From NCBI GenBank assembly GCA_022478985.1, contig JAKSZP010009550.1, positions 31,501-95,500 of the forward strand: a stretch of DNA of 64,000 nt, written 5' to 3'. The DNA is from Massospora cicadina (taxonomy: Eukaryota; Entomophthoromycota; Entomophthoromycetes; Entomophthorales; Entomophthoraceae). Of this stretch, positions 1 through 64,000 are shown piece after piece; position 1 is the stretch's first letter, and each line of letters starts with the position of its first letter. The position numbers and the translations under genes were made by a program. A model generated the notes under the pieces. It had not been told where the DNA came from and did not search any database. It worked only from the letters and a program-made list of their open reading frames with translations.

Positions 1-530
1 CTCCAGGCGCCCAGCCTTATCTTTGGGGTCGATTCCCACTATTATGTCATATGTGAATGACAACATACCTGAGATTAATGACACTCTCTTGCAATATCAG
101 TCATCATATGGCGATGAGAAAAACGCCATCTTTATTGCTATACATGAAAAAGCTGCGTTGCTGCCAACTTTTATTTGGTGGTAGAACCAACATCAGGGAT
201 GAGTGCTGAACAGTACTTGAACTGATTGACAAATATCTAGATCGAGATGCAATTGCAAGCATTCAATTTATGTTGAAGAAAAGGATATGAGTGAAATTGA
301 TGTATAATAAGAATTGACCGCCTTATCAGAATATAGAATAGGCGAAAGAGTTGCCTATTGCAATACGCATGGTTTCAGGAGAAGAAACAAGCTGGATGCA
401 TTGTGTTGAGTCCATTTGAAATTATTGCCAAGACGGCAACTAACGCCTACTCCATTAAGAATCTCTTGGATGGAAGAGTTGTAAATTGAGTCCATTCTAA
501 GTATTTGAAGCAATGGATCAATGAAAAAAC
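1..530 (+). pseudogene. T1 integrase C-terminal end (broken)
   Basis: This is the tail of a Ty3/gypsy pol polyprotein that starts left of the window. Around 415-520 the translation reads SPFEIIAKTATNAYSIKNLL, then a stop, then VHSKYLKQW. This matches the GPF/Y module at the integrase C-terminus, which normally follows the DDE core and contacts DNA. The stretch at 130-300 resembles the pre-GPF part of T4 (around 8090-8200). Stops and frameshifts break the frame. I see no DDE core inside the window. Confidence 0.7.
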
Positions 531-869
531 AAAAAAAGAGTTCCCAAAGGACCAATGAACCATTAAGTTGGTCATGTCCTAATGATTTGGTCAAGTCTGA
601 AAAAAAGACCCGCTGAAACAATCTAGATGGTTAAGTCTTAAAAAAGGACCTCTGAACCATAGAAAACTGGTAGGTCTAATTATACCTTGGAACCAGTTTG
701 GGGGAAAAAAATAAAAAAATGGACCGCTGAACCAAAACAAGGTCAAGTCCCAAGAAAAAAAAGAAAATCAAATATTGATAAAAATATTGGAGAAAAGATT
801 ATAAACCACATAGAAAAACTGATATATTTTTATAGTTTTCATTTTTATTGATTATCCCCTGATATGAGG

Positions 870-2037
870 ATGATTCCGCCTATGTCGCCTCTTGGGGGAG
901 GGAGGATGGATTGCAGTAGTTATGAATAACCTGTCAAAATCTATGTGAGATCTGATGCTAGTGAGGGTTAAACCTACACAAAACCAAGTTTGTTGAGTGG
1001 ATGCAGATCCCTGCGAGAAAGTGACTAGGGGAAGGGAAATTTGAAGTCAGAAGAAGCCAAACGTGAAACCCCAGAGCGAGGAGGGAAGCAACAGTATAGA
1101 AAGAGGAAGTCAGTGAATAACCCTGAGTAATCCTGATATGGTACTTGAGCTGGAAGATTAGTCTTAAGCACTTGGTGACAGGCTTCATCAAGAACATTTG
1201 ACATATGGGCCAGCAGCAAACAAGGGATGCTAGACGGGGGTTGCTGAATCATGCCCCCTATTAAAGCCATCAGTAGAAGATACTTATGGGAAGAGATTGA
1301 AACAAGATAGTCATGCAAGGAGAAAATGGCATCCTGCAAGCGCTGACCATGAGATTCTCAGAAGCTAAAGCAGAAGGAGTGATGAAACTTGGGAGAGGTT
1401 GGAAGCTTTGTGGCCTAACTTCAAAGAGCTTGGCCAGCAAAGCAAAGAGCATAAGTGGTGATAACCCAATCTAGGATGTTCTCAAGATTAAGGGTTCAGC
1501 ACTAAAGATAAAGCCTCGGTGACTTGGGCTCTCAATTCTGCATAGGAGAGCGAAATGAATACTGTTGCCAATGGTGAGCTTAGTAGCCAAGACAGCAGGT
1601 TTGTAGTATGGTCCGAGTTTGAAGAGGAACTCAGGAAGTAAGTCTGACCTGGCAAGAAAGGAGCAATCAAGAATAAAGGCATAATTCCAGGAGCATCCAC
1701 AATGATGTTTGGCACATCTGCAAAAGGAGCTGAATTCAGGAGAGTTTCAAAATCCAACTCTGGAATTGATTACAGAGGGAGAATCAACGATGAGTCATTT
1801 GAAATGATTTCTAGCCTTGTTTCTGAAGGGTTGTTTATCATTTTCTAGTAGTTCCAAAGAAGGACTAGCCATTGGTGCCAGACTAGGCGTATGAGACCTG
1901 GAAGGACTGTAGAAGAGGTTCCGTAACGCAGCCCAACTCATCTGCTGGAAGAGCTGAAGATCATGATCAGAAAAACCGCTGAGTAGCTGTTGGTACTGCG
2001 ACTCAGAATTTGACATATGATCTGGACAAGAGGGGGA
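870..2037 (-). pseudogene. T1 antisense frame between integrase and 3' LTR
   Basis: Read on the minus strand, from next to the polypurine tract toward the integrase, several open stretches (2082-1795, 1757-1488, 1452-1270, 1339-1025) lie in different frames and can be strung into one decayed protein of roughly 350-400 residues. It is rich in Ser and Leu, with segments such as SWAALRNLFYSPSRSHT and LLSWLLSSPLATVF. I recognise no known domain. The same position in T2, T3 and T4 carries related antisense frames, and the T1 and T3 C-terminal parts look alike (YSGLFT/EYGLFMT, SIRSHIDF/HIRSRFNM). An antisense coding role is inference; conserved sense-strand noncoding sequence is the alternative. 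Confidence 0.45.
2028..2037 (+). other. Polypurine tract of T1
   Basis: CTGGACAAGAGGGGGA is followed directly by TGTTGG, matching the tracts of T3 (12584) and T4 (8909), which both have CTGGTCAAG before a G-run and a TG LTR start. Polypurine tracts prime plus-strand DNA synthesis in LTR retrotransposons. The LTR that should start at 2038 is only partly recognisable before T2 sequence takes over. Confidence 0.5.
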
Positions 2038-2299
2038 TGTTGGACTTATATGAAAGTTGACACTACGCACTCTACAATCCATTAAGCTCCAATTTTAAAG
2101 AAATCAATCTCAAAATTAATTGGATAAGCTCTCTAGAGAAGAAGTAAGTTTAATTGAGCCAAGAGATTATGAAAAGAAGATAACAAGGGCTAACATAAAT
2201 AAGCATTCTTGATTGGGCTGCAAAACAAACATTGATGGCAAGAATCTCCTGTCTAGGATGAAAAGAAAATTAGGAAATTGAGGACTCTGGGCCAAGAAT

Positions 2300-2592
2300 C
2301 CTGATATGACAGCGGGTCATATGCCATGATGGGGAAAACCGGATCCTGGGATTAATATTTTCACAAGTAAATTGATCAGCCTGGCATGACAGTAGATCAT
2401 GGAGACCGCGCTCTGGGTAGGCAGTAGCAAGGAGGAAGAGGAAGAGATCTGCATGCCAAAGGTCATCCCAAGCAGCGTTGAGTATTGATGATTGTACTCC
2501 GCTTAAGCAAATGAAGTATTTGATTGAGTGTCCAAAGCGGTATTCTCCTACCCTGGTCCTTTTCTCGCTGGAAATATAGGCAAAAGGGGGGA
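2300..2592 (-). pseudogene. T2 antisense frame (N-terminal fragment)
   Basis: The minus strand starting at the second polypurine tract reads SGVQSSILNAAWDDLWHADL. It lines up with the T3 antisense frame SGAQSGLAPNASYAILGNMA and is followed in T2 by TQSAV, in T3 by PQSAV. This is the clearest protein-level match between two copies of the antisense frame. Only the start survives; T1-related sequence lies to the left. Function unknown. Confidence 0.45.
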
Positions 2593-2594
2593 TG

Positions 2595-3717
2595 TGTTGG
2601 GATTTTCGCCCATATTCCCAGCCTGATAGATTACCAAGAATCGCTAGGGAATAATTCCCTAATGTGAGATGAATTGGAAATCGGTTGACCCTGATTTTGG
2701 AGTAATTATACTTGGGGGATTTAGGATATTCACTTGGTCTGATCCATCAGGGATCAATCTGATAGAGTTCTTAAGATCTTATTGGACAGAGTTGCTGACG
2801 AAATAGGGGCATCTGATAGTGATTAACTATCAGGTGTACCAAGTGGGATCAGTTAGGTTTCATCACTGAATGATTGGGAATGTAAGTAGTAAGTTTGTGA
2901 GGTGAGTGATGCCATTTGAAACTAGTGAACCGTTCTGTTGGTTCATGACCTGCCTTAATGGGTAATAAGTCACATTACCTAAGCAGGTCGCTCACCAAAT
3001 ATGGTTGGTTTTCTTGGATTGAGAGGAAAACGTTAGGGACACGTTTTCTACTCTTTTTTGTTTTAGGTATTAAGGATGTCTAACGATGGAATCCTAGATA
3101 GGATGTGGAAGACCATCGCTGCTGAGATGAGGATGGGTGATTCAATGCAACGGCTGCCATTTCATCAAAGAGGTGTCACCTGAGGATTGAGTGTTGAATC
3201 CCTTACTATAAATTCCCTAGAATTCATCAATAAATAAAGAAGTTTTTATCTGGTATATAGTTTTAAGTAGTAAACTTTATCAGCTTTTTATTTGTTCTAT
3301 TCTTTCTCAGGGATATTATTTCTGTGTGTGATAATTGGGAGATTCTTTAAGGAAAAGAGAAGAATCTGAGCAGAGATCCAGAGAAGAAGCAAACAAATTG
3401 GGATTGCTGCCAACTGTGTGTCAAACCAGAGAAACTGTCACCAGGGAATCTCAGAGATGATTGGGTTAGATGGTATGAGGGAACAAATCCCTATTTTGAG
3501 ACATCTCAAGTATTTTGAGCATAAATACTGGCCAAGCTTTGGGCTGAGATCTAAGAGTTCCATTCAACTACGGATAATAGTCATCATACTATTATCAACC
3601 AATTATGTCAGTTATCATATAATGAAGACGAATTGCACAAGAACTAAACCTGTGCAAGTAATAAGTTTATAGAGGTTTTTGACCGATAATAATAACCAGA
3701 CTCATAAATTTTTACAT
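2595..3717 (+). repeat. LTR of T2
   Basis: It starts TGTTGGGATTTTCGCCCATA straight after the tract AAAAGGGGGGATG and ends near TTTTTACA. The start resembles the T3 3' LTR (TGTTGGGGTCTCAGTATGCC), and the interior (2940-3060) shares blocks such as ACCTGC...GTCACATTAC with the T3 LTRs, so T2 and T3 are sister families. The last 120 bp follow the layout of the T3 and T4 LTRs: a CATACTATTATC-like block, CCTGTGCA, and about 60 bp to the end. An open frame at 3418-3672 is unlikely to be a gene. Confidence 0.6.
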
Positions 3718-4717
3718 TGGTGAACCCCTTAACAAATAATATTAATCCACTGGAATTTATTAATCTCAGATTACTAATGTTTTGTTAGGACAATCCCTGA
3801 AAATTTATTTACTATATTGTTTTATTGCCAATTTAATAAATGGTACTTATATTATATTAGTCATTCAGAGATTGTCAATGATCTACTCAGGGATTCATTA
3901 TTAGTTGCTGAGACATGACAGCGATTCTGGTAGAAACTCATGGGTTAACCTTTTCAGTAACACGACCTGCTAATTATGGATAAAAGGTCACATTACTTTA
4001 GCATTTTGCTAGAATAATAAGGTATTGCTGAGGTTGATCAAAAACGTTGGACATATTATTCAATTCAAACGGAAGGGGTCACATTTCTAGTCAGCAGCGG
4101 AATATGACTAGATGGATAAGGTGGTAATCATTGGGTGCGTCTTCAGAGTGCTCTTCCATCAATGATGGCTGCCATTTCCAGATGAGACATCTATGGAAGA
4201 GTTGGGGACCAATTTCCCTATAACTTCCCTTGATTTTAAGTAAATAAATCAGATTAGGATTAATATCAATAAGGATGCTTCAAGATAAATAAAAACTTAG
4301 AATAATTTGACTGTCATACATTTAGTATATATTTTACTATTGAGATTAGAGTTTAGGATATGATACCTTTTGTTTATTTATTGCTATCAAAATCTCCACG
4401 AGCTCTTGCGTTAATAGAGGAATATAGAACCTCTTAATCTACTAGCAGGTCAAGATACATCATGAGGAAGAGTCAGTGAGATAAAGTTTCCTACTTTCCA
4501 GAAATACCTCTAAGGATTAGAAGGAAGAGTGTCAGCACCAGTCTAGTTTTAAGCACAATACTCAAATTGGGTTATTATAACTCAACTAGAACAATAGTCT
4601 TCATACTATTGTCATCCCATCTAATTACTATATCTCTAATCTTTTTTCAACGCACAAATCAGAACCTGTGCTGAAGACTTGAGAGCTACAGCGAGCAACC
4701 CAGTTTATTTGTTTACA
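3718..4717 (+). repeat. 5' LTR of T3 (first ~115 bp missing)
   Basis: Aligned by eye, 3718-4717 matches 12713-13721 almost throughout. Shared blocks include CTACTCAGGGATT, GTTGATCAAAAACGTT, GGCTGCCATTTC and GAGCTACAGCGAGCAACCC. Compared with the 3' LTR, the first 115 bp are absent and the T2 LTR abuts directly. A primer-binding-like sequence follows at 4720. The left junction could be an insertion or recombination scar. Confidence 0.75.
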
Positions 4718-4719
4718 TA

Positions 4720-4737
4720 TGGTGCTCGTTACAGGGG
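4720..4737 (+). other. Primer-binding site of T3
   Basis: TGGTGCTCGTTACAGGGG lies 2 bp after the 5' LTR. It starts with TGG, as expected for pairing to a tRNA CCA end. The CTACAGGGG core, with small changes, recurs after the LTRs of T4, T5, T7 and T10. Confidence 0.6.
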
Positions 4738-4833
4738 TAGTTATGTAGCCATGACTCTAAAAGTTTAAAATTGATTCTCACTAATGGGGTAATTTGAGTT
4801 TCAGGCCAAATATAAAAATGAAATTTAAGCATA

Positions 4834-4938
4834 ATGTCATACAAGAATGAACTTAAAATGTTGTGGAAAGAATTGGAAAATGTAAACAAGAATGTACTGA
4901 AGCTGCATCACAAGCCTATCTATTATTTGGATAGCAAG
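4834..4938 (+). pseudogene. T3 gag, N-terminal piece
   Basis: An ATG at 4834 opens MSYKNELKMLWKELENVNKN, closely matching the T4 gag start MSYKEELWKLWVELQAVNQN. The frame runs to YLDSK and is then cut by the inserted T4 element. The reading resumes after T4 at about 9883 (see the gag continuation). Gag is the structural capsid/nucleocapsid protein of LTR retrotransposons. The heptad-like Leu spacing suggests a short coiled coil. Confidence 0.65.
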
Positions 4939-5892
4939 CGTTAAAATTTAAGATGACCACATAATCCAGCCTTTTAACCAATTAATAGATTCAATGATTA
5001 AATTATAATCATATAGGATTAGCAACAAAGGCCGATTTATGAATTATCATTGGTCATCATCTCCAATGATATTTGAGGCCGCCAACTAATGAAACTATTG
5101 TTTGCATCATCCCCAATGATATTTGAGGCCACCAACAGATGAGAATTTTGTTGGGCATCATCCCTGACAAAATTAAATAATAATTCGAAATTGGAATATC
5201 TACTGATAGTCGAAAGTTAGGAATTGTTCAGAGCAGAACAAATTGGAGTCATCAGAAACTACCAAAATGTTGAATGCTGGAGGAAGAGTAGAATCGTCAT
5301 TGGCCAAAACAATTGGTTTCAAGTACCTAATACCAATTGTTTGGTCCACTGAACACCTGAGGATTATGCTGCCTAAGAAACCCAAGGCAATGGTACTTGA
5401 CGAAATTTGGGCCTAACACTGAGGGTCAAACCATTATAGGAGCACAAATAATTCCCAGTGTACAGCTGAAAAGTTATGTGCCAATTCTAACTATATATAC
5501 CCCAAATTACTACCTAATAAAAATAGATTCAAATTGATATTAACTAAGTTGTTTTAACACTGGGTTGTTTCAACATTACTCTTAAGAGAAGAGTGCAAGG
5601 ATCAGATATCCTTAGGTTAGTTTCATCAAATCTCCGCTTGGCTCCGCATGAAGAGAATAGGAATTGTTCCCTACCAGATTAAATATATCTTTAAGAGAAA
5701 GAAGAACCTGTCTAGCGTTGGACAAATTCTCTCAACGTGGCTTTTGGGGATTCAACTTTAATAATTGTCTTCATACTATTATTGCCCCAGTTACTCAATT
5801 TTAATCAAATAATCAATGCAAGAATCCACGAATCTGTGCAGTTGAAATCTAGGGCCAGAAGCGAGCCATCAACCAAGCCCAATATTCTAACA
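4939..5892 (+). repeat. 5' LTR of T4
   Basis: It pairs with 8922-9877 at high identity, e.g. both carry TAGAATCGTCATTGGCCAAA near 5290 and 9275. The terminal TG is decayed (CGTTAAAATTTAAGATGACC versus TGTCAGAATCTCAGATGACC). About 50-bp direct repeats lie at 5055-5154. A TATA-like AACTATATATACCCC is at 5490-5510. Confidence 0.85.
5055..5154 (+). repeat. ~50-bp tandem repeat in the T4 LTR upstream region
   Basis: Two units begin CATCATCTCCAATGATATTT and CATCATCCCCAATGATATTT (5055, 5105), and a third partial unit begins CATCATCCCTGAC. The 3' LTR has the same array near 9050-9150. Repeats in this position of LTRs are often enhancer-like; that role is inference here. Confidence 0.6.
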
Positions 5893-5893
5893 T

Positions 5894-5911
5894 TGGTGCT
5901 CACCACAGGGG
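5894..5911 (+). other. Primer-binding site of T4
   Basis: TGGTGCTCACCACAGGGG follows the 5' LTR after 1 bp. The complement ends in GAGCACCA, so the primer would be a tRNA with that 3' end. Confidence 0.6.
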
Positions 5912-5943
5912 TAGTTGAGTTGTCAAAAGCCAATTTAAAAACG

Positions 5944-7190
5944 ATGTCTTATAAGGAAGAGCTTTGGAAGCTCTGGGTGGAACTACAAGCTGTCAATCAA
6001 AATGTGCTCACCTTGGCATACAAAACTGATATTAATACCTTAAAGGAGCATATGATCAAGGTGGAGGAGATGCTCGAACAATTAGGAATAGTGAATAATG
6101 ACCTGTGTGGAGAAGTTGCCTCTTTTAAGAAGAAAGAGGGCGAACTCGTTAAAGAAATTTTATTTTAGAAACTCAGAATGGGAAGTGGATTGAGAATGCA
6201 TCTGGCGGTTTCCTGAAGAGATGGCGAAAATGACCAAGCATATGAAGGAATTGGAAAAAAACAAATTTGATTGTGAACAATTTGAGGCAAATGAGGCTGA
6301 AGCAAAGACATGTGAAACGCCAATCAAGAAGACCTCTCTGTCCTGAAACATGCCTAAACCATTCACTGTTGTGTCAGAAATAACTCTCAAAGTCACTCCT
6401 ATGGCTTCTCGAGTAGCTGGTTCAGGATCATATATAAGTGGAGCAACTGAGGAATTTTGAATTATGCCAAAATTTCCCACCTTTCACTGGGATAACGCCC
6501 TGGCGCTTTTCTGCTTATTTGAGATGACCATTTTTGTCTATGTGGACCATCAAAAAGTGGTGACTGTAATGAACTGCCTTAGCACAGACTGACAAAATCT
6601 GGTGCTACCTCACCTCAATGGAGATAATTGGTAGTTAGTGGAAGCAAAAGCAGCCATTATGTTGTAATTTGGAAGCCCTACTCGGATTGCAAACTGTAAA
6701 AAAGAGTTCATGGGTATCCAATTCCTCAAGGATGAGACCCTGGCTAGCTTTGCTGACTGATTTTACCAAGAAGCCCAGATATAGGCAGGGGCATAAGTGC
6801 TAAATGATTTAGATGCACGCATAGCCATGCAAGCAGCGCTTCTGCCCTATAGCAAATTGCATTGGATTATGGCAGCAGCACTAGTAACTGAAATAACAAC
6901 CTCACAGATGGTGGACCATCTGAAAATGTTGGGAACGATTTTGATGCACCCAATCAATTTCATGATGAAATTCCAATTTAAGTAATCAAAGTGTAGTGGA
7001 ATTAGAAGATGAGATTCCATTGAGCAATGAAAAAGTCATTATTCAGCAGAATTAAGTCATAATGGGGAAAAACCCCTGATGGATCCAAGTGGAAGAATAA
7101 ATCAACTAGCCACTATTAGAAAAATGGAGCGATGGTACAATTTGCTACCCAAAATTGGCAGAAGAAATCATGAAGAATTGTAAATGTTGT
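5944..7190 (+). pseudogene. T4 gag (broken)
   Basis: The ATG at 5944 starts MSYKEELWKLWVELQAVNQN and the frame stays open to 6168 (EILF). Further on, in changing frames, come DNALALFCLFEMTIF, NCLSTD and FADxFYQEAQI (6480-6790), typical of the retrotransposon gag domain. At 7115-7190, HFATQNWQKKS resembles the remains of a zinc knuckle that has lost its Cys residues. An open frame starting upstream in the LTR (5737) reads into it, but 5944 is the likely start because T3 has its ATG at the same place. Decayed by several stops and frameshifts. Confidence 0.7.
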
Positions 7191-7839
7191 GATTCCTCAA
7201 GAGGATAATGAAACTTCCCAAAATTCGGGAAAAGGCCTTGTAGTTTAGATTTGGAACTATCTAGCACTGCAAGAGAACCTGTTCCACCAGATATCTACTT
7301 GGAATAAAGTCATCGGCAAGACCAGCTAGGGTTGCAACTGGGTCTGCCATGAGAAGTCCCAAGGCGTTAAATGAGATCAGAAATGTTAGGTGATTAATCC
7401 AGAGAATAGTGGATGAAGTCAGTTGATCTTAAACTGGTCATTTAATGAGCAAACGCAAGAAATGACAAATGTAGGATCTGATCCAGATGACTTTAGCAAA
7501 GAAAAAAGTCACCAAATTAATCTGTGCGAGTAGTGGATCATTTACAGATCTATCAGCAGAATTAATTAAACGGATTAGTTGGAAATTAAAGCCAAGAAAT
7601 AGTATCAAATCTATACAAAATTAGATAGAGAAAAACGTATTCATTGACAAGAAATAGGTTTAGATCTTGATGAATTTGGATTGAGAAAAATGGATTAAGT
7701 TAATATGTGCACCCAGAGGATTATGTACAGATCTATTGGAAGAAATAATCAACGTTCAAGTTGGCAAATAATGCAAAAAAATAGGATCAAATTAAACTTT
7801 TATCTGCTGCCTCAAATTGATGATGCTTGAGCACCTGGG

Positions 7840-8078
7840 TAAGGCAAAATAGTTTTCAGCTATGGGCCTGATTTTGGGCTAATGTCAAATTATATTTTGT
7901 TTAGTACTAGATGGTCCCAACCCAAGGGGGGATTCATCGATGTTGTCAAATTATATTGCTATAAAGAAAATTGGCAAATGTGCAATACTTACCACACATG
8001 GACTATACCAGCTGACCAGAATGCCCCAAGATTATGCAATGCACCGGTGACTGAAAAAATGCTGTTCAAATTTTTATA
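7840..8078 (+). pseudogene. T4 reverse transcriptase fragment, split by S1
   Basis: Removing the 47-bp S1 insertion plus one duplication copy leaves FSAMGLILGxCQI, KCAILTTHGLYQLTRMPQ and, after a frameshift, LCNAP. These correspond to the SGYxQI and MPQGLCNAP blocks of a Ty3 reverse transcriptase. The YxDD box and everything up to the integrase C-terminus are missing, which points to an internal deletion. Confidence 0.6.
7897..7943 (-). mobile_element. S1, 47-bp micro-retroposon
   Basis: The insertion is flanked by perfect 14-bp copies of TGTCAAATTATATT (7883-7896 and 7944-7957). On the minus strand it starts ACATCGATGAATC, runs through a C-run, TTGGG and TTGGGACC, and ends CATCTAGTACTAAACAA. 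The same 5' start and 3' end occur in S2 at 44310 on the other strand. A long target duplication and an A-rich 3' end are hallmarks of target-primed reverse transcription. It is far shorter than usual SINEs and has no room for an internal polymerase III promoter. Confidence 0.85.
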
Positions 8079-8089
8079 GGTGGAAAGCC

Positions 8090-8350
8090 ACATTACTGCC
8101 AATATTGTATTCAGCAGTAGAGCCAGCTTCAGGGATGAGTGCTGAACAATATTTATCTGACTGGCCAATATTCTGATTGAATTACAATCTCAGGAATTCA
8201 AAACAGCAATGAAAAATTTAAAAAAATGGGAAAAACGAGTTGGACGCCTATGGATGGGACCATTCAAATTTCAAGTCAACAAATGATACCTGTATGATTG
8301 ATTATTGAAGATGGTCAAATAGGCAACATGTCCACACAAATTACGTAAAG
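8090..8350 (+). pseudogene. T4 integrase C-terminal fragment
   Basis: The text around 8100-8200 matches T1 (GGGATGAGTGCTGAACA is shared), and MGPFKFQVNK at about 8247 is the GPF/Y motif. The frame has stops right after it. The DDE core is absent. Confidence 0.55.
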
Positions 8351-8386
8351 TATTGGGCATAAGAAAAAAATATATATATAAAAAGA

Positions 8387-8921
8387 TTAAAATAATAAAA
8401 AGATGCATAAAAAAAGTAAAAAATTAAAAACAATTATAATTTGAGCAGTGATGCATCTAGCAAAATTCCCACCTACCAAGCGTGGAGGAAGGGATAAATT
8501 AATGTGCATGAGTCCTGAGCGGTTGACAGGATCAGGATGGGCTGAAACTAGATCTGCCAGAATAGTCCCTATCAATATATGTTGAGACCCATCCTGGGGT
8601 TGGTACAGGTGGCAAGGTGCCAGCAGAACCCATCCTGGGGTTTTTACAGGTGGACCAGTTGATCTTTCAGCAAATGATGTGAAGCTGGGACTGGCGCGGC
8701 ATGATGTCATGAGGACCTGCGCTTGAGAAGAGGCGGCAATGGGTAGCAACCAAGGATACAAAGTCATCAAACTGAGGTGAGCATATGGGCGTTGAGTGTG
8801 GACAGACCTACACTCCGCTGAGGACATAGAGATATGATAAACCAAATATGAGCTCAAGCTAAGTCAGCTTCCATCCCTGAGGGTTCTATCTTCCATTGGA
8901 TATCTGGTCAAGAGGGGGATA
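8387..8921 (-). pseudogene. T4 antisense frame next to polypurine tract
   Basis: A 156-codon frame (8857-8387) with ATG start is open on the minus strand. PYAHLSLMTLYPWLLPIAAS and SQAQV line up with SYAILGNMAPLF and PQSAV of T3. It is Ser/Pro-rich in the middle and ends in a hydrophobic stretch (FNFLLFLCIFLLF) that could span a membrane or may be chance from AT-rich DNA. A 41-bp period duplication lies at 8587-8653. The protein, if made, has no recognised family. Confidence 0.4.
8909..8921 (+). other. Polypurine tract of T4
   Basis: CAAGAGGGGGATA ends directly at the TGTCAGAAT LTR start; T1 and T3 have the same context (CTGG(A/T)CAAG). Confidence 0.7.
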
Positions 8922-9877
8922 TGTCAGAATCTCAGATGACCATATAATCCAACCTTTTAACCGATTAATAGATTTGATAATTAAATTATAATCATATAGG
9001 ATCAACACCATCAGCTGATTAATGAAATTATCATCAGTCATCATCCCTGATAATCTTTGAGGCCGCCAACTAATGAAATTATCATCAGGAATCATCTCCA
9101 ATAATACTTGAGGCTGCCAACAAATGAAAATTTCGGGCATCATCCCTGACAAAATTAAACAATAATTTGAGATTGGAATAACACCTGATAGTCAAATTAA
9201 AGGGAATCATTCAGAGCATAACAGATTGGAGTCATTGGAAACTACCAAAACGTTTGAACGCTGGAGGAAGAGTAGAATCGTCATTGGCCAAAACAATTGG
9301 TTTCAAGTACCTAATACCAATTGTTTGGTCCACTGAACACCCGAGGATTATGCTGCCTAAGAAACCCAAGGCAATGGTACCCAATGAAATTTGGTGCCTA
9401 ACACTGAGGGTCAAACCATTATAGGAGCACAAATAATTCCCAGCGGACAGCTGAAAAGTTATGTGCCAATTCTAACTATATATACCCCAAATTACTACCT
9501 AATAAAAATAGATTCAAATTGATATTAATTAAGTTGTTTTAACACTGGGATGTTTTAACATTACTCTTAAGAGAAGAGTGCAAGGATCAGATTTCCTTAT
9601 GTTAGTTTTATCAAATTTCCGCTTGGCTCCGCATGAAGAAAATAGGGAATTGTTCCCTACCAGATTAGATATATCTTCAAGAGGAAGAAGCACCTGTCTA
9701 GCGTTGGACAATTCACATAGTGTGGCTTTTGGGGATTCAACTCTAATAATAGTCTTCATACTATTATTGCCCCAGTTACTCAATTTTAATCAAATAATCA
9801 ATGCAAGAATCCATGAATCTGTGCAGTTAAAATCTAGGGCCAGAAGCGAGCCATCAACCAAGCCCAAGATTTCAACA
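8922..9877 (+). repeat. 3' LTR of T4
   Basis: It begins TGTCAGAATCTCAGATGACC and ends ATTTCAACA. It is highly similar to the 5' LTR along its whole length, so T4 is not among the oldest insertions here. An open frame across its right part (9578-9940) is a by-product of reading from the LTR into T3 gag. Confidence 0.85.
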
Positions 9878-9882
9878 ACAAG

Positions 9883-10990
9883 TAATAAAACTGAAGAGGA
9901 AATCGAAAAAGTTGGAAAGGTCAATAGCAAGATTTTATAGGAAAGTCACCTCGTTGAAATGGAAGGAGACTGAATTAATCAAGGAGATATTATTCCAAAA
10001 GACAAATGAGAGTGGATCGAGAATGCTTCTACCAGATTCAAAGAGATATAGCACAGATAGTAAAGTGCTTAGAAGGTATTAATAATCACAAGTGTGATTG
10101 CATCCAGATGGAGGAAAATTAAGCTGACAACGAGATGCACAAAAATTTAGTTGGGTAAAAACAAACTCTGAGAGATATGCCTAGGGCTTTTGCTGTAATC
10201 CAGAGATGACTATCAAAGATACAACTATAGTTAGTTGGGTTGCCGGTCAGGAATCTCCTGCTATTGAAGAAACAGAAAAATTTAGGACTATGCAAAAATC
10301 ACCTATATTTAACCAGGATAATGCACTGTCATTTTTCTGTCAATTTGAAATGATGACGTTTGAATGCATTGACTGACAGAAAGCATTAACTGTGATGAAC
10401 TGCTTAGACACTGACTGTCAAAATCTGGTGTTACCCTATCTCAATGAGGATAGTTGGACATACAGTGACACCAAGGAGCTTTTATGACCGAGTCTGGCAG
10501 TCCCGCACGTATGGCTAACCATAACATGAGTTTATGGTAATTATTTTAGAAAGGATGAAACATTTGTTGCTTTTGCTGATAAATTTTACCAGGATTTGCA
10601 GATCCTGGCTGGTATAAAAGTATTATCAGATTTCAATTTACAAATACCAATGCAAGAGGCGCTTCAGCCCTACAGAAATCTGAACCATACCATGGTTTTG
10701 GTGCTGACAAAATAAGACTTTCACAACACAAATGTTGGAATATATGAAGATGGTAAACTTAATATCTGATGTACCCAAAACAATGATATGAAGCAATTCA
10801 GACAAAGAGGATCAAACTATGGCAGAATACAAAGATGATAATATGAAGAAATATAATAACCAGCATAATTAAGGGTTATAAGGGAAGAAATTTGATGTAT
10901 AAAATGGACAGATAAGGTGAAAAATTACTATCAGAAAGATAATGCAACTGGACATTTTGCTGCCCAAAATTGGGGGAGGAAGCCAAGAAG
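9883..10990 (+). pseudogene. T3 gag, continuation after T4
   Basis: NKTEEEIEKVGKVNSKIL (to 9940) continues the T3 gag exactly where the N-terminal piece at 4938 stopped, matching T4 gag ...HMIKVEEMLEQLG. Later FCQFEMMTF, TVMNCLDTDCQNLV and FADKFYQDLQI (10330-10610) match the T4 gag domain. ATGHFAAQNWGRKPRR (10945-10990) is a degenerate zinc knuckle. Several frameshifts. Together the pieces show that T4 landed in an existing gag gene. Confidence 0.7.
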
Positions 10991-11559
10991 AAATGTGAAT
11001 CTTGTTTTTCTTCAAGAGGATGAATAAACTGATCAAGATCTGGTAAAAGGTTTAGCATACTATATGAAGAACAATCTATCACTGCAAAGAAGCATGTTCC
11101 GCCAGATATCTTCTTAGACGAAGTTTATACTTTATTTTTCTGTGGAGGATCTAATAAAGGATCCTCTGTACCAAGATTCAGTTCAAAATAATGCTATCAT
11201 AAAGGTGAAGTCAAAAAATGAAGGCGATTGGCCCAGAAAATAGAGGAAGTTGTTCAATCTTATGCTAGTCAATTAATGGAAAAGGCAAGAGATGATGAAG
11301 ATGAATATAATCAACTTAAGAGTAAATAATCTAATATTGCCATATTGATCCGTATAATTAAGTGACCATTTCCAGATCTGTCAGAGGGATTAATTAAAAT
11401 GTTATGCATGGTGAATAATGCCAAGAATCAATCTATGCAGAAAAATAAGGAATATATATATGGAACTGGCGATTGGCTTTAGAATCGCTTACTATGATAT
11501 CAGAGGAATCAAATCCCAGTTGTCAAAAGATGAATGGAAATTAGGACCTGCCAAAGTCT

Positions 11560-11710
11560 CAAAAAGGGAAGGAAGGCCCAAGGGATGAGACCATTTGAGA
11601 TTATCGCCAAGCGGTGATAGATTACTATATGCTGAAGAACATTGCTGATGGTCATATAGTGAGGCAGGTCCATATTAAATACTTAAAGTACTTGATCTGG
11701 GAGAAAATAA
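11560..11710 (+). pseudogene. T3 integrase C-terminal fragment
   Basis: RPFEIIAK at about 11583, followed by stops and QVHIKYLKYLIW, is the same GPF/Y module as in T1 (SPFEIIAK...VHSKYLKQW). Between the zinc-knuckle remnant (about 10990) and this point I found no protease, reverse transcriptase or integrase core. Confidence 0.6.
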
Positions 11711-12119
11711 TTGCAATGTTCCCATGGGACCGCTGAACCTAATAACTTTAGGTTAAGTTCCATTTTGTTGGTTAAGTCTCAAGAGGTAACTACTAAACTA
11801 TAATTGCTGGATAAATTAAAGCAAGGACCTCTGAACCAGAATAGTAAGAAAAGAAAAAATAGACCTCTGAACCTACTGATAATAGGCTAAGTCTTATTAC
11901 AAAAAAAGATAAAGAAGATAAAAAACATATAGTGAAATATATGAAAAAACTTATATTTATTAAGTAAGATATTATCCTTGAGAAAAAACATAGAATTATA
12001 CATTAATATATTGATCTTTATTGCCGCAATCAAGAGTATATGGCAGTGATCCTACCTTTTAGTGTCTAGTAGGGAGAAGGGGGATGACCTATGACGATAG
12101 TAGGCATTATGAAGATGGA

Positions 12120-12596
12120 TTTAAAGCAGATTGTGAACGTTGGTAGGATCAGCTCATGTTGAACCTAGATCTGATGTGAAGAGGCATGAGGAGAAAAGAA
12201 GATCTGCTCTGATCAAAAATGGAGAAACCAGCCGGGGGAGTACAGGAACCTAGTAATCGGAGAAGCTGACTGAGAATATCTTTAAAATGATGAGGAGTCA
12301 TAGAAGCCCTTCATGGGGTAATACAGGTGGACAAGTTCATATTGTCAGTGAAAACAACTGATATAGTCCTGGTATGAGATGAGGCTGTGGGAACCGCGCT
12401 CTGAGGAGGTGGCAGTGAGCAGGAAAAAAGAGGAGCCATGTTGCCAAGGATGGCATAAGATGCGTTAGGTGCAAGACCAGACTGAGCTCCACTGAAGTCA
12501 AAGATAACTTTTATGGCCAAATTGTAATCCCAACCTGAGTCATCATCCTTTAATGAGCGTCTATTTTTGCTGGATGATCTGGTCAAGCGGTGGGGT
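12120..12596 (-). pseudogene. T3 antisense frame next to polypurine tract
   Basis: An open stretch (12586-12311, 91 codons) starts at the polypurine tract and reads SGAQSGLAPNASYAILGNMA, then PLFSCSLPPPQSAV. After one stop it continues EYGLFMTPHHFKDIL and HIRSRFNM to about 12150. Both halves have counterparts in T1 and/or T2 and T4. Unknown family; Ser/Pro-rich. Confidence 0.45.
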
Positions 12597-12597
12597 A
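12584..12597 (+). other. Polypurine tract of T3
   Basis: CAAGCGGTGGGGTA precedes TGTTGGGGTC. It differs from the T4 tract by a few substitutions. Confidence 0.6.
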
Positions 12598-13721
12598 TGT
12601 TGGGGTCTCAGTATGCCCATATTACCCAGAATAACTAAATTATAATATCTGCTTGTCCACAGGTGACAAGACCCTGTGGTGGATGTATAAGTTATCGTTT
12701 TAGATTATAGCTATTGTTTGGTGAAGCCCCCTAACAAATATCATTAATCCACTGGAATTTATCAAACTCAGATTATTAATTTTTTTGTTGAGGATAATCC
12801 CTGAAAAGTTTTCTTATATTTTTCGATTGCCAACTTTTTATTTTGTAATTTAATTATATTAGTCAATTAGAGTTTGTTGCTGATCTACTCAGGGATTTAT
12901 GATTAGTTGCTGAGGCGTGACAGCGCTTCTGGTAGCAACTCATAGGTTATCCTTTTCAGTAACATGAATTGTTGTTAATGGTAAAAGTTCACATTACCTA
13001 AGCATGTTGCTAGCCTAGTAAGGTATTCTTCTGAGGTTGATCAAAAACGTTAAGACATATTATTCAATTCAAACGGAAGGAGTCACATTTCTAGTCAGCG
13101 GCGGAATCTGAGTATACAGATGAGAAAGATCATCATTGGGTGCAACTTCAGAGGGCTCTTCCATCATGATGGCTGCCATTTCTAAATGAGGCACAGATGG
13201 AAGAGTTGGGCACCAGATTCCCATTAAGTCCCCTTGATTAAAAGAAAACAAAGCAGATTAGATCAGTATCAATAAGGATGCTTTGTGAAAGATAAAGACT
13301 TAGAATAATTTAGACTGTCATACACTTTGTATATATTTTAATATTGAGATTAGAGTTTAAGGATATGATATCCTTTGTCTATTTATTGATATCAAAATCT
13401 TCACGGGCTCTTGCGTTAATAGAGGAATAGAGAACCTCTTAATTTACTAGCAGGTTAAGCTACATCAGGAGGAAGAGTCAGTGAAATAAAGTTTCCTGCT
13501 TTCCAGAAATACCTCTAAGGATTAGAAGGAAGAGTGTCAGCACCAGTCTAGCATTGAGCACAATACTCAAGTTGGTTATTATAACTCATTTAGGACAATC
13601 TTTTTCATACTATTGTTAACCCAGTTGATTATCATATCATTAATCTATTTTCAACGCGCATATCAGAACCTTTGCTGTAGACTTGAGAGCTACAGCGAGC
13701 AACCCAGCTCAAAAGTTTACA
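12598..13721 (+). repeat. 3' LTR of T3
   Basis: 1124 bp, starting TGTTGGGGTCTCAGTATGCC and ending AGTTTACA. It matches the 5' LTR (3718-4717) and includes the 115 bp that copy lacks. A primer-binding-like sequence and about 70 bp of T3-type leader follow on its right, which a normal 3' LTR should not have. Confidence 0.8.
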
Positions 13722-15222
13722 TTTGGGGCTCACTACAGGGTATAGATGAGTAGCCACATTTCTGAAAGTTTACAAAAGGTTACAATGTCTGTTTTAGATC
13801 ACCACCAAAATCTGCAGGGAATTTAGGGGCTGGGATACCATCTCAAAGATTTTCTGTCATATTGTGATTTGACACACGTGCATGGATATTTGTTGGTGCT
13901 CAGCTGCCTCAACTACTTAACTTGAAATTTTTATAGTTGGTCTTAACCTTTTTTGTTTGTAGTGACACAATGATGGAGTGTCAAGATCTTTAGCATAAAA
14001 ATTCTTAAACAAAACTTCTTAAAAATGGGAAAATTTGTCATAATGAGTTCTTCAAGAACTAACCATGGATTTTAGGATTGGAAGTGTAGGGCCTTCCAGG
14101 GGTGATATTTAAGCTTGAGACTCTGATTTATTATTTACTTTTTGCTAAGGTGCTTTGAGATTGATATTATTGCACTCTACATGAGTTCTGATAGTATCTT
14201 TTAATTTTAATTTATTTTTATCTAATTGATCAATTTCAGTCAATTTACTATATAGTTGATTGGGTGGATGATTATTAGTTGATGCTATTTTATAAAAAGA
14301 CTTACCTTCTTATTTACTATAGATTTAGGAGATGAAAGTGAGCCTCAGTGCGGAACCACACCCTCAACCTCCATCTTGGGTTTGTTTGGGAGTTGATCTT
14401 CTTCTGACATGGTTTGGGCACGCAAGAGAGGGCGCTTTGCTTTTAAGTGGTCTAATACAAAGCAAATTAGACAAACCTCCTGGCAGTTTTTAATTGAGTT
14501 TATAATGGTGAATCTGGCACTGAGGGGAAGATGGCGCAGGGGGGAATCAGTTGATCAATGTCTGCAATGTACAGAATGATAGTGGCTTTTCCTCAAGGTC
14601 CCATGCAGCAACTAGCATCCTGAAGGACAATAAGATTTAAAACTAGGTTTCCCACATACTGGGAGAGGCCAGTAAGCAGCTCCTTGTAGAGCTGCTGGGG
14701 AAAGATGGAAATAAGGTCCACAAATTTTATGAACGTTGTCATTTCTGAAGGCAGCTGAGTTACAGTTATAGACAAAGGTGCGTTTTATAAATTAAGATAC
14801 TTGGGTGGCAACTGCCACAGCTTCCTCCAAAGAAAGGCCAAGTTAAAGTAGCCTTTATAAAAGCATAAAATCCCTGAACCCAGCGGAAGCAGATTCTTTT
14901 GCTTATAGTCGAAAATCTATCAATCAGTGTAGTGGAATAAGAGGCCTTATTCTACTTAAATGCAGTATTGAATGGCCAACTGAAATTATTAAGATTATTA
15001 ACTTGAATATGTTGCGTTCAGGAAAGTTGGAGTGTCAAGTCTTTCAGAGTAATAAAGTGACCAATTATGTGAAGGATGGCTTATCTAGTCTTCACATACT
15101 TTGCTGCCAAGAGATAGATGCTCACAGTGCTGGTACACTTCCCCACGTAGGAGCAGAGGCTGGAGTGTATGCAGGCATTGTGTCCAATGGCTTCTGCATT
15201 TTGAAGATTAAAATATACTAAA
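13722..15222. other. Leader remnant, then unassigned DNA
   Basis: 13724-13795 (TGGGGCTCACTACAGGG, then GAGTAGCC...TCTGAAAGTTTAC) matches the 5' leader of T3 at 4720-4775. From about 13800 on I see no recognisable element. Short open frames at 14775-14593 (minus) and 15003-15221 (plus) have no family resemblance I can name. The stretch 14335-14800 is less AT-rich than its surroundings and could be an old coding remnant. Confidence 0.4.
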
Positions 15223-15238
15223 TTTACTAAACTTATCA
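15223..15238. repeat. Target duplication of LINE L1, left copy
   Basis: TTTACTAAACTTATCA here and TTTACTAAACTTCTCA at 20469-20484 differ by one base. Confidence 0.8.
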
Positions 15239-15242
15239 GTTT

Positions 15243-16740
15243 TTAAATTTTACCTGGGGAAGGCCAACCATGGGCTGGACACTTACAATAAACTCCAACT
15301 ACAAAACACCTAGAAAATAACAAAGGGCACCCCAGAGGAGCCGTAGCTACTTCCTGTTGCCAGCGGTACTGCCAGTGGAAGGAAGAGGCGGAGTGACAGG
15401 GTAGGCCTGGGCCAAAACTGAACACGATGAAGGTAAGGATCCAATGAGAGGAACCAGATGTGAAACCAGGATGACACCAACTGGAGTTGGCTGGATGGCA
15501 GGCGGCCAAACAGCCAAGCTTGAAAGTGATCCATAAGGTGGCAATGGAAGCGATGAACAACTTCACATAGGGTTGGGGTAGTTCCAGAGAGTTCATCAAG
15601 GACAATGGTGTGTATCATCCATAGCGCTATTGCAACAATTAAGGCGCAGAGCAATGAGTGGATAGGGGAGGTCATGGAAAAGGCAAAGATGTTTTTGGAC
15701 AGGTTAAGCCTAATCACTCTCCTAGCAAAAGAGGCACATAACATCTCGGAAGTTTGCCTGTGATGGCGGGCAATCTTCCAAGTGATGGACTAAAGATACA
15801 TATTGATTGCATAAAACACATGAAGTTTGAGAGGCATTGGACCGCTCAGCTGTGCGGTACACTTTTCTCAGGCATCTCCATACATGGGCGCGAATTTGGG
15901 GCTGTAAAAGAGGATGGTGTGTGCACCACAAAATGTCTTTCTGGGTCTCCAAGGAGTATGGTATGTCGAGCTTGTCAAGGTAGTCCACATGGACATTGAG
16001 TTGGGGATGTAGGTGTACTAGGTTATTTAAAACGCCTTTCCCATGGACTTCTTGTTTGAAATGGGGAGTAGGGCGACCCCTCTGGACATTGTGCCCACTG
16101 ATGTTGTTTCTCCACTCAGCGCTCCACATGAAGAGAAGAATTTGCTTGAAGTAAATCAACGTCCCATGGGGGCCAATGGAAGAGGGATGCAAGGCAAGAT
16201 ATTTTAGCAGAGAATGGGAGTGGGTAGGATTTCTGAGGCCCAGGGCACAGGAAAAGTTGGAGCGGGCTGCGCGTGACCAGTGTTGGGCATAGAGTGTGGG
16301 GTTGGTGACTGCAGCTTCCAGGTGCCAAGTATTTTGGCGGCATGAAGCCTCAAAGTTGAGCAGGCCCATACCTCCACTATGGCGAGGGAAAAACATGACA
16401 TTCAGGCGCACTGGCAGTAGGTGGCCTAACCAAAGCCACCCTTGTAGGAGGGCGTATAAAGAGGTTAAGAAAGATGGTGAAAGGCGATAGCATGGGCCAC
16501 AATCCAGACTTTTGGACAGGAGCATAGAGTTGACTAGCACAACCTGGCCTGGGAGGGTAGTCTGGTGGTGCTCTGAGGGAAACGATGTGCTTTGTGACAT
16601 TGTCTATATTCTGGTTCTCCCATCACCAATGAGGCGTACCCTCCCACCTCCAGCCATACACCCAAATGGCGGACTGGACCAGCGGTGGGTCTTGGCACAA
16701 AAGTGAGCACAAGCGGGGCGGTATGTGGTGGGCGGGGCAA
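15243..16740 (-). pseudogene. L1 ORF2 C-terminal region with zinc finger
   Basis: The main open frame (16600-15722, 292 codons) reads GWLWLGHLLPVRLNVMF, FMWSAEWRNNI and CVLCNQYVSLVHHLEDC. The last is the CxxC...H...C finger common at the end of ORF2 in L1-type LINEs. Frames at 15744-15243 continue to the 3' end (VAIALWMIHTIVLDELSGTT). The same order occurs in L2. The finger probably helps bind the element RNA; that is family knowledge, not shown here. Confidence 0.75.
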
Positions 16741-16799
16741 GTGAACCTGTGAGCTAGCTGCTGAAGCAGTTAGGTAACAGGGCTCTGGTGACCAACGGG

Positions 16800-17790
16800 C
16801 TTGGTGCTGGCCAAGGAAGATGAATTTGATTTGGAGGCGTTGAGTACGGCGTTACTTACCCTGGAATAATTCTAGATAGTAGCCTCAAGCGCGCGTGCAT
16901 CTTGGTTGTTAGACACCCCCACCACACAATCATCAGAAAATGCCAGCATCTTAACTGGTGCTTGGCCTTGCACGTGGACACCAGTAAGGCGGGCATTCAC
17001 ATTGCATAAAAGTGTGTCAAGGCTGAAGTTGTACCATAGTGGGATTAAAGGGTCCCCTTGGAGGAGGCCCCTTTTTGTGTGAACCACATTAGTGAGGAAA
17101 CCAGGGCCACGCACCGCCATTGAGGTGGATTCCGTAAGCAACATCGCCCAACTAATGAGCCTATGGAGAAGGTAGAACTTGTAGAGGCAGGCTTTGAGGT
17201 AATCCCAGTTGACCCTATAATAAGCCTTCTGCTGGTCTAAGAAAACAAATGCCCCAGTAGCCGTGTATTATCAGAAATTGGCTACAGTGTGTATGTTGTC
17301 CCATATAGACCGCTTGGAAATGAAACGAATTGTTCAGAGGAGACGATATCAGGAGCAACTTCCCCTAGGCGGTTGGCCATAATTTTAGTAAGTAATTTAG
17401 TATCTGTGTTAGTAAGTGATATGGGGCGCCAGTTGGCCAGTTCCATCTTAACCCCTTTTTTATACAGCGTTATTGTGTACGCATCCTGGCCCCCAGGAAG
17501 GAGGCACGTTTCTAACAAACACTGGTTCATAGAGACAAGCAACAAAGAGGAGAAATAATCAAAATATCTCTTATAGAACTCATAAGGAATCCCATCTGGA
17601 CATGGGCATTTCCTGTGCTGTGCACCACAAACGGCATACCAAAGTTTGTCCCAAGAAACTAAATTCACCAATTTGGGTAAAGAGAAACAGTGTGATATGT
17701 GCACTAACAAGAAATTAATCAATTTTGACCTGTTCAACTGAATTGGAGAGATACAACTCAGATTGATAGTTTTGAACTTCAATTGCCACT
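16800..17790 (-). pseudogene. L1 ORF2 reverse transcriptase
   Basis: 17782-17282 holds CPDGIPYEFYKRYF, NWRPISLTNTDTKLLTKIMA and SSEQF. After a frameshift, 17144-16872 holds RGLLQGDPL, LWYNFSLDTLL and MLAFSDDCVVGV. These are RT blocks in the expected order; the catalytic box FADD reads FSDD here (FADD in L2). Non-LTR reverse transcriptases of this kind synthesise cDNA at the nicked target. Confidence 0.8.
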
Positions 17791-18299
17791 TTGGCTGGAG
17801 TTTTGGTGATGGAGTGGTCCAGCCTCTTTTGTGTGCAGGCCAAGTTCTGTTGCAGTGCGAAGAATTTTTTAAAAGTTAGGCGGAGCACATGTCACCCACT
17901 CTGACATTTTTTGCTTTGAACTGAACATAAACATAATGTTTGTGTTACCATACCAGTGCATTGAGATGAGCAGACACATCTGTTCATTTATGATCTCAAG
18001 CCGAGCTGTAGCCTGTAGAAGGGATATTAGACTCCAGGTGGTCCACTTCTGCAAGCGTGCACTTAATGAACACCAATGCAGCCCGTGAGTGACGCAATGA
18101 GAGGTAGCGTGCCTGACGGATAATGTTTGCTTTAAAGGTTGACCAGGTAGTAAGTGGGTCCGCACAGAATGGTGTGGTGAACTCTAGTGCCAAAGTTTTG
18201 GTGTCCACCCATGAGGTAAATCTGGGCGACATGATCTTAGCTGAACAATGCTTTCACCACTTAGGTAACTGTGCCGCTGAGTATGACAAAGAGAAGGAA

Positions 18300-19000
18300 A
18301 TCAACATCAACCTGTGATTGGAGAAATAATTTTTGTTATTGTAAAGTGTGCAACCTGATACCAAAAGTGCAATGGGGCAAGAATAAGGTCAATGCTGGAC
18401 AAAGACCTCAGCTGACCGTTGTGCACATGGGATGGGACATGTTGGGTAGCAGCAGCGCATGTTTATGGAGGGTATCAAACAGCCCAAAGTGGCTTAAAAT
18501 AACGCTTAGTTTGACATGCCACTGCGAGGGGTGGGCGTTGAAGGCCAGCGGTAAATAGCCAGGTTGGACCAGCAGTTCAGGTCGCCCATCACAAACGAAT
18601 CAGGAGGAAGTGGAAAGGAAGTAAAGGCTGAGAGGAACTCATAGCGAGCCCATGCACTGGTTGGGGCGTAAATATTAATTATAGAATGCACTTCATCATC
18701 CCATGAAAAGGGAAAAAACAAGCACACACCCGTTGAGGTACAAATTAATGAAAATAAATTTAAAACTACAGGTTGCACATATAAGCACCCCACAGTGCGG
18801 AAACCAAAAGGAAAGGGAGGGGAGGAGCATGGTTGCCCATGTTTCATTGGCACCGTGTAGACAGTAGGTTTCCTGAATGGCAGGATGTCCACAGGTAAAT
18901 TATTTTTTTAAAACTCAGTTTCCTAGCCTGGGAAGGCAAGGCCTTGAGTCCAGCGATGTCTAAAGTCCCTATTGTGAAGGTTCCCCCCATGAAACCCTAG
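18300..19000 (-). pseudogene. L1 ORF2 endonuclease domain
   Basis: The minus-strand start near 18990 reads MGGTFTIGTLDIAGLKA (L2: MGETFTLGTLNIARLKA). The open frame 18892-18506 contains SIINIYAPTSAWARYEF and VMGDLNCW, the NIYAP and GDLN blocks of the AP-like endonuclease that nicks target DNA. Frameshifts separate the two parts. Confidence 0.7.
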
Positions 19001-19279
19001 ATGCAATGGTAAGGGCCCCTTTGCCTTTTCAGCTCCGCTTGTTCAGCAAAACCTTTGCAATTGAAGTTTTTGGCCCTGTGTATGAGACTTTGAGGATTTC
19101 TTTCACGCTGGGTTTATTTTTGTTTTTTAAGTTTTTTTTGAGATTTAACTAGAATTTTAGAAATGGTGTGCTCCTACGGTGCATCATTGGAGGTTGACAA
19201 AAATCAGGATATAAATGGATGGTAGAATTGGTTTCAATTGAGGCTTGGTAATTTTGTTCAGGTAAATCCAACTCTCCCA

Positions 19280-20400
19280 TCAGGTCCTCAGGTTGGTTGC
19301 CCATTCTGATTGGTGAGCATATTCTTGAGCTGCTTCAGCAGCAAATGACTCAATGCCATCCTGGGTCTGGGCAGGCAGGATCACAGATGTGGCTGTGGCC
19401 GCTGCCTTGGCCGCTGCTCTGCAGGCCTGTTTGGCCTTCTTGCACTCCTGCGGGGACACAGGTATGACCTGAATATAACACCCCTTGTGCGCCCTAGAGG
19501 AAGGCGGCGTCAGTGTCAATAGTCAGTTCATAATGAGAGTCTGCACTGCCCATTGCATTGGGGAAGATTTTGTTTTGCGTATTGCCCTCTCTGGAAAGTT
19601 ATGTGTGAACCTTGTGGCCAAAAGCGCAACAAAAGGTGCAGATAGGGGGTGTGCTATCCACCATGATGTAGAACGGGCAGATATTCTGTCTTTCAATATA
19701 CACAACTACAGTGTGAGAAATTTGTATCAAGTCTTCTGTGATGACCACAGTTGGGGTGATCACTGCAATTGCTTTGCCCATGAACAGGTCCGGCATAAGT
19801 GTAAAGCATTGAATTTTGAAGGAGTGAAGTTTCCCATAGCTCTTGAGCTCAACCATGAGGTGGTGATCCAGCACTGTGCGCTTTATCATTGTGGGGAGGA
19901 AGTCAAACGTCAAGAAAGTTTAGTTTGATTTGGTCCAAAAGCGCTTTGTTTCAACCAAACATTGACCATCTAAGAGTTCTATTACCACATGCACCTGTGC
20001 AGCTTCATCCGCTGCTTTTTTATACTCAAGCCCAAGATCTAATCAACTGTGGGCCATAGAGTGCAGTGCAACATATACTTCGTCCAGAAAGTGTTCATGC
20101 ACTTCTCCACAGAACTTTTCCCAAAGCGCCGTTTGGTTAATATCCAGGAAAACTTGAACCCCGTGCTCCACTGATGACAGGGGCTGTGAATGCAGAGTTT
20201 TGATGAACTGATTGCATTTTGTTTTCCAGGCTAGAATCTCTGGGGAAATACACACTGTCTGTTTTTTATTTTTATCTAGGCTGCCAATGTCGCTGGGGCA
20301 TTTACAAACTTTAAACAGTAGAAGAGCCTTATCCTGTGCCCTTTACTTTGCAAGCCCAACTGCGATTTGACATTGGGTGCACACTAATCTCCTAGAAGTG
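19280..20400 (-). pseudogene. L1 ORF1 (RNA-binding protein, broken)
   Basis: Pieces at 20255-20043 (VFLDINQTALWEKFCGEVHE), 19913-19599 (MPDLFMGKAIAVI, ending ICTFCCAFGHKVHT) and 19519-19280 (an Ala-rich AKQACRAAAKAAATAT stretch) follow the same order as in L2. The CxxCxxxGH motif is a knuckle that lacks its last Cys. ORF1 of such LINEs coats the element RNA. Confidence 0.65.
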
Positions 20401-20484
20401 ATTAGCAAACTTATCTAGTTTTAAATCAAATTTGTTGCGATTAGTGATTTCAATGAGAAAGAAAAGTTTTTACTAAACTTCTCA

Positions 20485-22731
20485 ATTAATTCAAATTATT
20501 CAGACAATTCAGGACTTTGAAAGTGAGTAAAATGTTGTAAAGAAAGCTTAATTATAGGAAATCTTTATATAATAAAGTGTAACAATTCTACATTTGGATG
20601 GTATTTCAAAATTCGTTTATATTGGAAATTATATCATATAGCTTTGACCTTAACATAAATGGCTTTACTTTTAGAATCTACTATTCTAAAGGCTTTTTTA
20701 ATAAAGGTTTTTTCTACCATGTTTATTATGTGGTTAAAGTTTGATATTACGTTATCATATATCTCCTTTGCAATGATCTGGCTTCAAAGATAACATTGGT
20801 ATGACTCAGTTGTTTTAAAAACCTAAAACTAACATCGCCACCCCTTTTGCTGAGTTTATCAAGATCAAAACTCATGATTTTCAATATCTCCTCCAAAATT
20901 CTAGGGTTTTTAGGGTTTTGTTCTTCCTCATCTATATAAGTTTACCTATTTTAAAGTGTTGGAAAAATTTTAGTACGTTATTAATGATCACCTGAGACGT
21001 TACTTTTACTAATTCTTCATAGTTTCTCCTATTTGGCTCTTATTATCAAGTTTCTAAACTACTAGAACCTCTTATGATCATATATTCTTTACAGATGCAG
21101 CATCCTCCTTTATGTTTGTCCTATCGACCCAAAACTCATTTTAAAGGCACTAGATGATGAGATGTAAGTATGTATGCATATACCAAGGTCAATAATAATC
21201 GCCTTAATTGTTCATAACAATCTTTACTGAAATGGAATTTAAGTCAGCAGCTTAAAACCATGATTTTAGCTTTGATGATTCAGATGGAGAAAAAGCTTTT
21301 ACATCTGACCTCAACCAATGCTTTATTGAAATATAAGATAATTTGGAGGGAATAATAAGATGGATCGAAGAGCATACTGTTTTATGCAGAAATGGTTTTT
21401 TTAAGCTAAGCCGTAGTATTTAGCCAGGTATACACTCTTTCTGCCCCTTCTAGCTCTGGTTCTAAAACAAACTTCAGAGAGTTTCATCCAAGGTCAATAA
21501 ATTATTGCACTGTTCTTGATTGCTTATAAGAATTTGATGGAGGAGGCCATCAATAGGCAAAAAGTAACGCACATCCATCCATGCTTATGTGGAGAGAACT
21601 AAAAGTTATGATACCTCATTCTTGACTATCAGACCTGGCGCAGGTTAAGGCTGTCTTAACAAAAGTTCTTGGAAGTGATCAACCCCTTTTAAATCAAAAG
21701 TAGGTCTTCATGGCAATCCGCCTACAAAAGGGGAAGTTTTAGTGACTTTTCCTAACAATTTTATGCTAGCGCTCAACCATTGGTTGATAATAAATTCTTT
21801 CTCTAGATGACGCCATTTCCACATTTTTCTCTTCCCTTAAGTTATTTCCTTTTATCCAATTACATATTATAGGGATCAATTGGACCCTTACATGTATCCA
21901 ACAGACTAAAGAGGCTTTAAACAAGATCCCACTTGCTATATTGAATATTTTTCTTATTTCTCAGAGGCCCGCCATTAGCCTCAAGTTCATGTTATTGAAG
22001 CAAAGAACAAAAACATACCCATCTGTTCCTATTTTAGGTGTTATCGTCACACCATGTAACGATGTTATAAGCTGTACGCAGTGAGAGGAGGAATGCAAAC
22101 TGTTGGCAAAAGTGAAGTCAGCTTGAAGAAAAATCTTTGTTCTTACAATTCTTCCTAACATGCCTCTAACTAATTATACTTAAATTATGTTCCAAAAGAA
22201 TTGCCTCTGACTAAACCTAAATGAACATATTAACTACTGACAATTATATATTGATAGAGCTTATTAGTCTTTTTATGAGTCATGTAAGTTCTTTACTTTG
22301 CCGCCACAGTTTGAAGAGCCTGTTAACTTAAACCAACTTTAGATTTTTAAAAAATCTCTATTATTATAAATCATTGATAGTGGGTCCCTAGTGAGTGTCA
22401 TTTTGTCAAATTTTATGAAGAAAAACAAAAATATCTCTTGACTTTCCACATTAAATGAGTATGTAACCACCTGACCATAACGTACAAGATCTACTGTGAA
22501 CAATTCTGTGCTCCCACTCAGTTTTAGTTATATCCTTAACACTTTAGCAGTTGGCCTTGACAACCCCAGCTAAAAACATTTATTAAAACCTTAATTCTTC
22601 TGAGAGTATAATGCCATCATCCATTACAAAGAAAATTCTGATCTTTAATTATTACGCATGTCCTCTTAGCGTTTATGTTTAACTAGGATTGCAAGGAAAA
22701 TATAAGGGTCGCGCCTGCTTACTGGGGAAAG
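20485..22731. other. Unassigned AT-rich stretch
   Basis: 2.2 kb without a convincing gene. Short frames (22161-21961 minus and others) show no family motif. A weak TDAASSFMFVL-like reading near 21100 could be a decayed RNase H start, but nothing adjoining supports it. Confidence 0.3.
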
Positions 22732-22736
22732 ATTAC
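22732..22736. repeat. Target duplication of T5 (ATTAC), left copy
   Basis: ATTAC directly precedes the LTR start TGTCAGACATTTGCC. The same five bases follow the other LTR at 28938-28942. Confidence 0.85.
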
Positions 22737-23498
22737 TGTCAGACATTTGCCATCTCAGCGGCAGAGGAAGAATGTCTTGGGTCAGATTCAGTCAAAACAA
22801 GGAAATGTTGGCCATTTACAATTTAAGATGAACCCAAATGCAATTTTAATAATAAGGATAACGAAAATATCAATGATATTGGCCAAAAAAACCCTGGTTG
22901 ATTCTCAGTGGAACACCATTAATTGGGGCAACACCATTTTGACACCTGCATGGGCGCCAAAAGTAAAATAAATGGTTGGATTCTTCTGACAACATGACAG
23001 ACTTTGGGGCAACCAGTGGAAGGTACTCCCCCAACCATTACCAAGTCCCTCAAAGCACCTATGCGGCCCCCCCTTTTATAAGTGTGTGGTAGAGGTCCCC
23101 CAAGGTGAAAATACTTTATCTAGCAGTTATTGGTTGAAGTAAATCAAAACCTTACCGCATGGGTACATTCTGCCCCAAAACCCCATCCCAACTGTCATTC
23201 CGCCAAAAAGAGTAACTCCAATTCCCATGATCTGATAGGAGAGTTTACCATATTTCCTAATTTGGAACGCATTGAAGCTATTCTGAAACTTTCCTTGAAT
23301 TCCCTCCAACCCTCTAAACAGAGTTAAATACTGATCAGTCAAACATTGAGGGATTGCTTTTCAAATATACCCCACACTACTAATAAAATCCATAAAAACA
23401 CAAGTTTTTATTAGTGTATATTTAATAAATTTTATTAAAACCTTTGTGGGATCCAGCGGCATAAGCACCATCGAGCACCCTTAAGCTGGATTCCTACA
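22737..23498 (+). repeat. 5' LTR of T5
   Basis: TGTCAGACATTTGCC to GGATTCCTACA. It pairs with 28172-28937; shared text includes CAGTGGAAGGTACTCCCCCA and AACACAAGTTTTTATTAGTG. Confidence 0.9.
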
Positions 23499-23501
23499 AA
23501 A

Positions 23502-23519
23502 TGTTGCTTGCTACAGGGG
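23502..23519 (+). other. Primer-binding site of T5
   Basis: TGTTGCTTGCTACAGGGG begins 3 bp after the LTR; it is a mutated version of the TGGTGCTCACTACAGGGG type seen in other elements here. Confidence 0.55.
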
Positions 23520-23540
23520 ATCCCTGTACTCTAAAAATAG

Positions 23541-24660
23541 TTGCTCTTGAAAAGCAACTGCTCAGCTTTATCCCGACTTAAGGAGCTTGAGCAGCGCCCT
23601 TTCAAAATTCCCCTTAAGGACAAATGCATCCCTGGTGAAGGAAGCATTGTTACCTTTTTGCACGTCTACAAAGCTGCCATAGATGATACAACTGACAAGC
23701 AAAATGTTTTACACATCCTTCCTTGTTTAAAACTTAGCACAAGAGATGGTAGTACCCAACCTGAACCCTGGTTACACCTGGTCAGAAGTGAAGGAGGCTC
23801 TTTTAGCTGAATTTGGGTCAAAGAAGAGTCTACATCGGGAAAAACAGGTCTTTAAGCGCCTTAGCATGTATGAGGGTGAATCGCTTTTTGCCTTTTCTGA
23901 ACGATTTTACCTCTCTGCGCAAAGTTTGTCCGCCTCCAACCTGATCGCCCTTGATGATGCTATCGCTGCCCTGTTATCTGGGTTAGCTTCTCAACACTTT
24001 CTAGCAAGACTTATTATTTAGGTGAAATGCCACTTTACAAATATCTGTGACATCAAGGAGATTTTGTTAGATGTGGCTGAACTTCATGTATGTGCCATAA
24101 CAAATGAAGCTGAGGTGACAACCTTGGTTCTAACCATCGAGGAGCATCCGCCTGTTGAACAATTTGGAGTGAGCCCACCTGTGCCTATCCTTCTTGTCAA
24201 ATTTGCTTCCTCATTATGACTTAAAAAGGATACACCATATTCTTGTAAATTGGAGATTGCCTCTGTGTTTTTTCTTCCAGCCAAGCTGGTAAATGCGGCC
24301 CCTAAGGCTACCCAGTCTTCTGTAGCCATCTCCCCTCCTTCTATCGTGGCTTTGCCCGTTGTTGAAAATACCCTTGTGGAGGAATATGAGGTGGGTTACG
24401 ACGACGTTGGATACTATATTTTGTAATAACCTGTGGAAGTAGAGGTTTCTGTTCATTTAAACGCTGTAGGAGTAGATTGTACCACCATACCTGAGGGAAC
24501 GTACCTCAGCCAAATTTTAGGATGGCCAAAAGTTATTGATACTGCCAGCGATGGTGATCAATTCTTAGCTAGCTTGATTCGACCTCTTCAGCGGGTCCAG
24601 CCCATGAAAACCATCTTGGATAAATATCCCAAGACTGCTTGCAAACTAACCTTTACTTTC
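23541..24660 (+). pseudogene. T5 gag
   Basis: Three overlapping pieces in different frames. 23541-23810 gives the N-terminus. 23746-24021 gives YTWSEVKEALLAEFGSKKSL and LFAFSERFYLSAQSL, the classic gag domain. 24022-24219 and later carry the C-terminal part. SNLIALDDAIAALLSGL matches TNCITLDDAITAVISAL of T10 gag, so T5 and T10 are relatives. No intact zinc knuckle found. Confidence 0.7.
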
Positions 24661-24693
24661 GGCTCAAGGAGGTCTTAGTTTTGTCACCTAAAT

Positions 24694-25119
24694 TTGGAGG
24701 AACGCTCAATAAGGTTGAAATGGTCTTCAAAAAGTCCAAATATTGCCATCCTGGACATTGGCTCCCCCATCAACGTGATCTACACTAAGCTTATCAAGAA
24801 TATAAAGCTAACACCTGACTTGGAGTACACGCAAGAATTTGGAACCGCTGCCTTAAATAATACCTGTGCAATCGGGGCATACTCCTCCCTTCCCATTCAA
24901 ATTGGGAAGCTTATCCTATCAGCCCCTGTTGTGGTTTTGGACAACAATGCCATTGATACGCTCATCAGCACACAGTTTATGTTTGAGTATGAGGGAATAA
25001 TCAACATGAAGCAAGGTCTCCTATCGTTGCTCAACTATGAAGTCCCTTTAGTCCTATCAAATAAAGAAACCAACAAGCACAAAACTCTTTTCTGGTCAAA
25101 TGCCCCTTCTCCGCTATGA
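24694..25119 (+). pseudogene. T5 protease region
   Basis: NIAILDIGSPINVIYTKLIK is an aspartic-protease-type active site block (usual form D-S/T-G) with Ile after the Asp, then EFGTAALNNTCAIGAYSSLP and VVVLDNNAIDTLI. The T7 protease (YGTAGPWSN, AYSALPIRFG) aligns with it. The enzyme would cut the Gag-Pol precursor. The changed DIG triplet argues against activity. 25116-25553 holds the linker to the RT. Confidence 0.7.
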
Positions 25120-25568
25120 ATTTACATTATTCTACCCCTGGGTGTAACACTAAGAAATTGCCCAACTCAGTGGATGAGAGGGATGGCATTCCTTTCTATG
25201 CTTCAGATGAGGTATTAATTAGCTTGGTGAACAGCGCGGTTAACACTATAATCATGATCCAAATTCCACACCACTGCTTGTTACATATTACAAGTCTTGA
25301 GGGTATTAGCCCTTTGGAGGCTTGGGTACTACCTGGGATACTAGACCCATCCTACCAGAGGCCTATAACCCTTTTGCTGGGAAGCCTCACCAGAAAATAC
25401 ATGGTCATTCAAAAATACCAGGATATTGGTCAAGGCTTTCTAATTTCAGTGGAAAATATTGAACGTATCCAATCCATTGGCTCTATGGAGGATTTGGGTT
25501 TGCCTACATATAATCTGGTGTGTACTCTACCTAATGTTCATATTTTGGATTAGCTAACCCCAGTTGAT

Positions 25569-26310
25569 TTGGAAAAAGTTTGTACTTTATATGACGAATA
25601 TAGCGACATATTTTCTAAATCAGACAATTACTATGGTCACATGAAAGGCTGGTGTCACTCCATCGATATGGGTGATACCCCTATTTGGTCAAAACCTTAC
25701 CATAAGTTTAAGGTAAAAGAAGAGCAGATGAGTATGGAGCTCCATCAGTTGCTAGATGCAGGGTTTTTAGTTCCTTCACAAAGCCCTTGTTCTTCTCCTC
25801 TACTTCTTATTAAAAAGAAAAATGGAGGTCATTTGATAGTTATGGACTACCAAAAGTTTAATAACTTTACAAAAAGGATAGCTATCCTATTCCTCGCATT
25901 AACAATGCCCTGGCCCAACTTTCTGGATCTAATTTCTTTTCCTCTGTGGACTTAACTAGTGGCTATTAAAATGGATCTTTCCCCTGAAGATCAAGAGAAA
26001 TGTGCTCTCATTTTTGTAGTGAGAGTCTCTTCCAACCAACTTGATTACCTCAAGGGTTGCGTAATGCACCTGCATCTTTTCATCATGCGATGGACCACAT
26101 ACTGTGGGGTCTGAAGTTAACTTTTGTCATCATATATCTTGATTATATCACAGTTTTCACAAACCTTCAATGAACATCTTGATCACTTGAAGGAGTTGTT
26201 TCAACTATTACGCAAGTCAGATATTAAGTTGAAACCTAATAAATGTACTTTCTTCCAAAATAGTTTGATTTTCCTTGGACACTCCATTTCCTGAGAAGGA
26301 AACTCAACCC
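25569..26310 (+). pseudogene. T5 reverse transcriptase
   Basis: LLDAGFLVPSQSPCSSPLLL and IKKKNGGHLIVMDYQKFN (25740-25860) open the RT. After frameshifts come SYPIPRI, FFSSVDLTSGY, MDLSPEDQEKCALI, LPQGLRNAPASFHHAMDHIL and YLDYITVF (about 26140), then KLKPNKCTFFQNSLIFLGHS. The catalytic second Asp pair is lost (YLDY). Confidence 0.8.
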
Positions 26311-26319
26311 ATGCAAGAT

Positions 26320-27056
26320 AAGGTTGAAGCAATTTTAAAAATTCTCACCCTTAAGAATCTACAGGATATTCAGGTATTTCTAGGGATAATGGGGTATTAC
26401 CATCAATTTATTCAAAATTTTCCCAGCTCCACGAACCACACATTTGCTTATTGACTAAGAACACCCCTTTCTATTGGGGAGCTGAATAAAAAGACGCTTT
26501 TGAGACATCAAAACAACTTCTACAACACCGTCCTATCCTGAGACACCCATATTAAATAAACCTTTAATCCTGCTTACTGACGCTTCAGACTATGCCGTTG
26601 GGGCCATCTTAGCCAAAACAGATGAAAATAGTGTAGATCATCAAGTATCCTATTTCAGTAAGATGCTGTCAAAAGCGGAACGCAATTATAATGTAACTGA
26701 GAAGGAGTGCCTTCCTGTTCTGTTAGCTGTGAAGCACTACCGCTCTTTTTATATGGGACCGCCTTCACTGTGGTTATGGACCACGCTTCATTAAAATGGT
26801 TATAAAACACGAAGGACCCTACTGGACAGTTAGGACGTTGGGCTTTAGAGCTCCATCCTTACGATATGAAGATTGAACACCATGCTGGGACCCATCACTT
26901 AAGTGTTAATGGGTTGACGAGGCTTCCAGTCCTTCATTTGGAAAACAGTGAGGCGGTGAGGTTACATGATTTATTAAAGACCCCAAATGAATGGAAGGAT
27001 GAGGATGAGCCCATTCAGAAGATGTTATCCTGGCACTCCCACAACACAAAAGTGTA
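26320..27056 (+). pseudogene. T5 RNase H
   Basis: LLTDASDYAVGAILAKTDEN (about 26570), SYFSKMLSKAERNYNVTEKE, VVMDHASLKWL and GRWALELHPYDMKIEHHAG in mostly one register, with one frame change near 26755. These are the four RNase H blocks, which remove the RNA template in the RNA-DNA hybrid. Confidence 0.8.
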
Positions 27057-28160
27057 GTATATGAAGTTGTATAAACAAATGGGGCAAATTGGCTGCCTTA
27101 CCTTTGGCCCTTGGAATGTGTGCCCACTATCCTAGAAGCTCACTCCATCCTAGGTCATGGAGGGGCGAAGTAAACATATGAATAGATTAAGGATCGGTAC
27201 TATTGGGATGGAATGATGGAATCAATTCTTGATGTCTTGGAAGCTTTCCTTATGTGTAAGAAACAATCCAGTTTCAAGACTTGATACCAGTATCAACCCA
27301 CTACCCTTAAACAACTGTTCCACACCATTAGTTTGGATGTAGTAGGTCCCTTTCCCCAGACTACTAGTGGAAACAAATTTATACTAGTAGATATTGATCA
27401 TTTCACTAAGTGGGTGGAAGCTGTGGCTCTTCCTGCTCAAACGACCAAGGCCACAGCCACCTTTTTACGTCAAAGCATTTTCTAAAAATGGCTGTCCCTA
27501 AAGTACTACTCTGCGATAATGGGAAGAACTTCACCTCCATAGTAGTAAAAAACTGGCCACCTCTATGGGAACACAACTTTTCTCAGCTCCATACAATCCC
27601 ACTACCAACGGAACTGTGGAGAGAGAAAATATTACCTTGGTATCCATCCTATGAAAAATGGCCTCTTTTGATCCACTTCACTGGGATCAATGCTTACCCA
27701 GTGCCCTTATGGCCTACCAATTAGTTATCACCAGATGTTGAAAATGTCCCCATTCCATGACTTGTATGGGCGAGAACCAGGAATACCTGCTCTCTTAGTT
27801 AAGTATGTATTCACCTCTAGAGTTGAGGAGCCTGAGAAATTTATGAGATGATTGGCTCAACGCATCATTCAGCTCCAATCATGCCATGACTAACTTAGCA
27901 AAAACGGTGACAAAAGAAGGGCAGGCAGCCAATGAGCTCAGAACTCTTCTACCTAAATTCCATGTATCTGACATAGTATAATATACTATTATAACCACAT
28001 CACTCCTAGAAGTGGTAAGCTTTTATCAATTTGGGAAGGTCCCTTCACCATCACCTACAAAAGTGGTAATGTATACTCTATAAAATTGTTATCTTTAAGA
28101 TTTTACCATCAACTGAGTACATGAATGCTTACTTCAGCTTTATTCTCCCCCCACCATTCT
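27057..28160 (+). pseudogene. T5 integrase
   Basis: An HHCC-like start (AHSILGHGG, RYYWDGMM, LMCKK) is followed by SLDVVGPFPQTTSGNKFILV, DHFTKWVEAVALPAQTT and LYGREPGIPAL, which is the zinc-binding part and the DDE core. One Cys of the finger and parts of the core are lost to frameshifts. The domain runs up to the polypurine tract, with no chromodomain. Confidence 0.75.
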
Positions 28161-28171
28161 TGAGGGGGTGA

Positions 28172-28937
28172 TGACAAACATTTGCCCTCTCAGCTGCAGA
28201 GGAAGAACGTCATGGGTCAAATTCAGCCAAAACGAGGAAATGTTGGCCAATTAGAATTTCTGATGAACCCAAATGCGATTTTAATGATAAGGATAATGAA
28301 AATATTGAGGATATCAGCCAAAAGACCATGGTTGATTTTCAGTGGAACCCCATTAATTGGGGTAAAACCATTTTGACACCTGCATGGGCGCCAAAAGTAA
28401 AATTAAATGGTTGGATTACTCTGACAACATGACAGACTTTGGGGCAACCAGTGGAAGGTACTCCCCCAACCATTACCAAGTCCCTCAAAGCACCTATGCG
28501 GGGACCCCCCCCCTTTATAGGCGTGGAGGAGGTCCCCTAAGGTGAAAATACTTTATCTAGTGGTGTTTGGTTAAAGTACATCAAAAACTTACTGCATGGG
28601 TACATTCTGGCCCAAAACCTCATCCCAACTGTCATTCCACCAAAAAAGAATAACTCCAATTCCCATGATCTTATAGGAGAGTTTACCATATTTCCTAATT
28701 TAGAATGCATTGAAGGTATTCTAAAAGTATCCTTGTATTTACTCCGACCCTCTAAACAGTTTAAATACTGATTGGACAATCATTGAGGGTATTGCTTTTC
28801 GGATATACCTCGCGCTACTAATAAAAACCATAAAAACACAAGTTTTTATTAGTGTATATTTTATTAAATTTTAATAAAACCTTTGTGGGATCCAGTGGCG
28901 TAAGCACCAGCGAGCACCCCTAAGCTGGATTCCTACA
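28172..28937 (+). repeat. 3' LTR of T5
   Basis: It begins TGACAAACATTTGCC after CTTGAGGGGGTGA (polypurine tract 28160-28171) and ends CCTACA, followed by ATTAC. Confidence 0.9.
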
Positions 28938-28942
28938 ATTAC

Positions 28943-29700
28943 AAGATCTAATTAAATTGAGTATTATGTTCAAGGTTCCCATTTGCAACTACCACCACAT
29001 GTGGTCAATGGGACATAAGGTATAAACTTATAACCTCTGTAACCATGATTAGTTCCTCCAAGATCCCAAGTCATAATCAAAAACTGCACATGAACATTCC
29101 ATAGGGTAACCTAATGGAGATACAAGTTGTCATAATCCATCAGTTAAGCAGATCTTACCTTTTCCTGAAGTTCTATATCCTGTGTACGCTGGCCCATTTT
29201 GGTGCTACTGGCCAATTAGATGTTTAAGGCACATATGGTTAGACCTAACACCTCATTAGCATATGTATAGCTACTACCCACTGACAAAATTAATGATGTC
29301 TAAGTGATTTGGAGTCTCTGTGATTTTAAGTTAGAAGAGCCTCCCCGGTTGGCACTATTTGAGGCTTCAGTTGGAGACAATTTGACAAATAATCAAAGGG
29401 AAAAAATTGATGAGCTACTGGAGGTTTAAGCAACTTGTCCTTTACCTCCTCTTATGACTTTGGCAATATCAAGTGGTGTTGAGGTTTTATATGCCCACAT
29501 TATCCATCTATGGAAGATTTCTCTTCTTTATCTGTTTTATCCTGTATTGGTGGACTACAAATAAGCAACTTTAATAGAGGCTGAATTTATCAAAATTTTA
29601 TAACTATTGTTTGGAGATGTTCTCCTATGAAACATTAGTAAATTATTTTCTATGGGGGAATTTTAATGATAAGGCTTATATGGCTTGTTGGTATAGTCTT
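28943..29700. other. Unassigned AT-rich stretch
   Basis: Flank of T5; continues the DNA that T5 entered (left flank 20485-22731). No motif recognised. Confidence 0.3.
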
Positions 29701-30391
29701 TGAAAATGTTAATAGATGAACTCAGTTGTTAGTATGATATTAAAAAACTAAAGAATTTATGTTAATTGTTTACGTTGTGTTGCCAATTTATAAGGGTGGT
29801 TGGAGTTACTAAAGCTTTAGTAGCACTTTTCATGACAGTAACTTGTAGGTCAGTCTGGGTAAAACGGTAAACTGTAAATAAACAACTGCTCAGTTACTAA
29901 GTATGGTCATTAACTTATAGCAGTTAATCTACTTGGTTGAAGGCGTTAGAAAGCGCTATTATGATATTTCATAAAGAAGCTTAATCTAGTCATTAATGGA
30001 TGTTGATTAGATGGATAGAAAACAGAATGTTTAATTCATCATTGATATGTTTCTTCAGGGTAAGTTAATTAATAATTAATGCCGTTTACAAAAAGGTGCC
30101 AACTAAAGGTTTATACAATAAACTCCCTAATATAAACCCCTTGATTGTTTTGTTGTTACGACATAATGTAGATGAGTCAATATTCCCTTGACTTACCTCT
30201 GTTGAAGCGTTGATTGGATACATTGTTCTTGTCTATTATCTCAAGAAATCAATAAGAGTATAACTGAGTAAGGTTGGAACCACTTATAAAGAATACTTGA
30301 TAGGCTAATTGTCTCCATACAATTAGCAATCTCTTTTATTCTTACGTCAGAGTCAGAACCTGTGCAGTAAACTTAAATAAATAATTTTACA
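29700..30391 (+). repeat. Probable 5' LTR of T6 (left edge uncertain)
   Basis: The right end (CAATTGTCTCCATACAATTA-like block, CAGAACCTGTGCAG, TTTTACA) follows the end pattern of the T2-T4 LTRs, and T6 pol lies downstream in the same direction. I could not locate its left end. Confidence 0.4.
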
Positions 30392-30669
30392 TGGGATTGT
30401 GCATAATTTAAAAACGGGAGATGCTTCCCCATCTAATGTGGTTTTATTAGAAATTCTAATATAGAAATATTAAAATTGCACTGATCTTAAGGAATAGTTT
30501 GAGTTGGGAAGCTGGTACCATCTTGAAGCACATAAGATTTGCTCTCCTTCTCGTTTGCAAATAGGATGAACGTCACAAAATTTCCCATTGACTTGCAAAA
30601 TCTAAAATTTAGAAACTAAAAATGACAATTATGCACTGCCATGGAATGATGACTCACTACGCCTTCTTC

Positions 30670-32495
30670 CAAAACTCAGTGTCCAGCAACGGATCTTTCT
30701 AGTGGGTATTGTCAGATTGAGATAGCCCCAAGGATTAAGCCAAATGTTCACTGATTCCAATAAAGGACTATCTGAGCTGACACAAAGGCACAAGGGCTAT
30801 GTAATGCCCCGTCCAGACTTTTTAATGAGCTATGTATGGACTGCTGGGTGATTCAGAGTTTTCATGTATTTAGTATACCCCAACACCATTATTATATTTC
30901 CAAAACTTTCAACGGCCCTCTAGAGAAACTTTGTCAGGTCTTAAATTGGTTCCAGGAGGCTTCCCTATAACTCACGACTCTTAAATTTTGCTCTTTTAAT
31001 CCAATATAAAGTTCCTTAGGCATAAAATCACTAAATAAGGGATTCAACCTCTTTTAGATAAGGTTGCCATGATTAAGAAGATGACTCCTGTGCCTTAGGG
31101 ACATCCAAGTGCTTCTTGGGATGATAGAGTACTACAGACAGTTCATTATGCATATCGCCAACCTTACCAAACCTTTGGTCTACCTGCTTTAAAAGAACAT
31201 TTCCTTCAAATGGAACCATGAGCTTGATCAAGCATTAAAACTTCTCAGGACTGCTTTTATTATCCAGCTTGTCTTCATACAACTAAGTTTGATCATCCTT
31301 TCTTGATATTTACTGATACCAGTGTTTAGGTTATGGGCCCCTATGGTCCAGTTGGATGACTATTTGTAGACTGACCGGTGCCCTACTTCAGTAAAACTCT
31401 TTCAGAGCCAAGAAGATTACAGAGTTACTGAACAAGAATTTTTTTCATGCTTCTTGCTATTAAGCAATTCTTTTTTATCTATATGGAATTCACTTCATCC
31501 TCTTCATTTATGCCTCTCTCAAATGGCTCCAATGAATTAAGGATCCAGATGGGAGGCTTGCTAGATTTGCTCTATGGCCTCAGTGTTACAACTTTATTAT
31601 AATTCATCGCACTAATACTACCCAACAGAGTGTGGATTGGTTGTTAAAATCCCGTATTAGCTGTGTTGGTACCTGAAGAAGATCGCCTGTACAATATGAT
31701 TGGCCAGTCTGACAGGTGAAAGTTGGAGATACCAGAGACCAAGAATGAGTCATAATCTAGGACAAAGGACACTCAAATTATAGATGAGATGCACTACAAA
31801 TATATTAATGGGAAGTGGTTGCCTTATGTGCAACCGTTTTCATGAGGTAAAGCTATTCATAAAGTCCACTCAAGCGTAGGACATGAAGCTGTTAAAAAGG
31901 TGTATGATTGGCCAAACAGATAAAGTTACTGATACCAAATTCTGGAAATCATTTATTAGTTCTAAAAGCATGTTTAACCTGCAGGACGCAAAATTGTCCA
32001 AGTCCACGCTATCAGAATCAAATTTTGGCTTCTTTATCGCCATTTAGTGTGGTCAGTGTTGATGTATTAAAGGCATTATCCCTTGGGTCTCCAAGGCCAT
32101 CACTATATCCTCCTTGCCATTGCCCACTTAACCAAGTGGTTCAGGCTAAACTTTTCCTATCACCATCATTATGGCTACATCCTTATTTCTTTCCTGCTCC
32201 ATTTTCACACAACATGGATGCCCAAGGGTCCTTCTTTCTGATAATGGGTTAAATTTTGCATTATAAGTTGTGCGGGAATTTTTGTCATCTTCTGGAATAA
32301 GCTAACGTTTCAATTCCTCATACAATCTTTCAACTAATGTGTCAGTGAAACTAGTATATTGTACTCTCAAATCTATCCTGTACATTATGGAATATTCTGA
32401 CCCCATGCAATGGAATCATTATCTGCTCTTCGCCTTGCTGCCTATTAAATATCTCACCAGGTAATCAAGATGTCAGAATTCTAGGCCATTTATGG
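30670..32495 (+). pseudogene. T6 pol remnants: RT, RNase H, integrase
   Basis: A heavily decayed Ty3 pol without visible gag or protease. RT: SSGYCQIEIAPR and QGLCNAP near 30710-30820. Start of RNase H: LGMIEYYRQFIMHIANLTKP (31120) and NISFKWNHELDQALKLLRTA. Later RNase H: IKDPDGRLARFALWPQCYNF (31540). Integrase: AHLTKWF at 32130, and a later block (DPMQWNHYLLFALLPI) just before the T7 LTR. It seems cut at 32499 by T7. Confidence 0.7.
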
Positions 32496-32498
32496 GAG

Positions 32499-33053
32499 TG
32501 TAGTGCGCGAGAAAAGCACACTATTTGCACAGGTATAGTTACTTCTTGAAACTTCTTTAATCCTACTTGATTACATGACATCTGTTCCATGACAAAGTTT
32601 TTTTCCATAATATTGTATAGAGATCTATACAATTATAAATATTTCTTATACTCATGTGATAGTAAACCTCTACTTCAGTATTGTCATCTGATAAAATAAG
32701 ACAAGCTTGGGCAAACAAAGGTACTTTTTCTGGATAAATTTAGGAGTCTTTATAATTGGACCCTCTAGTCATAGAACTATGATGTCACTAGGTTAGGATC
32801 ACGATTATTGGGAAGTCTAATGGGCGCAATGATTACAATAAGTACAATAGACATAATTTTACTTATTTACAGGTAAAGTTTAATCTATAATAGTAGGGGT
32901 CACAGCGTGATAATTCTGGAATAATTTGGAGGCCCAAAAAGGTAGGATTGATCATTAGTGCATCTAGAACATGGCCAATTGCGCTAATTCTCATTCTAAC
33001 CATTGACATTAGATAGTGAACTATTTAAAGGTGAGTCAATTACTTCAACAACA
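32499..33053 (-). repeat. 3' LTR of T7
   Basis: It pairs with 52343-52888 (shared GAACTTCTTTAATCCTACTT-type blocks, TAGGAGT(A/C)TTTATAAT, GATGGCCAAT). On the minus strand it starts TGTTGTTGAAG right after the purine tract GTCAAGAAGGGGAAG (33054-33068). A minus-strand integrase lies to its right, as expected. Confidence 0.75.
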
Positions 33054-33283
33054 CTTCCCCTTCTTGACTTGACATATCTTCTGATAGGAGTTCTCAGGAG
33101 GTTGAGTGTTATAGTAGAGCCTGAGAAAGTTCGCGTGAACCCTGTTATTAATTTTTCCATTAAGCATATTATTAATGGTATAGACATCATAGGATGAGCG
33201 TTACATGATTAAATATGGCCCTTTCCAGAGCATCAACACCTTGTGTTTTCATCTGAACCCATAGGTGTCACAGTAAGATCCTT

Positions 33284-33300
33284 TTTTAGTACTAGATGGT
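33284..33300 (-). mobile_element. S3, 17-bp micro-retroposon
   Basis: The minus strand reads ACCATCTAGTACTAAAA, exactly the 3' end of S2 and (with a small tail change) S1. Perfect 16-bp copies of TCACAGTAAGATCCTT flank it (33268-33283, 33301-33316). It lies in decayed T7 integrase/3' sequence and looks like a 5'-truncated copy. Confidence 0.8.
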
Positions 33301-33329
33301 TCACAGTAAGATCCTTAATTACTTGCTTT

Positions 33330-34250
33330 GAACTTATTAAAGGTTCTCAATGGCTATCATCCTGCATCTTCTGGTTAATTTTTCTTGTTAAAGCAGATCC
33401 ATAAGCCTCATTTTAAATCTTAATTAGTGCCTTAACCAATCAGTTGAAGTATTCTTCAGGCTAGATCCCATCCTCAACTTCAAATGGATTACAACATGGG
33501 GGTAAGATGGGCTTCCAGCCATATAGCAATTAAAAGGAGATAATCTGGTAGCATTATGATGTCCAATGTTGTAGGTGAATATAGTGGGGTTAACATAGAG
33601 AATCCACTGAGATGGGTAAAAAGCATTTTTTTAGGAGAAATTTCTAAGGTTCTATGACCCTTTTAACATCTTGATGATTTTTGGATGATATTGGGAAGAA
33701 AGGACCCTCTTTTTTATATAAAAATTACTATCTCTGAAATCATTTTTAAAGTAACATCAATATCATTGCCCATCAAGATAACTTGCGTCACCTGTGTCTA
33801 TGGATGATGTGCTCCATGATAAACTTGGCCATGGTAACTGCTATAACGTCACGTAGAGGCTTATCTTTGACCCAATTAGTTAAGCGGTTAATGGCTAAAA
33901 AAGTTACTAATGATTGAAGTTGCTGAGTTGTAAAGGTCCAATAATTTCAATTGAGATACTATTCCACTCCCAGTTGGGATTAACCAGTTGTTAGGTGGTG
34001 GAGCTTTAAAGGGCTGTTGCTATTGTAACTCTTAGTACTTCATTAGTATGTCTTGAATTTCAGTCCTCACAGACTCCCAATAATAGCTCTGTTGAATATG
34101 TTTATAGTATTTGACAAGTCCTCCATGCCCAACAATGCAGTGAGCTTGCATAATAAAAATGGCCCTAAATGGAGCTTAATATAATCGTCTTCTACTATTA
34201 CTGACATCTTTTACAATTAGCTCATTTCACGCTTTTAATGATATGATTAT
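33330..34250 (-). pseudogene. T7 integrase
   Basis: The minus strand reads NRLTNWVKDKPLRDVIAVTM and AKFIMEHIIHRH (about 33920-33790), the first Asp region of the DDE core. Further on comes NIGHHNATRLSPFNCYMAG (33570-33500), which matches the TGxSPFxxxYG block. Many stops. Confidence 0.7.
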
Positions 34251-34329
34251 TCTCTAAAGTGCATTTAAGAGGGAGTGGCTCATTTTTGTACTTGTAAATT
34301 TCAATTTTCCAAATAATTGATCTGAATAG

Positions 34330-34760
34330 TGAGTCAGCGCAAAAACAATGGGTAACCATGAAAGTCCATTGGCGTTTGGTGAGACGCCCCCAATTGATGT
34401 CACATCTCATAGTCATAAGCCTGAAACTTCAATGTCCATCTTGCTAGTAAACCTTTAGAATCTTTAAAATTATATAATTACCACAAGGAGGCGTGATTGG
34501 TAGCAACTTGAAACTTTGTTTCATGAATATATTTATAGTATTGTTTAAAAAAGATAATGGCCAGACATTTGAATTTTGTTGACATATAGTTTCTCTCATG
34601 CTTGATGGGGAGCTACTTCAGAAGGCTGTTGGGTGATCCTTCCCATGCTCATTTCGCTTAGAGTGAACAGCTCAATGGTTATCAACAAAGCTTTGTATTG
34701 AATGATAAAGTGCTAGTCAAAATAAGGATAGCATAGTACTGGTGCTTGAATTAGTGTTAA
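34330..34760 (-). pseudogene. T7 RNase H, main part
   Basis: Minus-strand blocks are QAPVLCYPYFD (34735), ERNYMSTKFKCLAIIFFKQY (34590), KFQVATNHASLW, KGLLARWTLKFQAYDYEM (34420). They continue the N-terminal piece at 46224-46400: ...FIELK there and KLTLIQAPVL here join in frame across T8. Confidence 0.8.
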
Positions 34761-34765
34761 CTTCT

Positions 34766-35652
34766 GTAATAAACTGGCTCTTTCCAGTATTTGACAAAAG
34801 CGTTGGGTAACACCAATCAGGTGATTGTCCACAACCCAGAAAGCACCCCAGATAAAACTCTGTATGCCGCATACCGCTATTTGAGGGTGATTAGACCTTG
34901 AAATAGGTATAAGATGGTACTTAGTCCTAACAGCGGCCCTTGAACCCAGGAGAGGGCAAAGAGGGATTCCACCAATTGACTTATTTCATTCTCTTGGCCA
35001 TGGAAAAGGCGTTCATAATAGTATATCCTGTCAAACAAGGATAAAAATTTATCTATATTTGAAATGAGTTTTTTTAGCAGAAACCGCGTAAATACACAAT
35101 ACAGAGAGATAAAATCTCTCCAATTCCCATTTAAATGCATTTAAAAATGTATTAGTATTGTTGAAGTCTGTTAAATTAATAATGGTGCCAGTTTATGATC
35201 TTTATCAAATTAAAGATATAAAAGTTCAGTGTACCGCTAATTTTGGAGGCCTATTTATAGCATGATCCTCCAAGGATGATTAATTATTAACATAATGATG
35301 AAAATGGAACCCATTATTGGTAACTTATATACAAGGGTTTTTATGAAATTTTAATGAATTAATCCAATCACTCAGACATACCACCATTTTGTAACACCTA
35401 ATTATAAGGTGATCCCTTTATTATATTGATTGAGCTGAATTATAATTTGTATCAGATAGTTTATTTAGTAATTTCCCCAGATTAAAAATCTCAGATCAGT
35501 TGGATCCCTAAAAGGTATAAAAGTGCATTTTTTATTTCTAAAATAGGCGCCAGATTGTGTGCCCACCTAAAATGCAATTACCATTTGTATTTTGTAATTA
35601 GTATCTCAAATCAGAATAATGTGATGGTCAGAAATCCTGTACCGTCATATCA
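34766..35652 (-). repeat. 3' LTR of T8
   Basis: It pairs with 45325-46222 (shared GGGTAACACCAA, AGCAGAAACCGCGTA, TGTGTGCCCACCTAAAATGC). On the minus strand the polypurine tract CTCAAAGGGGGG (35653-35664) precedes it. Confidence 0.85.
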
Positions 35653-35659
35653 CCCCCCT

Positions 35660-35840
35660 TTGAGATAAAAACTCCTGATCTCCTCTGGACAATGGCAACA
35701 ATCCTCAGCTGTTTGCTGAGTAGATTCCTCAATGGTAACCTCTCTATTTTACCATAAATTTGCGTTGCCCGCATATCAATTTACTGTCCACAATCTGCTC
35801 AATCTCATATTCAGAAGATTTACAAATTCAGGTTAGAGGG
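35660..35840 (-). pseudogene. T8 chromodomain
   Basis: The minus strand reads SSEYEIEQIVDSKLICGQRK, then FMVK-stop-RGYH. This is the EYEVExIxDxR...YLVKWKGY signature with the central Trp (TGG) changed to TAG. In chromoviruses this domain, fused behind integrase, directs insertion toward methylated histone H3 chromatin (family knowledge). Confidence 0.85.
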
Positions 35841-35849
35841 GAAATGCCT

Positions 35850-36016
35850 TCTTTGAAGTAATTTGTAAAAAACTTGAGTTGGGAAACATGGATAGGAGGT
35901 GTGCTCTCAATCCTTCTGGTAAGGATAACTCAAAGTCCACTGGGTTTACTTAACTTATCACCTTGTATGATCCAATCCAAACAGGACCAAACTTTTTGTG
36001 TGGAACTTTAGTATTT
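35850..36016 (-). pseudogene. T8 integrase C-terminus, distal half
   Basis: VPHKKFGPVWIGSYKVIS, VNPVDFELSLP (minus strand) is the GPF/Y-type end of integrase. Its other half lies across LINE L2 at 41399-41660 (QKADKKMQSNSRIKMGSYVL, IYSWN). Confidence 0.8.
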
Positions 36017-36033
36017 TAGTTCCAAGAGTAAAT
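36017..36033. repeat. Target duplication of LINE L2, left copy
   Basis: TAGTTCCAAGAGTAAAT, identical to 41382-41398. Confidence 0.95.
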
Positions 36034-36136
36034 TTTAATTTTGATTTTGTGGGGAAGGCCGACCATGGGATGGACACTTCTGAATATGATTCAGAAGAGA
36101 CAAAACTTAGTACCAGGAAAGGCACCCCAGAGATGC

Positions 36137-36138
<2 letters not shown>

Positions 36139-36202
<64 letters not shown>
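36139..36202. repeat. (TC)n microsatellite inside L2
   Basis: 64 bp of TC dinucleotide with one irregularity at about 36187. On the minus strand it reads as Arg-Glu or Glu-Arg repeats near the ORF2 C-terminus. L1 has no such repeat at the matching place (about 15330-15350). Confidence 0.95.
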
Positions 36203-36203
36203 G

Positions 36204-37300
36204 CTATCTCTTGTTGCCAGCGGGAACGCCACTTATGGGGAGGGGGAGGGAACGTGTGATGGGGCCATAGCCACAGTTGAACACATGTGTAGGAAGGGGT
36301 CTGATTTGATGAACCAGACTGGGAACCAGGAGGAGACCAGCTGTCAGCAACGCGGTGGGAGGTATCCAAACATCCACGCTTGAAAGTGGTCCACCAAATG
36401 AGACCGGAATTTGTGGACAGCTTCTGGGAGGGTGGGGGTGGAGCCTGCGATGGCATTTAAGACAATCGTATGGATGGTCCACATGGCGATTGCAACCACC
36501 AAAGCATGGAGGGAGGGTGGAAGGGAGGAGGCCATTGATAGAGAAAACATATCTCTTGACAGACTGAAGGGATGCGTTTGATCCTGGCCCAGCAGACGTT
36601 GAACTTCGCGCCATATCACTTTAGAGGTAGGGCACTTCTCCAGGCTGTGGAACAGCGTTCCATACTGGCCACACACGACACAGGATGAGTGTAAAGCGTT
36701 AGAGCGCTCGGCTGTATGATACACCCACCTCAGGCAGTGCCACTCATGGGAGTGGACTTGGGGCTGCAACAGAGGATGGTGTGCGTATTTCCAGATAGTT
36801 TTTTGGGTTTCAATGGAGTAAGGGATGTCCATCATGTCCAGGTAGTCCACCCTGGATAGGACATGGGGCCGTGTGGGGATCACGCCATCTTGGATGGGTA
36901 GCCCCTGTACCTCTTGTGTGAACTGAGGAGAGGGGTGGCCTCTGGGCTGTGTGTCTGCTAATACAAATTCTCCACTCAGCGCTCCACATGGAGAGGAGGA
37001 TTCGTTTGTAGTGGGTTTTAGTCCCGTGAGGGCCTGTGGCCGATGGGTGTGAAGCGAGGTATTTCATCAGGGAGTGTGGGTTTGATGGGTTGTTGAGGCC
37101 CAAGGCTCAGGAGAAATTGGAGCAGGCCGCGCGGGACCAGTGTTGGGAGGGGAGCGTAGGGGCGGTGACAGCCGCTATCCAGGTACCTAAGATCTTGGCA
37201 GCATGGGCTCTGAAGTCGAGCAGACCCATGCCACCTTAATGGTGAGGGCCAAACATGACCTCTAGCCGTACTGGTGTAGGGCGGTCTGACCAAAGCCATC
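36204..37300 (-). pseudogene. L2 ORF2 C-terminal region with zinc finger
   Basis: 36883-36344 (179 codons) contains DYLDMMDIPYSIETQKTIWK and the finger CVVCGQYGTLFHSLEKC, then AIAMWTIHTIVLNAIAGSTP. 37299-36810 holds the preceding part (LLSMWSAEWRICI). Same order as L1. Confidence 0.8.
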
Positions 37301-37399
37301 CTTGCAGCAGGGCATACAAGGATTTGAAGAAGCTTGGGGAGAAGGGGATGGCGTGGGCTCCAAACCAGACTTTGGAGAGGAGCATAGAGTTAGCTAAAA

Positions 37400-38640
37400 C
37401 TACCCTGCCAGTAAGGGAAGTAGGGTGGGCTCTGAGAGAGGTGATTTGCTTCGTCACGTTGTCCAGAATACGGCTCTCCATTACTGCTGAGGCATACTCG
37501 CCTGCCTCCACCCAAACCCCCAGATGGCGGACAGGCCCAATGGTAGGGCGTGGCACGAAGGGGAGCACAAGTGGGGCGGTGTGGGGTGGGCAGGGAAGGC
37601 GAGCACGTGTGAGAGCAGATGGGCTGGGCTGGACACAAGTTGCTGGGGCCAGCAGTTTTGATACCAACCAAGGAGAATGATTTCGGTTTTGGAGGCGTTC
37701 AGTGCAGCATTACTTACCCGGGAATACTCCTGGATGAGAGCTTCAAGTGCGCGTGCATCTTGATTATTAAACACCCCAACCACACAATCATCTGCGAACG
37801 CCATCATCATTACTGGGGGCTTGGCCTGGCACGTGGACCCCCAGTGAGTTGGGCATTCACATTTCGCAGTATTGGGTCAAGGCTGAAGTTGTATAAGAGT
37901 GGGCTGAGGGGGTCCCCTTGTCACAAGCCTCTTTGAGGGCGGAATTTTCCGTTAGGAAGCCAGGGCCACGCATTGCCATTGTTGCAGATTCCGTGAGCAG
38001 CATCACCCAGTTGATGAAGCGAAGGGGTAAGCGGAATTGATGGAGGCAGGCCCTGAGGTATTCCCAGTTCACTCTATCATAGGCCTTCTGTTGGTCCAAG
38101 AATACAAGTGCCCCAGAGGCTGTGGACTTACATGCATTAGCCACAGAGTGCACGTTATCCCAAATCGACCTTCTGGGTATGAAGCCAAATTGCTCTGGGG
38201 AGATGGTGGCAGATGCTATAATCCCTAAATGATTAGCCATGATTTTTGTTAAAGTTTTGTGTCCGTGTTGGTTAAAGAAATGGGGCGCCAGTTGGCTAAT
38301 TCTAGTTTATCCCCTTTCTTGAAAAGTGTGACAGTAAAGGCCTCATGTCCTCCTGGTAGGAGGCGCGTTTCCAAAAGGCTCTGGTTAAGTGAAGCAAGAA
38401 GTAGTGGGGATATATATTTGAAGTATTTTTTGTGAAATTCATATGGGATGCCATCTGAGCCTGGGCATTTCTGGTTAGGTGCACCACGGATGGCTGTCCA
38501 TAATTCGTTTGGAGTAATTAAATTCATTATTCTTGGGTATCAAGAAATGGTGCGAATGTGGGCTCAGTTAAGAAATTCTGCCACTTCGCCTGGCTGAATT
38601 AAATCAGATTGGTATAACTCGGAGTAATACTTCTGTGTTT
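37400..38640 (-). pseudogene. L2 ORF2 reverse transcriptase
   Basis: 38527-38249: CPGSDGIPYEFHKKYFKYIS, ANWRPISLTNTDTKL. 38240-37857: SPEQFGFIPRRSIWDNVHSV, GALVFLDQQKAYDRVNWEYL. 37810-: MMMAFADDCVVGVFNNQDAR, LNASKTEIILLG. All RT blocks are present, with frameshifts between them. The first catalytic Asp (FLDQQKAYD) and FADD are intact. Confidence 0.9.
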
Positions 38641-39199
38641 CAATTGCCACTTCAGCTGGTGTATCCGCGGTGGAATCATCCAATCTTTGCACCTGTGTGC
38701 AGGCCACACTCTGGCATGGTGCAAAAAAAATTTAATAAAGTATGCGGTGCACTTGTCACCCTTTGTGATGCGTTTGGTCTGTATTGAACACAAACCCAAT
38801 GTTTGTGTTGTCTTTTGAGCGCATTGAGATGGGCGGCTGCTTCTGCCCATTTCCGGCCCCATGCAGGGCTGTATCCTGAAGCAGGGATATTGGACTCCAG
38901 GTGTGCCAATTCTGCCAGAGCGCGCGAAATGATTGCTGATGTGGCTCATGAGCATCTGGAGGAGAGGTGGCGAGAGTGGCGGATGGTATCCTCTTTGAAG
39001 GTTGCCCATGTGGAGATGGGGTCTGCGCAGAACGGTGTTACAAACTCTTTTGTCAAAGTTGCTTCTTCCACTCAAGTGGAAAATCCTGGCGACGCGAGTT
39101 TGGGGGGGCAGAGCTTGCACCAATGTGGGGCCCTGGCCACTGTGGTGGGTAGGTGGTAGGTTATCGAGACCATTCAGTGGTCAGAGAATTCCATTTTTG

Positions 39200-39860
39200 T
39201 TGTTTTGAAGTGGGAGATGTGGGGTTGGAATTTTGCCAGCGTTAGGATAAGGTCGATGCGGGTCATGGACCTTAATTGGCCATTGTGGATGTGGGGGCGC
39301 ATCATGTTTTTGAGCAGTGGGGCATGTCACAGCAGCGCATCCATTAGCCCGAGGGTGGCCTTTAGAACGCGCAGTTCTACATGACCCTGGGGGGCGTGGG
39401 GTGAGGAAGGCCACCAGTCCGTTGGTGTATTTAGCCAACAGTTCATGTCGCTGACTATGAACAGGTTTGGGGGTGGTGGGAGGGATTTGACTGACAAGAA
39501 AAATTCCTGACGCTCACGTGCACTGTTTGGGGCATAGATATTGACAATTGCGTGTGCTACGTCAGCCCACAAGAAAGTGACAATGAGAACTCGGCCATTT
39601 AGGAATGTTTCTGATGATACAAATTTAAAAGAGATTGTTTCTCTGAACTAGCACCCCACAGTGCTCTGACCAAAAGGATAGGGATGGTAGGAGCATGGAT
39701 TTCCAATCCTCCTCAGAACCTCGTGGACAGTGGGACTCCTGGATGGCCAGGATATCCACAGGTAAATTTTGTTGTAAAAAACTCAGTTTCCTAGCCTGGG
39801 ACAGCGAGGCCTTGAGTCTGGCAATATTCAATGTACCTAAAGTGAAGGTTTCCCCCATCG
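39200..39860 (-). pseudogene. L2 ORF2 endonuclease domain
   Basis: 39858-39625: MGETFTLGTLNIARLKASLS, VDILAIQESHC. 39572-39327: AIVNIYAPNSARERQEFFLS, SDMNCW (GDLNCW in L1). 39290-39180 in another frame: the closing S-D-H block. This is the order of an AP-like endonuclease, including the QE and D(L/M)N metal-binding boxes. Confidence 0.85.
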
Positions 39861-40189
39861 CACCTTAGGTGCGAGGGGGTGGGCACCTGGGCCCACTAGC
39901 CTCCTCTAGATCCCCATGGGCCTTCACAGCAGCGCAGGTGTTAGCAGCAACACTATCAGGATTTTTGTTGATTTTAGCAGAGAGGTTTGCGTTGGCTTTT
40001 GCCTTCACTTTTTGTTTCCCCAATGTCAGACGAATTTTTTGTGATGTGGATATGGGTGATTGTGGTGCATCAATGTTCTGGTCAAAGAAAAAGAAAATTT
40101 TTGGTCGGATTTGCCCCAGGTCAGTTTCAACTGGAGCTTGGTTGCAATGATTGGGTGAGATCATTCCCCCATCGGATCCTCAGATTGGG

Positions 40190-41230
40190 TGGCCTAATAG
40201 GCATGGGCTTCCCTATCTGATTGGATGATGGATTCCTGATTTGCTTCTGCCACAAAGGTTTCAATGTCCTCCTGACGTTGGGAGTGTGGGATAGCAGTGG
40301 TGGCTTTGGCCGCTTCCTTGGCTGTGGCCCTGCGGGCCTGCTTGACCTTCTTCCACTCTTGTGGGGAGATGGGCTTTACCAGTAGGTAGCAGCCTTGTGC
40401 TCCCCATGGGAAAGCCTCTTTGGTGCTTACAGTTGGTTCATAGTGCGCCTCTCCGCTGGCCATGGCCGCTGAGGGGTGCTCTTGGAATGTGACGCCCTCC
40501 TTGGTGGGTCATGCATGCGCCTTATGGCTGAATGCATCACAGTGGGTGCAGATGGGGGGCGCGCTGTCCACAGTCACCCGGAATGGGTGGGTGGTATGCC
40601 CTTCAATATTAATAAAAGTGGAGTGTGGGATCTGGGTTAGGTCCTTCATGATCTCCTCAGTTGGGGTCAGAACTGCAATGGCTTTGCCAGTGCACAGGTG
40701 TGGCATCAGCGTGAAGCGTTGCATCTTGAAAGATTGTATTTTGCCATATATGGCGAGACCATCTTTCAGGTGTTGTTCTAAATGTCACATTTTGCCGTAG
40801 TAGGCAAATAGTCAAACGTGAGGAAAATTTGGTTTGATTTTGTCCATCTGGTGCGTTTGGTTTTGATGACCCATTGCCCTTCAGGGAGGTCAACCACTAT
40901 GTGCACTGCAGCAGCCTTGTCTGCTGCCTCTTTGTTTTTGAAACCTAGGTCCAGCCAACTGCATGACATGGAGTGAGGTGCAATGTACACCGCGGTCAGG
41001 AAAAAGGTGTGCACATCTTCACAAAATTTTTCCCATAAAGCCGTTTGTTGGATGTCCAGAAACACGCGGACTCTGTATTCCACCGGCAAAAGTGGCTGGG
41101 AGTGCAGCGTGTTGATGTACTGGTTGCATCGTGCTTGCCATGTGAGTATTTCTGGGAAAATAGTGACCGCCAGTTTTTTAAATTTCTGTCTATTCTGCCA
41201 GTTTCTCCAGGGCATTTTTGAACGTTAGAG
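40190..41230 (-). pseudogene. L2 ORF1 (RNA-binding protein, one main frameshift)
   Basis: 41215-40778 (145 codons) reads EILTWQARCNQYINTLHSQP, VRVFLDIQQTALWEKFCEDV. 40724-40509 ends in ICTHCDAFSHKAHA, a CxxC...H knuckle. 40463-40194 is Ala/Lys-rich (KQARRATAKEAAKATT). It sits just before the endonuclease start at 39858, the usual ORF1-ORF2 order. Confidence 0.75.
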
Positions 41231-41381
41231 GCTGCAGGCCTTCCACCTGCTCCTCTTACCTTACTTGCCCAACTGCTCCCTGACATGGGCGCAGACTAAT
41301 CTCCTCTGTGAGATTATTAAACTAGATTCAGACTTAAATTGAATAGGTTGCAAAAGTGATTGCAAAGAGAAAGAAAAGTTG

Positions 41382-41398
41382 TAGTTCCAAGAGTAAAT
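41382..41398. repeat. Target duplication of LINE L2, right copy
   Basis: TAGTTCCAAGAGTAAAT, identical to 36017-36033. Confidence 0.95.
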
Positions 41399-42500
41399 CA
41401 ACACATAGCTTCCCATTTTTATTCTAGAATTGCTCTGCATTTTCTTGTCCGCCTTCTGCTTCAGGGCTTTACTGACTGATCCAGATGTTGCTTTAGAAAT
41501 TTTGAGAACTTCTTGGCATTCTTGGCGATCTCATCCGATGTGGGGTTCTGCCCTCCCACTGAGGGGTCCCAGGGGTCTGGATGATACCCAAGATTGGCAA
41601 ATAAAGAAAACAATCCAGTTTATTCAATTAACAGGTCGTTTTATGAATACTGGGATAATCTTAACTAATACCTTCAGTCTTTATGACGTCTAGATACATA
41701 GCAATGAAAGTATAGTTCAAGCACTTGATTTAATCTCTCTGTATGACCATCCAATTGGGGTTGGTAGGCAGAGGATTGGTAGGGCTTGATCTTTAGGTTT
41801 GTTAGTAGATGGTTATAAAACTTTGATTTAGATTTTGGTCTACAATCAGATATTATCTTCTCTGGCACTCCATGGTGAGAGAAAACTCGCTCTAAAAACA
41901 AATCTCCCAACACCTTTAAAGTTATCTGGGCGGAATATGAAATGAATTCCACGTACTCAATTAACTGGTCAATGACAACCATTATGGAGTCCGTTTCCCT
42001 GAACTTAGGTATACAGGAGATAAAATCCTCACTAATGGATGTCCAGGGCTTGTTGGGACTTTGCAGGGCATCAACATCACTACGGGGAGATTAAATTTAG
42101 GTCTTGACTCAATCACAAGTCAGATATTGCACACATAACCGTTAACTCTTCTTACTATCCCAGGCCACAAGTATTTTCTAGTGATTAGCTCCATGGTTTT
42201 GGTGGCCTCTGATGTCCAACCAACGGATGGTTTTGAAAGACCTCTAAACCTCCACTTATAAACTCCCAGATGGTACCCACATCTTTCCGCAGTAATGGAT
42301 TTCATTCTCATCCTTTCTAAAATTCTTGAATTTGACTAGAGTTCCATTAATCAGCTCTTTTAGTATCATCTTCCCATATATGTGTTCTTTCTTGGCATAT
42401 TTAATTCTTTCGTTGATCCCACTAGCACCATCTTTAATTAAAGAAAACATTAGTAGGCAACATGGTGGCAGTATTTATATTATCTAGCTCAAGGTCGTTA
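41399..42500 (-). pseudogene. T8 integrase: finger, core and proximal C-terminus
   Basis: Zinc part: GYHLGVYKWRFRG, TRKYLWPGIVRRVNGYVCNI (42311-42120). Core: MVVIDQLIEYVEFISYSAQI, HHGVPEKIISDC, YQPQLDGHTERLNQVLELYF (41982-41674), with the D-D-E residues in place. C-terminus: ALKQKADKKMQSNSRIKMG up to IYSWN, where L2 interrupts it. Confidence 0.85.
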
Positions 42501-42559
42501 TAAGCAAACCTAGGGTCCCTTCTTGGAAGGTTATAGAGTAAGTTCACCTTGTCTGGGCG

Positions 42560-43080
42560 GTATTCAATCTTAAAAAAAATTGGGCAACTCCAAATGCTGA
42601 CGAGATTGTCTCTAGTTCATCCATTGTGGCTTCTTATAGAATTTCAGAACTTTATGATCAGTCCAGATAATGATGGGCCAGTGCACGTATATCAGGTGGT
42701 GTTTCCACTCCTGGAGGAACTCCACTATTGCCAACAACTCCTTAATGTTGATAGGGTAATTGACCTTTTTTGGATGCATCTTACAACTGAAATAACAAAT
42801 GGAATTTCTATACCATCCTCTCCCTGTTGAAGAAGTACAACGCAGATTACACAGTTGTATGCATCAGATTCTAGTAAAAATTATTTCTCCAGGTTATCAT
42901 GAGCCAAGACAGGGGCTTCAAAAAGATTTCTTTATATTTCTTGTAAATTTCTTCTTCAGCGCCCCAACAAAAGGGCACTTTCCCAGTTAACCTAGTTAGA
43001 GGTACAGCCACCACGGAAAGGTCCTTAGAGATCTGCCTCAAGAATTTGACCATTCCAGAAAAGCTTGTAAGCTAGTTTGA
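42560..43080 (-). pseudogene. T8 RNase H
   Basis: 43053-42871 gives MVKFLRQISKDLSVVAVPLT, RLTGKVPFCWGAEEE. 42800-42600 gives NYPINIKELLAIVEFLQEWK and IIIWTDHKVLKFYKKPQWMN. Typical Ty3 RNase H blocks with a frameshift between them. Confidence 0.8.
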
Positions 43081-43093
43081 TCAGTTGAGGCAT

Positions 43094-43924
43094 TCAATCC
43101 CTTGATGGCCTTAATCTTGTCAGGGCATATCGCCAGTCCCCCTTAAACACCACGTTCCCCAAAAACGTTACTAATGACTTATAGAACTCATAGTTTAAGG
43201 GTTTCAGTTTAGATCCTACATCATAAATGACTTTCAGGGCAGACTTGACATACCTTATGTGCTGTTCTTCAGACTTGAGCAATATTACATTGTCCATATA
43301 GGCAATGCAACAACGTGCCAATGAATCGTGGAGCACATGACCAACTAGCCGTTGGAAAACATCATTGGCAGTTCTTAGGCCAAAGGCATCACCCAATACT
43401 TAAAAATCCTAAATGGCACTTAAATGCCGTGAATTTTGATACTTTGGGTGTACTGGTAATTGATGAGATGCCTCTACCAGATCCAACTTAGTAATCCAAG
43501 TGCTTCCTGAGATCATTATCAAGATGTTCTCAAAGAGTGGTAGTGGGTAAGAATATGGTATAGTCACTTTATTAAGCTTATGGAAGTCCATGCAGGGGCG
43601 CAGCTCTCCACTGTCCATAAGTACCAGCAGGATTGGGGAGACCACGGAAGATTTGGAGGGTACAATGTATCCAGATTTCAACATGGAATCAATATACTTC
43701 TCTAGCGCTTCTTTTGATCTTTGGTTCAAGGTGTAGATGGGACATCCTCGGGGAAAATCATAGTCTGCCTTGAACTGGAAATTGATGGAGAATGGACCAA
43801 ATTTGTCAAATTTGGGGAGTTCACAAGCCCTGAACACATTGTCAAACTCATCATATTCTTTGGATAAAGCACTATTGAGTGGCTTTTCCAGACAAGATTC
43901 CAATCTTGGCTGATGTAGACCCAC
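43094..43924 (-). pseudogene. T8 reverse transcriptase
   Basis: 43924-43409 reads DSMLKSGYIVPSKSSVVSPI, LLVLMDSGELRPCMDFHKLN, SYPLPLFENILI, WITKLDLVEASHQLPV. 43396-43094 reads FGLRTANDVFQRLVGHVLHD, CCIAYMDNVILLKSEEQHIR. The catalytic box is YMDN in place of YxDD. This is a nearly complete RT domain in two frames. Confidence 0.9.
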
Positions 43925-43984
43925 AGGTTGTATACTTCTACTGGATGGGTAAAGAATCGGATGGGTAAATAGTGACCTTATTGT

Positions 43985-44292
43985 TCAGCATATTGAACTG
44001 TGGGGTGAATTGATGCCACATTTCATACCCAATACCACAGGGTAGGGAAGGTGGTTAAGAGTGAGGAAGCTCTCCTCCAACATCTGAACCCCTTTGCCAA
44101 TTTGGAGATGTTTTCCCACCCTCCAAAAAGCAACAGTTTGAGTAGAGTCAGCTAAAGACACCTTGCACGCATCCTTCAGAGGTAGATTCAATTTTTTTGC
44201 ATGTTCAATTCGTATGTAGTCCTCATTGGCCCCAGCGTCTACTAAGGCTGTCATCTCTTCTTGGTTTTGGAAATCAACTATTTTTAAGCGGT
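43985..44292 (-). pseudogene. T8 protease
   Basis: MTALVDAGANEDYIRIEHAK is the active-site block (usual D-S/T-G reads D-A-G). It is followed by LNLPLKDACKVSLAD and PVVLGMKCGI, the retropepsin fold order. Just upstream (44293-44371) the S2 micro-insertion interrupts the frame. Confidence 0.8.
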
Positions 44293-44309
44293 AAAAGTAT
44301 ATAGGAGTA

Positions 44310-44354
44310 CATCGATGAATCCCCCCCTTGGGTTGGGACCATCTAGTACTAAAA
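44310..44354 (+). mobile_element. S2, 45-bp micro-retroposon
   Basis: It starts CATCGATGAATC, runs through seven Cs and TTGGGTTGGG, and ends ACCATCTAGTACTAAAA. Perfect 17-bp copies of AAAAGTATATAGGAGTA flank it (44293-44309, 44355-44371; the A-run makes the edge ambiguous by a few bases). It lies inside T8 coding sequence upstream of protease. Removing it and one duplication joins the frame (TPIYFYRLKIVDFQN). Confidence 0.9.
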
Positions 44355-44657
44355 AAAAGTATATAGGAGTAATGAGCAGTGGTTTTTTATTAGTATGAAT
44401 TTTGCAAACAGGAGCTGGAGATGAAAGTTGCTCTGGATCACCCTGGACTGAGCCTTAGAGGTTCACTACTGTTGCAACTTTATGGCCTCATTAAGAGCGC
44501 ATGGGTTGTTCTTCTTGGTTTTGATTGATGAGGCATAGGGGAATCAGACTCTCCACGGCGAAAGTCCTTCCCTTTTCCACTCTTGTACCCCTTTGCATAC
44601 ATAAGATCCATTTAATTCTTAAAATTTTAAATTGACGTTCTATGTTTATGGCACACT

Positions 44658-45095
44658 CTATCTCCTCCTCCGAATATCAGCTAGGCGCATTGCCACTAAG
44701 TCTGAGAGAATGTCTGGGTGTGAGATTTGTATAAACATTCGTGGAAGCTGTGAGGGAGCAACTTTAACTGCTTGGGCCAGTGAGCGGAATAAATGAACAT
44801 ATTCCTCCAATGAACCCTTCCCCTGAGTTGTCAACAACAAATCTGACCAGGCTGCATCTTGGCCCACATTGGGACAAGCAACATGATAAACCAACTTGAG
44901 ACAATCATCAAGTTTCTCAAGCAAAGTCTCTTTCTTGTCCAGGAGAGCTCTAACCCAGGTGTCAGACTTATTGGTTAAATCGTTTAAATCTTGAGAAATT
45001 TGATCAGCGAGTGTAGGAGTCCCTCCCACTACCATGGTTAGGCAGCCTTTAAAACAAACCTTGTCTAGAACCTCATGAGCTTTTCCTAAAACCAT
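44658..45095 (-). pseudogene. T8 gag
   Basis: A 145-codon open stretch reads DLNDLTNKSDTWVRALLDKK, AWSDLLLTTQGKGSLEEYVH, LFRSLAQAV, the shape of a Ty3 gag domain. Between it and protease (44254) further gag sequence is decayed and no zinc knuckle could be seen. The order gag-protease-RT fits. Confidence 0.7.
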
Positions 45096-45324
45096 AGTTC
45101 TCAGGAGAGCTGAACGGAACTGACTTTAATTGAAGCAGCTTCATAGTTAACAGGCACTGGTAGCCACCCCTTCATCATCCAATAAAATTTCGCTCAGCAG
45201 GAACACCAACGAAAAGATGATAATCAGCATAGTAGTTGGATGCTAATATTTAAGCAGGTAAGAGGGCTTAAATAGCATTCTCCTTTAATACTTCTCACAT
45301 GAATTAAAAGGTATGTGAGTTCTG

Positions 45325-46222
45325 TGTAATGTACCAGACTGGCTCTTTCCAGTAGTTGACAAAAGTGTTGGGTAACACCAACCAGGTGACTGTTCACAAC
45401 CCATAAGCATCCCAAATAGAAACTCTAGATGCCCGCATACCACTATTTTGAGGGTGTTTAAGACCTTTAAATAGTTTATTATGATACTTATCTCTGCCAG
45501 CGCCCCTTGACCCCAGGAGAGGGCATATAGGGGTTCTACCAAGTGACTGAGTAAAGTATCTTGGCTCAGGATAACTTGCATTCACTATAGTATATCCTGT
45601 CAAACAAAAATAGGAAATTTTAGAACTTTATAAGTTAGATTTTTATTTAGCAGAAACCGCGTATTTACACAGAATTGAAAGATGAATCTCTCTAATTCCC
45701 ATATAAATGCTTTTGAAAATGTATAAAACTTTTTAGGTCTATTAGATTAACAATGATGTCAGTTTATGAGCTTAGCAAATTGTATGTATATAATTTCAGT
45801 GTCCACACCAATTTTAGAGGGCATATTTATAGGCATGATCCTCCAGGAATGATTGATTATTATCTGAATGATGAAATGGAGCACATCTTCATTTTCTTTA
45901 TATCAGGTTTTTTTAAATGTGATTCGTGTGAATTACTCTGTTCATTTGGAAATTTCATAATTTTGGAACCCCTATCTATAGATTGATCCCAAAATTTTAC
46001 TGGCTGAGCTTGATTACCACTAATGTCAGATTAACCATATGATAAATGCCTCAGAACTTCAAATCTTTGATCAGTTAGATCCATCAAAAGCATTAAGAGG
46101 TCTTCGTTCATTGCTAGGTTGGGCGCCAATTCTGTGTGCCCACCTAAAATGCAATTATTATTTTTTATTAACATAATCTTAGATTAAATTAATGTGGTAA
46201 AAAATATCCTATACCATCACAC
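45325..46222 (-). repeat. 5' LTR of T8
   Basis: On the minus strand it starts near TGTGATGGTATAGG and ends near GTACATTACA. A conventional primer-binding site is not obvious; CTGGTACATTACACAG at the inner edge is a weak candidate. Confidence 0.8.
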
Positions 46223-46223
46223 C

Positions 46224-46400
46224 TTTAACTCAATGAAGGTGAATTTACATTCTGGAGACCAGAGGAAGTCCATCCCGCTTTGTAGTAGGTGCAACAAGGT
46301 CTCAGTTAGCTGTTCAGATTTCTGTGTAAACTTGAAGTAGTATCCCACTGTTGAGTAGTGGTAACCAGATTATGGTTCTAAAATATCTGCTATCACTATT
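46224..46400 (-). pseudogene. T7 RNase H, N-terminal piece
   Basis: The minus strand reads STVGYYFKFTQKSEQLTETL and LHLLQSGMDFLWSPECKFTF, then IELK at the T8 edge. This is the GYYRKFI...L..F.W...C..AF..LK block at the RT/RNase H junction. It continues across T8 at 34760. Confidence 0.75.
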
Positions 46401-46941
46401 GATTAATCAGGAGCCACCGTTAATTGAATCATTTAATTCAAGGGTTTCAATTTTATTGGTTAAATATTCATCAGACCAACTTACGTCAGGCACCCTTGCC
46501 AGCTAATTAAGCCTGGTTTAACTTTCAATTATTCAGTGGATTCCATTAGTTGTGGTTTAGTTTCATTGGGTACCCTTGCTGACTGTTTTTTAATTCAACA
46601 TACTTCAAAATTTGGTTTCATTTATATTCATCTCTAAAAATGAGCTCCTCAGCGTCCAGCAGTTCCAAAGCAACAGGCTAGATTGCCAATAGTTTTATAG
46701 TACAAATAAAGGTTATATTTCTAAGTTGTGCTACCATATGATTAGGTTAAGCTCTTATGATGTACAGTAATTTCTAGAGTACCAGGGATAAACCATGATA
46801 TATTTTATTCACTTTTGATTTGCCAGTGACTAATGCTGAGTTTAAATTGATAGTTAATAACTGAGTTTTTAGGATCTACCAGTGACTAAAAGCCAAGGAT
46901 AAATTTACAGATATAATTATAAAGATTCTGGCAGATGATGA
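46400..46941. other. Unassigned stretch
   Basis: No clear motif. A short plus-strand frame (ATGAGCTCCTCAGCGTCC at 46640) is Ser-rich and soon stops. Confidence 0.3.
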
Positions 46942-47409
46942 TGTTGAGATTTGAGATGATAAGCAAGCCAAAATCCCTGGCTCTTGAATTGAGCCTCAAC
47001 AGACAACTCTTGAACCAGTGTGAATGGAACCTTATCCTGAAGGCACCGAAACTAGATTCAATCAGGAAGCATCATGCATATCAGAATTGATGGAATCAAC
47101 TTCAGGATTCCATCCCCACTTCCTGAATCACAAGAGGCGCCACCCCCACTGCTGTGGTCACAAGGATAATGCAGTGCAATGAGGGCGCCGTCTAGGCGGT
47201 CAATTTGGAAGGCAGTAAAAGGCTTTGATCCTACGGGGCCATGAAGGTCCCTGAGGCACCTTGTCCCCACACGCCCTATAAATATTGACGCTTTCTAACA
47301 CAATAAAGTAGCCTATATTCTCTCCATCTTTTCGTTTTTCAAATTCTCCACTAATTTTCAGCTTTAAGTCCATTTTCAGACTTTGGTGACAGTCAAGAGA
47401 ACTGTTACG
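46942..47409 (+). repeat. Solo LTR of the T10 family
   Basis: It matches the T10 5' LTR (58005-58472) end to end: TGTTGAGATTTGAGATGATA versus TGTTGGGATTTGAGATGATA, the TATA-like CCCTATAAATATTGA, and CAGTCAAGAGAACTGT at the end. No T10 internal sequence adjoins it. I saw no clear target duplication. Confidence 0.85.
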
Positions 47410-48080
47410 CCAATAGGTGCCAAGGATAATAATTTTGATTTCTGGCTGACGTTGCCAATGATTTATAATTTAGGGTTACTTTGGGACAATAATGAGGATT
47501 TCTGTAGGATAAATTTTGAGTTTTCAGTAGGTTATGCCAATGAGGTTTGATGAGTTTCTGACAGGTTTCGCTGCTGAACTTTAAGGTTGTAGCCTTAACA
47601 AATGTATTACGTATTTTCTTAACCCAGGATCTAATATAACCTAAAGATATAGTGAAGGTTAGTTAGGTGGGCTGATCAGCTATAAAAGCCCCCACCTTTT
47701 ATTCTAGATTAGAAAACACATTCGCCTACTCCTATTTATAAGTTGATTTGCTCCTGTAAATTCTGAGTAGGTGAAAATATTGAATGGATAGATTCTGGGA
47801 GAAGCATCTAGGGAGTGGTTGGCGCTACCACTCCCCACCTGAAGTTACTTGAAACCTCTCGTGGATTCACCAACTTGCTGCTTAACAAATGAGGGACAAA
47901 GGACTGAATGCACCTTGGGTAGGTATCACAAGGGCTGGTCAAGTCCACCCTGGATAAGGGTGAAGGTGCCAATCTACTGATGTCAGTACTCCTCTTAGTA
48001 AAGTTGTTGGTGTGCTGGTTGAGGAGTTGCTGCTGCAGACTAGTAGCATAGGGTTTCAATAAATGCGGCGTATCAAGGGT
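47410..48080. other. Unassigned stretch
   Basis: A TATA-like GCTATAAAAGCCCCC at 47680 could be an old LTR promoter. The minus frame 48059-47808 has no family resemblance. Confidence 0.3.
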
Positions 48081-48950
48081 TCACCAGTCTTAATACTGTT
48101 GATCATGGAACACTAGCTAAGATCCTGAACTGTTGAAAAATGAAAATTTACAACACTCACAACGCCTAAAAATCCTCGTACATTGCATTTGTTCTTGATC
48201 CCTCATTTGATTAACAACTTCAAGTTTATGAGGCTTATTTTATATCCTCTAAGTATCAACAATGTGACCCAGATACTCCATTTTGTCTTTATATAATTGG
48301 CACTTACTAGGCTTTATTTTTTGTTGAGCCTTGTCTATTTGCTTAAAGACTTCCTCTAAATGGGACAGATGTTGCATGAAGGTTCTTGAAAACATATCAA
48401 TATTGTTGAGATACACTAAGACACAGCTCAATTAATATTTTCTAGTATGATGTCCAGGCTCTTTGAAAGGTGTCTAGCACGTTACATAAACCTTGGTGCA
48501 TGAGCGTCAGTTGATACAGTTCTTGTGAAATGATAATGGCGCACTTCTCCTGCTCTGCCATTAGTAGTCAATTTTACAATAGCTGCTAATGAGATCCAAG
48601 GCAGCGAAATGCTCAGCTCCTCTTAATCAATTGAGAGCTTCATCTATATGTGGATAAGGATTAGTTTTTTATGTATATTATTCAAGAGGTGATAATCACT
48701 AATCTTTTTGGAAACATTCTTTTCTTAACAATATGTGCAGTACTGGCTCAGGGACTATGAGAGTTACAACTATTTCTTGTCATAGTAATTAATTGAGACC
48801 TTTCTGTATAACTTTTATCTTCTCAACTACGTTGTATAAGTTGAAAGCATATGGGACAGGCACCCTGTTGACAATGTGGTGCATGATACCTTTTGCGCAC
48901 CATAAGTCATAATCATTGGCAACATATATATGTGCGTATTTTTAAAAGCC
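48080..48950 (-). pseudogene. T7 reverse transcriptase
   Basis: In shifting frames on the minus strand: FAALDLISSYCKIDY (about 48610), then SCVLVYLNNIDMFSRTFMQH (48431-), HLEEVFKQIDKAQQKIKPSK and CQLYKDKMEYLGHIV. The catalytic box is YLNN instead of YLDD. After that KLEVVNQMRDQEQMQC and FLGVV mark the start of the RNase H link. Confidence 0.75.
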
Positions 48951-49518
48951 AAAATTTTTATTCTTTTGTTCTTACAGGCTTTCAAAAGATCTTGTAACAT
49001 AATCGCACATGCGTAAGGAGTGACATTGGGTAGGCTGAAATTTGACAGTTCTCCAACGCTTTCATTTTTTAGGACCTCATCTCAGAGGCAGTAGATGAAC
49101 TTATCCAATCTTTTGTCATTTGTTATAGTAATCTTCTGAGCAGTCATATTAGCCAGAAGCACAAAGATCTAATAATTCTCAGAGACAATTAGACCAGAGT
49201 CTGCATCTAGTTCAATTTAGGACTTTTCCCATGGGGAATAATTTTCTCTTAGTAATTCATCCTAAAGTTTCAGAGACAGTCCTGTGTTTTTAATTTGCTG
49301 TTCCCCAGGGAGTATTTCACAACTGGAGCAGGCGCGTAAGAAGAAGCTCCTTGGTCTTTCAGTGATGATAGGGGAGGGGCTTGACTACAATAACCAGTCT
49401 GGTGATAATGAGAATGAATTATTCCGTTGGTGTAAGTCGCATTAAAAAAGTATTTCAATTAGCAAGAATATCCTGTTCATCCTTATAGTAATGAAGGGGC
49501 AAGATCTGATTAAGGATC

Positions 49519-49749
49519 TTAAAATATATTATCATAGTTGAGAACTGCTCCATGAAATTTAAAATATCTCATGTCTGTTAATAATAAATAGTTCTGGGTG
49601 GAAAACACTATGGCAGGAGAGCTGGCTTTAAGAGATCCAAACCTTATGGGCAGGGCACTGTAGGCTCTTTCACTGATGTTGCTCCATGGGCCTGCAGTTC
49701 CATAAAGTTTCGATTTGTCACATTGGAGGTAATTTTTAGCTTTTTGCAA
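49519..49749 (-). pseudogene. T7 protease region
   Basis: YGTAGPWSNISERAYSALPI and RFGSLKASSPAIVFSTQNYL match the T5 protease (FGTAALNNT, AYSSLPIQIGKLI, SAPVVVL). The active-site Asp block upstream could not be read. Confidence 0.6.
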
Positions 49750-50699
49750 AATGACTTGAGATCATTTTAACTGGATCTCTGCTGTCAACTATTGTGCAAA
49801 CTTAGATCTTATTTACAAGTATGTCAATATATTTACAATCAAAGAAGTTATTTTTGTTCTCGCTTAATGAGAACAGCAGGATTATCAATATGATCAATCA
49901 TGGTTTTAATCTTCTCACTAACATCTAGGAAATGGGTGTTTAAAGTTTTAAGTGGTAGGGCAACTTTGACTCCTTTCAAGGGACGTAATTCACTCAACTC
50001 ATATGATTCCCCAAATATAGCTTGTTCTAAAAATTGTGTAGTGTTAGGGCTGGAGATAATTTCATGGCTTTCCTTTTCAAGTTCAGCTCACTAGATTTGG
50101 CTTACAGAAAGCAATGGACAATAATTGATTTGATCCTGCTTCTGAGGCTGTATAAATGATGTGTGATAATAAAGTATCCCATCTCTAATTGTTGACTGTC
50201 TTTTCCTTGGTCCTCACCATCCGCATGCAAAGCAATATAGTTTATGTTGTACTGTCTTGGGACAAATGGCAGCATAGGGCCCCTTAGACTCACAGATCCA
50301 TCAAGTAACTTCATAGAGGCTTCACTGAAGGTTTAAATTTCCACATCAAGTATAACTAGTTCTTCTAGGCTCTTAGTTTTACCTTGTTGGGGTTGGCGTG
50401 ATTGTTACATGTCTCTACATTTTGTGGACCAATGGTAATCTCACATTGTCTAAGGTATTCAATCATCGCAGATGTATCTAAATCCATAGTTAATATAGGC
50501 AACAGTGAGCGGTGGAGCTCATGGTAAATCTTAGTAGCGTTTTAATGCAATCTTACATTGAATTCAGCCATAACCTTTGGTCCCAAAGGGACCTGTGCTT
50601 ATTGTAAAACCAAATGCTTAAATCAGTGATAATATCATTTTTTTATAATTGAATTGTTAAGAACTCAGCCTTTCAAGTAGTCATTTTGGGGGCTGCCAA

Positions 50700-52100
50700 A
50701 TTTGCGTATTACAGCAAATTAATGTCCATTTAACTCCAATAACTCTAGGGTAGGTAAGGCATGATAAAATATCTGCTTTGATATAGACAATTCATCATAA
50801 TGGTAGCTTTAAACAGATTGTTTGCCTCATGCATCATAATTCTAAACATTTTTATGAAATATTGAACATCCCCATGTCAATCAAATTTAAGTAGGTTGAT
50901 GGGGTTGAATCGCTGACATGAATGGAATAGCATGCTGAAGGTGGCAGATCTAAACGCGTCCTGAGAAGATCTAACGTGAGGTCACAAGTTGCTGGATTCA
51001 CCAGCATATCTTCACAACTGAGTAGAGGGACCCAAAGAAGGGGGTAATGTCAATAGGGCGGCCAGCGTGGAACGTTGGGGCTGAGCAATTTCAGCTTGAT
51101 AGACTCTAATTTAAGGGGTTCATCCTTGACTGGTTTAGAAACTTTCTTAGGAATGTACTAAAATTTTGCATTGGCACCATTCATCATTCAGGTCAGCTTC
51201 AATGTTTTGCTCCCATTCATCCATTCTTAATCCTGTTCTGTAAGTTCTCTGAACTTCTTAATGTGGTAATCTCATTTTATAGTCCATGAGCCAGATACCA
51301 GAGCTATAAATTCTCAGCCTTTTGACCCTTGTTGACATCCTGTAGCTTTTTGGTGATATGGTAGAGATCATTACTGGTCTGTAAAACATCCCCTAATTCA
51401 GTCAAGGAGACACAGGAGCTCTTTAAGTTGTCAATGTCTTAATGCATGGCCGCCTGCTGGTACCAAAGGTGTCTTAGTTCTTCCTGGAGGATATTGGTCA
51501 CTTCAGCAGTACTAACAATGTGGTGAATGGCAACTTGCATCTCCAATTGCGCATAATGGCTGCGTTCCTCGACCACTCTAGCTTTCTGGACTTTTATTAT
51601 TGCAGTGTTTGGTGCAATCCTAGTCTCTGTTTAGAACTGTTTCATTTTGTATAATTATCAGGCAGTAACTCCTCTTTCATTCATAGCTTGCCAACTGATC
51701 TTGATTATGTTCTAGTTCAGTTGCCAATATATCCATCCATTGTTGAGGGATTTTATGGATGAGCTTGTGATTTAATTTGATGGCATGTCATATTCCTTGG
51801 AAGTGTTGATCGGATGATCATGTAAGGAGTGCATAGCATCCACATTTTGTTCTTTTTCATTGGAATACCTACATGACTAAAGCATAATAACGGACTATAG
51901 TCATCTGAAAATTGCGCATGGTGGGCTACAAGTACCCTATAATGTATTGACTTAGACGCTTGATGCTGTATAGAAATAACAACACTTAACTGCAATTGAT
52001 GTCATTGAATTGCTCTTAGTCTTTCTATAGTTGGTTTTAGTTGTGTCAGCAATAGAATAGGGAGGGCATAAAGTCAGATGACTTGCAACTAGATAGCTGG
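50700..52100 (-). pseudogene. T7 gag
   Basis: On the minus strand, around 51560-51270, a long register reads AQLEMQVAIHHIVSTAEVTN, ILQEELRHLWYQQAAMH and LTELGDVLQTSNDLYHITKK, with heptad-like Leu/Ile, a probable coiled coil. PIDITPFFGSLYSVVKICW (about 51060) fits the start of a gag domain. Heavily decayed. Confidence 0.55.
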
Positions 52101-52320
52101 AATCTTTGTAGCAACATATGATTGATCTTTTGAATCTGCTCTGGGATAAAAGTGCATGAATAAATCCTATAAAGCGAGGAGAATAGCTCCATTTTAACTT
52201 GGAATGGGCAGCTGATAAGGGATATGTGGTTTGACATAAAACATAATAGCTTTTTCATTTCAATTATCTTCTTCTCTGGAATAATACTTCATGTTGCTGA
52301 TAAAATTAAAATTGAATAAG

Positions 52321-52339
52321 CCCCCTGTAGTGAGTACCA
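52321..52339 (-). other. Primer-binding site of T7
   Basis: The minus strand reads TGGTACTCACTACAGGGGG, next to the inner edge of the 5' LTR. It is the same CACTACAGGGG type as in T3, T4, T5 and T10. Confidence 0.65.
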
Positions 52340-52342
52340 TGA

Positions 52343-52888
52343 TGTAGTGCGTGAGACTGAGCAATGCTTTCACAGATATAGTCCCTTTCTAGAACTTCTT
52401 TAATCCTACTTTATTGTATAGCCTCTGTTCAATGACAAGGTCAAATCTGCAGAATATGTTTAATGATCTTATTATACTCAATATGGCTTATATTCTTGGG
52501 ATAGTAAATCTCTACTCCAAGATGGGCTTATGATAAAATTAACATACTTTTGAGACAATAATGATACTCTATCTATATGAATTTAGGAGTATTTATAATG
52601 GACTCTCTAACCACAGAACATTGATTTTCTCACTCTACTTTCTGAAATTATTGGGAAGTACAATGGTCACAATGAGTACATGATAACGATAAAGATAATT
52701 CTCATTTATAAAGGAAAAAGATGAAGAGGGTAGATGTCACAGTATGACAGTTCTGGAATGCTTTTTAGCCTAAGAGGTAGGTTTAATCATTAGCTCATTT
52801 TAGAAGATGGCCAATCACGTTCATTCTTGTTCCATTCATCAACAATAGATAGTTAGATATTCAAAGTTAAGTCAACGCCTTTGACACA
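52343..52888 (-). repeat. 5' LTR of T7
   Basis: It pairs with 32499-33053. On the minus strand it starts TGTGTCAAAGGCGTTGAC. The outer edge abuts a perfect hairpin at 52889. Confidence 0.75.
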
Positions 52889-52922
52889 CCATACTTTAGG
52901 CTTTAAAGAGCCTAAAGTATGG
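52889..52922. repeat. Perfect 14-bp inverted repeat at the T7 edge
   Basis: CCATACTTTAGGCT, a 6-base loop TTAAAG, then AGCCTAAAGTATGG. With a two-base bulge the arms extend into ACAC/GTGT, so the stem includes the last bases of the T7 LTR. Confidence 0.9.
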
Positions 52923-55840
52923 CATGTGTGGGGTTTCCCCAAAGAGTGACCTAAAAACTTGAGCCTGCACCTTTCTTAACCATAGTTTATATATTCTTTC
53001 TTTCCATTAGCCGCTCTAGCCTCCTTTTTGCCTTACCTTGTGACTTCCCTAAAGCACTAAGGTCTTGTCATGTAACAAAAACTTAAGCTCTTATGGCTTG
53101 GCTCCACCCTATTGCTCTAGCCTTTTCTTATCATGTTTGTGGCGCCACAACTTCCAGGTAATAATGCCTTTCTCACCAAGTTCATTTCATTTAAATAAAA
53201 ATAAAGGCTACTTTGTGGTTTTATCTTGCTTACCTGTAGTTCTTTTTAGTGTCCAAGTCTCCCTGATTTAAGGAAGATTTTTAGATGCATCAGGATCTAA
53301 TTCTTACCTTGAGTTTTCAGTCTATGTTCTGGGAACTGATTGGCGTCATCAGTTGGCACTAATCATGAGGCAATAATGTTAATTATAAACCAGATGTTTT
53401 AATTATTACACAGGGTGTTATTTTCAAATGGATTCATGGTAGGTTCCTTTGTGCCTATGTTCCCTTACAAGCAGAATTTCGAGGGGACGCAGTTAGATTT
53501 GTGATGGCATACAATCTGAACCTGTCAAAGATCTAATTATTTATTGATTTAACCCCCATTCTTTAAAATCAAACATTAATGAGACAATTAATATATCACT
53601 TAATGAGTTGATGAAAAATGGCAAAAACAAATTAAGGGGATTTAAAAAATTTTATAAGTATGACCTGGACTGAGCCACTGATTAAAACCTGACTAAAACT
53701 ACATCCTGAATTCTAGAGCTGCAATATGAAAGCCCCATGAAAATAGGGGCATGACACTTTGAATATTGAATTTGGAGGATGTCCAGTGCTCATCCCTAAT
53801 ATTGGATGATAAGTGTAAGTCTGATTTAAGAGGGCCCAGGCACTCTCTATGTCACAAGGCCCCCACCCATCCTATAAACATTGAGTGTTTTTCCTCAATC
53901 AGTTGATTCTGAATTCAATCTTATAATTTATTAAGCGTATAATTTATATTCCTCTAAGCTTTTTTAACAATAATGATAATAGTCAAGGCCACAGATAGTG
54001 GCCAATTGCCAATACTACTGGAGTATAAGTTGTTTAGCCATTGCTTTTAAGAGCCAATCTACCACTTGGGATCATAGGATAGGAATCTGGAATTTCTGAA
54101 CATAAAATCTTCAGGCAACTAAAACATCAACTCTTTGGCTCTACTATAATAGTGAATCCAAAACAAGGTTTACTTTTTCTTTGATAGCTAAGGTTTAATA
54201 ATTTTAAAAAATTTAGAAAGTGTTTTCTTTTAGAAAAAGTAAAACTATGTTAAAAAATATTACTTCTAGATGTTTTTTTGTATTTTTGGGTTAAAAGTTA
54301 TGATGTAATTCTATATTTTATAGTCAAAACATATCTAAAAGTCAACATTTATAAATAACAGAAGAGTATAGTTTTCTTTAAGTTTGTTGTATTTGTAGTA
54401 TAGAAATTTAGTTACCTTTTATATAGAATAGTATATCTTTGGTATTACATGACAATATGGCAAAAAACATTTTATAATTTGGGTTAGTGGTGCTTACTTT
54501 CGAGGATTTGGTATGGTTAAGACATCTTTAACTTGGTGAACATTACATCCAAAGTTTTATCACAGTAGATGAACTTTAAGTTGGAGACAATCAATAACTG
54601 TGTTGGTATTTTGCACCAAGAAACTAAACTGAGATAGTGAATCTCAAAGTGTTCCATGGAGTTCATGGCCTATCAGAACACAGTTCATGGAGGTTTAGTA
54701 GGATTTATCCTCATTTCCCATTAATTTTAAATTCCATTTTCCCTAATAATTGATGCAGTATCATCCTCAGGTTGGCCCGCCTCAGGAAATTTAAAGTAAT
54801 ATTAATTTAAACTCTATGTTTTTTTACTAGATACTTTTCTAAAAATTATATTACACAATGAGTTATTTATATTTACCTCAATGTAATTTAAGTAAACATT
54901 CTTATTTTATGCTTTTAAGTTATCTATTTAGGTCTTGGAAATTGTAGTTATAGTATATTATATACTAAAATTAATAAGAATTAATTCATGAGGAAAATTA
55001 TAGTTCAACTTTAGTATAGAATTTAAAAATGCTTTTTATTTGATTTATATATACAAAGGGGTGTTAGCATGGCAGGATGGTTGTCCTACTTTCACCACCT
55101 GTCAAGGAGAGTGTTAATAAGACCAGCCTGAAGCTCTGGGTGAGTAACATTCAAACCTTCAGCCAGAATACCTCAGGTACAGCCATCCATATTGATGGAT
55201 GAAAAATGAAAAAGGCAGCCACAAGGACTAGTCAAGATTTCCAGAATTGGAAATCATTGCTATCAAATGTTCAACAGACTCCAAAATTACAAATAAATTT
55301 GTATATTTTTAAGAAATTTTTACTGAAACCAAAAATGGTGGAAGGGGAAAGATGTCATGGCCTGATGACATGATTGAGGGTACCACTGTAAAGATAAAGC
55401 TAGTCGTTAGGAGGCCAAAACGATAAAATTAGCAGGCCTTCCTGACCTCAAACATACCCTGGACCAGCGCTGGGTTCATGCCCAAGTATATGCCCAGGTT
55501 GTCCTAGGGGATGTGCGCAATTCTCAGCCCTGTGTTATGGCAAGGGCGTTAAAACGGTTTAGCTATATTCTTAACGTCATTGATTTGATTTAGTTGCTTT
55601 GTAGTGTGGGGTTTTAAAACCCATTTAAATTTTTTGAAATTTCTAACTTGGGTCAGGTGTGCCTACAATCAATAACTTGAGTTTGGTCAATCTCAAGATA
55701 TAGGACCCTAACCAATGTAAGCGTGCGCCTATTGGTGACCTGGGCTTAGCACCACATCAACCATTTGCACCCATCCCCAATTGTTTAAGTATGTTTCCTC
55801 AATACCAACCTTCCTCATTGGTCAACTTCCTTAACAAACA
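52923..55840. other. Unassigned AT-rich stretch
   Basis: No coding motif found on either strand. Around 53830-53900 a CCCACCCATCCTATAAACATT block resembles the TATA region of the T10 LTR, so an old solo LTR is possible. Confidence 0.35.
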
Positions 55841-55846
55841 TTCCTG

Positions 55847-57090
55847 TTAGCTTACATTTTTTAAAATATGGTTTCTTGGGAGAACCTGTGCGTGGACCTT
55901 CTCAAGGAGGTCTCTAACAACGTTGGCCGTTTTATTATAACAAAGATGTCTACTATATCTGGTGCACTGCTGGGCCGCCCTGATCCCCTCCAGATCAAGG
56001 CACCCAAGCACTACAACAAAGATCTCCGCTTGGTTGTGGACTTCCCTTGGGGGTCCTACCAAGTACTGTTATTTATTTGCTTTCAACTACTACATACAGC
56101 GTTGTAAAGCTTTTCCCTGAGTTCCTTTTGCTCCGGCATCCTTATAAGTGCCTTTTTATCCTCATTCCAATGACTAGTTCCCTAGATGTGTGGCTGTGCA
56201 TCTTACACCACCTCGCTGGGAATGGGAGAGTTACAGATACTCTTCTTATAAAAAAGGAGCAACAATGGTAGCTGTCAGGGAAAGCTACCTAAATACTCAA
56301 AAAATGGGGAATGGAAACTAAGTGCAATGTCATCAAGATATTTCACTATTTGGTTCCAGTGGATCATCATCCCAAGTGTTTTGATACTAACTCAGATCTG
56401 ACCTGATTACAGATTGGTATATAATTTGTTAACGAGAATATTTATTACAATGAAGCTTCACTTGGCGCAATGATGATGATACCTTTGGCAAATAGCAGGT
56501 TGCGCCCATGGCCAAGTCACATATGGCTGGCTCCATTGGGTGCTAAAAGGATTGACTACGCCCATACCTGTCAGGAAAGGCTTATTTGAAAAATGGCGGG
56601 AAATGCTAGCAGATAATCAATCTTGCACCAGAAAACTAACTTGCGGAATTATTTTTCAGCAGAATATGACTTAACTTTCTCAGTGGAGCTCAAATCTGTG
56701 GATACTCCCTACTGGGAACCCGTGCTACCTACCTTCTGCTGGCGATGGCTTCTACTCTCGACCACCTCCTGGCACAGCCTCTGAATTTTGCCCACAACTC
56801 TTTAATGATACATATGGATGAAAGAGGCATAATTTTTGGGGATACGCTGTTACCCACCTCTCATCTACCACATGGGCTAAATTCTCAAGGGCAATAAGAG
56901 GGAAGGCCTCCAACTTTCTCCGCTTTTTTGTTTGGAATGGAAATTTCTCCTGATCTAGCTGCAGGGGTCGTTCCACAAGGCTTACATCATTCTTCCCTTT
57001 TGGGATGGGGGAGTACCTCCAGTTGGAACTTGGGCCAGTGCAACTTTTTTGTGCGCCTTGAGGGAGCTTAGTTGCCAAGATGGAGACGAC
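55847..57090 (-). other. Possible 3' part of T9, unassigned
   Basis: The minus-strand frames 57147-56752 and 56062-55847 follow the T9 chromodomain but show no known domain. A purine-rich AAAAGGGAAGAATGA followed by TGTAAGCC (minus strand, about 57000) could mark the T9 polypurine tract and LTR start; no partner LTR is available in the window to test it. Confidence 0.3.
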
Positions 57091-57099
57091 CTTCTGGGG

Positions 57100-57389
57100 A
57101 AAACGAGGAGCTTCTGGGTATGCCACGTGGAAGGCTTCCATCAACATACAATGATTGGCACATTTTCATGCAATAACCCAGCTGTTATTATATGAGGGGA
57201 AGTCTTTCCATGCCACCAAGTACTGCACTGAGTGATGCATGAAATGAGATGCCAAAATACATCCACCTCTGCTTCCACTGAGACTTCAATAACCACCAGC
57301 TTGGAGTCCATATGTGACGTGCCTTTAAATGGCAACAACTTGGAAGCAATAAAGAAGGGGTGGTATTTCCAATTAGTGGGAAGCGCCAT
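57100..57389 (-). pseudogene. T9 integrase end and chromodomain
   Basis: ALPTNWKYHPFFIASKLLPF is the LP..W.IHPVFHVSLLKPF block at the integrase end. After a frameshift, CILASHFMHHSVQYLVAWKD and FPSYNNSWV give the chromodomain core (YLVKWKGY...TWE). T9 is thus a second chromovirus, distinct from T8 in sequence. Confidence 0.8.
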
Positions 57390-57479
57390 TCCTCAAATTC
57401 TCAATGACCTTATGAGGGCCCAATCATTTGATCACAATCTTACATGAGAGCCCCTTCATATGCAGGTGCTAGGTATCAA

Positions 57480-58004
57480 GCATGACCAAAGAAAACCCAT
57501 GATCTCATGAGTGGGAAGTCATTTCCAATATGCAAACTGCTTATAATCACTGATGGCTTTAATAAGATGCTCCTAAATCATGGATTAGTGCTCCAGATCT
57601 GCTGTGTATGTTCCACTGCTGCAGGGACCTTTGGATGAAGCACAGCCCAGGAAAATGAAGGGTATACCCAACGTGTCCTCTTAAAGCAAAAACCCTGTGG
57701 ATGCGTGGGAGGCATTATTAAAAGCAAACTGATCCAGTGGAAGTTATCCGCCCAAAGTATTTTGAGTGGCAGTGGCTTACCACTGGAATACTGCTCAAGG
57801 ATATTGTTGACCCACTCCATCTGCCCATCAGACTGGGGATGGTATGTGGTGGAGCGTCACAGCTTGATCTTCAAAATGCCCAAGAGGGCTGTCCAAAAAA
57901 TGTGCCATAAATTGCAGCCCCTGGTCACTCACAATCTCCTGAGGCAACCCAAACATCAATAAGACATGCCGCACAAAGAGGCAGGCAGGTTTTCTAGAAG
58001 TGAT
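57480..58004 (-). pseudogene. T9 integrase core
   Basis: The minus strand reads ACLFVRHVLLMFGLPQEIVS, DQGLQFMAHFLDSPLGHF (58061-57828), then DGQMEWVNNILEQY-like text, LPLDQFAFNNASHASTGFLL. These are the second Asp and Glu regions of the DDE core. The upstream part is cut off at 58005 by the T10 LTR. Confidence 0.8.
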
Positions 58005-58472
58005 TGTTGGGATTTGAGATGATAAGCAAGCCGAAATCCCTGTTCCCAAATCAAGCATCAACCAATAACCCTAAGACCAATGCAAACGGAACCCTATTTG
58101 AAAGGCACCAAAATTAGACTTGATCAGGAAGCATCACTCATACAAGAATCAATGGAATCACCTTTAGGAATCCTGACCCCATTTCTTAAATCATGAGAGG
58201 TGCTTCCCCCACTGCTATGGTCTTGAGGATGACGCAGTACAATGAGGGTGCCATTCAGGCGGTCAATCCAGAAGGCAGTAAAAGATCCTGCTCTTTCAGT
58301 GGCACAAAGGTCCCTGATACACCATGTCCCCACGCGCCCTATAAATATTGATGCTTTTAACACAATATAGTAGTCTATATTCCTCCATCATTTCATTTTT
58401 TTGGCCTCTCCGCTAAATTCTCAGCTTCAAACCCATTTTCAGACTTTGGTGACAGTCAAGAGAACTGTAACA
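58005..58472 (+). repeat. 5' LTR of T10
   Basis: 468 bp, TGTTGGGATTTGAGATGATA to GAACTGTAACA, with CCCTATAAATATTGATGC as the likely TATA box at about 58338. Same family as the solo LTR at 46942. Confidence 0.9.
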
Positions 58473-58482
58473 CTGAGAGAAG

Positions 58483-58500
58483 TGGTTCCCACTACAGGGG
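58483..58500 (+). other. Primer-binding site of T10
   Basis: TGGTTCCCACTACAGGGG, 10 bp after the LTR; shares CACTACAGGGG with T7 and resembles those of T3-T5. Confidence 0.6.
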
Positions 58501-58538
58501 GCTCCGAGCTGTCCTAAGTAAAATCGTCTATCATGAAT

Positions 58539-59065
58539 AATGGATAATACTAGCAGTCCCAAAGATCAATCTGATGATCAGTCAAGAAGCGTTGCTCAAT
58601 GGATTAGTAGCTCACAGTATAAAGTGCCACTCATGAAGCCTGAGAGTCTAGAAATTTTAAACCACATTCCAGTTATACCTACCCTCAGTTGATGAAAATC
58701 AGTATCAACTTCATTATGAGAACCTTAACGACATTGTTCAAAAGTTATAAATTGCATCTACTCCATGGGTTCCTGCTCCAGCTGCTCCCACGCCTCTTCC
58801 GTTCCCTCTACCATGTGGGACCTCTATACTTGGCCCAGCTGCCAGCGGGAGAGCTTACCCTTGGAACCAAACGCTCCATTTGGAATTTTGTTCACCTGGC
58901 TATTTATCAACTCCTCCAGTTAGCTGGGTTACACCATCATGAAGTCTCCTAATAACTTGGGCTCACCCAGATTTTACACTCCCATGTCATCAATTTCATA
59001 CAATGCGGCCTCCTTCTTTGTCCACAACAACCGTGAGGCCATTATCAATAACAATGATTAATCAA
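58539..59065 (+). pseudogene. T10 gag, N-terminal piece
   Basis: MDNTSSPKDQSDDQSRSVAQ and WISSSQYKVPLMKPESLEIL start at an ATG near 58539. After a shift, ENQYQLHYENLNDIVQKL is followed by a Pro/Ala-rich stretch (VPAPAAPTPLPFPLP). The reading is lost at about 59065 where inserted sequence begins. Confidence 0.6.
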
Positions 59066-59071
59066 TGAGAC

Positions 59072-60040
59072 TGTCAAATTCTGTGATTGACTCATAAATA
59101 AACCTTTTGACAACCTACAGATCAGGCCAATTTTCCCGCCTAATGCTTGAAACAGTAATCTAAATAAAAATCTATTATAATAACATGGCTTGGGCCAATT
59201 ATTGCTACGTGGATTTAATTATATTACTAAAGCTCAGGCCAAATACCCCGCACATTTAGATTAAATTTTTCTGCAACTATTTTGGCTGGGTTGATCAGCT
59301 CAACATTAATTCTATTAATTATTCTATTGGCAGCTTGGGCCAAATATATTCACACAGTTGAGCCAATTATCTCTGCCAAAATCCTCAGCAACTAGTCTCA
59401 ATTAATTGGGACCAATATTAAGAAATTTGTATACAGAAATATTTGGGGAAAACCTAAAGTTAACGTTTAAAAGTCCCATGGACAATCAAACAAACGAAAA
59501 ATGTAATTAATTTTCCACCCTAGGGAAAAATTTGTATGTTGATCCGCATAATTGGCATGATAGCACTTGCACATGGACCACCCAAAAGGGAGTACCTAGT
59601 ACTATTGAGGGAAAGGCCTGCTGACGTCCTGATTAGGGGTACGTCATCTACTTCAATTGAGGCAAAAAATTTCACAGAAGGTATATTTTGTTAGCAGTAT
59701 GATAAAACTTAAATTATGAAAATCCTAGGACAATTTTGCATGCTTTTATCGCAATTTTTGTACCTGAAATCCTCCCAATTTTGAGAGTAATTTGACACCA
59801 ATAAACCTAAAAAAACGTTTCAGTCATATCAGTTCAAAGGCTGAACTGAGTTGGTAAAATATCTGTTGAAAATTTGTACTCTGGTGTGGCAAGGAGATGC
59901 CCTAGAGGTATAAATACTGGTGCCTGGCCTAATGAATTATCAATAAATAATCTAGTCTTAAATGAAGTCTATCTTATTATATCTCTATTTAATTTGTATC
60001 TAAAGTTGCTTTTGGAGAGTGTCAGCAAACTGGGATCTCA
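59072..60040 (+). repeat. Probable solo LTR or other insertion in T10 gag
   Basis: About 970 bp of AT-rich DNA, beginning TGTCAAATTCTGTGATTG and holding a TATA-like GAGGTATAAATACTGG (59905), separates two gag pieces. This is the size of the T2-T4 LTRs. The right edge and a target duplication could not be fixed. Confidence 0.4.
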
Positions 60041-60044
60041 GTAT

Positions 60045-61700
60045 CCTCGCTTGCAACTTTGCCTGCCTCAGCTGAAGTTCTCAATTATGAAGTGGAAATT
60101 AAACCCAAAGTTGGCCAGAAAAATCGGAGCCATTTAAATATGCTTAGAGTGTTTATGAACGGTTCTAAAATTATAAGCAACTGGCAATATTGAGGATCCA
60201 CCGGCCAAAATTCAGCCCATTTACCGTGCAGGATTTTATTTATCTAGTGAGTGATCTTTGGATTTTGACAGAGGCCCAAGGCCAAATTGCGGTGTTGTAT
60301 AGCGGGATCTCTGGCTACCTCAAGGACCAGCTGCATCTTCACATCCAACTCTTCAAGGCTGCTTGGAACCAGCACCTCCACCAAGTTGAGGATCTGGTAT
60401 GGACCCTGCAAAAACACTATCAGGAGCTGTCCTATTGCAACTACACCTCTTGGAATGAAGAACCTGAAGGACCTAGGGGGCCTGAAGGCCATGAAGGATG
60501 TGAGGGACTAAGGGCCTTAAAGTCCCCATGGACCTCGAGGGCCCTCAGGCCCCGTAGTACCTACTCCCAGAGACCCTGATGACCCTTGTCAAAAGGATGT
60601 GTTAGCAGCCCTGGATGCCTTAAGTAATCAAATTAAAATGTAGCTCATGGATACAATATCTGAGTGGACGGAGTCCCCCTCAACCCTAGGGTCTCCATTA
60701 AGGTATTGTCAGATGAGATAAATAACTTTAACGCCTTCATTAAACTTACCAATAGCTGCATCTCTCAGCTCAAACAAAAATGGGGGTTTGAAACCTGTTG
60801 GACCACCCTCTAGAATCAGTTTCATCTTCAAAGTGCTGACATTCAATCTTTAAAGGAGCAGGTCACAAATAAGGATTCCATTTTCTCCCTCAACTGAAGC
60901 TGGGACGATATCCAAGAGGACCTTGAGGGCCTAAGATGATGGTTAGATCAGCAGGTCCCCTGCGACTATGTGGAGACTGAGATCTCTAAGCCTGCACCCA
61001 TCCCTGGAGTTATCACCCTCTCCACTCCTCTTGTAACTAACTTTTAAAGCTATTTTTAAAAAGAGGTTCACCATTGGCCAAGAAAGCATTGCCTCCTTCC
61101 TGTATGCATATGAAAGTTCCATAGAAAAGATTACTAACCAGCAGAAGGTGAAGCATATTCACTCCTTCCTCAACAGCACTGCCTGGGAGATCATGACTCC
61201 CATTTGAAGGAATGAAACACCTAGGAACAGGTCCATAAGGCCTTAGTCTAAGAATTTGGCAGCAATCAAATCATGGCCAATCAAAACAAGAATTGATGGG
61301 TATCCGCCTGAAAAAAGGGTAGATTCCTATGAAGTTTGCCAGTCATCTCTATGCCCAATCACAACCATTGGTTACTACCAATTGTATTACCTTGGATGAT
61401 GCTATCACTGCTGTCATCTCCGCGTTGAGATCCTACCCTGAGGTTCAAATGCATTTGATTGGACAGAAGAATTGTTTTACTTGCATCCAGGAAATCAAGG
61501 AAGCACTTAATGAAATCCCTGCTTTGATCCTACAATCCAAGGCTGCCTCTTCAGGTCCATCCAACCATCCTTAAGTCCATGTAGTCAAAAACCAGAAAAA
61601 TCCTTGACCTCAATGCACTTACTGCAACGGTTTCAGACATAGTGCCAAGACCTGCTAGAAATGACTTTCCAAAGAGGTGTTAAAAGGTCCATCAGCATTA
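60045..61700 (+). pseudogene. T10 gag, main part with zinc knuckle
   Basis: ASAEVLNYEVEIKPKVGQKN resumes gag at about 60060. 60190-60579 contains a Gly-rich collagen-like EGPRGPEGHEGCEG. Near 61060, IGQESIASFLYAYESSIEKI belongs to the gag domain, and 61329-61574 holds NCITLDDAITAVISALRSYP. The knuckle CTYCNGFRHSAKTC (61614-61655) is a perfect CX2CX4HX4C, the only intact one in the window. Gag packages element RNA. Confidence 0.75.
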
Positions 61701-61899
61701 AGGATGAGGCGCTCCATGCTGACATCCCTATTAAGCCTCAAGAATTCTCCATAAAATCGCACAATCCTGGAGCTATTGTATCTGAAGAAAAAGTTTTAGT
61801 ATCTGTCAATAATAAAGAAATTGATACTGCTTATTCTAATTCTGATGACTCCCCCATGTTCTCATGCTACCTTTACAGTTTGAAAGTCTGTTTACCCAC

Positions 61900-62260
61900 T
61901 TTGCAGTTCAAGTACATAAGATTCCAGTCCTCAACATAGTTGACAGTGGCTCCCCATGAACGTTATATCATCCAAATGAATGAAGCACATAAAGATCTCT
62001 CCAGATTTTCCTCATTATATGGAGTACGGTACAGCAGGCCTGCAATGTACTCAATCTATAGGAGCCTATTCTTCCCTACATACTTGATTCAGGAATCTTT
62101 ATTGTAAATACCCCCACCATAATGCTAGGTAACCCTTGCTATGACCTGCTCCTTGGAACTCATTTCCTTTGAGACTACTCAGCAGTAGTTCATTACAATG
62201 ACGATTTTCTATCCCTACTAGGGCATCAGGTCTCCCTGATCTGTGAAACCTCCCATAGCT
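61900..62260 (+). pseudogene. T10 protease
   Basis: PVLNIVDSGSP at about 61925-61957 is a canonical D-S-G active site (T5 has DIG). MEYGTAGLQCTQSIGAYSSL and LGNPCYDLLLGTHF follow, matching the T5 protease order. Frameshifted. Confidence 0.7.
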
Positions 62261-62879
62261 CTAAGACAGAGGTAAAGGATCAAGCCTGCCTACTGGAGAG
62301 TGAGGGCCAAATTGATTGGCTCAAATATCATGTAAGGGGCTCTCAAGTCCGCTTGCCCCCCTGCTGTTGATGGACAAGAAGGCATGCCTATCTATTTACC
62401 TAGGGCAATTAAAATACCTCTGAAGTCCCAAGTCATTGCTGGCACCTGGTATTCTGTTAACATCCCCTCTAAATACCTGCTGAAAATCCAAGGCCTAGAC
62501 AACCCATCAATAAAGGAGGTGCTAACCTGTCTGGGAATTCTAGAATCAGCCTATGCAAGGTTTATATCAGTGTTTTTGGCTAACCTTTAGCAAAAGACCC
62601 AGGATAGTAGGCCCAAACAGTCCCGCCGCCTATGTCCGCCTCCTACCAGTGGAGGCTGTTAATGATGTCCATAATTTTGGGAGCCTAAGGTATTTTGGCC
62701 TGAAAATGCCTTCATCAGTGTCTCTAGTCAACACCAGTTATTGGGAAGGATCTCACTGAAAACAACAGCGTAGAGTGCTATAATTGTTGGAGGACATTCA
62801 GACCTGATTTTGGCCCCGACCTACAACTTTGGGAGAATGAATGGAGTTCTGCATCATCTGGAGACTAGAGATGCTCCCC

Positions 62880-63480
62880 CTTCTGGTCCTAACCTTACCA
62901 AAAAGCAATGTTAAAGAAGCCCAGGTGGTGGTGGAGCTCAGACAACTACCTGACGCCATACTCCTAGGGTATTCGTGCAGCTCTTGGGCCTCTCCTTTCC
63001 TGCTGGTTCAGAAGAAGGATGGCAGCCACCAGGTGGTAATAGACTGTTGATGATTCAACTCTATCACCAAGAAGGACAGTTATCATCTGCCCTAAATTGA
63101 AAACTCCCTTCTGACTACTTGTTGGATCACAGTATTTTTCTGCAATGGACCTTACCAGTGGATATTGGCAAGTGGAGCTCTCCCCTAAAGATCGAGCTAA
63201 GTGCGCCCTTATAACCAACAAGGGACTATTTGAGACCATAAGGATGCCCCAGGGCCTCTGTAATGCACCAGCCATTTTCCAATGCACCATGAATGGAATC
63301 CTTGGGGACTTGAAGCTGTCATATGTCCTCGTCTACCTAGACAATAAAACTGTTTTCTCATAAACCTTTAATGAACATGTCAAGCATCTTAGGGAAGCTT
63401 TCAATAAGCTCTAGAAGTCTTCTATAAAGTTTGAACCTTCGAAATTCTCTTTCTTCCAGTCAGAAATGGAGTTTCTGGGA
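62880..63480 (+). pseudogene. T10 reverse transcriptase
   Basis: SCSSWASPFLLVQKKDGSHQ, VVIDC (62980-63050); MDLTSGYWQVELSPKDRAKC, ALITNKGLFETIRMPQGLCN, APAIFQCTMNGILGDL and VLVYLDNKTVFS (63145-63360). This is the best-preserved RT stretch in the window; the box YLDN has lost its second Asp. Confidence 0.85.
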
Positions 63481-64000
63481 CATAAAGTTTCAAAGGTGGG
63501 CATCCAGCCATATTAGACAAAGTCAATACCATAAAAAACGTCATTCCCCCCAGAGCTTAAGGGATATACAGGTATTTCTAGGCATGTTAAGCTGTTATCA
63601 TCAGTTTATCCCTCAGTTTGCTGACCTAGCCAAGCCTATTGTACCTTCTGCAGAAGAATGTGCTTTTTGAGTGGCGGCTGGAACAAGAACAGGCTTTTAA
63701 TGTGTTGAGGACTGCTCTATGTAATAAACCCATTTTAGTCCACCAACGTTTTGACTAACCCGTCTTGTTGTTTACAGATTCAAGTGATGTTGCCAGTGGG
63801 GCTACCTAGACTTTCATGACAAAAAATCAGGAAAACCATCCAGTAACCTATCTTAGCAAGACACTAAGTAAGGCTGGACAGAACTACAGCATTACTGAGA
63901 GGGAGTGCCTAGCCACCTTTATAGCATCAAACATTTTCCCCTATCTCTATGGTACCCACTTTACCATCATCACTGACCATTCCTCACTCTGGTAGCTCCA
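63480..64000 (+). pseudogene. T10 RNase H (cut by window end)
   Basis: DIQVFLGMLSCYHQFIPQFA opens the link; LLFTDSSDVASGAT, NHPVTYLSKTLSKAGQNYSI, TERECLATFIASNIFPYLYG and TIITDHSSLW-stop-L follow. The stop replaces the usual Trp (TGG to TAG). It is colinear with T5 RNase H. Confidence 0.85.

Follow-up and report, generated by a model that had tools for sequence, protein, structure and literature searches.

How does an insert of about 45 bp come to lie between two perfect copies of a 17-bp sequence? This question is raised by the locus S2 in the window, by which we mean the whole stretch of 64,000 nucleotides that was analysed. An earlier note on this DNA took S2 for a retroposon and for the founder of a family of micro-retroposons, and pointed to two more loci with the same 3' end. 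Here we argue that S2 and these two loci, S1 and S3, arose by aborted target-primed reverse transcription (TPRT) of an L1-type LINE, a reading to which we assign a probability of roughly 0.8.

Three short insertions in the window

The two copies of the duplication around S2 proved to be identical, and the loci at 7897 and 33284 share the 3' end of S2 and are enclosed by duplications of their own, just as the earlier note had read them; these duplications measure 14 bp and 16 bp, respectively. The insertions, the older elements that contain S1 and S2 and two further LINEs are located as follows:

44310..44354, + strand: S2, the 3'-terminal 44–45 nt of an L1-type LINE; its 5' end is the last A of the LINE's AATAAA
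44293..44309, + strand: S2 target-site duplication, 5' copy, 17 bp, AAAAGTATATAGGAGTA
44355..44371, + strand: S2 target-site duplication, 3' copy, 17 bp, identical to the 5' copy
7897..7943, − strand: S1, of the 44-nt class like S2, an independent insertion; one C breaks its A-tail (AAACAA)
7883..7896, − strand: S1 target-site duplication, A-tail side, 14 bp, exact
7944..7957, − strand: S1 target-site duplication, 5' copy, 14 bp, exact
33284..33300, − strand: S3, of the micro class, the last 16–17 nt of the LINE that is the source of S1 and S2
33268..33283, − strand: S3 target-site duplication, A-tail side, 16 bp
33301..33316, − strand: S3 target-site duplication, 5' copy, 16 bp
34773..45880, − strand: older element containing S2, with paired end repeats (34773–35308 and 45338–45880) that are 22.8% diverged
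4945..9871, strand not assigned: older element containing S1, with 0.94-kb paired direct repeats that are 9.8% diverged
36034..41381, − strand: LINE-A, apparently full-length, L1-type, of another family, with a 17-bp duplication (36017–36033 and 41382–41398)
15235..20468, − strand: LINE-B, a second, diverged L1-type LINE, apparently full-length, with a 12-bp duplication (15223–15234 and 20469–20480)

S1 and S2 carry the same 43-nt sequence, the sole difference being one extra C in the C-run of S2. Depending on where the ambiguous boundary between A-tail and duplication is drawn, the S2 insert comes to 43 to 45 nt, tail excluded. The 17-nt 3' end is matched three times in the window when up to 3 mismatches are allowed, compared to a mean of 0.24 in 100 shuffles, none of which reached three. 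Direct repeats of at least 16 bp lying 20–150 nt apart were found four times (simulated mean 0, 20 simulations); these are S2, S3 and, at 5063 and 9020, two repeats of a local, tandem-like kind. When the window was scanned de novo for inserts with an A-tail, S2 and S3 were returned together with 8 weaker candidates with repeats of 11–12 bp, on a simulated background of about 2.5 weak candidates per simulation (10 simulations). The window holds 3 copies of the S type in 64 kb, which is close to the genome mean of one per 45 kb (32,483 in 1.47 Gb). At two other places short direct repeats enclose small segments, i.e. 15-bp repeats around 26 bp at 8587–8642 and 12-bp repeats around an A-rich segment of 24 bp at 11826–11873.

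The host element of S2 carries pieces of a Ty3-like gag, protease and integrase with Pfam scores under the curated cut-offs. When the insert and the second repeat are taken out of the S2 site, a single open frame runs into the Ty3-like protease region (Pfam gag-asp_proteas, 5.5e-6, slightly under the cut-off). The 0.94-kb repeats around S1 are probably LTRs. This pair (4945–5886 and 8928–9871) is the younger one in a group of nested LTR-like elements at 3717–13776 and is enclosed by the outermost pair, 3717–4770 and 12718–13776, which is 16% diverged. Retrotransposon-like repeats also occur near S3. Because S1 and S2 differ from each other by one C only, as against a divergence of 9.8% and 22.8% between the repeats of their hosts, both insertions are, judged by divergence, probably young relative to their host elements. 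LINE-A and LINE-B are 71% identical to each other over 2.26 kb, and a long (GA)n run lies near the 3' end of LINE-A. The source LINE of the S copies shares 28–69% identity with these two over aligned translated stretches; on such alignments it is a relative of both from a different family.

The source LINE and the lengths of its copies

The source of the insertions is an L1-type LINE of roughly 6.2 kb, of which S1 and S2 represent the last 43–45 and S3 the last 16–17 bases. A unit that is the tail of a LINE of more than 6 kb speaks against S2 as a founder and against the processed 44-nt RNA that the earlier note had also considered. One copy (L112) encodes both Exo_endo_phos (PF03372, 3.5e-8) and RVT_1 (PF00078, 3.4e-31). 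By sequence, the PDB entries closest to the reverse transcriptase (RT) are 8c8j, which is labelled RNA-directed DNA polymerase only, and LINE-1 ORF2 proteins (1e-42 to 8e-42), with R2 matching at 5e-27 or weaker. The 5' part of the LINE contains a direct repeat of about 378 nt (L111:307–1060, L112:362–1115), and the spacing between a 5' marker and AATAAA falls into classes that differ by this repeat unit (about 5.80 kb in 5, 6.17–6.21 kb in 26 and 6.95 kb in 1 of 32 cases).

Genome-wide, the terminal 15-mer CCATCTAGTACTAAA has 32,483 matches in the 1.47-Gb assembly (reversed control: 1) and the 11-mer TAGTACTAAAA has 42,921 (reversed control: 3,137). Further upstream patterns become rarer: GGGTTGGGACCATCT is matched 11,176 times (1 for the reversed control), ATCGATGAATCCCCC 6,879 times (0), the AATAAA-spanning pattern AATAAACATYRATKAATCCCC 2,856 times (0) and the 5' marker ATGAAAGCAGGCACC, about 6.2 kb upstream, 2,499 times (0). 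These exact-pattern counts are lower bounds of unequal tolerance, as subfamilies with TCAGG or TCGGG escape some of the patterns; their steps match those in a sample of 103 copies in direction and rough size. Ascertainment by the exact 15-mer misses inserts of less than 14 nt. The excess of the 11-mer over its control is about 39,800, i.e. some 7,300 above the 15-mer count, and this surplus takes in copies with a mutated CCATC. Inserts of less than 15 nt therefore account for no more than about a fifth, and it is unlikely that ascertainment produced the peak at 15–18 nt.

The sample consists of the first 100 listed matches of the 15-mer (contigs C1–C7) plus S1, S2 and S3. Already the first eight loci comprised 3 long copies with AATAAA before the 43-nt unit and 5 copies of about 17–26 nt. 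Over all 103 copies the LINE match is at most 31 nt long in 72, 42–51 nt in 21 and long in 10, where the class limits depend partly on a single alignment rule: a copy with a 41-nt insert by its duplication (L025) and one with perhaps a 39-nt insert (L087, weak 10-bp repeat) were placed in the short class. The long copies are 8 with a match of at least 504 nt, the reference copy ending at 507 nt, and 2 with matches of 60 and 96 nt, which were counted as long as LINE sequence resumes past internal deletions. Altogether 93 of the 103 sampled copies are shorter than 52 nt, and the range of 52–500 nt is almost empty in this family. One main-family copy (L008) ends at about 507 nt and has a 12-bp repeat at that distance. 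In a second sample selected by ATCGATGAATCCCCC (n = 24), 19 copies end 1–6 nt upstream of CATCG, 17 of them within 1–2 nt; the remaining 5 run for at least 400 nt, to or nearly to the end of the retrieved stretch.

Copies that extend beyond the signal are mostly long. Fifteen-mers located 184–299 nt upstream of the end of the AATAAA pattern are present in 15 of 15 long copies, those at about 358 nt in 14 of 14 and those at about 900 nt in 9 of 10. Two long copies traced upstream are collinear (97.6% over 5.25 kb), and the 5' marker was found 5.8–6.9 kb upstream on the same strand at 32 of 42 AATAAA places (contigs C1–C51); in the remaining 10, truncation, a deletion, a mutated marker or the end of a contig may account for its absence. 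At the opposite extreme, the shortest LINE scar seen is an insert of about 7–11 nt, TACTAAAAAAA, between 16-bp duplications (L035:871, + strand), the only one of its kind in 301 kb of sequence looked at. At L086:1184 (+ strand) an 18-bp direct repeat surrounds TCTCAAAAAAAA, which might be a local duplication or else a micro insertion from a further family.

Flanking duplications were searched for as exact repeats of at least 11 bp within 135 nt. They surround 78 of the 103 copies (59 short, 19 middle), compared to 0 of 512 mismatched flank pairs. The 25 copies without one include all 10 long copies, the other end of which lies beyond 135 nt; by another criterion, 9 of the 72 short and 2 of the 21 middle copies have no clear duplication. 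The duplications vary in length from 11 to 19 bp (exact), as is typical of L1-type LINE insertions. Their first two bases are A in 68 and 65 of 78 cases, the base just before the duplication is T in 37 of 78, and one base further up T (35 of 78) or A (30 of 78) is found. The target sites are TT|AARA-like, the L1 type of nick, for which the pattern TT/AAAA is given in the accessible part of a study of L1-made insertions (PMC5322556). The A-run has a mode of 7–8 in the short, middle and long classes alike, bases shared with the duplication included; therefore short and long copies seem to begin at the same place and with the same type of tail. A common 3' end with an A-tail and truncation at the 5' side characterize the copies as L1-type insertions. 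Microhomology at the 5' junction is uncommon, with none at 39 of 57 junctions. The common 3' end, taken from an L1-type LINE, and the independent duplications support retroposition by LINE-type machinery, in agreement with the earlier note.

The stop at AATAAA and its possible causes

From the 5' end common to S1 and S2 the earlier note had concluded that truncation is not random, and this holds: the 44-nt class stops at the last A of AATAAA. The 43-nt unit is present in 53 copies, drawn partly from the unselected sample and partly from the set selected by a stretch of the unit. Of these, 38 end at this A and 15 are longer, so that the unit is not embedded in a longer one at most loci. The base before CATCG is A in all 38 short copies, and the next base upstream is free (AA 13, TA 13, CA 6, GA 6). 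Between the end of the duplication and CATCG lie 0–1 nt in 27 of the short copies and 2–3 nt in 8, with one copy each at 5, 8 and 30 nt. The template reads AATAAACATCG; therefore most cDNAs of the 44-nt class ended about one base into AAUAAA. Calculated per base over the 103 copies, the stop frequency is 0.20 at position 16, 0.03–0.12 at the other stops up to 31, nil at 32–41, 0.03 at 42 and 0.40 at 44. A few copies appear to reach 45–51 nt, partly by chance matches. Two variant types of the LINE are common to the 44-nt and long classes; the types TCA and TTT occur in the 44-nt class only, and TCG in one long copy only. The suggestion that a LINE 3' end is always left at a stop of RT in its G-rich stretch was right as to the LINE 3' end and the stop of RT. 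The last A of AATAAA, however, where the stop occurs, lies about 20 nt beyond the G-rich stretch. Nor does every copy stop there: 72 of 103 extend for no more than 31 nt, and another 10 are long.

A second LINE family has a diverged 3' end (CTAGTGCTAAA), and 1,004 places in the genome match its middle part. It is represented by a 46-nt insert with a 16-bp duplication (L049, − strand, about 1617) and by a 25-nt insert of its type with a duplication that is imperfect by eye (L083, − strand, about 1729). We considered 22 copies, namely 20 of 100 listed matches (new copies L113–L132) plus L035 and L049. AATAAA is present within 14 nt upstream in 14 of the 22, and 6 further copies are similar upstream by eye with AATAAA altered. 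The 2 short copies, L049 and L130, start 0–2 nt past the expected place of AATAAA; in L130 upstream similarity is lost (11/30 matches) and the duplication is imperfect. According to its 17-bp repeat, a further copy (L122) measures about 165 nt, a length between the classes. The stop position recurs in the second family, but the short class is rare among the copies examined. Given these few short copies and L122, the 44-nt stop and the empty middle range are therefore not shown to be general.

Bases 11–39 from the end of the source LINE might form a hairpin. This putative structure folds no better than shuffled sequences (z +0.20 to −1.13). Its outer stem differs in a compensatory manner between the two families (GAUG/CAUC versus GUGG/CCAC), and on this one compensated stem we base the hypothesis of a 3' hairpin.

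According to the abortive TPRT reading, the endonuclease would nick the target and the T-rich 3' end of the nick would prime on the short A-tail. RT would then meet two obstacles. At the first, the possible hairpin, most cDNAs would end, at 15–31 nt; the second would be the boundary of AAUAAA, at base 44. A cDNA that stalled would nevertheless be connected to the upstream end, and filling of the gap would leave an insert of 16 or 44 nt with a full duplication. Perfect duplications around inserts of this size would be expected, because aborted cDNAs would be joined and filled like any others. RT that has passed AAUAAA would usually continue, mostly to near the 5' end.

What stops RT at AAUAAA may quite possibly be a protein located there, either the LINE's own RNP or a polyadenylation factor. 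A pause that is intrinsic or due to structure is put forward tentatively as another cause. RNA that was cut beforehand is an unlikely one, because an exonuclease blocked at this place would be expected to keep AAUAAA in the fragment. Since AAUAAA adjoins the putative hairpin in both families, a bound factor and a boundary in the RNA or for the enzyme are inseparable here. It is well established that a polyadenylation factor binds to AAUAAA. We regard it as rather doubtful that RT copies RNA still held by the nuclear 3'-end-processing complex, in which case the factor bound to AAUAAA would be the block at base 44 and the uniform, very short tails would be nascent oligo(A). If true, retrotransposition would be tied to the formation of mRNA 3' ends, copying would change from abortive to long once the complex was displaced, and thousands of near single-base footprints of this complex would be present in the genome.

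Other explanations differ in the origin of the short template or of the stop. LINE RNA might already have been cut or decayed to oligo(A)-tailed 3' fragments of about 44 and 15–31 nt that were then fully copied, which would suit the sharp 5' end of the 44-nt class and the recurrent RNA breakpoints reported for LINE-1 chimeras, in U3 fragments (PMC13174262, accessible part). The ends of the class of up to 31 nt are spread out, however, the A-run mode is equal in short and long classes, and the fragment lacks the AAUAAA that a blocked 5'-3' exonuclease should leave; we consider such templates improbable. Host end-joining proteins might also capture the cDNA early, as with zebrafish L2 in chicken cells, where ZfL2-2 insertions are longer when Ku70 and Artemis are defective (PMC2666801, accessible part). 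Host repair alone predicts neither the sharp AATAAA stop nor the scarcity of source-family copies at 52–500 nt, and 5'-junction microhomology is uncommon, which makes it a quite improbable main cause. A separate 44-nt small RNA or mini-SINE with S2 as founder or daughter would explain why S1 and S2 have both ends in common. It is very improbable nonetheless: a 6.2-kb LINE ends in the 43-nt unit, two variant types of this LINE are found in short and long copies alike, Rfam has no family at threshold (relaxed matches E 1.6 or worse), and a tRNA scan detected no tRNA gene in the window. DNA transposition or filler from break repair shares with the S copies the short inserts and direct repeats; with duplications varying from 11 to 19 bp, a fixed 3' end with an A-run and targets that begin with A, we give it next to no weight.

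Some known categories were considered in addition. As the unit is a LINE 3' end with support from neither Rfam nor the tRNA scan, the S copies are not SINEs in the sense of an origin from a pol III small-RNA gene, and a resemblance to 5S rRNA was dropped, 5S being absent from the Rfam matches to the S pieces. They do not belong to the DNA transposons or MITEs, having duplications of 11–19 bp, one A-tailed end and one variable end, nor to the tailless retropseudogenes, as the 3' end is fixed and an A-run is present. The S pieces had no match in plasmid, prokaryote and viral collections; a 17-mer of the S 5' part matches two viral contigs, neither of which continues as S. Among viral contigs, two LINE/Ty3 protein pieces from the window had no relatives, and a text search for the S sequence strings in papers returned no occurrence.

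Significance and comparison with known systems

Our best reading is that copying of this LINE usually aborts some 16 to 44 bases in, and that the genome has thereby accumulated thousands of tiny scars. LINE truncation is an old and poorly explained fact; here its spectrum is stepped rather than smooth, with an abortive phase, one sharp barrier by the polyadenylation signal and then mostly long copying. With thousands of natural end points in a single genome, the stopping of LINE RT becomes directly testable. The finding also suggests that counts of annotated copies would greatly underestimate LINE activity in such genomes. An insert of 16 nt is likely to escape repeat finders, and each micro insertion still cuts a locus and duplicates about 15 bp. 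In a literature search that covered few subscription journals, and many papers in part, we did not find a stepped truncation spectrum with a class of 15–31 nt or an AATAAA stop.

The S family and mammalian LINE-1 have in common target-primed insertion, a TT|AAAA-type nick, variable duplications, a common A-tailed 3' end and an encoded endonuclease and RT, and among solved structures the source RT is nearest to 8c8j and LINE-1 ORF2p. In contrast to LINE-1, 93 of 103 S-family copies are shorter than 52 nt with almost none at 52–500 nt, there is a sharp AATAAA stop, the A-runs are short (mode 7–8), and the 5' marker is present in 32 of 42 long copies. L2-type LINEs recognise a 3' stem-loop. They resemble the S family in that the 3' end is conserved and a possible hairpin directly precedes the priming site; in a sequence comparison with L1 and R2, the source RT is nearer to L1.

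For mouse, L1 insertions of 162 bp to 6.4 kb are discussed in the accessible part of a report that classes those of 100–400 bp as 'short' (PMC11084082). Mammalian tailless retropseudogenes are likewise short L1-made insertions with duplications, for which the accessible part of the study sets a minimum length of 30 nt (PMC5322556); as described there they are without the RNA 3' end and tail, whereas the S copies keep both and are without the 5' part. The Magnaporthe MGL LINE, Mg-SINE and WEIRD chimeras are also LINE-made with direct repeats of 10–20 bp and show non-random template break sites (PMC2104539, accessible part). According to the same text they are fusions formed by template switching, whereas the S copies derive from a single template and mostly end within 44 nt. 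The accessible parts of two further papers describe ZfL2-2 insertions shortened by end-joining proteins (PMC2666801) and a catalogue of chimeric LINE-1 insertions (PMC13174262). In its stepped form, the truncation of this LINE resembles abortive initiation by RNA polymerases.
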